41,417 bases of DNA from Photorhabdus khanii NC19 (GTDB taxonomy: Bacteria; Pseudomonadota; Gammaproteobacteria; Enterobacterales; Enterobacteriaceae), in NCBI RefSeq assembly GCF_000517265.1, contig NZ_AYSJ01000013.1, positions 1 to 41,417 on the forward strand. Reading direction: 5' to 3'. Positions 1-41,417 of the stretch are shown here, piece by piece (position 1 is the first letter of the stretch; the number at the start of each line of letters is the position of its first letter). Under the pieces are notes generated by a model. That model did no database searches. It saw only the letters and a list, made by a program, of their open reading frames with translations, and was not told the DNA's origin. A program made the position numbers and the translations under genes.

Positions 1-1
1 G

Positions 2-1177
2 CCTTTTGGCCGGGGCGAGGCAGCAACAGAAACGCCGGCACTTGCCCATGAAGCATTTTATTTAGGCTTTACGGGGATACTACCGGGGCAAACGTTATCT
101 CTCTATTGGCAGTTAGAAGGCATTAAAGCACTCACTTTATCCTGGTCTTATCTCGACAAGAGCAATACCTGGAGTAAGTTGGATAAATTAGTTGACGATC
201 GAACTCGTAACTTGTTTGACCGGGGGATCTGGCGCACTTTATTGCCACAGGATGCTTCAAATCAAGCAGCTTTGATGCCGACGGGGCGGTACTGGCTCAA
301 AGCAGAGATAACTGATAAGAATAAGACTGATCCTCAGGATTACCCTGGAATTAAGGGCCTGTTGTATAACGCTACCACGGCAACTTTAGCCAACGCAGAA
401 ACTGTTGAGCAGGATCATTTTATTAACGGATTGGCCGCTGGCAGCATTAAACAACCTGTAAACACGGTTGTTGCCATTAGCAACGTCACCCAACCTTGGC
501 CTTCCTGGAACGGTCGCCCCCGGGAAACGGAGCAAGACTTCTTAAAACGAATTCCTGTCCGGCTCTCCCACCGTAATCGGGTACTGAGTTGGGGGAACAT
601 GGTCACCTTACTAAAAGATCATTTTGTCAGCCTATTTGATGTCAGACACCATTCTGGCGGTAAATTAACCACCATTCCTGCGCCGGGAAAACAACAATTA
701 ATTGTTATCCCTGACAACCGTTACAAAGATAATAATGATGCGCTACGTCCAGAGCTGAACCCGGCCCGGTTGGCAGAGATGGTTGAATGGTTAAGTCGAT
801 TAAGCAGCCCTTGGGCAACCATTGAAATTAACAATCCTACCTACGTTAACGTCCTGATCAGTTATCAACTGGTGTTTGTCTCGGGTGTTAATCCCGACTA
901 TGGCCATCATCAGCTACAACAGGAATTGAGCCGAAACTATATGCCGTGGGGAGAAAATCCGGCTATCGGTGTAACAACCGGTAACTGCATTGATTACTAC
1001 CAGTTATTAGCCACGATCCAGCAATTCTCTTTGGTTGAACGGGTCATGGGCTTAACCTTGGAAAAATATGGAAAGCAGGCAGGTGCAGTGGGTGAAAGTA
1101 TTTGGGCTGATGATAATGAAGTATTGATTTTAGTCTGGTCAAAAGAAAAGTTCGATAAGGAGTTAGCACATGAGTAA
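2..1177 (+). CDS. pvc11: PVC baseplate protein, Pvc11/Afp11-like (5' partial)
   Basis: The open frame runs without a stop from base 2, so the gene begins left of the window; the first in-window TTG (179) is internal, not a start. About 391 C-terminal residues are visible. Position fits the Afp11/Pvc11 baseplate component (T4 gp6-like) of extracellular contractile injection systems, which builds the wedge ring around the spike. A segment near residues 95-150 of the visible part (TQPWPSWNGRPRETEQDFLK, then a His/Arg-rich stretch) looks like the conserved core of phage baseplate J-type proteins. The stop overlaps the next start by 8 bases, and an AAGGAG ribosome site for the next gene lies inside this one, so the two are translationally coupled. 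Assignment rests on gene order and motif resemblance; the missing N-terminus prevents a length check. Confidence 0.72.
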   Translation, partial: PFGRGEAATETPALAHEAFYLGFTGILPGQTLSLYWQLEGIKALTLSWSYLDKSNTWSKLDKLVDDRTRNLFDRGIWRTLLPQDASNQAALMPTGRYWLKAEITDKNKTDPQDYPGIKGLLYNATTATLANAETVEQDHFINGLAAGSIKQPVNTVVAISNVTQPWPSWNGRPRETEQDFLKRIPVRLSHRNRVLSWGNMVTLLKDHFVSLFDVRHHSGGKLTTIPAPGKQQLIVIPDNRYKDNNDALRPELNPARLAEMVEWLSRLSSPWATIEINNPTYVNVLISYQLVFVSGVNPDYGHHQLQQELSRNYMPWGENPAIGVTTGNCIDYYQLLATIQQFSLVERVMGLTLEKYGKQAGAVGESIWADDNEVLILVWSKEKFDKELAHE

Positions 1178-4130
1178 TCAGGATGCTTTGTTTCCCATCG
1201 TCAAAGATGATATTGCCTTTGATACCTTACTTAACCAGGCAAAGGCTGTTATTGAACAACACTCCGGTAACTGCTGGAGTGATATGGGTGAAAGTGATCC
1301 CGGTGTCACCTTATTGGAAGCTTGTTGTTATGGTGCGTCAGATTTAGCTTACCGCCACTCATTACCACTCAAGGATCTGCTGACGCCCAGTAAAGCGGAA
1401 CAGACACCCGGCGATGGTATTTTTCCCAAGGAGTTTGGCCCGCAACAAATGCTGACTTGCGGCCCCATTACTGCTGAGGATTATCGTCGGGCATTGCTGG
1501 ATTTGCATAGTGACGATACAGTTAATGGTTACTTTTTATTTAATGATGTATTACTGATATGTGAACCAGAAGATAAGCGCTATACATACTGGTATAGCAA
1601 AACGGAACGAAAATACAGTTTTCAAATGCCAAAATCAGAGGGTGAACAGTTAACATTAAGAGGAAATTATTGGCTTTATTTACTCCCGAGTCGGGGAAGT
1701 GAGGATAATAAAACGTTGTCTGAGGATAGATTGAAAGCATTTCTGAAAGATAATCGTAATTTGGGAGAATGGGTTAGTCGGGTTATTTGGTTAGAACCCG
1801 TTGATTTACCATTGAAGATTGATATTCAGCTTGCTAATGACGTTAAAGATATTGCTGACATATTTGCGCAAATTTATATGATGGCGGAACAAACTGTACT
1901 TGAAAAGCCGTTACGTTATACCACTCAAGCGATGAAAGAAATGGGTTACAGTAATGAAGAAATCTTTGATGGCCCTTATTTACACCACGGCTGGATACCT
2001 GAATTACCGCCGATCAGAGATTATGACGGTTCTATGGTATTAAATTTAAGCCCTCTGGTTAACCAATTATTGGCTATTAAAGGTGTTCAAGGCGTTACTC
2101 GGCTGGAATTAGATAAGTATGATGCTGGCATTATTTCTCCGCTACCGGGCGATCATTGGTCTTGGAAAATTGTTAAAGAATATTATCCCAGGCTATGGGG
2201 TAGTGACCCCTTAGAATTGATTACCTCATCAGACAGCCCACTCACCATTACCGCTAAAGGTGGCGTTAATGTTACCGTATCTAAACAAGATATAGAGAAA
2301 AAGGTTATTGCGGAGCCACTATTTAATACACATCCAGAATTATTGAATTGGGGCAGATATCGTAAAGCCCTGGATTACTATCCGGTGAGTAATAAATTAC
2401 CTGCCTGCTATGGATTGCAAACTCATAAACATACCCTACAACAAGTGCAGTTACACCAATTTATACTGCCTTTTGAACAAATGTTAGCTAATAGCTGTGC
2501 CGAACTTGCTTTATTGCCAAAACTATTGGCTTTTAAACAACGGGGAAATACGGTATATGGTGCACAATGGCCTTTTAAGGTGAATACAGTCAGTCATAAA
2601 GTCCATCAAAATATAGAATCTGATTTAACAGAAAAGCTTCATAATGATTCATATATCTCTCATAAAGGTATTATTCAGGAGAGAAACTATGCAAAGGAGC
2701 TGGCTATCCTTGAATATCTGTTAGGCTATTTTGGTACTCATCGAGCAGCCAGGCCACTTATCCTCAGCCGCCAGGATTTTCTGTCCACTCAGCGCGATTA
2801 TTTGGCTCAACAGCCAGAGCTGGCCTATCAGCGTAATAATATTCGGATTGATAAAGTATCAGCGCTGCAAAAACGGATTGCGGCCCGGCTGGGTTTGGGG
2901 AAAAAATGTTTCAATGAGCCCCCGGATCTGGCTGACCTTCCTTTTTACTTGATTGAGCATCGTCGGCTCTTACCCGTAAAACCTGATGTGGCATTTGACA
3001 GTGAACAAACACCTGATGGATTGGAAATTAAAAGTCATCCTGATTCTAAAAGTCATCACTTAATTATCACCCAGCAAAGTGCAGCAGGGCGGTTATTGCA
3101 TGGACAGATGATTGATCTGATTATTAAAGGCGATAATGGATTCACCTTGCGGGGCCAAGTGATCACTGAGATTACAGAGAAATCATTTTATCTTGACACT
3201 CGTAACAGCGTTGTTTTGGAATACCGGTTAAAAGAAGTGCAGCAGGCATTTAAGGGTGGCAATCTGCGCTGGTGTGATAGCCCGGAGTGGTTGGAGGATA
3301 TGGATTATCAACTGGTTTATGCTGATGAGGCAGATCAAAATGGTGATGAAGATGAACGCTGGATCACTTCCAGTCCTCAAAGTCCCTTTCCTGCTATGAT
3401 CAAAGAAGGAGACGAAATCACGCTAAAATATAAAATTACTTCCTATGAACCAGTCAAAAAAATATCAGCTAACACGAAATCCCCATCTGACTATATGCTT
3501 AAAGCTTCGGTAAAAAAATTCGATCGTATTAAGGGTAAGATATTAATTACACGAAATAAAAACACCAAGGTTGCTTTCCCACAAAGGGAAAATGCATGGC
3601 GTTATCGCTGGTATTTCTCCAGTGCAGAATATGCTCATACTGATCGTTTTTCATTTGTCGTCAGCGTAGTGATTAATCGTCAGTTAATTGAGAATAAAAA
3701 TGTTGATCCTCACAAACTAGAATCGTGGGTAAAAACTGAGATTTTGGCTGAATTTCCTGCTCATGTTTCCATGATTATTCACTGGTTATCCCCAGAACAT
3801 TTCAGGAATTTTTCCAGCACTTATAAGCGTTGGCAAAATAATGGTACTCCTTTAGGGGATGAAGCATACCATATTTTAGAAATGTTAACGCTGGGACGTC
3901 TGCCTTCTGCATTAACTGGCATAGGGAATATGAGAATTGCCACTAAAGAACAGAAAACTGAGGTCATGGGTAAATCTGAAACAGAATGGCATTCTGAATT
4001 CATTGAGAGTAATCAATTACTATATATACCGAAAGTTCAAGAAGATATTCATCGTAGTAAAGAGAATGGAAGAAATCCATTAGTTGAAAATTCTCAATTT
4101 CAGTCTGGGGATAATAAAGACAGAGATTAA
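1170..4130 (+). CDS. pvc12: PVC baseplate protein, Pvc12/Afp12-like
   Basis: A 986-residue protein, the usual large second baseplate subunit in PVC/Afp clusters (T4 gp7-like wedge partner of Pvc11). The N-terminus (residues about 30-60) has the SDPGVTLLEACCYGASDLAYR pattern typical of baseplate J-like wedge proteins, where an acidic SDPG is followed by a Leu-rich helix. No signal peptide or membrane segment is seen, as expected for a particle assembled in the cytoplasm. The start is fixed by AAGGAG seven bases upstream and by the overlap with the preceding gene. The C-terminal 40 residues are polar and low-complexity, possibly disordered. A 146-base AT-rich gap follows before the fibre gene. 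Confident in role by context; no residue-level function is known to me. Confidence 0.78.
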   Translation: MSNQDALFPIVKDDIAFDTLLNQAKAVIEQHSGNCWSDMGESDPGVTLLEACCYGASDLAYRHSLPLKDLLTPSKAEQTPGDGIFPKEFGPQQMLTCGPITAEDYRRALLDLHSDDTVNGYFLFNDVLLICEPEDKRYTYWYSKTERKYSFQMPKSEGEQLTLRGNYWLYLLPSRGSEDNKTLSEDRLKAFLKDNRNLGEWVSRVIWLEPVDLPLKIDIQLANDVKDIADIFAQIYMMAEQTVLEKPLRYTTQAMKEMGYSNEEIFDGPYLHHGWIPELPPIRDYDGSMVLNLSPLVNQLLAIKGVQGVTRLELDKYDAGIISPLPGDHWSWKIVKEYYPRLWGSDPLELITSSDSPLTITAKGGVNVTVSKQDIEKKVIAEPLFNTHPELLNWGRYRKALDYYPVSNKLPACYGLQTHKHTLQQVQLHQFILPFEQMLANSCAELALLPKLLAFKQRGNTVYGAQWPFKVNTVSHKVHQNIESDLTEKLHNDSYISHKGIIQERNYAKELAILEYLLGYFGTHRAARPLILSRQDFLSTQRDYLAQQPELAYQRNNIRIDKVSALQKRIAARLGLGKKCFNEPPDLADLPFYLIEHRRLLPVKPDVAFDSEQTPDGLEIKSHPDSKSHHLIITQQSAAGRLLHGQMIDLIIKGDNGFTLRGQVITEITEKSFYLDTRNSVVLEYRLKEVQQAFKGGNLRWCDSPEWLEDMDYQLVYADEADQNGDEDERWITSSPQSPFPAMIKEGDEITLKYKITSYEPVKKISANTKSPSDYMLKASVKKFDRIKGKILITRNKNTKVAFPQRENAWRYRWYFSSAEYAHTDRFSFVVSVVINRQLIENKNVDPHKLESWVKTEILAEFPAHVSMIIHWLSPEHFRNFSSTYKRWQNNGTPLGDEAYHILEMLTLGRLPSALTGIGNMRIATKEQKTEVMGKSETEWHSEFIESNQLLYIPKVQEDIHRSKENGRNPLVENSQFQSGDNKDRD

Positions 4131-4285
4131 TTTATCTATAGGTAAAAATCGGATTAATATAGTATTACAATAAAAGATACTTGTTGTACTATTAAATTCG
4201 TTATCTTTAATTATTACTATGTCATTATGCAGTCATAATTTTAGGATGTTAGCAATAGAATAGACTAATATATAAGGTGATAAAA

Positions 4286-5557
4286 ATGGAAAAGAAAAAT
4301 AATATATCTAATTCAGAACTTAGTTCAGAAAATAATAATAACAAGGCAGATCTCTCAGCAGATGATTTAAAAAAACGCTTTAAAGCAGGTAGCATTCCAT
4401 TACAAATTGATTATGAACACTTAATTGATATTGCTGATATTGGCCGCAAAGCAACCGGGCAAGCGCCGAAACAGAATGGACCAGGAGCAGGATTGAAACT
4501 GGATGATAATGGTACACTTAATTTAAAAATAGGCACTATCACCAATAAAGACTTTTCTCCCTTAATGTTAAAAGAGGATATTTTGTCTGTAGACCTTGGT
4601 AGTGGTCTGATTAATGAGAACAATGGGATATGTGTTGGTCAAGGCCATGGCATTGTTGTAAATACAGATAATGTGGCTGTTAAAGCTGCCAACGGTATTA
4701 CCGTTGGTGAAAAAGGGGTGGAGGTTAAGGCTAAGAATAATGGCAGTATTTCCGTTGACTCAGATGGCATAGCTGTTAAGTGTTGGAAAGGGGGTGGGAT
4801 TGTAGTAACTGATAATACGGGTCTTTATTTAAAATTGGAGGGAGGAGATGGAAGTAACGCTTGGAGTGGTGTAAGTGGTTTGAGTCTGAGTGAGAGTGGT
4901 GTAAAAGTTAAAGCTAGTAATGGTATTAATGTTGATAAAAATGGTGTTTCAGTTAAAGCGGGCAATGGTATTAAGGTTGATGGTAATGGTGTCAGTATTG
5001 ATCCTGATAAAGTACTCCCCAGAGGAATGATTGTGATGTTCTCTGGTAGTAGTGTTCCTACAGGATGGGCGCTGTGTGATGGTGAGAATGGTACACCTAA
5101 TTTAATCGATCGATTTATTTTAGGTGGAAATTTTGATGGTCTTCATGGAAAGAGTAATACTCCAGTTTCAGGTAATAATAAAGATGACAAATCATTTAAT
5201 TTTAAATCTGATGAAGCCACATTAGATATCAATGGTAAAACAAATGGGATCTCATTATCTATTGGACAAATACCTAACCATAACCATCTTAGTGGAATAG
5301 TTATTGATACAGATATAATGGCTCAACATGGGGCTTTCGCGATCACGACAGACAAGAGAGCTGTAGCCTCTTCAAATAATACCAGAGATAGATTTCTTTA
5401 TTATTCAACCGGAATGACCACCTCTAAAGGAGATGTAAACGGAAGCAGCCCAGAAACACATAATCATGATATTAATTTAAAAAGCATTGGCAAGCATTCC
5501 CATAATAACAGAATAACAGTTCCTTATTATATTCTTGCTTTTATCATGAAAACTTAA
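4286..5557 (+). CDS. pvc13: PVC tail fibre with repeat shaft and phage tail-collar domain, Pvc13-like
   Basis: Receptor-binding fibre of the injection particle. I choose the ATG at 4286 because TAAGG sits correctly upstream; the GTG at 4277 overlaps that ribosome site. The product is about 423 residues. Residues 1-30 are Asn/Ser/Lys-rich. Residues about 40-65 are probably the baseplate anchor. Residues about 110-243 form a shaft of short Gly/Val repeats (NGI-x-V-x(4)-GV-x-VKA) expected to make a trimeric beta fibre. From residue 246 a phage tail-collar domain (RGMIVMFSGSSVPTGWALCDG) is clear, followed by His-rich NHNHLSG and THNHD motifs typical of metal-binding fibre tips, ending at a hydrophobic YILAFIMKT. 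Many PVC fibres instead carry an adenovirus-like knob. Target specificity cannot be read from sequence. Confidence 0.85.
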   Translation: MEKKNNISNSELSSENNNNKADLSADDLKKRFKAGSIPLQIDYEHLIDIADIGRKATGQAPKQNGPGAGLKLDDNGTLNLKIGTITNKDFSPLMLKEDILSVDLGSGLINENNGICVGQGHGIVVNTDNVAVKAANGITVGEKGVEVKAKNNGSISVDSDGIAVKCWKGGGIVVTDNTGLYLKLEGGDGSNAWSGVSGLSLSESGVKVKASNGINVDKNGVSVKAGNGIKVDGNGVSIDPDKVLPRGMIVMFSGSSVPTGWALCDGENGTPNLIDRFILGGNFDGLHGKSNTPVSGNNKDDKSFNFKSDEATLDINGKTNGISLSIGQIPNHNHLSGIVIDTDIMAQHGAFAITTDKRAVASSNNTRDRFLYYSTGMTTSKGDVNGSSPETHNHDINLKSIGKHSHNNRITVPYYILAFIMKT

Positions 5558-5610
5558 TATTTAAAAATTGCAAATTTAAGTCATCCATTTATCGCAAAGA
5601 GAGTATTAAC

Positions 5611-7515
5611 ATGATTTCGAAGCCAAATATATTAAATCGGATTGTTGTTGTTATTGAAGCAAATAATAAACAAGTGGCTAAGAAAGTATTGCACAGTTCC
5701 TTGTTTGACCGGAGAAACATACATAAATTATTAAACTTATACTTTGATAAATATAACTATAATCAGGATATATATTTTGAAAAATTAACTCTGGAACTTG
5801 ATAAAATAAATTTCCGTGACTTAAATTCATTGTTTCCTATTCGGCTTAATGCTGCTTTAAGTAAAGCATTGAAGAAATATCTGGTAAATAATAAGGTGAA
5901 GATTCTCACAGAAGATTCAATGATGCCAGAAAATCTTTTCAAGCCCTCTTTATTACATAGTGGTTACTTGTCCAATATCGAGGAGTTTATTCGATATTTA
6001 CATCAAAAAAGTGCTCAGTTAAATCCTGAAAAGGGAATGGAGAATAATAGAAATATTGATATTAATGTCGATATATTAATTGAACAATTAATGAAAACAG
6101 GGAAAAAATTAACATTATTACTGGCAAAAAGCTGTCTATCTGAACACAGCTTGCAGCGGATTTTATCTATCAGTCAACCTGCTTTATTAACCGCGATTAA
6201 TCGCAAGTTATCAGAGGATACTGATATATTTCAGCATCAAGGAAAGGCGGTTTATTCTTGGCAACTGGTATTGAATGCATTGGGATATATACATCGGCAT
6301 GATATGCAGGAAATACCTAAACCAGATGTGAAAGTGATATTATATATCACGGCTGAACTTGAAAGCAGCATACTTGATGTTGTGTCTATTATTACGTTAT
6401 TTCGCCAGAATATAGCAACTGAGAATGCCTTATTAAATGAATGGTTGAAGCCACTTTGGCAAATAGAATTGATTCCACAACTTTGTAAAAAACACCTCTC
6501 TGTTCAGGAATATGAAAATTTAGTTAATCGTTTTGGTTGTGAAAACCAGAGTTTTAGAAAACAAGCTCTACGGAAAATAACCGAAGTTGATCCATTATTA
6601 ACTGAATTATTACAGGCACTGGAGACAAAGCCTCGGCAACATCTACCACTATTAAATCAGCATCAATGTTCATTAATGGCCACAGCGATTCAAAAAGGAG
6701 AGGTCAAAGCTCAAAATATTCTCCAGCTATTTCAACATCCGGCGTTATATAACAGAGCTGGAACAACTTGGTTAGCGTCGCTATGGCAATTAGTTCCTGT
6801 TTTGCAGATATGTAAAAAACACCTTTCTGCTAAAGAATACCAAGATCTTTCGCAACGTTTTATTCTAAATGATGCAGATAAAAAATTAATTACCGAGGAT
6901 CGACAAGCATTATCGACATTGGGTAACCTGAGCATTACAGGTAATAGCCGTAACCAACCACAAATTATCAATAGATCACACGTTGACCGGGTTTCATTGA
7001 CTAAACAAATTTTCCCGTGTCAGGTCAATAATGCTGGAATATTGGTTTTATGGCCGATGTTACCTGCGTTATTTAATCAGCTTGGTTTGCTTGATGCACA
7101 GAAATTTATCCACCGTCAGGCTCAGTTCAATGCTGTGGGTTTCCTTGATTACCTGATTTGGGGAAACGAAGAAGTACAAACAGAACAAAAGATCTTGAAT
7201 AATATCCTGTGTGGGTTAATGGCTGACGAATTTATTGAATTAGCGCCTCTTGAACCAGAAAAACAGTTAATAATAGAACAATGGCTGGATGCTGTTATCA
7301 GTCAATTTCCTACTTGGAAAAAATTAAGCCGTAATGATGCGCGCCAACTGTTTTTACAACGACCGGGTGAATTGTTGATAGATGATCAGGAAATAAAAAT
7401 CAAAGTACAGCATCAACCATTTGATTTATTATTAACCGACTGGCCGTGGCCATTAAATATAGCAAAACTTCCCTGGCTAAAGAGCCCTTTACAGATTGAC
7501 TGGCAAAATATTTAA
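5611..7515 (+). CDS. pvc14: PVC tape-measure / length-control protein, Pvc14-like
   Basis: A 634-residue protein in the Afp14/Pvc14 position (contractile injection system tape-measure family). Such proteins set tube and sheath length. The N-terminus (FDKYNYNQDIYFEKLTLELD, residues about 44-63) matches the family's conserved opening in which a short helix precedes a predicted EKLxLDLG-like strand. The middle holds two copies of an approximately 33-residue repeat (residues about 276-308 and 385-417) sharing W-L-x(2)-LWQ and CKKHLS-x(2)-EY. The C-terminus is Trp-rich (LLTDWPWPLNIAKLPWLKSP), also typical. GAGAG lies upstream of the ATG. It is followed 9 bases later by the ATPase gene, so the two are co-transcribed. 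Function follows from family and position. Confidence 0.82.
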   Translation: MISKPNILNRIVVVIEANNKQVAKKVLHSSLFDRRNIHKLLNLYFDKYNYNQDIYFEKLTLELDKINFRDLNSLFPIRLNAALSKALKKYLVNNKVKILTEDSMMPENLFKPSLLHSGYLSNIEEFIRYLHQKSAQLNPEKGMENNRNIDINVDILIEQLMKTGKKLTLLLAKSCLSEHSLQRILSISQPALLTAINRKLSEDTDIFQHQGKAVYSWQLVLNALGYIHRHDMQEIPKPDVKVILYITAELESSILDVVSIITLFRQNIATENALLNEWLKPLWQIELIPQLCKKHLSVQEYENLVNRFGCENQSFRKQALRKITEVDPLLTELLQALETKPRQHLPLLNQHQCSLMATAIQKGEVKAQNILQLFQHPALYNRAGTTWLASLWQLVPVLQICKKHLSAKEYQDLSQRFILNDADKKLITEDRQALSTLGNLSITGNSRNQPQIINRSHVDRVSLTKQIFPCQVNNAGILVLWPMLPALFNQLGLLDAQKFIHRQAQFNAVGFLDYLIWGNEEVQTEQKILNNILCGLMADEFIELAPLEPEKQLIIEQWLDAVISQFPTWKKLSRNDARQLFLQRPGELLIDDQEIKIKVQHQPFDLLLTDWPWPLNIAKLPWLKSPLQIDWQNI

Positions 7516-7524
7516 AAGGTTTAT

Positions 7525-9609
7525 ATGAACTCTTTACTTAAAAAGAATCACTGTATGGTGGCTGAATTATGCTGGATTTATCCCCATCTGGAACGTATTG
7601 ATTTGCGGTTACAGCATTACTATTATCAAAACAGAGATAAATACGATTCCTTACCAGAGAGTTTTTTACTCACCGAAGATGAAATAAAACAACGTCTGGT
7701 GACACCATTAGGTATTCCTCATTGGATAATTAAAGAGGATGATATTGTTAGCCTGGCTGAAATCGAAGAAAACCCATCTTTTGATATATTATCCTTATTG
7801 GTTGAACGTTTTGAACTCACTGAATTTGAACGTGATGCTTTATTATTAGGTTTATTACCCCATTTCGACAACCGTTATCATGCGTTATTTGCTGCTTTGC
7901 ATGGTAACAGTAAGAAACAGTGGCCGAGTTTTGCTTTAGCGGTTGAATTATTTAGTGAACGTCAAAGTGATAGGCAATTACTGCAAAACAGCTTCTTACC
8001 GCAAACACCGTTAATTCGTAACCACTTATTACGGCTCAGTAACTATGAGGAACCTATTTGGCTACAAACGCAGTTTTTAACTCACAGCGCTGTCTGGCAT
8101 TTTCTATCAGGACAGAGGGTTATTCTACCACCATTGATAACTTGTGCTTACTGGAATACTCCGGCTTCACAAACTTGGTATCCATCAGCTCTTTATTATT
8201 CACTTGAAAAGATATTATTGAATGAAACGCATGAAATACGTCCGCTGGTAATATTAAAAGGAAAAGAGGGGAGTGACAGAGAATTAGCCGTGAGTAACAT
8301 TATGGCGTTTCATGGTATCAGTACTTTAATCCTTGATTTAGCCTGTCTGCCAGACGAAGAGAACCTAACTGTAATATTTAACTTACTAACAGAGGCAATA
8401 CGGGAAGCCCAGTTACACGATGCTTGTTTATTAATTCGCAACTTTTCTTTACTTGCAGAGGAAAAGAAAATATTGAATAGTGAGTTATCTGCTTTATTGA
8501 ATCAGCCAAAATTACGCGTAGTGTGTTTGATAGAGCCGCGAGACTCATTAGTGTGGATTAAATATTTGCCTATGGTGCAAATCGATATGCCCATAACAAC
8601 ACTGATAGAAAAAAAAACCATGCTAGAAAGAAGCTTACCAAGTCATGCTTCGGATAAAATTAATATTACTCAATTATGTCAGCGTTTTTCATTCACAGCG
8701 GAAACATTACCATTAATCCTTGAAGAAGCGTGTCAATACCAAATACTCCGACAACCGGAAGGCCAATTGGAAGAGCGCGATCTGAGTCAAGCATTAAGTT
8801 TCCGTGCTCAACAGAACTTAGGTAAATTAGCGCAGCGGATAACCCCAAAACGTAGTTTTAATGACTTAGTGGTTTCTGATGAATTAATTCAACAATTGAA
8901 AGAAATTATTGCTGCTATTAATTATCGTGATCAAATATTAGGTTCGGGTTTTCAGGAGAAAATAAGCTATGGTACAGGTATTAGTGCTTTATTTTATGGT
9001 GAATCAGGGACAGGTAAAACGATGGCCGCAGAGATTATTGCTGGGCATTTGGGGGTTGATCTGATTAAGGTCGATCTTTCTACGGTGGTAAATAAATATA
9101 TTGGTGAAACTGAAAAAAATATTTCCCGTATTTTCGATCTGGCCGAAGCGGATTCTGGTGTTCTGTTTTTTGATGAAGCCGATGCCTTATTTGGTAAACG
9201 CAGTGAAACCAAAGATGCCCAGGACAGACACGCTAATATTGAGGTTTCTTATCTGTTACAACGGTTGGAGGATTATCCGGGATTAGTTATTTTAGCCACC
9301 AATAATCGTAGCCATCTGGATAGCGCGTTTAATCGCCGTTTTAGCTTTATTACCCATTTTACTTATCCTGATGAAGAGCTACGTAAAAAAATGTGGCGGG
9401 CAATTTGGCCTGAACAAGTGAGATTATCGGATGAGATTAATTTTGAACATTTGGCTAAACGTGCCGATATAACCGGCGCTAATGTCAGGAATATTGCTTT
9501 ATTATCATCAATGTTGGCAGTAAATGATAATAATGAACAAATTGAAAATAAGTATATCGAGCGAGCAATTATACTTGAATTGAATAAAATTGGGCGATTG
9601 GTTTTTTAA
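7525..9609 (+). CDS. pvc15: PVC AAA+ ATPase, Pvc15/Afp15-like
   Basis: A 694-residue ATPase needed in Afp/PVC systems for particle assembly or payload loading. Residues about 1-450 are a family-specific N-terminal region with a degenerate nucleotide-binding fold. The active AAA+ module occupies about 455-690. Walker A is GESGTGKT at residues 492-499 and Walker B is VLFFDEAD with Asp550/Glu551. A sensor-1 Asn lies in ILATNN and arginine-finger candidates in FNRRF. A conserved DRHANIEVSYLLQRLE helix, characteristic of this ATPase group, lies between. It is soluble with no export signal. The start has AAGG upstream and follows pvc14 by nine bases. Identification is firm; its mechanistic step (disaggregase versus loader) is not settled by the sequence. 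Confidence 0.92.
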   Translation: MNSLLKKNHCMVAELCWIYPHLERIDLRLQHYYYQNRDKYDSLPESFLLTEDEIKQRLVTPLGIPHWIIKEDDIVSLAEIEENPSFDILSLLVERFELTEFERDALLLGLLPHFDNRYHALFAALHGNSKKQWPSFALAVELFSERQSDRQLLQNSFLPQTPLIRNHLLRLSNYEEPIWLQTQFLTHSAVWHFLSGQRVILPPLITCAYWNTPASQTWYPSALYYSLEKILLNETHEIRPLVILKGKEGSDRELAVSNIMAFHGISTLILDLACLPDEENLTVIFNLLTEAIREAQLHDACLLIRNFSLLAEEKKILNSELSALLNQPKLRVVCLIEPRDSLVWIKYLPMVQIDMPITTLIEKKTMLERSLPSHASDKINITQLCQRFSFTAETLPLILEEACQYQILRQPEGQLEERDLSQALSFRAQQNLGKLAQRITPKRSFNDLVVSDELIQQLKEIIAAINYRDQILGSGFQEKISYGTGISALFYGESGTGKTMAAEIIAGHLGVDLIKVDLSTVVNKYIGETEKNISRIFDLAEADSGVLFFDEADALFGKRSETKDAQDRHANIEVSYLLQRLEDYPGLVILATNNRSHLDSAFNRRFSFITHFTYPDEELRKKMWRAIWPEQVRLSDEINFEHLAKRADITGANVRNIALLSSMLAVNDNNEQIENKYIERAIILELNKIGRLVF

Positions 9610-9633
9610 ATATTTGTTAATTTTGGAGTCGAT

Positions 9634-10524
9634 ATGGAAAATATCATTGATCCTGATAATGCTATTGTGGAAGTTAATAACGCATTAAAAGATATTCTAT
9701 TTCAGTATTTAACGAATATTGATATTCGTTTTGATCTGCCAGAAATGGATTTAATTCCATCGAAGCCGACAATAAGTGTATTTCTTTATGATATACATGA
9801 AGATTTACAATTACGTTCTGCTGAACCAAGGCGTTATAACCCTGCAACTAATTTATTATTACCAGGATGGGTAAATATTAATTATAATTATTTAATTACT
9901 TACTGGCATTCGAGTAAACCATCAAGTGATGGTTGTAGTCCAGATAGTCAGCCTGATAATCAGGCTGCAAAAATAATGACTGGTGTTTTGAACGCGTTGA
10001 TTAATAATCGTCAATTATCTAAAATTCCCGGCGCATATACCAGAGTGATCCCACCGCAGGAAAATTTAAATAGCTTGGGTAACTTTTGGCAGGCTCTTGG
10101 TAACCGTCCACGCTTGTCTTTATTGTATTCAGTTACAGCACCTGTAAAACTTCAAGATGTTATAAATATGGTAGAACCGGTTAGAGAGATTTCCCATTCT
10201 ATGAATCAAAAACCAAATTTGGTTAGCGAACAAATAAATCAAGTTTTATCAGAGAAATTATGTATTGATTTAGGTGGCACAGAAGATGTACGTTTTGCTC
10301 TTGCTAAAGTGAATCTGAAAACTGAATTTACCGCAGAGGATAATGAAAGTCAGGAAAGTGAAAAAGTTATTCTTAAGGTTTCTGGCATTACCCGTTCGGA
10401 TTATTTAGAGAGAATAAAAATTATTCTTTCTGGATGGAAAAATAGTCAAAGTGAAATTGTTGAGATAAATGGTGTAGGTATCTTTATTGCTAAAGAAAAT
10501 TCTGATAAGTTAATTGGAATATAA
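9634..10524 (+). CDS. pvc16: PVC tube cap / tail terminator, DUF4255 family, Pvc16-like
   Basis: A 296-residue protein closing the structural operon. Residues about 1-190 match the DUF4255 pattern: an early helix (IVEVNNALKDILFQYL), then ISVFLYDIHEDLQLRSAEPR, then a hydrophobic strand with LLPGWVNINYNYLITYW, then a helix with the KIMTGVLNALINN pattern. In Afp and PVC, Afp16/Pvc16 caps the end of tube and sheath and stops elongation. The C-terminal third (about 200-296) is variable and may bind the sheath. A GGAG ribosome site precedes the ATG, 24 bases after pvc15. The payload gene begins 296 bases downstream, which separates structure from cargo as in other PVC loci. Confidence 0.85.
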   Translation: MENIIDPDNAIVEVNNALKDILFQYLTNIDIRFDLPEMDLIPSKPTISVFLYDIHEDLQLRSAEPRRYNPATNLLLPGWVNINYNYLITYWHSSKPSSDGCSPDSQPDNQAAKIMTGVLNALINNRQLSKIPGAYTRVIPPQENLNSLGNFWQALGNRPRLSLLYSVTAPVKLQDVINMVEPVREISHSMNQKPNLVSEQINQVLSEKLCIDLGGTEDVRFALAKVNLKTEFTAEDNESQESEKVILKVSGITRSDYLERIKIILSGWKNSQSEIVEINGVGIFIAKENSDKLIGI

Positions 10525-10820
10525 AATTATGGTTTAATTATCTCACCCATTTATCTTGCAATATTCTTCACTATCTGATTTGTCAGAAAATGCTTGATTT
10601 ATTTTTGATAATAACAAAAAGATAGATAATATGGTTCAAAAAAAACGAAGGTATAAGTATAGCGGTATTATAGAAAGATATTCAGATTAAATGCATTATT
10701 CATGATAATGAGAAAATTTTTAAGAGTTATTATTTGTTTAAATGTTTGTAATTGAATTGTTGAATCGTTTTGATGATAATTTTAAATGTAACAAGTTCAG
10801 TTATTATAGAGGATTTATAA
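10525..10820 (+). other. AT-rich intergenic region between PVC structural operon and payload gene
   Basis: This 296-base gap is strongly AT-rich and holds no convincing gene; the longest start-to-stop reading seen (ATG at 10631) is under 20 codons. No intrinsic terminator with a GC stem and T-tract is visible after pvc16, only a five-pair hairpin. The ribosome site for the payload (GAGGATT) lies at its right end. It probably carries the payload's own promoter, but I could not pick boxes with confidence. Confidence 0.5.
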
Positions 10821-11753
10821 ATGTTCAAAAATGATGTTTATGAAAAAACAGTTAAATCTGGCAAAGGTAAAACTTCAGATGGAATGCTATTGGATGCATT
10901 ATATTTGGATATCCCTAATGCCAGAGCAGTCATGTCTGCTTATAAGAAAAAGACGCCTAATTTACCTGACTTCAATGAAAAGACGCAATTAATTCTCAGT
11001 GCTTCAAAGAAATTTGGTCAGCTAAAACCTGCAAAGCAACGTGCTTTCTCTGAGCCTGGTTTAAAAGCGAATGGTGTTTCTGACGGAAAATTTATTTATT
11101 CAAAAAACTCTTTGTCGAATTTCGCTGCTCATGCAGGATATGAGCATAATGGTCATTATGACGATGAGTTTGTCAATTTTAAGGATAATGATAGAAATTT
11201 AGCAGAGGGTAAGCTATTTCCTGGAATTAACTTGATTAGGAGGCCATTAATAGAAAAAAACAAAGAAACAAATGAATGGGAAATAAAACAAATAGAGGTG
11301 GGTGCTTATAAGGTTAGTGATATTGATTCTTTTATTTTAGGGATAAATAATATGTATAGTGAAGCAGGTACATCTTTACATCCAATAATAGAATCCCTGA
11401 TCAGAAATCATATTATTAACAATGATTATGTATTACCTACGATGGCAGGTATTGCTGGTTTGCATGCAGAGGTACAAGCACTTAACCATTTATTGATTTT
11501 AGAAGATAAAAGGGCCGGGAAAACTATTGGAAGTCGAAAAATAGGCGAATATATGCGGGATATGCTGAAATCATCTATTTTTACACAGCGATTAACAACA
11601 ATACAAGCGGGAGATGATTTTGCTGCTTGCCATAATTGTTCTGGAATATTGTCAGCGCCAGCTAATGTTATTACTGGTAAGGTGGAAAGTGCGGGCAATA
11701 ATTTTTCATCGACATTATCTCGATATAAGAGATCACAAGAATCACCAATATAA
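10821..11753 (+). CDS. PVC payload: putative YwqJ-like deaminase-fold toxin
   Basis: A 310-residue protein directly downstream of the PVC structural genes, the usual place for the injected effector. The N-terminal 55 or so residues are polar and Lys-rich with MLLDALYLDI, consistent with a PVC packaging leader; there is no Sec signal. The C-terminal domain (about 85-300) ends with LHAEVQALNHLL (His215, Glu217) and, 53 residues later, CHNC (Cys270, Cys273) followed by NVITGK. A HxE plus CxxC zinc site is the hallmark of the cytidine-deaminase superfamily; spacing and the preceding SEAGTSLHPIIESLI segment resemble the YwqJ-like toxin branch. Inferred role: zinc deaminase acting on nucleotides or nucleic acid in the target cell. 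No immunity gene is evident, as expected for a eukaryote-targeting payload. The substrate is unknown. Confidence 0.7.
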   Translation: MFKNDVYEKTVKSGKGKTSDGMLLDALYLDIPNARAVMSAYKKKTPNLPDFNEKTQLILSASKKFGQLKPAKQRAFSEPGLKANGVSDGKFIYSKNSLSNFAAHAGYEHNGHYDDEFVNFKDNDRNLAEGKLFPGINLIRRPLIEKNKETNEWEIKQIEVGAYKVSDIDSFILGINNMYSEAGTSLHPIIESLIRNHIINNDYVLPTMAGIAGLHAEVQALNHLLILEDKRAGKTIGSRKIGEYMRDMLKSSIFTQRLTTIQAGDDFAACHNCSGILSAPANVITGKVESAGNNFSSTLSRYKRSQESPI

Positions 11754-11755
11754 AG

Positions 11756-11876
11756 ATACCCGTTATCTTTCAAGTTGCCTCTTTGTTGGCTGCATTCTCT
11801 CACCCCGGTCACATAGTTCGCTATGCGCCCGGGGATTCGCTCCCTTGCCGTCTCGATGCATCTTGAAATCTATAGC
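11756..11876. repeat. MITE-like dispersed intergenic repeat (Photorhabdus/Xenorhabdus type)
   Basis: About 120 bases just after the payload gene. Imperfect terminal inverted repeats are visible: TTTCAAGTTGC near 11767 and, as its complement, GCATCTTGAAA near 11858. The interior folds into a strong hairpin: CATAG-TTCG-CTATG flanked by CCCCGG and CCGGGG arms (about 11802-11835). It has no coding capacity. I recall very similar elements as abundant non-autonomous repeats between genes of Photorhabdus and Xenorhabdus, but copy number cannot be tested here. The hairpin may also end payload transcription. Confidence 0.6.
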
Positions 11877-12015
11877 CTGAGGATTATGTGAGTCACTTCA
11901 TCGTAAAAGATTTGATCACGCCTCAGGCATTGAGTTTCCTTCTTATTTATTAATTTTTTTATGTTAAGGCCAGATTAATTCGATAAGAGCAATTTTACAG
12001 CAGACCTAATAAGAG

Positions 12016-12807
12016 TTAATTTTCCTTCACCGTTTCAATTATCCAATCTTTGAAAAAACTGACCTTGGTAAACTGTTCTGCTGGTTTTAGGAGTGAACGA
12101 GATACCAGCCCAGAAACGATATCATCTTTATTACTTGTTTTAACCATCAATGGCCCTCCTGAGTCCCCACCGCCGACACCTCCATTTTGATTACCAGAAC
12201 AAATATTTATTGCCGGATCGTAATTTGTATCAGGGTATCCCGGAGGAACTTCGATACATTTCTTATCATCAAGGATATATTCATCGGTTTTCATTAATAT
12301 ATTCGGTGTTGATACACTTTCTGTTTTTCCAAAACCAATAACCGTTAATTCTGTATCAACTGGCAGATCAATAGTTTCATCTATTCCATTGAGTTTTGCA
12401 AAAGCATCACTGTTTGCATCTCGGTTGAGCTTAATGAGCGCTATGTCATATTGCCCCCGTTTTCGTGCAAACCATTTTGGATGAATAATAATTTTTTCAA
12501 TATCAACTTTATCCTTATAAATTGGTGTAGGTTTATACCTTTCTAATCCTACATAGATTGTGGATTTTATATTATCATCTTCAACGCAGTGAGCTGCTGT
12601 TAAAACCCAACGTTTATTGATTAATACCGAGCCACAACGGTGCCCTTCAATGTTTCCATTTTTTGTGTTAAGTGCTGAATAAAATGGAAATTCACCCGGT
12701 TCCGCAGGTTGACCATTTATTATATCTAATTCTCTGGCGCTGTTTGCCATTAATGAGAATGAGAGCGTGCCGATAAAAACTAGAGTAAAAAGCAATTTTT
12801 CTTTCAT
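12016..12807 (-). CDS. Secreted trypsin-fold (S1 family) serine protease
   Basis: A 263-residue protease with a Sec signal peptide (Lys, a hydrophobic core to about residue 20, cleavage near ANSA-RE). A short propeptide leads to the IINGQPA activation-type N-terminus (residues 29-35). The catalytic triad is visible: His73 in LTAAHC, Asp121 in YDIALIKL and Ser216 in GGDSGGPL. The residue six positions before the catalytic Ser (chymotrypsin 189) is Gly210 rather than Asp, so trypsin-like Arg/Lys specificity is doubtful. The usual Cys at 191 is also replaced by Gly. AAGGA precedes the ATG. It is monocistronic and oriented opposite the PVC payload. Probably an exported virulence or nutritional protease; the target is unknown. 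Fold assignment is firm, specificity is inference. Confidence 0.9.
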   Translation of the reverse strand: MKEKLLFTLVFIGTLSFSLMANSARELDIINGQPAEPGEFPFYSALNTKNGNIEGHRCGSVLINKRWVLTAAHCVEDDNIKSTIYVGLERYKPTPIYKDKVDIEKIIIHPKWFARKRGQYDIALIKLNRDANSDAFAKLNGIDETIDLPVDTELTVIGFGKTESVSTPNILMKTDEYILDDKKCIEVPPGYPDTNYDPAINICSGNQNGGVGGGDSGGPLMVKTSNKDDIVSGLVSRSLLKPAEQFTKVSFFKDWIIETVKEN

Positions 12808-13231
12808 AATATAATCCTTGTATAATACGATGGCAGAGATAAAATTCCATTGTATACTATATCAATATGGTCTGGCAGAATAACAACTATATGTATATTT
12901 ATACCTCATTTATAATTAATGGATTTTTCTTATTTGAAATCAAGGAAAATAAACACTTATTATTAAGTAACTTGGTTTTTACAATACGGATAAGTTTTTT
13001 TTAACATGAATTCAATTGGGGGATTATATTAGGTAAGGGTAGGGGATTTTTATCTAGTGCTGTTTCGGAAAAATGGATAACAAGAGGATTGGGATAATGT
13101 TTTACTGCCAGAGTCAATATTCCGATGACCGAGAGATAAAACTCAGCAGAAAAGTCATTGGATTATTCATGTGTTGATTCGGCCTCTTATGTAAGAGAGG
13201 CTGAATTAATATCACTTTATTGAGTGGGTGT
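12808..13231. other. Intergenic region between protease and tetronate permease genes
   Basis: The 424 bases hold the promoter side of the protease (minus strand) and the 3' end of the tetronate operon. An imperfect hairpin (GCCTCTTA / TAAGAGAGGC with one bulge, about 13181-13202) lies just past the permease stop and may terminate that operon, though it lacks a T-tract. No gene is seen. Confidence 0.45.
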
Positions 13232-14617
13232 TTATAACACCAGATTAAGGATGATCACCCCACACAAGCCAATTACCCAGACAATAGTGGTTGACATTGA
13301 CCAGACAATCATCTGTTGTTTGACATCTTTAATTCCTATCATTCGGTTAACCACCCAGAATAGGCTGTCATTAAAGTAACTGAAGAATAGCGAACCCATA
13401 GCTGCCGCTTGTGCGGCAACCAGCATATTGATCCCCGGAATCTGACTAATAATTGGGGCAGAAATAGAAGCGGCAGTAATCATTGCTACGGTGGCCGAGC
13501 CTTGAATTAAGCGAACCAGTGTTGCGATAATAAATGGGATCAACACCGGTATCAGAGGCAAGTTCGCTATGTGCTGTGCCAAAATAGTACCGGTTCCACT
13601 TTCGCGCAATACCGCCCCTAATGCACCGCCAGCTCCCGTCACCAGCAAAATAATGCCGGCAGCCTGTAAACCTTCTTCCAGACGATCCATGACTTCATGT
13701 TTACTGGCTTTTGGCATCAGGGTATAAACTGCCAGTAATACACTTATTGCCAGGGCAATAACTGGCTCACCAAGGAAATCAAAAGCCTGAAAATATAAGT
13801 TGTTTTCCTGCCCGAAGAAAGTTTCGGTGCTCAGTAACAGCCCGTTAATGGCTTTAATGAAGATCAATGTAATAGGAACGATAATCGGCATCAGAGAGAG
13901 AAATAGACCGGGCAGGGGTTTATTTACTTTTTCTTCCATATAGCGCTGCTGGATTTCTTTCAGGTCCTCAGTTGCGGCTGTTTCGTCAATTGGCTGAAAT
14001 TCTGGATATTTTACGGCTAACCATTTGGCATAAAACACGATGCCGATAACACAAGGAACGGCCAAAACCATACCGGCCAGCATCATGGTGCCGATATCTA
14101 CGCCAAAGATAGCTGCAACACCCAGTGGTCCCGGTGTTGGCGGGACGGCACTGTGGGTAACAATCAATCCACCGGCCAATGCGACGCCAAGCGTCAGCAG
14201 ATTGCGTTTGCCTTTTTTCGCCAGAGCCTTAGCCAGTGGATAGAGGATAACGAAAGCAGAGTCGACAAAAATCGGAATGCTGACGATATAACCGGTAATC
14301 GCTAATGCCCACTCTTCGCGTTTTTTACCTAACCATTTGATAAAGCTGTAGGCTATCTGTTCAGCCGCGCCGGAAACTTCCAGCACTCGTCCCATCATGA
14401 CACCCAAACCGATAACAATACCAATACTGCCCAGTGTAGAGCCGAAGCCTTTAGTCATGATATCGATGGTATTCGCTGCGGTTAAACCACCCGAGATCCC
14501 GGCGATCACCGCTGCAATCAGCATTGCCAGCAAAGCATGAACACGGGTACGCAGTACCAGAAAGATTAGGGTAAATACGGCTATACCCAAACCAATGACC
14601 GGAATGTAGCGTTCCAT
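13232..14617 (-). CDS. GntP-family permease (probable tetronate/sugar-acid transporter)
   Basis: A 461-residue inner-membrane protein with about 12 hydrophobic segments. Family signatures of the gluconate:H+ symporter (GntP) group are clear: GFGSTLGSIGIVIGLGVMMG near residues 57-76, SIPIFVDSAFVILYPLAKAL, and THSAVPPTPGPLGVAAIFGVD. It starts two bases after denD, and its ribosome site (GGGAGG) lies within the denD end, so it is the last gene of the operon. Operon membership with denD, otnI and otnK points to D-erythronate or L-threonate as substrate, like YgbN in E. coli. The exact substrate is inference. The gene looks intact although two enzymes of its pathway are broken. Confidence 0.88.
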   Translation of the reverse strand: MERYIPVIGLGIAVFTLIFLVLRTRVHALLAMLIAAVIAGISGGLTAANTIDIMTKGFGSTLGSIGIVIGLGVMMGRVLEVSGAAEQIAYSFIKWLGKKREEWALAITGYIVSIPIFVDSAFVILYPLAKALAKKGKRNLLTLGVALAGGLIVTHSAVPPTPGPLGVAAIFGVDIGTMMLAGMVLAVPCVIGIVFYAKWLAVKYPEFQPIDETAATEDLKEIQQRYMEEKVNKPLPGLFLSLMPIIVPITLIFIKAINGLLLSTETFFGQENNLYFQAFDFLGEPVIALAISVLLAVYTLMPKASKHEVMDRLEEGLQAAGIILLVTGAGGALGAVLRESGTGTILAQHIANLPLIPVLIPFIIATLVRLIQGSATVAMITAASISAPIISQIPGINMLVAAQAAAMGSLFFSYFNDSLFWVVNRMIGIKDVKQQMIVWSMSTTIVWVIGLCGVIILNLVL

Positions 14618-14619
14618 AA

Positions 14620-15585
14620 TTAGCCTCCCTTCTGGGGCGGGTTATTGGCGATAAAAGCCCGGATTGCATCATGGAAAGTGCCATCTGCATGGAAACCCAA
14701 TGACAGCCCATGGCTGATATCAAAGTTACCCGGCCAACTGGCGACAATGCGGTTAATGTTTTCATCCGGTTCGAAGCGGATCAGATCCACGGTTTTTTGC
14801 CCGGCAATTTCTGCCAGTGCGTCAATCATACCCTGAACAGTGACACTGATACCGGGTAAATTGACTGTGCGGGAAAGGCCAAATTTCTCCGCCGGAATTT
14901 GAGTGGCATGAATAAAGTTGCGGATCACCGTTTCAGGGCTGGAAATCCATAAGGTGAGATCGCGGGAAACCGGGCAGATGCTGCTTTCTCCATGCAAAGG
15001 TTCACGGATAATGCCACTGGCAAAAGAGGATGCGGCTTTGTTTGGTTTTCCGGGGCGAACACTGATTGTCGGCAGGCGGAGTACCCGGCCATCCACATAC
15101 CCTTTGCGGGAATAGTCGTTAATCAGCAATTCACACATGGCTTTCTGTGTGCCATAGGATGATTGAGGATTAACCGCACTCTGTTCGGTGATAGTCGCCG
15201 GTAATTCTCCACCAAATACCGCAAGGGAACTGGTGAAAATCAACTTCAATTTTGGATTTTTGGCCCGTGCGATTGCCAATAAATTTCGGGTAACATCAAA
15301 GTTAACTTGCAAACCCAGATCGAAATCATTTTCAGCATGGCTACTGACAATGGCGGCTAAATGAAATAATACGATACTGTTTTCATCAATCAGCTTTTCC
15401 GCCGCATTTGCCTGAGTTAAATCCAGTGCCAGACACTGGACGCGAGGATCATTGACCGGTGAAATAGAGCGTTGAATATCGGTCAGTATTAGCTGATCAA
15501 AATTTAACTCATGGTTGTCTTCTAGCAAAGCACGGGCGAGTTGCTGGCCCAGAAAACCTGCGCCACCAGTGATTATCACTTTCAT
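14620..15585 (-). CDS. denD: D-erythronate dehydrogenase (extended SDR family)
   Basis: An NAD-dependent short-chain dehydrogenase/reductase that in the DUF1537-linked tetronate pathway oxidises D-erythronate to 2-oxo-tetronate. I choose the internal ATG at 15585, giving 321 residues. The Rossmann motif GGAGFLG then sits at residues 7-13 and AGGAGAG is correctly spaced; an upstream ATG (15678) would add 31 unrelated residues. The catalytic pair follows SSLAVFGG as Tyr-Gly-Thr-Gln-Lys (YxxxK). It lies between otnI upstream and the permease downstream, all on the minus strand. A generic NAD-dependent epimerase is the alternative, but operon context favours DenD. Confidence 0.82.
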   Translation of the reverse strand: MKVIITGGAGFLGQQLARALLEDNHELNFDQLILTDIQRSISPVNDPRVQCLALDLTQANAAEKLIDENSIVLFHLAAIVSSHAENDFDLGLQVNFDVTRNLLAIARAKNPKLKLIFTSSLAVFGGELPATITEQSAVNPQSSYGTQKAMCELLINDYSRKGYVDGRVLRLPTISVRPGKPNKAASSFASGIIREPLHGESSICPVSRDLTLWISSPETVIRNFIHATQIPAEKFGLSRTVNLPGISVTVQGMIDALAEIAGQKTVDLIRFEPDENINRIVASWPGNFDISHGLSLGFHADGTFHDAIRAFIANNPPQKGG

Positions 15586-15690
15586 GTGACTCTCCTGTTT
15601 AACCAGTATATTGATAGAGATTGTCCGATATTCATGTACATAACGATAAATAAAGTCTCTGCGCTCTGATGGGAGCATATTTTCTCTTGG

Positions 15691-16467
15691 TTATTTCTGT
15701 GCTTTGATCAACCAACCCAGACCGTCTTCAGTGTGGCCGGCGGGGTGATATTCGCAACCCAGCCACCCTTGATAACCAATTCCATCCAGTTTATTAAACA
15801 GCCACGGGTAATTACCTGCCAATAAGGGTTCATGACGCTCCGGCACAGAGGCAATTTGGATGTGGCTGAATTTTCCCCATAGTCGCTCAATGGTGCGCAG
15901 TAAATCCCCTTCCATAATCTGGCAGTGGTATAGATCCAACTGGATAAAAACGTTTGGACGATCAATTTCTTTGAGCAATACTTCGGCCTGGCGTTGAGTT
16001 GTCAGAAAATAACCCGGCATATCACGGGTATTAATCGGTTCAATTAATATATTGATATTATGTTCTGCCATGACATTTGCGGAATGTTGAATATTTCTGA
16101 TATAACACTCACGCTGTTGTTCCGGTGTAAACTGTTTATTCAGCTTTCCTGCCATAGCATGAATTTGCTTACAATCCAGCGCTAACGCGTATTTCAGGGC
16201 AATTTGTACACCTTCCGCAAATTCTTTTTCACGTCCGGGAATAGAGGCTGTTCCTCTTTCGTCTGCCGCCCAGTTTCCGGCTGGCATGTTGAATAAAACC
16301 TGTGTTAATTGATGCTGTTTTAACAGGGCAGCAAGATCTTCTGCCGCTGCTTCGTAAGGAAATAGATATTCAATACCTTTAAATCCGGCTTTGGCTGCGC
16401 GGGCAAAACGTTCTGTAAAAGGCACGTCTTGGAACATCATGCTCAAGTTTGCCGCAAATTTAGCCAT
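15691..16467 (-). CDS. otnI: 2-oxo-tetronate isomerase (hydroxypyruvate isomerase family)
   Basis: A 258-residue TIM-barrel sugar-isomerase-like protein. The start MAKFAANLSMMFQDVPFTER and the body (FKGIEYLFPYE, QIHAMAGK, NILIEPINTRDMPGYFL, QLDLYHCQIMEGDL, GCEYHP) match the Hyi/OtnI family. Metal ligands are expected among Glu of LIEPIN, Asp of QLDLYH, His and Glu of the C-terminal CEYHP. In the tetronate pathway OtnI interconverts 2-oxo- and 3-oxo-tetronate in the cytosol. AAGGA lies upstream of the ATG. The gene upstream in the operon is a broken otnC. A true hydroxypyruvate isomerase is the alternative, but the otnK/denD neighbours favour OtnI. Confidence 0.85.
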   Translation of the reverse strand: MAKFAANLSMMFQDVPFTERFARAAKAGFKGIEYLFPYEAAAEDLAALLKQHQLTQVLFNMPAGNWAADERGTASIPGREKEFAEGVQIALKYALALDCKQIHAMAGKLNKQFTPEQQRECYIRNIQHSANVMAEHNINILIEPINTRDMPGYFLTTQRQAEVLLKEIDRPNVFIQLDLYHCQIMEGDLLRTIERLWGKFSHIQIASVPERHEPLLAGNYPWLFNKLDGIGYQGWLGCEYHPAGHTEDGLGWLIKAQK

Positions 16468-16489
16468 GATGAATTCCTTGTTGGTTTAC

Positions 16490-16756
16490 TCAGTTGTTTG
16501 GGTAACGCGTTTCAAGTTCCTGTACTTGTTCTTCATTTAGCGTAGTGAAACCGTGTGGTAATAATGTCAAATAGAGCCGTGCGGTATCTTCCAATTCTTT
16601 TATCTCCTGGTGGTAGATATTTCACCAGCGGCAGTTTACCAACCCGCATGACATAGTAAGGTGTTATCGGTGGCAGACAATTACTGCTGTTAAGTCGCCA
16701 AAACTGGCGTTGGTCGGCGTAATGATGATCGGGCTATTTGCCAACTTAGCGCTTGT
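16490..16756 (-). pseudogene. otnC: Degraded otnC (3-oxo-tetronate 4-phosphate decarboxylase) remnant
   Basis: The gap between otnK and otnI, where otnC normally lies, translates on the minus strand into three fragments resembling the class II aldolase-family decarboxylase. Fragment 1, from about 16732, reads IIITPTNASFGDL. Fragment 2, from about 16676, reads PPITPYYVMRVGKLPLV in another frame. Fragment 3, from about 16606, reads EIKELEDTARLYL and runs to a TGA at 16490-16492 back in the first frame. The family is about 210 residues; here less than half remains, with the N-terminus and internal blocks missing and at least two frame changes. Its loss removes the step giving dihydroxyacetone phosphate and CO2. 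Family likeness is from memory of E. coli YgbL. Confidence 0.82.
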
Positions 16757-18034
16757 TCATACATGAAATATCTCTTGTGCACGCAGGAAGAAATCCGTAT
16801 CGCCGAAGTTACCTGATTTTAATGCCAACCAATAATTGTGTTGTAAATCGTGTACCCAGGGTACGCCAGGGGCAATAGGTGCACCGATACTGAATTGTCG
16901 GATGTTCAGACTTTGTACTATTTTACCGGCAGTTTCGCCGCCTGCGATAATAAATGTATTGAACCCTTGTTGATGCAGGCTTTTTACAACGTCGGAGAAT
17001 GTGTTTTCTATTGCTTCACTGGCAATGGTTGCACCATATTGTTGTTGGATTTTCTGCAATATTTCCGGGGGTTGAGTCGTGTATAACATTGGCGCTAAGC
17101 CGTTTTCAGATTGTTGAATAATCCAGGTTACCAGTTGTTTGGCATACTGTGGATCATTGATGCATGAACCGATATTCAGGGCTTTGGCAGGAGCCAGTTT
17201 TTGGTATTGAGCAACTTGGTGGTTAGTCATAGCGGAGCAACTGCCGGAAAAGATGACGGTGCGCCTATTCTGGGCTGGTGGTGTTGCGCCTTCCGGCTGG
17301 CGTGGTATCAATGGTTTTCCGGTATCTATGCTGGCAAGTGCAGCACCAAGACCGGAACCACCGGTGACTAATTTCAGTTCTAAGGCTGCTCTGGCAGTAG
17401 GTAGCAGGTCATTCATGGTCATGGCATCTGTTACCGCGTAACGTATGCCTTGTTGTTGTAAATGATGTAGCCGATCGCGGATTGCCTGTTCCCCCTGATG
17501 AATACATATCAGATCCACCAAATCTGCTTTTCCCTGGGCTTGTTGTTCTATCAGGCGTATCAGATTGGCATCTGTCATGGGGGTTATGGGATGGTGCTGC
17601 ATACCACTTTCGTTAAGTAGTTGACCGTTGACAAACAGATGTCCATGAATAACTGTTCGACCGTTGATAGGGAGGGCTGGGGAGATTAGCGTGATGTCTG
17701 CTTTTAATGCGTCCATCAGAGCATCGGTTACCGGCCCGATATTGCCTTTGTTGGTGGAGTCAAAAGTTGAGCAGTATTTGAAGAATATTTGCTGACAGCC
17801 TGCCTTCTGGTGTAACCAGCGACAGGATTTCAGCGCGCTGTTTACTGCCTCATCTACCGGGCAGGAACGGCTTTTCAGGCTGATAACAATCGCATCAATA
17901 TCTTGTGAAATAACGGTATTTTCATCAGGTGTATCCAGCAACTGAATAACTCGCCAGCCGCTTTGCACCATAAAACCGGCGATATCGGTTGCGCCGGTAA
18001 AGTCATCGGCAATAACGCCCAATTTAATGGTCAT
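16757..18034 (-). CDS. otnK: 3-oxo-tetronate kinase (DUF1537 family)
   Basis: A 425-residue cytosolic kinase. The N-terminal substrate domain begins with the family hallmark GVIADDFTGATDIAGFMV (residues about 6-23), and KYCSTFDSTNKGNIGPV is a second signature. The C-terminal nucleotide-binding domain starts near residue 255 (VIFSGSCSAMTNHQV) and includes FIIAGGETAGKIV and IGAPIAPGVPWV. It phosphorylates 3-oxo-tetronate to the 4-phosphate, the substrate of OtnC. The ATG overlaps the TAA of an upstream ltnD remnant (TAATG), and an AGAG precedes it. Length and motifs look intact, yet both the gene before and the gene after are decayed, so its product would have no local downstream enzyme. Confidence 0.92.
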   Translation of the reverse strand: MTIKLGVIADDFTGATDIAGFMVQSGWRVIQLLDTPDENTVISQDIDAIVISLKSRSCPVDEAVNSALKSCRWLHQKAGCQQIFFKYCSTFDSTNKGNIGPVTDALMDALKADITLISPALPINGRTVIHGHLFVNGQLLNESGMQHHPITPMTDANLIRLIEQQAQGKADLVDLICIHQGEQAIRDRLHHLQQQGIRYAVTDAMTMNDLLPTARAALELKLVTGGSGLGAALASIDTGKPLIPRQPEGATPPAQNRRTVIFSGSCSAMTNHQVAQYQKLAPAKALNIGSCINDPQYAKQLVTWIIQQSENGLAPMLYTTQPPEILQKIQQQYGATIASEAIENTFSDVVKSLHQQGFNTFIIAGGETAGKIVQSLNIRQFSIGAPIAPGVPWVHDLQHNYWLALKSGNFGDTDFFLRAQEIFHV

Positions 18035-18156
18035 TATTTTCTCTCCGGCAAAGTGATGCCTTTAAATATTTTGATAACCGCGCTGTCATCCCATTGACCC
18101 AAACTTTCGTTACTGGCGGTGAGGAACATTTGGTGTACAGCGGCTTTAGGGTTCAT
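18034..18156 (-). pseudogene. ltnD: C-terminal remnant of an L-threonate/2-hydroxyacid dehydrogenase (ltnD-like)
   Basis: A 40-codon frame ends in TAA overlapping the otnK ATG. Its translation includes AAVHQMFLTASNESLGQWDD and AVIKIFKGITLPE, the typical C-terminus of the beta-hydroxyacid dehydrogenase LtnD (YgbJ), which normally precedes otnK. More than 250 N-terminal codons, including the NAD-binding domain, are gone. Sequence upstream of 18156 does not continue the protein. The leftover frame keeps an ATG and may still serve as a leader coupling translation into otnK. Confidence 0.72.
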
Positions 18157-18298
18157 GATGGTTCCCTGGTGTTGCTGTTTTTATGATTATTTCACACGCT
18201 ATTTCACAAATATACGACTGTTATCACATTCGAGCATCCTATGCGTGAAGTTGATTTTTCTTATAATTATTTGATTTGTAAAGTTTATGTTGGATTGT

Positions 18299-18319
18299 TG
18301 TGAAGTGTTAACTTTCACA
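18299..18319. promoter_or_regulatory. Inverted repeat upstream of the tetronate operon, candidate operator
   Basis: TGTGAA and TTCACA half-sites are separated by nine bases around a central GTTAAC. It lies about 143 bases upstream of the ltnD remnant start. The spacing is too long for a CRP site (six-base spacer). It may be an operator for a DeoR- or LacI-type tetronate regulator, but no such gene is in the window. The remaining bases to 18421 show no gene. Confidence 0.3.
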
Positions 18320-18421
18320 TAAAGGTGTGATGAAAGATATGGCTAGATACATTTAAGATCGGGTAAGCGAATTTCGCTTAGTGCTTTGTTTGGATATCCA
18401 GGAATAACAACTTGTTTTTTA

Positions 18422-18506
<85 letters not shown>

Positions 18507-18659
18507 AGATTTTGAAAAGTATCATTGTTGCTTACAGCGGGCGGAATCATATCAAATGAACCTCCGCTGTAAAGTCTATATTTGAAAATAAGTTACCGCA
18601 TGCTGTTTTTTTGCCCCGAACGAGTCAGTTGTGAGCAATAAACAAGGGATCTTATGCGA

Positions 18660-19508
18660 CTAAAGAATGACTGTACGGTTTCCATAAACAAAAACCCGTT
18701 GAGCAAGAACCCAATATAAAGCGTGGCTCAGTACATTTTTTTCAACATCCCGGCCTGCTCTCATCATATCTTCAGCTGTGTATGTATGGTCTATGTTAAT
18801 GACATTCTGGGTAATAATTGGACCTTCATCCAGATTATCATTCACGTAGTGGGCTGTCGCTCCTATGATTTTTACGCCTCTTTCATATGCCTGATGATAA
18901 GGGCGCGCTCCGATAAATGCAGGTAAAAAGGAGTGGTGAATATTAATAATCTGATTTGGGTAATGCTGGACAAATTCCGGTGTCAGGACACGCATGTATT
19001 TGGCGAGTACTACGTAATCAGGTTGGTACTGGTCGATTTGGGCAATCAGTTTTTCATCGTGTTGCTCACGGGTTAAACCTTCATGGCTGATTAAATGGAA
19101 AGAAATACCAAATTGTTCAACTAATGATTGTAATGTTGCGTGGTTGCCGATAACCGCAGCGATTTCAACATCAAGCCCATCGTAAGCGCTTTTCATGAGT
19201 AAATCCCCAAGGCAATGCGCTTCTTTTGTCACCATAATAACAATACGCCGCCGACCCGCAGTGTTTAATTCTCGCTGAGAACCCACCGGCAGCGCGTCGT
19301 CTAAGTCAGCCAGAAATGTTTCATCGTTAAAAATTCCTTCAAGCTCAGTACGCATAAAAAAGCGGCCGGTATGATGATCGACGAATTCATTATTTTGAAC
19401 GATATTCAGTTGGTGCTTGTAGCAGATGTTAGTAATTTTGGCGATTAATCCTTTTGCATCAGGGCAAATAGTGCGCAAAATTTTCTTTTGTACATGTTGG
19501 TGTTGCAT
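18660..19508 (-). CDS. purU: Formyltetrahydrofolate deformylase
   Basis: A 282-residue cytosolic enzyme hydrolysing 10-formyl-THF to THF and formate, which supplies formate for purine synthesis by PurT and balances C1 pools. Residues about 8-85 form an ACT regulatory domain (RTICPDAKGLIAKITNICY). Residues about 88-282 are the formyltransferase-fold catalytic domain with the motifs INIHHSFLPAFIGARPYHQA and GATAHYVNDNLDEGPII, containing the catalytic His and Asp and the formyl-THF loop. Length equals E. coli PurU (280). It lies between tRNA-Tyr and ychJ, the E. coli order. Confidence 0.96.
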   Translation of the reverse strand: MQHQHVQKKILRTICPDAKGLIAKITNICYKHQLNIVQNNEFVDHHTGRFFMRTELEGIFNDETFLADLDDALPVGSQRELNTAGRRRIVIMVTKEAHCLGDLLMKSAYDGLDVEIAAVIGNHATLQSLVEQFGISFHLISHEGLTREQHDEKLIAQIDQYQPDYVVLAKYMRVLTPEFVQHYPNQIINIHHSFLPAFIGARPYHQAYERGVKIIGATAHYVNDNLDEGPIITQNVINIDHTYTAEDMMRAGRDVEKNVLSHALYWVLAQRVFVYGNRTVIL

Positions 19509-19553
19509 GAATGGGATGATCCTTAAATCTTTTTCACTTTTTGTCTGTGGTGT

Positions 19554-20015
19554 TTAACCACAACATTTTTTGTATTTTTTACCTGAACCGCATGGACAGG
19601 GGTTATTACGGCCAGTTTGAGGTTTAACGCCGTCAATATAATACCAACGCTGGTCTATACGAAGAAAACGTGAACGCTCATGAATAAGTTGTTTATCTTG
19701 GGCTTTCTGATCAAGAAAGCAAGCCGAAAATTCAACATAGGCTTCGTTATCGTTTTTACCTTTTTCAGTTGCGATAACATTTAATCCGAACCATTGGGTA
19801 GCAATAAAACTCTGCTCTATGTCTGAACGCAACTTTTCAGCCTGGCAGTCAGGATGCCAACTGGCAATAAGATAATCAGCATTATGTTTTACATAGGCAC
19901 TGTATCTGGAACGCATCAAAGATTCGGCATTGGGGGCAGGTTTTGTGTTTTTGAGATAGAGAGAACAACAATCCGCAAAATCTATTCCACTGCCGCAAGG
20001 GCATAACTCTGTCAA
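19554..20015 (-). CDS. ychJ: YchJ family SEC-C motif protein
   Basis: A 153-residue protein with Cys-rich zinc motifs at both ends: CPCGSG-x(5)-CC at residues 5-17, and [14 protein letters not shown] at the extreme C-terminus (SEC-C motif). The middle ([23 protein letters not shown]) is the conserved YchJ/NTF2-like domain. The family has no firmly established function; SEC-C motifs bind zinc and often contact ribosomes or SecB. Its place between purU and rssB matches E. coli. It is divergent from rssB across about 150 bases. Confidence 0.93.
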
Positions 20016-20171
20016 AATAACTCCAATTGTAAAGGGTGAAATACCATTTTATGCGTTTTCTATTGCAAAGAAACGTAAGAGAACAAATGATAGTCACTGT
20101 ATTGAACTAATATGATTGATAGTACCTAAGAACAGGTGAAAGTCGCAATATTAAGCTAAGGGAGCGTGTTT

Positions 20172-21197
20172 ATGGAAAAAGCACTGGCAGGCAAACAGAT
20201 TCTGATTGTCGAGGATGAATCTGTTTTCAGTTCTTTGCTGGCTGGGTATTTGCGAACGTTGGGCGCTAAGGTCTTGGTCGCATCTAATGGTGCTATTGCA
20301 CTACAGGTGTTGGGTCGCGAAGCTCATATTGAGCTTATTTTATGTGATTTAGATATGCCGGTTATGAATGGCATTGAATTTGTTGCGAAATTGACTAATG
20401 AGGGGATTAATATTCCAGTTATCATTATTTCAGCGACTAACAAGATGGCAGAAGTTGATGAAGTGCTTCGTTTAGGTGCAAAAGATGTTTTATTAAAACC
20501 TGTTGCAGATCTAAATGAGATAAAAAAGGCAGTGCTGGCCTATTTACATCCAACTGTTTTTATGTCTGGTGCAATTGAACAGAATAACTTGAATAAAGAT
20601 TGGCTAACGCTAAAGCATAATTCAGATGAAGCATTAAATATGCTTAAGCAGTTACAACCCCCGGTTTCTCAGGTGATTGCCCACTGTAAAGTCAATTACC
20701 GAAAATTAAATATGATTGATAAACCAGGATTAATTCTCGATATGGCGGCGTTATCTGATAATGAATTAGCGTTTTATTGTCTGGATATCAGCCGTTCAAC
20801 AGAGTATGGTGTGATTTCAGCATTATTACTCAGAGTGGCATTTAACAGTTTGTTGCAAGAGCATATCACTCATCATTCCCGGCGTTTACCCAGTATGGCA
20901 GGTATTCTAAATAGGATTAATAACTTGTTGGGAAATGCAGGGTTACAAGGGCAATTTCCATTACTGCTCGGATATTATCATACAATCAATAAAACGGTTC
21001 TGCTTACTTCTGCGGGGTTACATGCCAGTATTAAGTCGGGTAACCGCCAAATCCAATTAGATAGTGGTGTTCCTCTTGGGACGTTGAGAACAATTTGTTC
21101 GAACCAAGTTTGTTCTCATAGTGCTGAATGGCAATGTCGGATTTGGAATACAGATAGTCAAATAAAATTGATGCTTTCCTCAATGTATTCCGGATGA
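20172..21197 (+). CDS. rssB: Response regulator RssB, RpoS degradation adaptor
   Basis: About 341 residues. I choose ATG 20172 because GGGAG lies seven bases upstream; GTG 20166 is too close. Residues about 9-125 form a receiver domain (ILIVEDE) with the phospho-acceptor Asp59 in LILCDLDMPVMNG and the conserved Lys in VLLKPVADL. The C-terminal part is the degenerate PP2C-like domain (LQELQPPV-like KQLQPPVSQVIAHCKVNYR, LAFYCLDISR, GQFPLLLGYYH). It delivers sigma-S to ClpXP. It stands divergent from ychJ and upstream of galU, as in E. coli. Confidence 0.95.
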   Translation: MEKALAGKQILIVEDESVFSSLLAGYLRTLGAKVLVASNGAIALQVLGREAHIELILCDLDMPVMNGIEFVAKLTNEGINIPVIIISATNKMAEVDEVLRLGAKDVLLKPVADLNEIKKAVLAYLHPTVFMSGAIEQNNLNKDWLTLKHNSDEALNMLKQLQPPVSQVIAHCKVNYRKLNMIDKPGLILDMAALSDNELAFYCLDISRSTEYGVISALLLRVAFNSLLQEHITHHSRRLPSMAGILNRINNLLGNAGLQGQFPLLLGYYHTINKTVLLTSAGLHASIKSGNRQIQLDSGVPLGTLRTICSNQVCSHSAEWQCRIWNTDSQIKLMLSSMYSG

Positions 21198-21349
21198 ATA
21201 TTACCAAGGTGGGATTTTGTTTAAAGCAGATATTAAACATCAGGTCACGGTGATGTCATTAAACAGAATGGCGCTGTTTATCGGATAGAATTAGCTGGTA
21301 TACTCGGTTCATTACGCTTGGAATCTATCTAATCAGGCTATTTTATTCG

Positions 21350-21372
21350 CCGCTCTTTAGTGCAAAGAGCGG
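21350..21372 (+). terminator. Hairpin downstream of rssB, possible terminator
   Basis: A perfect nine-pair stem, CCGCTCTTT and AAAGAGCGG, with an AGTGC loop. It lies about 150 bases past the rssB stop. Only ATTTAG follows, so it lacks a strong T-tract. It could stop or attenuate rssB transcription or protect its 3' end. Confidence 0.45.
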
Positions 21373-21537
21373 ATTTAGCACGGCTCAGATAAAAGCGATA
21401 ACTTTTGAGTGTACTATTAATGTGACCAGAAGGGCGGGTAAAGCGATGTGTTCTGTGATGCGTCGGTTTTTGTATGTTGCCCACGCTCACGTTTTCTTGA
21501 CAAGAATGGTCCGCAATAATGACGCCTTATTGGAATA

Positions 21538-21552
21538 GGTTCTTAAAGAACC
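21538..21552. promoter_or_regulatory. Palindrome upstream of galU
   Basis: GGTTCTT and AAGAACC flank a single central A: a 15-base odd-length palindrome about 64 bases before the galU start. A one-base loop argues for a protein-binding DNA site rather than an RNA hairpin. The regulator is unknown. Confidence 0.3.
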
Positions 21553-21615
21553 GGCACTGATTTTGAGTTGAAGACGGATTTGTTTCAGCCAAAAAAACAT
21601 CAGGAGAAAAGATTA

Positions 21616-22533
21616 ATGCCATCAGTAAGTAAAATAGTAAAGAAAGCCGTTATTCCCGTTGCGGGATTAGGAACAAGGATGTTACCCGCTACGAAAGCAA
21701 TTCCGAAAGAGATGTTGCCGTTAGTGGATAAACCTCTTATTCAGTATGTTGTTAATGAATGTATTGCCGCCGGCATTAATGAAATTATCTTGGTGACTCA
21801 TTCATCAAAAAATTCAATTGAAAACCATTTCGATACCAGTTTTGAGCTGGAAGCTATCCTTGAACAAAGGGTGAAACGTCAGCTACTGGATGAAGTTCAA
21901 TCTATTTGTCCAAATCACGTCACTATTATGCAAACTCGCCAGGGAATTGCTAAAGGATTAGGTCATGCGGTGTTATGTGCCAAGCCCTTAATTGGTGATG
22001 CGCCTTTTGCGGTGATACTCCCTGACGTTATTCTTGATGAGTACAGTACAGACCTGACTAAATATAATCTGAGCGAGATGTTGGCTCGTTATAATGAAAC
22101 GGGAGCCAGCCAGATATTAGTAGAGCCTGTCCCTCATGAAGAAGTTTCCAGTTATGGTATTGTCGATTGCCAGGGAGAAAATTTGCAACCCGGTGAGAGC
22201 AAACCCATTAGGCGTGTGGTTGAAAAACCTAAACCGGAAGAAGCGCCGTCAAACCTTTCTATTGTTGGCCGTTATGTGTTGTCTGAAAAAATTTGGCCAT
22301 TATTAGCAAAAACAGCGCCAGGTGCCGGAGATGAGATTCAACTTACCGATGCTATTGCTATGTTAATGGAAAAGGAACCCGTGGAAGCCTATCACTTGCG
22401 GGGGGTAAGTCATGATTGTGGTAATAAGCTCGGTTATATGCGGGCGTTTGTCCAATATGGTATGAAACATCATGCCTTAGGCAAAGAGTTTACTGATTGG
22501 CTAGTGGCTTTGCAGAATCAAGCTAAAGAATAA
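21616..22533 (+). CDS. galU: UTP-glucose-1-phosphate uridylyltransferase
   Basis: About 305 residues from ATG 21616, chosen over the in-frame upstream TTG or ATG-like codons because AGGAG lies ten bases before it and the family begins just ahead of [20 protein letters not shown]. It makes UDP-glucose, precursor for LPS core, trehalose, osmoregulated glucans and UDP-glucuronate. Nucleotide-binding [18 protein letters not shown] and the [12 protein letters not shown] motif are intact. It is followed 25 bases later by ugd, then by an epimerase, making a three-step path from glucose-1-phosphate to UDP-galacturonate. Confidence 0.96.
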
Positions 22534-22558
22534 TCTTGTGGAAATTTTTAGGTATCAT

Positions 22559-23902
22559 ATGAAAGTTACAGTATTTGGTATTGGCTATGTTGGTTTAGTT
22601 CAGGCTACGGTTTTAGCTGAAGTAGGGCATGATGTCCTTTGCATTGATGTAGATGAAAATAAAGTTGAAAATCTGAAAAATGGTCAAGTCCCCATTTTTG
22701 AGCCTGGTTTAGCCCCGCTGGTTAAGAAGAATTATGAAGAAGGCCGCCTGAATTTCAGTACTGATGCAAAGGCCGGTGTTGCTCACGGTAAATTACATTT
22801 TATTGCGGTAGGTACGCCTCCTGATGAAGATGGTTCAGCGGATTTGAAGTATGTCTCCGCCGTTGCCCGTACTATTGCGGAATACATGGATAGCTATAAA
22901 GTTATTATTGATAAATCTACCGTTCCTGTTGGTACAGCAGATAAAGTTAATGGGGTTGTCAATGAGACTCTGCGTAAACGCAATATTGATATCCCATTTG
23001 ATGTGGTTTCTAACCCGGAGTTCCTCAAAGAAGGGGCGGCTGTTGCAGATTGTATGCGCCCTGAGCGGATTATTATTGGGTGTGACAACAACAGAGTCGT
23101 TGACTTGATGCGTGAATTGTACGAGCCATTTAACCGTAATCATGATCGTATGATTGTGATGGATATCCGCAGCGCAGAACTGACGAAATATGCCGCTAAC
23201 TGTATGTTGGCAACAAAAATCAGTTTCATGAATGAGATCGCTAATTTAGCTGAAATGCTGGGAGCGGATATTGAGCATGTTCGTCAGGGAATAGGTTCTG
23301 ATTCCCGTATTGGCTATCATTTTATCTATCCGGGCTGTGGTTATGGTGGCTCATGTTTTCCGAAAGATGTGCAAGCGTTAATTCGTACCGCAGAGCAAAT
23401 TGGCTATCAACCCAAGATTCTTCATGCTGTAGAACAAGTGAATGAACTGCAAAAGAGTAAATTACCTTCTTTTGTCAAACGCCATTTCGGTGAAGATTTA
23501 TCCGATAAGACATTGGCTGTTTGGGGGTTATCGTTCAAACCGAATACTGATGATATGCGTGAAGCATCAAGCCGTGTTTTGATGGAAACATTGTGGCAGG
23601 CAGGAGCCAAAATACAGGCTTACGATCCTGAGGCTATGCAGGAAGCTCAACGTATTTATGGTCAGCGTGATGATTTATCATTGATGGGCACTAAGGAAGC
23701 GGCTCTGAAGGGGGCGGATGCCCTGATTATCTGTACTGAATGGCAAAGTTTCCGTGCGCCGGATTTTGATGTCATTAAAGAGTCTCTCAAGGCACCGGTT
23801 ATCTTTGACGGACGGAATCTTTATGATCCTGAACGCTTACAATCCCGTGGCTTTACTTATTATGGGATTGGTCGTGGTGCATCCATTAACCCAGTTATCT
23901 GA
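22559..23902 (+). CDS. ugd: UDP-glucose 6-dehydrogenase
   Basis: About 447 residues from ATG 22559; the upstream GTG at 22538 would add seven non-conserved residues. The N-terminal Rossmann motif is FGIGYVG. The central domain has [12 protein letters not shown], and the catalytic Cys266 lies in YGGSCFPKD. The C-terminal UDP-binding domain includes [15 protein letters not shown]. It oxidises UDP-glucose to UDP-glucuronate with two NAD+. It lies between galU and a UDP-glucuronate 4-epimerase. Product uses may include LPS or exopolysaccharide, and Ara4N lipid A modification if arn genes exist elsewhere. Confidence 0.95.
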
Positions 23903-23910
23903 GTAATACG

Positions 23911-24924
23911 ATGAAATTCTTAGTCACAGGTGCGGCTGGTTTTATTGGCTTTCATGTGAGCCAGCGATTATTACAAATGGGGCATGAGGTTGTGGGTATC
24001 GATAACCTCAATGACTATTATGATGTGAATCTCAAACAAGCACGGTTAGATCTATTACTTGATAAGCCAGGCTTTAAATTTGAAAAGCTGGATTTAGCTG
24101 ACAGAATAGCCATTCCCGATCTTTTTGTGCGACATCAATTTCAGCGGGTTATCCATCTGGGAGCTCAGGCTGGTGTTCGCTATTCGTTGCAAAACCCAAT
24201 GGCTTACATTGATTCGAATATAGTCGGGCATATCAATATTCTGGAGGGTTGTCGCTATAATAATGTTGAGCATTTATTATATTCTTCTTCCAGTTCTGTT
24301 TATGGGTTAAATAGAAAGCAACCGTTTTCGACAAACGATTCAGTTGATCACCCAGTTTCACTATATGCGGCAACTAAAAAATCAGATGAATTAATGTCTC
24401 ATAGTTACTCTCATCTTTATCAGTTGCCAACGACAGGTTTGCGATTTTTCACCGTATATGGCCCGTGGGGACGTCCTGATATGGCTTTATTTAAGTTCAC
24501 TAAAGCGATGTTATTAGGGCAGCCTATTGATGTTTATAACCACGGTAGCATGGTTAGAGATTTTACTTATATAGATGATATCGTTGAATCAATAATCAGG
24601 TTGCAAGACATCATTCCTGCATCAAATGAGAGCTGGATGGTTGAGGATGGGCAAATATCTGCCAGTTCTGCTCCTTACCGTATTTATAATATTGGTAATG
24701 GTCAACCAACTAGACTAGGTGATTTTATTGAGGCAATAGAAGAGTCATTAGGCATTCAGGCCAAGAAAAATTTTATGCCTATGCAAGATGGTGATGTTCT
24801 ATCGACCTGCGCTGATTCAAGTGACCTTTTTCAAAAAATAGGATTTGCCCCCAATACGTCGGTAAAGCATGGTGTGAAGCAGTTTGTAGAGTGGTATTTG
24901 AATTTCTATCATCAATCCAAATAA
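23911..24924 (+). CDS. UDP-glucuronate 4-epimerase (extended SDR)
   Basis: A 337-residue NAD-dependent epimerase. The Rossmann motif is TGAAGFIGFHVS (residues 6-17) and the catalytic Tyr152-x3-Lys156 is in LYAATKKSDEL, preceded by SSSSVYG. Family features of the UDP-GlcA/UDP-GalA epimerases are NLNDYYDVNLKQARLDLL after the first strand, HLGAQAGVRYSL and GLRFFTVYGPWGRPDMALF. It would convert UDP-glucuronate from Ugd to UDP-galacturonate. It starts eight bases after ugd and ends at a strong intrinsic terminator, so it is the operon's last gene. It is absent between galU and hns in E. coli K-12. Confidence 0.9.
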   Translation: MKFLVTGAAGFIGFHVSQRLLQMGHEVVGIDNLNDYYDVNLKQARLDLLLDKPGFKFEKLDLADRIAIPDLFVRHQFQRVIHLGAQAGVRYSLQNPMAYIDSNIVGHINILEGCRYNNVEHLLYSSSSSVYGLNRKQPFSTNDSVDHPVSLYAATKKSDELMSHSYSHLYQLPTTGLRFFTVYGPWGRPDMALFKFTKAMLLGQPIDVYNHGSMVRDFTYIDDIVESIIRLQDIIPASNESWMVEDGQISASSAPYRIYNIGNGQPTRLGDFIEAIEESLGIQAKKNFMPMQDGDVLSTCADSSDLFQKIGFAPNTSVKHGVKQFVEWYLNFYHQSK

Positions 24925-24927
24925 GAA

Positions 24928-24952
24928 AAAAGGAGCCATTGGCTCCTTTTCT
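24928..24952 (+). terminator. Rho-independent terminator of the galU-ugd-epimerase operon
   Basis: A perfect ten-pair stem, AAAAGGAGCC and GGCTCCTTTT, with an ATT loop and a terminal T run, three bases after the epimerase stop. Because of the A-run on the other side it could also act in reverse. Confidence 0.9.
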
Positions 24953-25165
24953 ATTGAATCACTGACAGCGACCTAAGAGAAGTAAATAACTGTACCTGCT
25001 TGGTTATTAATTTGCCTTAGCATTGGCTAAGTTAGTAACTAGCGCTGCTTCATAACAAAGAAATGGCACAGCAGGTTGTCACTTGATTAAATGCCTGCTG
25101 TTCAATGATGCTTAAGTTCATATAACAGGCATTAATCCGTTTGTCAGTTAAACCGTTTATATAAT

Positions 25166-25193
25166 AAAAATACCCTTGTAAGAGGGTATTTTT
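25166..25193. terminator. Bidirectional terminator downstream of hns
   Basis: AAAAATACCCT and AGGGTATTTTT pair perfectly over eleven bases with a six-base loop. A- and T-runs on both sides allow termination of minus-strand hns and of any plus-strand read-through. The roughly 210 bases between this and the epimerase terminator show no gene. Confidence 0.85.
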
Positions 25194-25221
25194 ATAATTA
25201 AATCAGTTTAAAAACAATATG

Positions 25222-25626
25222 TTAGAGCAAGAAGCTTTCCAGAGTTTTTCCTTCGTCTTCAATTGCTTTTTTGATAACAGCCGGTGTACGTCCCTGGCCA
25301 GTCCAGGTTTTAGTTTCACCGTTTGTATCAACGTATTGGTATTTAGCTGGACGCGCAGGGCGTTTTGTTTTACCAACAGATTTGCCGGAGCTCATTGTCT
25401 GAAGCAATTCACTTGGATCAATTCCTTGATCAAGAATCATTTTACGAACTTCTTCCAATTTACGTGCACGTTCCTCGGATTCAGCTCTTGCCTGACATTC
25501 TTCTGCACGGCGTTCTTCAACAGCGACGGTCAGTTTTTCAAGTATTTCTTCTAAGAACTCAAGTTCACATTCTCTTGCTTGAGCTCGTAAAGTACGGATG
25601 TTATTTAAGGCTTTTAAATCGCTCAT
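25222..25626 (-). CDS. hns: Nucleoid-associated protein H-NS
   Basis: A 134-residue DNA-binding silencer. Residues 1-65 are the oligomerising coiled coil ([17 protein letters not shown], then Glu/Arg-rich helices). Residues about 92-134 are the AT-hook-like DNA-binding domain with [16 protein letters not shown]. Length and position before tdk match the E. coli gene rather than the paralogue stpA. It binds curved AT-rich DNA and silences foreign genes; the PVC payload and the insert beyond oppF in this window are the kind of AT-rich DNA it targets. AGGAC precedes the ATG. Confidence 0.95.
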
Positions 25627-26267
25627 TGTCCTGGTCTCAAATTATTAATGATGATGGCTGATGTGGATATAATAATAGAATGCTATTTTATTTTCTGCAA
25701 TAGTCAATTTCTCATATTCGGATAAAATGACTCTTTTTTTTTAAACGTAATTTCTTTACAAAAGTTATATAGCGCTTTTTATACAGCTATTTCGATTGTC
25801 ATTCCACAATAACATGTTCAGGGTACCTTTAACAAAGGGCATGATTATCTCTCTAATTTATAAACCAAGCATATACTAAATCGGTAAGTAATTTTAACTG
25901 TTTCTTATCATACCTGCTAAGGCGAAATAATACTAAGTTAAAAAAAACTTATGACTAATCCATGAGTTATCGTCGATTTTCTGTGACTATTTTCTGGAAG
26001 TAAGTCACGCACATTATTAATTTGTATACAATATGCAACAAATCAGTCTGGCTTTCATTTCTTAATTTAAACATGAACATTTGTCGTTCAAATGCGCTTT
26101 ATTACCCATTTGATGTGATCATGGTCATGGATCATTAAGACATCACTAAGCTAAATATTTCTGTATATCAATTGGTACAGCTTACTATGATGGATAATCA
26201 CCACTAAAGTTTATGGTAAACTCATCTGACTATATGGCTTTATAAATTTTGTTAAGAGGCAGGGCCG
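25627..26267. other. Divergent intergenic region between hns and tdk
   Basis: About 640 AT-rich bases with many T- and A-tracts, probably curved and carrying the hns promoter with autoregulatory H-NS sites and the tdk promoter. No gene or RNA is recognised. Confidence 0.5.
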
Positions 26268-26858
26268 ATGGCTCAACTTTATTTTTATTACTCCGCAATG
26301 AACGCCGGAAAATCGACATCACTGTTGCAATCCTCTTATAACTATAATGAGCGAGGGATGAGAACGTTGATTTTTACCGCAGAAATTGACACCCGGTTTG
26401 GAAAAGGAAAAGTCAGTTCTCGTATTGGATTATCTGCTGATGCATTCCTGTTTAGCCAACAGACAGATATTGGTGAGTTAATCAGAACTGAAAATATGCA
26501 GGAAAAAGTGCATTGTGTGCTGATTGATGAGTGTCAGTTTCTCACAAAAGCGCAGGTTGAACAGCTATGTAAGGTGACTGACTACGATGATATTCCGGTT
26601 CTTTGCTATGGATTGAGAACGGATTTCAGTGGGGAGCTTTTTAGCGGTAGTCAGTATCTTCTGGCATGGGCTGATAAGTTAGTTGAGCTGAAAACTATCT
26701 GCCATTGTGGGCGTAAAGCAAGCCGTGTGTTGCGTTTTGATAGCGAAGGTGTGGCCATTTATGATGGCGAACAGGTTGATATTGGCGGCAATGAAAAATA
26801 TGTGTCTGTTTGTCGTAAGCACTATATGGATGCTATCAGCAAGGCTAAGGCAAGATGA
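26268..26858 (+). CDS. tdk: Thymidine kinase
   Basis: A 196-residue type II thymidine kinase phosphorylating thymidine and deoxyuridine in the salvage pathway. The P-loop is SAMNAGKST (residues 8-16). [10 protein letters not shown] holds the catalytic region (Asp and Glu of DEC), and the zinc-binding cysteines are in CHCGRKAS and [18 protein letters not shown] is a family signature. It ends a few residues earlier than the E. coli protein, whose tail is not conserved. It is convergent with adhE across a hairpin. Confidence 0.96.
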
Positions 26859-26960
26859 AGATAAGTATATAAATTATCATCCTGTTGTCTGCGGTAAAGC
26901 TTCCTTAAACCGTTTGAAGGCGCTTGGATTAACATTGAGGAAAATGGGGCAGAAGTAAAG

Positions 26961-26991
26961 TTAAAGGGTGCGGATATCAGGCACCCTTTAA
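26961..26991. terminator. Hairpin terminator between convergent tdk and adhE
   Basis: A perfect eleven-pair stem, TTAAAGGGTGC and GCACCCTTTAA, with a nine-base loop. It sits between the two converging stop codons and probably serves both, although the T-tracts are short. Confidence 0.75.
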
Positions 26992-27005
26992 GTGGTTTAA
27001 ATCAG

Positions 27006-29654
27006 TTAACAGCCTGTTTTTTCCGGGGGTTCTGGTGTGATTTCTGTTTCTGTGAATTCACGTCCATAGAATGAATCCAGCAGTAATTGTTTCAGCTCAG
27101 AAATCAGAGGGTAACGTGGGTTAGCACCGGTGCATTGGTCGTCGAAGGCATCTTCAGACAACTTATCAATTTTTGCCAGGAAGTCAGCTTCCTGAACACC
27201 AGCTTCGCGGATAGATGCTGGGATACTCAGTGTTGATTTCATCTCTTCCAGCCATGCCAGCAGTTTTTTGATTTTTGTTGCCGTATGGTCGCCGGCCGCA
27301 GACAAACTAAGATGATCCGCAATCTCAGCATAACGACGGCGGGCTTGCGGGCGATCATATTGGCTGAATGCAGTCTGTTTAGTTGGGTTATCGTTAGCGT
27401 TATAGCGGATAACGTTACAAATCAGCAGTGCGTTAGCAAGACCATGTGGAATATGGAACTCCGAACCCAATTTATGCGCCATAGAGTGACAGACGCCCAG
27501 GAAAGCATTAGCAAATGCAATACCTGCAATAGTTGCAGCATTATGAACCCGTTCACGGGCAATTGGGTTTGTGGCACCTTCGTGATAGCTGGCTGGGAGG
27601 AACTCTTTCAGCAGTTTCAGCGCTTGCAGTGCTTGTCCGTCAGAGTATTCGTTTGCTAGGACCGATACGTAAGCTTCCAGGGAATGGGTGATTGCATCCA
27701 GACCACCAAAAGCACACAGTGATTTTGGCATATTCATCACCAGGTTGGCGTCAACGATAGCCATATCAGGAGTCAGGGCATAATCAGCCAGTGGATATTT
27801 CTGACCGGTTGCATCGTCAGTGACGACGGCGAAGGGTGTCACTTCAGAGCCTGTACCGGAAGTTGTGGTAATCGCTACCATTTTCGCTTTAACCCCCATT
27901 TTTGGGAATCGGTAGATACGTTTACGGATATCCATAAACCGCAGGGCTAATTCTTCGAAATGCGTTTCAGGGTGTTCATACATCACCCACATAATTTTGG
28001 CCGCATCCATTGGAGAACCACCACCCAGGGCAATAATGATATCCGGCTTGAATGAATGCATTTGTTCTGCGCCTTTACGCACAATGCTTAACGTTGGGTC
28101 TGCTTCAACTTCAAAGAAAACTTCGGTTTCTATCCCGTGGGATTTCAGCACATCAGTGACCTGATCAGCATAGCCATTATTGAATAAGAAACGGTCTGTT
28201 ACGATGAAGGCACGTTGTGCGCCATCAGTTGCGACTTCCTCTAATGCGATAGGCAGTGAACCGCGGCGGAAGTAAATTGATTTCGGAAGTTTATGCCACA
28301 GCATATTTTCTGCTCTCTTCGCCACAGTTTTGGTGTTGATGAGATGTTTTGGCCCTACGTTTTCAGAGATGGAGTTTCCTCCCCATGAACCGCAACCCAG
28401 TGTCAGAGATGGCGCGAGTTTGAAATTATAGAGATCACCGATACCCCCCTGAGAAGCAGGTGTATTCACCAGAATACGGGCTGTTTTCATTTTGTCGCCA
28501 AAGGATTTGATTCGTGCCGCTTGATTGTCCTGGTCGGTATACAGGCAGGATGTGTGACCAATGCCCCCCATTTCAACCAGTTTTTCTGCTTTCTCTACCG
28601 CGTCTTCAAAATTGTTACTACGATACATCGCGAGTAATGGCGACAGTTTTTCGTGGGCAAAGGGTTCCGTTTTATCAATCAGGTTGACTTCGCCAATCAG
28701 GATCTTGGTTCTTTCAGGAACATGAATGCCTGCCATTTCGGCAATTTTCGTTGCGGGCTGACCAACAATCTCCGCATTTAGGTTACCGTTTTTCAGGATG
28801 ATATCTTGAACCGCTTTCAGTTCCTTACCTTGTAACAGATAACCTCCATGAGTAAAGAAACGTTTACGCACTTGATCATAAACAGAATCCACTACGATAA
28901 CAGACTGTTCCGAAGCACAGATAACGCCGTTGTCGAAAGTTTTGGACATCAGAATAGAGGCAACCGCGCGTTTAATATCAGCTGATTCGTCAATGACGAC
29001 CGGTGTGTTACCGGCACCAACACCGATTGCCGGCTTACCAGAGCTGTATGCCGCTGTTACCATACTTGGGCCACCGGTCGCGAGGATCAGGTTGATATCC
29101 TGGTGATGCATCAATGCACTGGAAAGTTCAACAGACGGTTCATCAATCCAGCCAATAATATCTTTTGGTGCGCCGGCTTCAACCGCTGCACACAGAACCA
29201 ATTCAGCTGCTTTATTCGTTGCTTTTTTAGCGCGTGGATGGGGTGAAAAAATAATCCCGTTACGGGTTTTCAGGCTGATTAGCGCCTTAAAAATAGCGGT
29301 AGATGTCGGGTTAGTCGTTGGCACGATACCGCAGATTAAGCCAATAGGTTCGGCGATAGTGATGGTGCCGAATGTTTTGTCTTCGGACAAAATGCCACAG
29401 GTTTTCTCGTCCTTATAAGCGTTATAGATGTATTCGGAAGCGAAGTGGTTTTTGATCACTTTGTCTTCGACAATACCCATCCCTGATTCCGCCACGGCTA
29501 ATTTTGCTAAAGGGATGCGTGCGTCTGCCGCCGCAAGGGCCGCGGCACGGAAGATTTTGTCAACTTGCTCCTGAGAAAAATTGGCAAATTCACGTTGTGC
29601 TTTTTTAACCCGGGCAACCAGCTCGTTCAGTTCAGTAATATGAGTTACAGTCAT
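27006..29654 (-). CDS. adhE: Bifunctional acetaldehyde-CoA/alcohol dehydrogenase
   Basis: An 882-residue fermentative enzyme reducing acetyl-CoA to acetaldehyde and then ethanol, forming spirosome filaments. Residues about 1-440 are the CoA-acylating aldehyde dehydrogenase; catalytic Cys246 is in FDNGVICASEQS, at the same number as in E. coli. Residues about 450-870 are the iron-dependent alcohol dehydrogenase with GGGSPMDAAK and metal-ligand His residues in the FGGLDAITHSLEAY and CHSMAHKLGSEFHIPHG motifs. It is slightly shorter than the E. coli protein (891) at the C-terminus. CAGGAG precedes the start. Upstream lies an FNR-like site consistent with anaerobic induction. Confidence 0.97.
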   Translation of the reverse strand: MTVTHITELNELVARVKKAQREFANFSQEQVDKIFRAAALAAADARIPLAKLAVAESGMGIVEDKVIKNHFASEYIYNAYKDEKTCGILSEDKTFGTITIAEPIGLICGIVPTTNPTSTAIFKALISLKTRNGIIFSPHPRAKKATNKAAELVLCAAVEAGAPKDIIGWIDEPSVELSSALMHHQDINLILATGGPSMVTAAYSSGKPAIGVGAGNTPVVIDESADIKRAVASILMSKTFDNGVICASEQSVIVVDSVYDQVRKRFFTHGGYLLQGKELKAVQDIILKNGNLNAEIVGQPATKIAEMAGIHVPERTKILIGEVNLIDKTEPFAHEKLSPLLAMYRSNNFEDAVEKAEKLVEMGGIGHTSCLYTDQDNQAARIKSFGDKMKTARILVNTPASQGGIGDLYNFKLAPSLTLGCGSWGGNSISENVGPKHLINTKTVAKRAENMLWHKLPKSIYFRRGSLPIALEEVATDGAQRAFIVTDRFLFNNGYADQVTDVLKSHGIETEVFFEVEADPTLSIVRKGAEQMHSFKPDIIIALGGGSPMDAAKIMWVMYEHPETHFEELALRFMDIRKRIYRFPKMGVKAKMVAITTTSGTGSEVTPFAVVTDDATGQKYPLADYALTPDMAIVDANLVMNMPKSLCAFGGLDAITHSLEAYVSVLANEYSDGQALQALKLLKEFLPASYHEGATNPIARERVHNAATIAGIAFANAFLGVCHSMAHKLGSEFHIPHGLANALLICNVIRYNANDNPTKQTAFSQYDRPQARRRYAEIADHLSLSAAGDHTATKIKKLLAWLEEMKSTLSIPASIREAGVQEADFLAKIDKLSEDAFDDQCTGANPRYPLISELKQLLLDSFYGREFTETEITPEPPEKTGC

Positions 29655-29774
29655 AAAGAAATACTCCTGGAAAATATTAAAAATATTTTAATATCAATAA
29701 ATAAGTGATTTTTAGACTATTTAACTTGGTGATTTTATGATGGCTACAGATTACCATTTGGTATTAAGTAGATA

Positions 29775-29788
29775 TTGATCTTAATCAC
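29775..29788. promoter_or_regulatory. FNR-like site upstream of adhE
   Basis: TTGAT-CTTA-ATCAC matches the FNR consensus TTGAT-N4-ATCAA at all but the final base. It lies about 120 bases upstream of the adhE start, plausible for anaerobic activation. ychE on the other side could also respond. Confidence 0.45.
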
Positions 29789-29794
29789 ATAAAT

Positions 29795-29820
29795 CCCAAG
29801 CTGACTCCTTTCAGCTTGGG
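29795..29820. other. Perfect ten-pair inverted repeat in adhE-ychE intergenic region
   Basis: CCCAAGCTGA and TCAGCTTGGG are separated by CTCCTT. It lies beside the FNR-like site, on the side away from adhE. It lacks a T-tract on either strand, so it is more likely a regulatory palindrome or leader structure than a terminator. Confidence 0.5.
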
Positions 29821-30066
29821 TGAGTGATCATTATTGTCACTTGGGTGATAAAAGCGCTAATCAGGTTGAGTTTTTAACCTAATGAAAAAATCGGGTTAAC
29901 GATTTGTTATATAAGACATTTTAAATTGAAAAATAAATCGCAGTCGATGGAATGCGGAACTTTATCAGTATAAAGTAAAGGAAAAATTAAGTTTTCTATG
30001 ATTTTTGAGTGAGTGATCATATGAAAATATTGTCATTAACACTGCGTAACTCAAGAGGGGTTATTC

Positions 30067-30711
30067 GTGGGTGATTTACTGTTGGATCTTTCTGGTTATA
30101 TTAAATTTTTTGTTGGGCTGTTTGCACTCGTCAATCCTGTTGGTATTTTGCCGGTTTTTATCAGCATGACTAACTACCAGGCCCAGGCCGCCCGCAATAG
30201 AACTAATTTTATCGCCAATACCTCTGTTGCCATCATTTTATGGACAGCTTTGCTGCTGGGTGATTCGATACTGCGGATGTTTGGCATTTCCATCGACTCT
30301 TTCCGTATTGCTGGTGGGATTCTTGTTGTGACCATCGCTATGTCGATGATTAACGGTAAACTTGGGGAAGACAAACAGAATAAGCAAGAAAAATCAGAAA
30401 CAGCCATTAGAGAGAACGTTGGTGTTGTGCCGCTGGCACTGCCGTTAATGGCCGGTCCTGGGGCAATCAGCTCTTGCATTGTTTGGAGTTCTCGCTATCA
30501 GGGATGGCAGAATTTTATTGGGTTGGTGTTAACCAGTGCATTGTTTGCTTTTTGCTGTTGGTTGTTATTCCGATCAGCTCCCTTAGTCGTCAAATATCTT
30601 GGGCAAACAGGCATTAACGTTATCACCCGAATTATGGGGTTGCTATTGATGTCTTTGGGAATCGAACTGATTGTGACAGGGATCAAAGCATTATTCCCAG
30701 GGTTACTTTGA
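30067..30711 (+). CDS. ychE: MarC-family inner-membrane protein YchE
   Basis: A 214-residue membrane protein with six hydrophobic segments. The family motifs are FFVGLFALVNPVGILPVFISM at residues about 14-34 and VPLALPLMAGPGAISS near 118-133. The start is GTG 30067, with AGAGG about ten bases before; no closer ATG exists. The MarC family has no settled function. Position between adhE and oppA equals E. coli. It ends before a weak hairpin terminator. Confidence 0.9.
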   Translation: MGDLLLDLSGYIKFFVGLFALVNPVGILPVFISMTNYQAQAARNRTNFIANTSVAIILWTALLLGDSILRMFGISIDSFRIAGGILVVTIAMSMINGKLGEDKQNKQEKSETAIRENVGVVPLALPLMAGPGAISSCIVWSSRYQGWQNFIGLVLTSALFAFCCWLLFRSAPLVVKYLGQTGINVITRIMGLLLMSLGIELIVTGIKALFPGLL

Positions 30712-30785
30712 TACGATTGACGATAAAAGGTGTTAGATTTTTCTCAAGTCAAATTACAAATTATAATATTCTTGTCATTTTTATT

Positions 30786-30810
30786 ATAAAGCCTGTTTTA
30801 TGGGCTTTTC
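30786..30810 (+). terminator. Probable terminator of ychE
   Basis: A six-pair stem, AAAGCC and GGCTTT, with a nine-base loop and a short T run, 75 bases after the ychE stop. The stem is short, so moderate confidence. Confidence 0.55.
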
Positions 30811-31271
30811 TCACTTATTTTACTGGTACTTCCTGAATTTTATACAAATAACCCAATATTTTTCTGAATTATTCTTGTCTGTTAGTTCAATCTGTAACTG
30901 GTTGCTTCCACCGTAGTTTTGTGATGAATGTAGGTTTTTAATTTGCATTGATTGCAATTTGTTAAAATTATGTTTATTTTCATCTCTGGACTACCTTTGT
31001 TTACTATTTTAGTTAAGCAAATTGTTAATAAAATGATATTTATCAATTGCTTATGTTGTTGTCTGGGGTGTTTTATCAATTAATGTAATAGAATGCATTG
31101 AGTTGTTTGTAAGGATGGTTTTTACAATATAAGAAGGGGATTTTAACAATTGATATGATAAGTCACCTTTAATATTCAATCCGTTACTTTGGGCCAAATA
31201 ATGTGAAGATACCGGCCTTGATGGGATATATGCGAAGTGAATGAACAGGTCCACCAAACTGGAGGTAAAAA
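30811..31271 (+). other. Long AT-rich region upstream of the first oppA
   Basis: About 460 bases without a gene. It ends in a strong ribosome site (GGAGG) seven bases before the first oppA. oppA leaders in enterobacteria are targets of amino-acid regulators (Lrp) and the GcvB small RNA; no specific site could be assigned by eye. Confidence 0.45.
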
Positions 31272-32909
31272 ATGAAGATCAAGCAATTAAAATTACATAA
31301 GTTTGTTTCCTGTATATTTTTATTATCGGTATTTCCTGTTGCGACCGTGTTTGCCGCTGAAGTTCCAGATGGTGTGAAGCTCGCGGATAAACAGCAGATT
31401 ATTATCAATAATGGCACAGAAGTTGCGTCACTTGATCCACATAAAGTCGAAGGTGTGCCGGAAACCAACATTATTCTTAATCTCCTGGAAGGATTAGTCA
31501 GTACGGGTTCCGAGGGAGAAACTGTTCCGGGCGTTGCGAGTCATTGGGAAAATCAGGATTACAAAGTTTGGACTTTCTATCTGCGTGATAATGCGAAATG
31601 GAGTGATGGAACCCCCGTCACTGCACATGATTTTGTCTATAGCTGGCAACGATTAGCTGATCCAAAGGTGGGTTCACCTTATGCCAGTTATCTTCAATAT
31701 GCTTACGTTGAAAATATTGATGATGTTCTGAAAGGTAAAAAATCACCTGACCAGTTGGGGGTTAAAGCGCTGGATGATCATCGTTTGCAGGTTACTCTGA
31801 CGCATCCCGTGCCTTATTTCGTCAATATGCTCAGTCATACGGCAATGAAACCAGTGAAAAAGGATCTGGTCGAAAAATTGGGTAATAAATGGACGCTGCC
31901 GGAAAATTATGTGGGCAATGGGGCGTATCGGTTGAAAGAGTGGGTGGTGAATGAGCGGATTGTGATTGAACGTAATCCACAATACTGGAATAACGGCAAA
32001 ACAATTATTGAGCAAGCGACGCTTTTACCACTTCAGTCCGAAACCAGCGGTGTTAACCGCTACCGTAGTGGGGAAATAAATATCACCAACAGCGCTATCC
32101 CTCCGGATCTGTATCGGAAAATGAAAAAAGAGATCCCTGATCAGATACGCGTCAGCCCTTATCTCTGTACGTTCTATTACGAAATTAACAATAATAAACC
32201 CCCGTTTACTGATGTAAGAGTCCGTGAAGCCGTTAAGTTAACTCTCGACAGGGATATTATTGCGGGAAAAATTATGGGGCAGGGGCAAATACCGGCCTAT
32301 GGTTTTACGCCAACGTTTATCGGAGGTGGTGATTTTGCTAAACCAGAGTGGGCTGGCTGGACACAGGAACAGCGTAATAAACGTGCCAGAGAATTATTGG
32401 CGCAGGCGGGTTTTAATCCGGCGAATCCGCTGAGGTTCACATTGCTGTACAACACCTCTGATCAAAATAAACAGCAAGCTATTGCTGCCGCTTCCATGTG
32501 GAAAAAGAATCTGGGAGCTGATGTGATTTTACAGAATCAGGAATGGAAAACTTCTCTTGAAAGTCGTCACCAAGGGAATTATGAGGTTACCAGAGCGACC
32601 TGGTGTGCGGATTACAATGAACCTACCGCGTTTTTAAATATGTTGCTTTCACATAGCAGCAACAACACGACTTTCTACCAGAATAAAAGTTTCGATAGCT
32701 ATCTGGAGCAGGCGTTAGTCGCTAAAGATGCGGTTGCGCGTAAGAAGTTATACCAACAAGCTGAATTTCAACTTGATAAAGACTCGGTATTGATTCCCGT
32801 TTATTACCGGGTGAGTGTACGGCTTGTTAGCCCATCAGTGGGAGGGTTTTCAGGGAAAGACCCATTGGATTATATGGATATTAAGCAACTGTATATGATA
32901 AAAAACTAG
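31272..32909 (+). CDS. oppA: Periplasmic oligopeptide-binding protein, OppA paralogue (first of tandem)
   Basis: A 545-residue SBP family 5 protein. The Sec signal peptide is MKIKQLKLHKFVSC plus a hydrophobic core, with AXA cleavage at VFA-AEVPDG. Mature motifs match OppA: SLDPHKVEGVPETN, WTFYLRDNAKWSDGTPVTAHDFVYSWQR, YLCTFYYEINNNKPPF, WCADYNEPTAFLNMLL and the C-terminal GKDPLDYMD. It captures oligopeptides for OppBCDF. It is more divergent from E. coli OppA than the second copy (FLEGLVSTGSEGE instead of LFEGV, for example), so pocket specificity may differ. GGAGG precedes the ATG. The two copies are 136 bases apart. Confidence 0.93.
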   Translation: MKIKQLKLHKFVSCIFLLSVFPVATVFAAEVPDGVKLADKQQIIINNGTEVASLDPHKVEGVPETNIILNLLEGLVSTGSEGETVPGVASHWENQDYKVWTFYLRDNAKWSDGTPVTAHDFVYSWQRLADPKVGSPYASYLQYAYVENIDDVLKGKKSPDQLGVKALDDHRLQVTLTHPVPYFVNMLSHTAMKPVKKDLVEKLGNKWTLPENYVGNGAYRLKEWVVNERIVIERNPQYWNNGKTIIEQATLLPLQSETSGVNRYRSGEINITNSAIPPDLYRKMKKEIPDQIRVSPYLCTFYYEINNNKPPFTDVRVREAVKLTLDRDIIAGKIMGQGQIPAYGFTPTFIGGGDFAKPEWAGWTQEQRNKRARELLAQAGFNPANPLRFTLLYNTSDQNKQQAIAAASMWKKNLGADVILQNQEWKTSLESRHQGNYEVTRATWCADYNEPTAFLNMLLSHSSNNTTFYQNKSFDSYLEQALVAKDAVARKKLYQQAEFQLDKDSVLIPVYYRVSVRLVSPSVGGFSGKDPLDYMDIKQLYMIKN

Positions 32910-33045
32910 ACATTAGTTTTACTCAAAAGAGTTACTGGCCCTGCAAACAAAATCGTTCCTTTTGAATGCAGGTGATAATCCGACCCGTATTTCTGGGCCG
33001 TCGACTGATAAAAAGTCTGACGATGTAAAATTGGAGTAGAAAAAG

Positions 33046-34686
33046 ATGATAAACACAACTAAGAATAAATTACTTACTGTCAGCATCAGTGCTGTACTAA
33101 GTATGGTAGTGGCGAGCCAGGTATTTGCTGCAAAAGTGCCTGATGGTGTTCAATTAGCTGATAAACAGGTTTTAGTTCGTAATAACGCCTCTGAGCCGCA
33201 ATCACTGGACCCACATAAGATTGAAGGGGTGCCAGAATCACATTTGGCTCGCGATTTGTTTGAAGGTGTTGTAATCGTTGGCCCGTATGGTGAAATCTTG
33301 CCGGGTTCTGCAACCCGTTGGGAAAATAAAGACTTCACCGTCTGGACATTCCATATGCGTAAAGAGGCTAAGTGGTCTAATGGTGACCCGGTCACTGCGC
33401 ATGATTTTGTTTACAGCTGGCAGCGTTTGGCTGATCCCAATACGGCTTCTCCTTATGAAAGTTATCTCCAATATGCCCATATCACCAATATTGATGACAT
33501 CATCAGTGGCAAAAAGAAACCGGATACTCTGGGTGTAAAAGCACTGGATGACTATACATTACAGCTCACATTGAGTGAAGCGGTTCCTTATCTGCCAAGG
33601 CTTTTGGCTCACTCCTCAATGTCGCCGGTTCATCGGGCTACGGTGGAAAAATATAACGAAAAATGGACTCAACCGCAGAATTTTGTGGGTAATGGCGCTT
33701 TCAAACTGAAAAACTGGGTGGTCAACGAACGTATTGTGATGGAACGTAGCCCAACATACTGGGATAACAAAAATACGGTTATTGATCAGGTCACTTTCCT
33801 GCCAATTTCCTCAGAAGTGACGGATGTAAACCGCTATCGTAGTGGTGAAATTGATATGACTTATACCAATTTGCCGATTGAGTTATTCCAGAAACTGAAA
33901 AAAGAGATCCCGGACGAGTTGCGTATTAACCCACAATTATGTACTTATTATTACGAAATTAATAACGAAAAGCCGCCATTTAATGATCCTCGCGTCCGTA
34001 CTGCATTGAAATTGGCGATGGACCAAGACATTGTGACCAATAAAGTAAAAGCACAGGGTGATATCCCTGCTTACGGTTTTACACCTCCGTTTACTGATGG
34101 TTTTAAAGAGATAAAACCAGCGTGGTTTACCGATTGGAACCAGGAAAAACGTAACCAGGAAGCCAAAAAATTATTGGCTGAAGCGGGTTATACTAAAGAT
34201 AATCCATTGAAGTTTAACTTGCTTTACAATACCTCCGATCTGCATAAAAAAATTGCAATCGCGGTAGCTTCTATTTGGAAGAAGAATTTAGGTGTTGATG
34301 TTCGTTTGGAAAATCAGGAGTGGAAAACTTTCCTGGATACTCGACATCAGGGCAATTACGATGTAGCCCGTTCTGGCTGGTGTGCCGATTACAATGAACC
34401 TTCCTCATTCCTTAATATGTTACTTTCTTACAGCAGTAATAACACCTCTCATTATAAGAGCAGTGAATTTGATAAGCTGATGAAAGAATCCCTGCAAGTA
34501 AAAACTGAGGATGAGCGTGCGGCCGTTTATCAAAAGGCAGAATCACAGTTAGATAAAGATTCAGCCATTGTTCCCCTTTATTACTATGTGAATACCCGGT
34601 TAGTGAAGCCCTATGTTGGTGGTTTTACAGGGAAAGATCCTTTGGATAATTTACACACCAAAGATTTCTATATTATCAAACACTAA
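33046..34686 (+). CDS. oppA: Periplasmic oligopeptide-binding protein OppA (second of tandem)
   Basis: A 546-residue OppA closely resembling the E. coli protein. The signal peptide ends at QVFA-AKVPDG. Conserved stretches include SLDPHKIEGVPES, VTDVNRYRSGEIDMT, LFQKLKKEIPDELR, GDIPAYGFTPPFTDG, WCADYNEPSSFLNMLL and a YIIKH C-terminus. It lies next to oppB and is the probable main receptor of the transporter. In Photorhabdus-like bacteria peptide uptake suits growth in a protein-rich insect cadaver (inference). GGAG lies upstream of the ATG. Confidence 0.95.
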   Translation: MINTTKNKLLTVSISAVLSMVVASQVFAAKVPDGVQLADKQVLVRNNASEPQSLDPHKIEGVPESHLARDLFEGVVIVGPYGEILPGSATRWENKDFTVWTFHMRKEAKWSNGDPVTAHDFVYSWQRLADPNTASPYESYLQYAHITNIDDIISGKKKPDTLGVKALDDYTLQLTLSEAVPYLPRLLAHSSMSPVHRATVEKYNEKWTQPQNFVGNGAFKLKNWVVNERIVMERSPTYWDNKNTVIDQVTFLPISSEVTDVNRYRSGEIDMTYTNLPIELFQKLKKEIPDELRINPQLCTYYYEINNEKPPFNDPRVRTALKLAMDQDIVTNKVKAQGDIPAYGFTPPFTDGFKEIKPAWFTDWNQEKRNQEAKKLLAEAGYTKDNPLKFNLLYNTSDLHKKIAIAVASIWKKNLGVDVRLENQEWKTFLDTRHQGNYDVARSGWCADYNEPSSFLNMLLSYSSNNTSHYKSSEFDKLMKESLQVKTEDERAAVYQKAESQLDKDSAIVPLYYYVNTRLVKPYVGGFTGKDPLDNLHTKDFYIIKH

Positions 34687-34693
34687 TAGTTGC

Positions 34694-34718
34694 AGGGCGG
34701 CCCGGAAAGGGCTGCCTT
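34694..34718 (+). terminator. Intercistronic attenuating hairpin between oppA and oppB
   Basis: GGCGGCCC pairs with GGGCTGCC (one G-T pair) around a GGAAA loop, extended by A-T and G-T pairs. There is no T-tract. Such GC-rich hairpins after binding-protein genes usually stabilise the upstream mRNA and reduce read-through into the membrane genes. Confidence 0.65.
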
Positions 34719-34771
34719 AGTGTCAGATTATTTTAAGGCCAGGGTTTAGGGCCAACACATAGGAACGGGCA

Positions 34772-35692
34772 ATGCTTAAGTTTATTTTACGCCGTTGTTT
34801 AGAGGCGATCCCGACACTTTTTATTCTTATCACTATTTCGTTTTTCATGATGCGGTTGGCACCAGGCAGCCCATTTACTGGTGAGCGGAAATTGCCACCA
34901 GAAGTTATGGCAAATATTGAAGCGAAATATCATCTGAATGACCCCATGTATAAACAATATTTTGATTACTTAATCCAGCTTTCCAAAGGGGATTTTGGGC
35001 CGTCTTTTAAATATAAGGACTACACAGTTAACGATCTGGTCGCGACAGCATTTCCGGTATCGGCTAAATTAGGTGCATCGGCATTTATTATGGCGGTTGT
35101 GCTGGGGGTCAGCGCCGGGGTTATTGCTGCACTTAATCAGAACACAAAGTGGGATTATACCGTGATGGGATTTGCCATGACGGGGGTTGTTATCCCAAGC
35201 TTTGTTGTGGCACCGCTATTGGTGCTGGTGTTTGCTATTCATCTTAAATGGCTGCCGGGAGGAGGCTGGAATGGCGGGGTGCCAAAATTTATGATCTTAC
35301 CCATGGTAGCACTGTCTTTGGCCTATATCGCCAGTATCTCGCGTATCACCCGTGGTTCGATGATAGAAGTGTTGCACTCTAATTTTATCCGTACTGCACG
35401 TGCTAAAGGGTTGCCATTACGTATTATTATATTCCGCCATGCCTTAAAACCCGCATTGCTACCGGTCATCTCTTATATGGGGCCTGCTTTTGTCGGTATT
35501 ATCACCGGCTCAATGGTGATTGAAACAATCTTTGGTTTACCGGGAATAGGGCAGTTATTTGTTAATGGGGCGTTGAACCGTGACTATTCATTGGTATTAA
35601 GCCTGACTATTTTGGTTGGTGGCCTGACTATTCTGTTCAATGCGATTGTTGATGTGTTGTATGCCGTCATCGATCCGAAGATCCGTTATTAA
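34772..35692 (+). CDS. oppB: Oligopeptide ABC transporter permease OppB
   Basis: A 306-residue inner-membrane permease with six membrane segments. The N-terminal MLKFILRRCLEAIPTLFILI and the ABC-coupling EAA-like loop (FIRTARAKGLPLRIIIFRHALKPALLP) are typical of the OppB/DppB family. It forms the heterodimeric channel with OppC. The start is ATG 34772 with AGG upstream. It lies 85 bases after oppA across a hairpin. Confidence 0.96.
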   Translation: MLKFILRRCLEAIPTLFILITISFFMMRLAPGSPFTGERKLPPEVMANIEAKYHLNDPMYKQYFDYLIQLSKGDFGPSFKYKDYTVNDLVATAFPVSAKLGASAFIMAVVLGVSAGVIAALNQNTKWDYTVMGFAMTGVVIPSFVVAPLLVLVFAIHLKWLPGGGWNGGVPKFMILPMVALSLAYIASISRITRGSMIEVLHSNFIRTARAKGLPLRIIIFRHALKPALLPVISYMGPAFVGIITGSMVIETIFGLPGIGQLFVNGALNRDYSLVLSLTILVGGLTILFNAIVDVLYAVIDPKIRY

Positions 35693-35706
35693 GACTGGAG
35701 CGCGCA

Positions 35707-36615
35707 ATGATAGTCAATAAACAAAACAGCGAAGCTCTGGAAAATTTCTCTGAGCAACTGGAAATTGAAGGCCGTAGTTTGTGGCAGGATGCACGACGTC
35801 GTTTTATTCACAACCGGGCAGCGATTGCCAGTTTGTGCTTGCTATCTTTGATTACTTTGTTTGTGATCCTGGCACCGATGCTGGCCCAGTTTACTTACGA
35901 TGATACTGACTGGGCCATGATGTCTATGCCACCTGATTTTGAGTCTGGTCACTATTTCGGTACCGATTCCTCTGGTCGTGATTTACTGGTACGTGTTGCT
36001 ATTGGTGGACGTATTTCATTGATGGTTGGGATTGCCGCAGCTTTGGTTGCCGTAGTCGTTGGAACTTTGTATGGTTCATTATCCGGTTATCTGGGTGGAA
36101 AAATAGACTCAGTGATGATGCGCCTGTTGGAAATTCTGAATTCATTCCCATTCATGTTCTTTGTGATCCTGTTGGTGACCGTTTTTGGACAGAATATTTT
36201 GCTGATATTTGTCGCGATTGGCATGGTGTCATGGTTGGATATGGCGCGTATTGTCCGGGGGCAGACACTAAGCCTGAGACGTAAAGAATTTATTGAAGCA
36301 GCGTTGGTGTGTGGGGTGCCAACCCGTTACATCGTGTTACGCCATATTGTCCCTAATGTATTGGGCGTGGTGGTGGTTTATGCATCTTTATTGGTTCCAA
36401 GCATGATTCTGTTTGAATCATTTCTTAGCTTTCTGGGATTGGGAACGCAGGAGCCATTAAGCAGTTGGGGAGCGTTGTTAAGTGATGGTGCGAATTCGAT
36501 GGAAGTTTCCCCGTGGTTGCTGATGTTTCCTGCCGGTTTTCTGGTGGTGACACTGTTTTGTTTTAACTTTATCGGCGATGGCTTGCGTGATGCCCTCGAT
36601 CCGAAAGATCGTTAA
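35707..36615 (+). CDS. oppC: Oligopeptide ABC transporter permease OppC
   Basis: A 302-residue permease. The cytoplasmic N-terminal tail (SLWQDARRRFIHNRAAIASL) leads into the first membrane helix. The periplasmic GTDSSGRDLLVRVAIGGRISL motif and the EAA-like loop (FIEAALVCGVPTRYIVLRHIVPNVLG) are diagnostic of OppC/DppC. GGAGCG precedes its ATG, 14 bases after oppB. Partner of OppB. Confidence 0.96.
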   Translation: MIVNKQNSEALENFSEQLEIEGRSLWQDARRRFIHNRAAIASLCLLSLITLFVILAPMLAQFTYDDTDWAMMSMPPDFESGHYFGTDSSGRDLLVRVAIGGRISLMVGIAAALVAVVVGTLYGSLSGYLGGKIDSVMMRLLEILNSFPFMFFVILLVTVFGQNILLIFVAIGMVSWLDMARIVRGQTLSLRRKEFIEAALVCGVPTRYIVLRHIVPNVLGVVVVYASLLVPSMILFESFLSFLGLGTQEPLSSWGALLSDGANSMEVSPWLLMFPAGFLVVTLFCFNFIGDGLRDALDPKDR

Positions 36616-36624
36616 GGAGGTAAC

Positions 36625-37623
36625 ATGAACAGCGTTAAAAACCAGAAAAGTTCTGAGCCGTTGTTAATTGTTAAAGATTTGAACGTGACTTTTAGTACCC
36701 CGGATGGGGATGTTACCGCGGTGAACAAGCTGAATTTTGATTTACGGGCAGGGGAAACGCTGGGAATCGTCGGTGAATCTGGCTCTGGAAAATCACAAAC
36801 TGCTTTTGCTCTGATGGGATTGCTTGCCAGAAACGGCACGATTGGCGGCTCTGCTATTTTTAATGGCAGGGAAATTCTTAACTTGCAAGAGAAAGAACTT
36901 AACCGCATGAGAGCGGAAGAAATATCCATGATATTTCAGGATCCAATGACCTCTCTCAATCCTTATATGCGTATTGGTGACCAGCTCACAGAAGTATTAA
37001 TGCTGCATAAACGTATGAGTAAAAGTGAAGCATACCTTGAATCGATTCGGATGCTGGATGCCGTCAAAATGCCGGAAGCGCTTAAACGTATGAGCATGTA
37101 CCCTCATGAGTTTTCTGGTGGTATGCGTCAGCGCGTAATGATTGCAATGGCATTATTATGCCGGCCAAAATTGCTGATTGCTGACGAGCCGACAACTGCA
37201 CTTGATGTTACGGTTCAGGCACAGATTATGATTCTGCTGAATGAACTGAAACAGGAGTTTAATACTGCGATAATTATGATTACTCACGATTTGGGGGTAA
37301 TTGCCGGTGTTTGTGACAAAGTGCTGGTGATGTACGCTGGGCGGACTATGGAGTATGGCACGGCTCGCGAAGTGTTTTATCAGCCAACGCATCCTTATTC
37401 TATTGGCCTTCTTAATGCTGTACCTCGTCTTGATGGTGATGAAGAATCATTGACAACAATTCCGGGGAATCCGCCTAATTTATTACGGTTGCCGAAAGGG
37501 TGTCCGTTCCAGCCACGCTGTCAGTTTGCAGTAGACCATTGTGTAGATTGTGAACCAAAGTTAGAGGCATTTGGCAATGGGCGTTTGCGAGCTTGTTTTA
37601 AAGCACCGGGAGAATTGGTATGA
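36625..37623 (+). CDS. oppD: Oligopeptide ABC transporter ATP-binding protein OppD
   Basis: A 332-residue ATPase. Walker A is GESGSGKS at residues 50-57, the Q-loop is MIFQDPMTSLNP, the signature is SGGMRQRV and Walker B is LLIADEPTTALDVT, followed by an H-loop His in MITHDLG. The C-terminal oligo_HPY domain has CPFQPRCQFAVDHC and further Cys that bind an Fe-S cluster in this subfamily. AAGGAGG lies just upstream. Its stop overlaps the oppF start (ATGA). Confidence 0.97.
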   Translation: MNSVKNQKSSEPLLIVKDLNVTFSTPDGDVTAVNKLNFDLRAGETLGIVGESGSGKSQTAFALMGLLARNGTIGGSAIFNGREILNLQEKELNRMRAEEISMIFQDPMTSLNPYMRIGDQLTEVLMLHKRMSKSEAYLESIRMLDAVKMPEALKRMSMYPHEFSGGMRQRVMIAMALLCRPKLLIADEPTTALDVTVQAQIMILLNELKQEFNTAIIMITHDLGVIAGVCDKVLVMYAGRTMEYGTAREVFYQPTHPYSIGLLNAVPRLDGDEESLTTIPGNPPNLLRLPKGCPFQPRCQFAVDHCVDCEPKLEAFGNGRLRACFKAPGELV

Positions 37624-38621
37624 GTCCGATTGAAGAAAGACGCGTGCTGCTGGAAGTAGCCGATCTGAAAGTTCACTTTGATATCAAAGATGGCAAACAA
37701 TGGTTTTGGCAACCAGCAAAAACTCTGAAAGCGGTTGATGGCGTCACGTTGAGGTTGTATGAAGGGGAAACCCTTGGTGTGGTTGGCGAATCTGGTTGCG
37801 GTAAATCGACTTTTGCCCGTGCAATTATCGGATTGGTCAAGTCTTCCGGTGGCTCGGTCACTTGGTTGGGAAAAAGCCTGCTGGATATGAATGATAAACA
37901 GTGGCGGGATATTCGCAGTGATATCCAGATGATATTCCAGGACCCACTAGCATCCCTGAACCCGAGAATGACGATTGGCGATATTATTGCTGAACCACTG
38001 CGCACGTATCATCCTAAGATGAAAGAGCTGGAAATCAAAGACCGGGTAAAAGCCATGATGATGAAGGTTGGATTGCTGCCGAATCTGATTAACCGCTACC
38101 CGCACGAATTCTCTGGTGGTCAGTGTCAACGTATTGGGATTGCCCGTGCGCTTATTCTTGAACCTAAGTTGGTGATTTGTGATGAACCGGTATCTGCACT
38201 TGATGTCTCCATTCAGGCTCAGGTGGTGAACCTGTTGCAGGAATTACAACGGGAAATGGGGCTGTCGCTGATTTTTATCGCCCATGATCTTGCGGTGGTT
38301 AAGCACATATCTGACCGTGTATTGGTGATGTATCTTGGGCATGCGGTGGAGTTGGGCACTTATGATGAGGTTTATCATAATCCACAGCATCCTTATACCA
38401 AGGCATTGATGTCGGCAGTGCCGGTGCCTGATCCAGATAAAGAACGAAATAAACATATTGAGTTACTGGAAGGTGAATTACCGTCACCGATCAATCCGCC
38501 ATCAGGATGTGTTTTCCGCACACGTTGCCCAATGGCCGATCCTGAATGTGCTAAGACGCGACCCTTGATGGAGGGGAGTTTTCGTCATGCGGTGTCTTGT
38601 TTGAAGGTTGATCCGTTGTAA
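37620..38621 (+). CDS. oppF: Oligopeptide ABC transporter ATP-binding protein OppF
   Basis: A 333-residue ATPase that pairs with OppD. Walker A is GESGCGKST, the signature is SGGQCQRIG, Walker B is LVICDEPVSALDVS and the H-loop is FIAHDLAVV. The C-terminal oligo_HPY region has CVFRTRCPMADPEC. It is translationally coupled to oppD through ATGA. It is the last opp gene. In E. coli oppF is followed by yciU; here an AT-rich accessory segment follows instead. Confidence 0.97.
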   Translation: MSPIEERRVLLEVADLKVHFDIKDGKQWFWQPAKTLKAVDGVTLRLYEGETLGVVGESGCGKSTFARAIIGLVKSSGGSVTWLGKSLLDMNDKQWRDIRSDIQMIFQDPLASLNPRMTIGDIIAEPLRTYHPKMKELEIKDRVKAMMMKVGLLPNLINRYPHEFSGGQCQRIGIARALILEPKLVICDEPVSALDVSIQAQVVNLLQELQREMGLSLIFIAHDLAVVKHISDRVLVMYLGHAVELGTYDEVYHNPQHPYTKALMSAVPVPDPDKERNKHIELLEGELPSPINPPSGCVFRTRCPMADPECAKTRPLMEGSFRHAVSCLKVDPL

Positions 38622-38812
38622 TTGTTGATGATGTTGTCATATGAGATGGTGCACTTTGCTTGGTAATTTATTGGTTTTTTAATTGCAACTCCATGAAATT
38701 ACTGGGGTAGTGTATCATTTACTTGCAGATCATAATAAATAGTTGACTTTTAATAAATAAAATGTTAAATATTTTTGTGTTGGAGAAGTGTTAATTAAAT
38801 AAATGTATTTTG

Positions 38813-38843
38813 TTGACATATATTTAGCGTAACTGAGTTTTAT
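38813..38843 (+). promoter_or_regulatory. Candidate promoter of the peptide locus
   Basis: A perfect -35 hexamer TTGACA (38813-38818) is followed after 19 bases by TTTTAT (38838-38843), about 20 bases before the peptide start codon. The spacer is longer than ideal, so the promoter may be weak or need an activator. The surroundings are very AT-rich. Confidence 0.45.
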
Positions 38844-38864
38844 CTAAGTAATGGAGACGTTAAT

Positions 38865-38945
38865 ATGAACAATATCGATCTCTCTAAATTATTTACCCCG
38901 AAAGGTCATTTGTACACAGCTGTTGTTCTCATCAATCGAAAGTAA
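38865..38945 (+). CDS. Putative RiPP precursor peptide (26 aa)
   Basis: A 26-codon frame from ATG to TAA with a good ribosome site (GGAGA, seven bases upstream). It starts MNNIDLSKLF and ends AVVLINRK, with a TPKGHLYT middle. There is no signal peptide, Cys, or GG cleavage motif. The polar and amphipathic first half could be a short recognition leader; the second half, with His15, Tyr17, Asn24 and a basic end, could be the core. It is followed by a perfect hairpin and then a HExxH protein and an exporter, an arrangement typical of ribosomal peptide natural products. I do not recognise the peptide. Alternatives are a regulatory leader peptide or a chance small frame. Confidence 0.55.
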   Translation: MNNIDLSKLFTPKGHLYTAVVLINRK

Positions 38946-38961
38946 GCGTCATCTAGTGCGA

Positions 38962-38991
38962 TTAAAGTGTCCAAATATCTGGACACTTTAA
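38962..38991 (+). terminator. Perfect 12-bp hairpin between peptide gene and HExxH gene
   Basis: TTAAAGTGTCCA and TGGACACTTTAA pair perfectly around AATATC. It lies 16 bases after the peptide stop and 25 bases before the next start. The T-tract is weak (CACCTTTATT), so partial read-through is likely. In RiPP operons such hairpins let precursor mRNA outnumber that of the modifying enzyme. Confidence 0.7.
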
Positions 38992-39016
38992 CACCTTTAT
39001 TAATGAGGAATTTGTC

Positions 39017-39976
39017 ATGACTGCTGCCATTGAGAAGAATAAATCGTTTTTTGAAGATGAAGTGTTATCTTCGTTAAAATACCTGTCTGAAAACTTCAAT
39101 ATAGCCTTCAGTGATAAGTTAAAAATCAATTATAATTGGAAGGTTTTTGCCAACTATTTTTTGTGCGTTGATGCGATAAAAGAGCAAGACCAAAAAAATG
39201 CAGAAATTTTCTTAAAATCTGCGTTGAATAACTTGTCTACTCACAGCCCTAATACAATGGTTCCTGGTAGACCGGAAATATTAGTTATTACTGATGCTAA
39301 CATCTCAGAAGAGGTAGCAAAAACCTTAAAAGATATCTATGACAAACCGGATAATGACGTCAATGACGATGGTGTTTATGCATTCGGCCCATTCATGGGG
39401 AACTCAGAAGAAGAGATAACCAAAATACATCAATCATTGGATCTCATGAAATCTGTTTCACCCTATTACTACAACTTTGTCAATTCGTTAATAAAGCACA
39501 TTGTTTTGGTTGGTCAAACTGAACGTGGGGGGATAAAATCGGGGTCAACATTAAAAACGTTGGGATGTATCATCATTTCTCCCAATACGAAGGAAGAGAT
39601 TAGTTCAATGAACCAATACATTGAAGATTTGGTTCATGAGGCATCGCACTCAAAATTATTTTTGGAGCAAACTAAAGATCAGCTTGTCTACAACCCGGTA
39701 GAGAATCTCTACACGGCACCATTTAGAAAAGATAAAAGGCCAATGTCTGGTATCTATCATGCCAATTATGTGCTTGGCAATATCGTGTCTTATTTCAGAC
39801 AGGCTGTTAAAGTTTCTTCCAAAAACGATCTCAATAACAATACGAAGTTCTTGGAAAGAGCATTAACTCGGTATAATGAAACATACAATATCATAGAACA
39901 GTATGGTGACCTAACAGAAAGGGGTTATGCGATATTCAAGGAAATGAAGGAACGAGTTGACCAATGTTTAAATTAA
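39017..39976 (+). CDS. HExxH-motif putative peptide-modification enzyme
   Basis: A 319-residue soluble protein with no signal peptide. A metal site HEASH is at residues 207-211 (EDLVHEASHSKLF). About 30 residues later comes RPMSGIYHANYV (Arg241, Pro242, His248), where His248 is the likely third ligand. A HExxH followed by RP-x-G-x2-H is what I associate with the 'HExxH motif-containing putative peptide modification' family, some members of which are reported as 2-oxoglutarate/iron hydroxylases acting on RiPP precursors. The N-terminal 130 residues are helical and could recognise the leader. GAGGAA precedes the ATG. The end overlaps the exporter gene by 13 bases. A zinc protease is the main alternative, but the flanking peptide and exporter favour modification. 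Confidence 0.65.
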   Translation: MTAAIEKNKSFFEDEVLSSLKYLSENFNIAFSDKLKINYNWKVFANYFLCVDAIKEQDQKNAEIFLKSALNNLSTHSPNTMVPGRPEILVITDANISEEVAKTLKDIYDKPDNDVNDDGVYAFGPFMGNSEEEITKIHQSLDLMKSVSPYYYNFVNSLIKHIVLVGQTERGGIKSGSTLKTLGCIIISPNTKEEISSMNQYIEDLVHEASHSKLFLEQTKDQLVYNPVENLYTAPFRKDKRPMSGIYHANYVLGNIVSYFRQAVKVSSKNDLNNNTKFLERALTRYNETYNIIEQYGDLTERGYAIFKEMKERVDQCLN

Positions 39977-41177
39977 AAAGCAGTCAATCACTATATTTTT
40001 TAATTTCATACATCCTCAACTCGATGAATAATTGGGTTTTTAAATTTATCGCTCCGTTAGTGCTTTATTCAGAAACAAAATCATTGCAAATGATGACGAT
40101 TAGCTATGGATTGCTATTTACACCAAACATCATTGCACCTCCGATAGCTAATCTACTCGAAAACAGGCTTGCAAAAAAAGCAAGCCTATTAATACTGAAT
40201 TTAATTGGTTTGTTTTTATGTCTTTTTTCCTATATCTACTTTGAGATTAATTTTAGTAACCTTGTTTTTTTATGGTGGTATTTTTGTTATCATCCATTCT
40301 TATCTTATACCAAACCATTATCCACAGTATATTAAAAGAGATATTGCCACATAAAGAAGATATGGAAGAAATGAGCAGGAAAATTGCTTTTGTCGATAGC
40401 CTGTTTCCTGCTATAGGACCAATGATCGGCGCAACCATATTAAGTTATTTAGGTTATAATAATGTATTTCTTATTATTGGTGTCATATATGTGATCTCTA
40501 TATTTATTTTAGCTAAAATAAATATAGAGTTGAGAATAAAAACCACCGGTGAGAATTTCATCTTAAAAACCATCAAAGGTTTTAGACTTATTAAGGATAA
40601 TTTGTTTGTTAATTATTTGATGAGGCGTTTTTTCTTTTCAAACATAGCGTTACATGGATTTCAATCTATACTGACGTATTTTTTAATCGAAAAATTTAAT
40701 TTAACAGATATAAAGTTAGGATTATTCTTTGCTATTTCCACTATCGGGTTAATTATAGGAGTAAGGATCGGCAGGATTATGTATAAGAACAATGTTAATA
40801 AATGGCATTTAATTTCCATTACAGGGATAGTATGTTCTTTGTGCTTAATTTTCATACCCATAACCAATAATATCTATATTGCATCAATAGCATGGAGTAT
40901 TGTTATGTTGTTGAGTGCCATCAACTTAATTGTCTTTTATACTGAGAGACAGACTAATTATCACCAAGATGAAGTGGTGAGCGTTATTTCTGCATCCTAC
41001 ATGATTATCTATTCTGCAATACCGTTTGGCTCTGTTGTTTCTTACATTTTGTCACGTTATATGCAATCAAATGATGCTATGATGATATTAGGTACTTATT
41101 TATTTATCATCAGCATTTATTTCTTATATGAGGCGCTGAGGAGTACAAAAGTAAAAGATGAAATTGATGTATCTTAA
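39964..41177 (+). CDS. MFS exporter, reading frame split at a T7 slippery site
   Basis: Two overlapping frames (39964-40335, and the -1 frame from 40272 to 41177) together encode one MFS-type transporter of about 404 residues with roughly 12 hydrophobic segments. The first part has N-terminal helices (MFKLKSSQSLYFLISYILNS). The second resumes as MVVFLLSSILILYQ with the typical loop KEILPHKEDMEEMSRKIAF and LFPAIGPMIGATIL. The junction is seven Ts (40265-40271) then A, read in frame as U UUU UUA, a classic -1 slippery heptamer. One extra T would also restore the frame. It overlaps the HExxH gene, so export of its product is the likely job. It may be frameshift-expressed, phase-variable, a pseudogene or a sequencing indel. 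Confidence 0.7.
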
Positions 41178-41417
41178 GATTATCTGTACTCTATTCTGTG
41201 AGGGATAGGAATCACCGTTTATTCCTTTGATATCCGCTCAGGATAATGGATTACAGACATGGTTTGTTACCCACATTGGTTTGAATAACTTATATAGTCC
41301 TCCATGTCAGTCACGGACAAATGGTTTCGGGGATTTCAAACGTGAGTCGTTGAAATTACTCTTCCACAAAATATGGCAAATCTGGTGGGTTTCTCCCTGC
41401 AAATCAAAATACGAGCG
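41178..41417. other. Downstream flank without recognised genes
   Basis: About 240 bases of moderately AT-rich sequence to the window edge. Both strands were scanned and no frame longer than about 20 codons with a plausible start or recognisable protein was found. No second precursor peptide is evident. The accessory segment may continue beyond the window. Confidence 0.4.

Follow-up and report, generated by a model that had tools for sequence, protein, structure and literature searches.

A putative one-enzyme RiPP locus with a 26-residue peptide, an aKG-HExxH-type enzyme and an MFS exporter frame in Photorhabdus khanii NC19

Introduction

Can a RiPP be made by a single modifying enzyme acting on a peptide of 26 residues? 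The enzyme family concerned and its use in RiPP biosynthesis are already known. Family members are reported to act on His, Asp, Phe, Gln and Pro, and on Ala with cleavage of the backbone (PMC12636437, PMC13060819). In the pfl/pos, pes and bpm pathways, aKG-HExxH enzymes work beside other modifying enzymes. The question is raised by a locus in a 41,417-nucleotide stretch of DNA from Photorhabdus khanii NC19 (hereafter the window). An original prediction, made from the DNA letters alone, proposed that the locus encodes a precursor peptide, a HExxH enzyme to modify it and an exporter of the MFS type. Our analysis supports this set of parts at the level of sequence, and we put at roughly 70% the probability that the locus is a one-enzyme RiPP cluster, in which a short peptide would undergo leader-guided oxidation and then export.

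Results

Layout of the locus and its genomic site

The peptide ORF, the enzyme gene and the MFS frame lie on one strand and comprise the following features:

38853-38856, + strand: putative ribosome-binding site GGAG, 8 nt before the ATG (sequence)
38865-38945, + strand: 26-aa putative precursor peptide, MNNIDLSKLFTPKGHLYTAVVLINRK (ORF, leader motif, relatives)
38962-38991, + strand: perfect 12-bp RNA hairpin with a weak T tail (sequence, folding)
39017-39976, + strand: predicted aKG-HExxH-type peptide hydroxylase, 319 aa (TIGR04267 profile, motifs, fold)
39635-39649, + strand: HEASH, residues 207-211, the HExxH motif and expected metal site (alignment)
39737-39760, + strand: RPMSGIYH, residues 241-248 (R241 and H248 invariant; aligned with RPPSGLLH of ChlH)
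39964-40335, + strand: first part of the MFS exporter frame, 123 aa (overlaps the enzyme stop; ends out of frame)
40272-41177, + strand: remainder of the MFS exporter in another frame, 301 aa (PF07690)

GC content is 28-38% across this stretch vs 40-48% at positions 34000-38500. The ORF directly before the locus (37620-38621) is one we take to be oppF, the operon on the 5' side presumably being the oligopeptide-transport operon, opp. The 26-codon gene with its ribosome site, the perfect hairpin, and the co-directional, AT-rich placement after oppF were all found as originally described. No radical SAM gene occurs among the ORFs between oppF and the window end, and the absence of a radical SAM, YcaO or lanthionine enzyme adjoining the HExxH gene was borne out at the locus.

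The same site was compared across 12 Photorhabdus genomes (the other genome tallies given below are samples). Eight have no insert between oppF and the next genes, which lie 132-286 bases apart. The sister genome G010 carries a deleted version, with the peptide and about 79% of the enzyme gone and the MFS frame open. Another genome, G004, has a different HExxH cluster at this position, and G011 has an apparent remnant of the G004-type cluster.

The 319-aa protein is an aKG-HExxH-type enzyme

The 319-aa protein matched NCBIfam TIGR04267, the family suggested for it at the outset, with 66.8 bits (E 2.3e-18), above the curated cut-off of 40 bits. No other family exceeded its cut-off in this protein, and there is no fused radical SAM domain. 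Residues H207, E208, H211, R241, P242, G245 and H248 are invariant in 12 of 12 aligned proteins. The predicted HEASH motif is thus in place, while the second motif reads RP-x2-G-x2-H and not RP-x-G-x2-H as first written. We assume that R241 is the aKG-binding arginine and H248 the third metal ligand.

The protein has the ChlH-type fold. In structure searches, ChlH and SjiH were the only families that stood out, a result in which the absence of others excludes nothing. The molecule in the SjiH entries (PDB 22ob/22nu) is labelled 'radical SAM core domain-containing protein'; we found no paper on SjiH, the literature matches listed being unrelated. We conclude from these computations that the family and fold of the enzyme are those of the aKG-HExxH group, and it probably carries out Fe(II)/aKG-dependent hydroxylation of the peptide.

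A short peptide gene precedes the enzyme in relatives

The window peptide opens with a leader motif, NIDLSKLF, and its putative core runs from K13 on. M1, D5, S7, K8, K13 and L16 are common to this peptide and the three relatives aligned first; past the leader motif, only K13 and L16 are common to the window peptide and the family. To score the window ORF, its first 18 residues were compared with a profile of the relatives' peptides built without it. It ranked 16th of 20,771 distinct small ORFs, the pool being the small ORFs of the collected loci and not a whole genome. Nine of the 15 ORFs above it were the family itself or a degenerate copy, and six were unrelated. This rank is modest alone and becomes persuasive, as a sign that the ORF stands beyond chance, together with its position just upstream of the enzyme.

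Immediately ahead of the enzyme gene, a 27-aa ORF, MKNFDSSKVV[EK]IKSPLSGWAVNDKNDD, occurs in Photorhabdus australis and in P. caribbeanensis/P. heterorhabditis. Its counterpart in Morganella morganii, in M. psychrotolerans DI-3 and on a Pantoea agglomerans plasmid is a 23-aa peptide of the type MKKLDKSKLLKIKSPLSGWSFSK, similar small peptides precede the enzyme in 'Martelella alba' BGMRC 2031 and genome G491, and Xenorhabdus sp. IM139775 has MNNFNSENVVKVKSPLAHWTANDKKDD. In a tree of 26 chosen rows (near-identical rows, L041, and the actinobacterial L039 and L045 were among those left out), the window paired with genome G179 (100/100) within a clade of 13 rows (99/97). Ten clade members have an intact ORF of 23-32 aa, the tenth being G1004 with a 32-aa peptide beginning MKLDMSKLIV; it is damaged in two, X. 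bovienii and M. morganii FAM24679 (no ATG; frameshift), and absent in one, G179. The peptide of M. psychrotolerans DSM 17886, outside the tree rows, is also damaged. Homologues lacking a conserved small ORF, which the original prediction had named as grounds for refutation, are therefore the exception. In this clade a precursor gene is conserved beside a modifying enzyme, as expected of a RiPP locus.

Photorhabdus, Xenorhabdus, Morganella, the Pantoea plasmid, 'Martelella' and G491 all show the arrangement peptide, hairpin, enzyme, MFS. A transporter gene lies 3' of the enzyme in 12 of the 13 clade members, by assignments made mostly by eye and in some cases by profile scan. Eleven of these transporters are of the MFS type, two of them with a split gene (window and L042), and G1004 has another type. 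AGGA or GGAG stands ahead of the peptide ORF in all 11 loci compared. Among the neighbours in Morganella, Pantoea, 'Martelella' and G491, no other peptide-modifying enzyme was recognised (first 80 residues, by eye; annotation for Pantoea). Regular extra neighbours in the clade are a DUF6817 protein (Photorhabdus, Xenorhabdus) and an M3-type peptidase ORF (Photorhabdus). The enzyme itself is split in M. psychrotolerans and G491 despite an intact peptide, and that of P. australis ends early at a TGA with the peptide intact. The gene table of the Pantoea record annotates no peptide gene at the locus.

Further searches were negative within their scope: a single-sequence scan of genome contigs gave no relatives among 33 candidates, E. 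coli genomes gave no match, and a search of phages with the Morganella enzyme gave none either. A DNA pattern encoding KSPLSGW and two more residues, which had to match exactly, was found in none of 197 genomes of the order, a sample that may not include the carriers.

Selection on the peptide and the intergenic hairpin

Counted raw with the stop codon included, peptide codon changes among near kin were 4:0, 9:1, 11:1 and 9:3 (synonymous:nonsynonymous, of 24 codons); the signal was weaker in distant pairs, 7:6 (L056/L060) and 10:7 (L033/L060). The C-terminal KIKSPLSGW part is conserved in relatives, with mostly synonymous change among close kin. Within a six-member Morganella-Pantoea group, peptide DNA was more alike than upstream and spacer DNA in 15 of 15 pairs; for L026/L042, for example, the peptide reached 0.85 vs 0.71 upstream and 0.52 in the spacer. 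Between the window and nine relatives, peptide DNA ranged from 0.57 to 0.65 and upstream DNA from 0.61 to 0.68, the upstream value being at least as high in eight of nine pairs, so that selection on the window's own peptide cannot be shown. We read this likeness as saturation in AT-rich DNA. The proposed comparison of peptide with flanking DNA therefore favours the peptide in the Morganella-Pantoea pairs and is uninformative for the window. We conclude that the peptide is most likely a real gene, since its relatives in other bacteria show conservation; on the same grounds a chance ORF was rejected.

For the spacer that separates peptide and enzyme, the folding energy is -19.6 kcal/mol; shuffled versions average -10.1 (z -3.77), and none of 200 reaches the same stability. 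This control covers the window hairpin only. A hairpin of differing sequence lies between peptide and enzyme in 11 of 11 loci, the most stable hairpins being modelled in each.

A leader motif shared with distant HExxH loci

The leader motif, hydrophobic-D-x-x-K-L-L, is shared beyond the clade. One regular expression was applied to ORFs that lie up to 600 bases upstream of the enzyme frame or overlap its start. It matched in 20 of 38 HExxH loci, vs none of 38 on the reverse strand and a shuffle expectation of 1.07. Two of the 20 matches (L063, a GG-type peptide, and L027) look like chance, so 18 of 38 is the safer count. The 18 loci without the motif are L035, L036 and L041 (all three with a damaged peptide), L037, L059 and 13 more distant ones; L037 has an intact peptide without the K of the motif, and L059 has no peptide. 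The expression had been shaped by Enterobacterales loci and some further loci, and ORF limits varied slightly between runs. Among a set of new loci not yet inspected when the expression was first used, the motif was present in four of six with more than 100 bits.

The 38 loci remain from 39 chosen ones, one having been dropped for short upstream sequence, and they are not independent (Photorhabdus and Morganella recur). Left out beforehand were duplicate copies, cut or remnant enzymes (L023, L024, L025, L046, L058, L061), the more distant L021, L022 and L028, and weak or unmatched rows (L108-L110, L117, L120-L126). Among these rows, L117 and L122 gave a chance-like match and L108, L109, L110, L120 and L125 none; L121, L123, L124 and L126 had no enzyme match to anchor the search.

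Distant motif-bearing peptides are 33-79 aa long, with long, partly repeated tails that vary between groups. They include VKLDVSKLYGF (L062), SIDPSKLLG (L096), IKLDATKLLG (L095), IKLDETKLLGF followed by GLKMGGK units (L115), SKLDTGKLFGF followed by two LGRLFSKRG units (L116), and VILDSNKLLGFK with three GAKIGKAP units (L094). ATP-grasp or cyanophycin-synthetase-like ORFs lie beside L062 and L094, so the enzyme there may not act alone. Going by this pattern of a constant start and changing tails, the putative precursor is organised as leader and core.

State of the exporter frame in strain NC19

The predicted MFS gene does overlap the enzyme end, and it is split into parts of 123 aa and 301 aa instead of forming a single intact frame. 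PF07690 matched the first part with 19.3 bits, under the cut-off, and the 301-aa part with 62.1 bits (cut-off 33.4). The intact counterpart in G010 is one 404-aa ORF (L023 8736-9950). In the MFS region the two genomes are about 94% identical, with a one-base length difference in a T-rich stretch near 40270. The break may be a mutation or a sequencing error. Scattered N occur in the record just past the window end, and an error of the record at the MFS frame is therefore possible. Over the 301 codons, 49 changes from G010 are synonymous vs 25 nonsynonymous, and selection on the MFS protein therefore held for most of the divergence time; the first 92 codons have two synonymous vs three nonsynonymous changes. 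With the frame broken in this strain, the last step, export, may not run.

No copy on the window's own branch (G179, G010, window) is fully intact. G179 is 62% identical to the window and has neither peptide nor MFS, with a transposase gene directly upstream of the enzyme. A Yersinia plasmid has kept only an enzyme stub and the MFS gene. From these lesions, the MFS frameshift, the empty or deleted sites and the broken genes in relatives, the group resembles an accessory trait with frequent gains and losses, and the window copy may be decaying.

Discussion

Proposed mechanism

The pathway that follows is inferred throughout: that the peptide is the substrate, what reaction occurs and where, what the hairpin does, and that the product is exported and bioactive. 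The 26-aa peptide would be made in excess of the enzyme because, as we propose, the hairpin 3' of its gene limits read-through; the hairpin is possibly a partial terminator or a stabiliser that sets the peptide:enzyme ratio. The HExxH enzyme would bind the motif hydrophobic-D-x-S-K-L-[LF] in the N-terminal leader and oxidise one or a few C-terminal side chains, using Fe(II), O2 and alpha-ketoglutarate. The product, trimmed or not by peptidases encoded elsewhere, would be exported by the MFS protein and, once outside, would probably act on bacteria nearby. That it is secreted, and that it serves as an antibacterial or a signal, we only guess from the exporter, the plasmid copies and the patchy distribution.

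The likeliest reaction would be beta-hydroxylation at residue 15 (His here) or the adjacent Leu16. The window has His at position 15, where most relatives have Pro; X. bovienii has Gln there (in an ORF without ATG), and G491 and, in an alignment made by eye, G1004 have Ala. Position 16 is a conserved Leu/Ile. These positions are favoured because the relatives' Pro, Gln and Ala are residues on which characterised members act. Of the three sites originally suggested, His15 stands as a fair candidate and our best one, judged from a single alignment column. Asp5 was rejected: it is part of a leader motif common to much longer peptides and therefore looks like a recognition residue, unlikely to be modified in the product. 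Asn24 fell away because it sits in the variable, unconserved tail. Trp19, considered as an essential core residue, was also rejected, being absent from the window peptide.

Whether the same principle extends further is a toss-up. It would define a RiPP class in which one aKG-HExxH enzyme stands alone, the precursor bears a leader yet has only 23-32 residues, and there is a single exporter. More widely, the leader motif hydrophobic-D-x-x-K-L-L-G/K would recruit such enzymes across Pseudomonadota, and position 15 would be free among Pro, His, Gln and Ala because all are oxidised.

Alternative explanations

The strongest competitor concerns the strain rather than the group, and is compatible with a one-enzyme RiPP in the latter: here the locus may be what is left of a formerly working cluster now in decay, its product no longer exported. 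The MFS frameshift, the deletion in G010, the transposase and missing MFS gene in G179, the reduced Yersinia plasmid and the site left empty in 8 of 12 genomes of the genus all point that way. The peptide and enzyme are nevertheless open in the window, with all invariant residues present, the larger MFS piece shows the excess of synonymous changes given above, and the one-base difference, lying in a T-rich stretch, may be a sequencing error; we regard decay as a serious but minority possibility. Less likely, though worth keeping in view, is that the enzyme cleaves the peptide, oxidatively to leave an amide end or hydrolytically, and so yields a short linear product with no need of a separate protease. 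Oxidative cutting before the Ala of ARMD is described for PflC and PosC, as is hydrolysis of a leader-less peptide by PflC (PMC12636437). Ala occupies position 15 in G491 and position 19 in the window peptide, and no peptidase gene was recognised by eye beside the Morganella, Pantoea, 'Martelella' and G491 clusters. Against this, PesO and ChlBH are reported to hydroxylate; Pro, Gln and His at position 15 misfit the small-residue preference described for cleavage; and the M3-type peptidase ORF beside the Photorhabdus clusters would be needless if the enzyme cut.

A short ORF, a hairpin and a gene, with the hairpin recurring in every locus compared, also form the classic attenuator layout, in which translation would control read-through and the peptide would have no fate of its own. 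The motif, however, also opens the longer peptides (33-79 aa, with long tails that are in part repeats) encoded ahead of distant HExxH genes, the conserved KIKSPLSGW part changes mostly synonymously among close kin, and the ORF has no run of one codon type, unlike many amino-acid attenuators. Such a regulatory leader is improbable. More improbable still is that the 26-aa ORF arose by chance and the enzyme acts on some other protein or on a small molecule. AT-rich DNA often contains short ORFs, the core of the window peptide is unlike that of its relatives, and the peptide DNA shows no better conservation than its flank. Yet an intact ORF with a similar N-terminus occupies this position in ten of 13 clade members, and the motif enrichment (20 of 38, vs none on the reverse strand and about one expected) speaks for a gene. 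Oxidation of a leader-bearing peptide by the single enzyme remains our preferred reading.

Comparison with known systems

In ChlBH of Chlorogloeopsis (PDB 8s5f), an aKG-HExxH domain is fused to a radical SAM domain and needs a cyclophane first, whereas the window's HExxH enzyme stands alone beside a 26-aa ORF. PflC and PosC of Pseudomonas resemble the window in their unfused aKG-HExxH enzyme, leader-bearing precursor and lack of a protease gene; they differ in a long nitrile-hydratase-like leader and in consecutive Gln followed by an ARMD core, and the pfl cluster differs in an MNIO-nitroreductase fusion, a GNAT and two transporters (PMC12636437). PesO of the nitrilobacillin pathway (Peribacillus), an aKG-HExxH enzyme, hydroxylates one Pro, the residue that most relatives have at the window's His15 position; unlike the window, its cluster has MNIO and asparagine-synthetase-like partners and M16 peptidases (PMC13060819).

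A different parallel is microcin C, made from the heptapeptide MccA, exported by the MFS protein MccC and converted to a peptide-nucleotide by a ThiF-like enzyme. The very short precursor, MFS export and compact cluster are like the window; the ThiF-dependent peptide-nucleotide chemistry is not.

Among the literature matches listed we found no account of a one-enzyme arrangement or of KSPLSGW-type peptides, in a search mostly outside subscription journals. Matches for HExxH with Photorhabdus included none on these enzymes by title, and none concerned an SKLLG leader motif of precursor peptides or a Morganella HExxH RiPP. The matches listed for TIGR04267 and its synonyms included a paper on Pseudomonas Os17 (PMC7726476). 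Both the pairing of a lone enzyme with a 23-32-aa precursor and the common leader motif thus appear to be new.

If our reading is right, the locus would offer a clean two-component test of peptide recognition and oxidation by aKG-HExxH enzymes without partner enzymes, and the leader motif would locate further precursors that ordinary gene calling easily misses. For the host, it would mean an unknown secreted peptide, encoded at a site where Photorhabdus genomes carry differing biosynthetic clusters. The cluster would also be a very small complete natural-product cluster, with one peptide, one enzyme and one exporter, found once on a plasmid; that plasmid, from Pantoea, is typed as conjugative.

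Other clusters downstream of oppF

In P. caribbeanensis (G004), the position after oppF is occupied by a HExxH cluster unlike that of the window, and in genome G011 the same position holds a single ORF.

L020 5680-13608: HExxH cluster after oppF in P. caribbeanensis G004
L092 640-2403: ABC-F-like ORF, all that remains at the site in G011
L029 3846-4178 and 11217-14501: direct copies of the downstream flank with an insert between them, past the window end

The P. caribbeanensis cluster encodes two JmjC/cupin proteins, an SBP_bac_5 protein, a ThiF-family protein and a HExxH protein of 279 aa, and a similar gene set was found in another genus (L027). Inspection by eye adds an MFS transporter and an ABC-F-like ATPase of 617 aa. 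Together these genes may form a peptide-antibiotic cluster not described before. The start of the G011 ORF resembles that of this ABC-F-like gene, as if resistance had outlasted production at the site.

Beyond the window end, the approximately 7 kb lying between the two flank copies carry aminotransferase-, O-methyltransferase- and MFS-type genes, with weak resemblances to ATP-grasp and AMP-binding types. This is a further small biosynthetic cluster inserted downstream of oppF; of the 12 genomes of the genus, the window's alone shows it at this site.

Variant and decayed peptides

Three peptides that carry the leader motif before a HExxH gene contain repeated units, which makes them candidate multi-core RiPPs; a cyanophycin-synthetase-like ORF lies near the first.

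L094 4557-4796, + strand: repeated GAKIGKAP units
L115 868-1065, + strand: repeated GLKMGGK units
L116 846-1055, on the reverse complement: repeated LGRLFSKRG units

Two other loci hold altered copies of the peptide.

L019 14065-14188: degenerate second copy with a GTG start, MKNFDSSKVVKIKLPLSGWAVL
L035 about 5810-5895: peptide frame without ATG in X. bovienii T228

The degenerate copy is followed by a HExxH-gene fragment, and together they are a decayed duplicate of the cluster. In X. bovienii T228, the codon matching the start is ATT, either a rare start codon or the mark of a dead gene.

Injection-system-like genes

Window 1-10524: contractile-injection-like genes (by eye only)
Window 10821-11753: 310-aa protein (by eye only)

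Judged by eye, the former look like the terminal part of an extracellular contractile injection cluster (Photorhabdus virulence cassette-type). The 310-aa protein, which comes after them, might on the same basis be a cargo of such a cluster.
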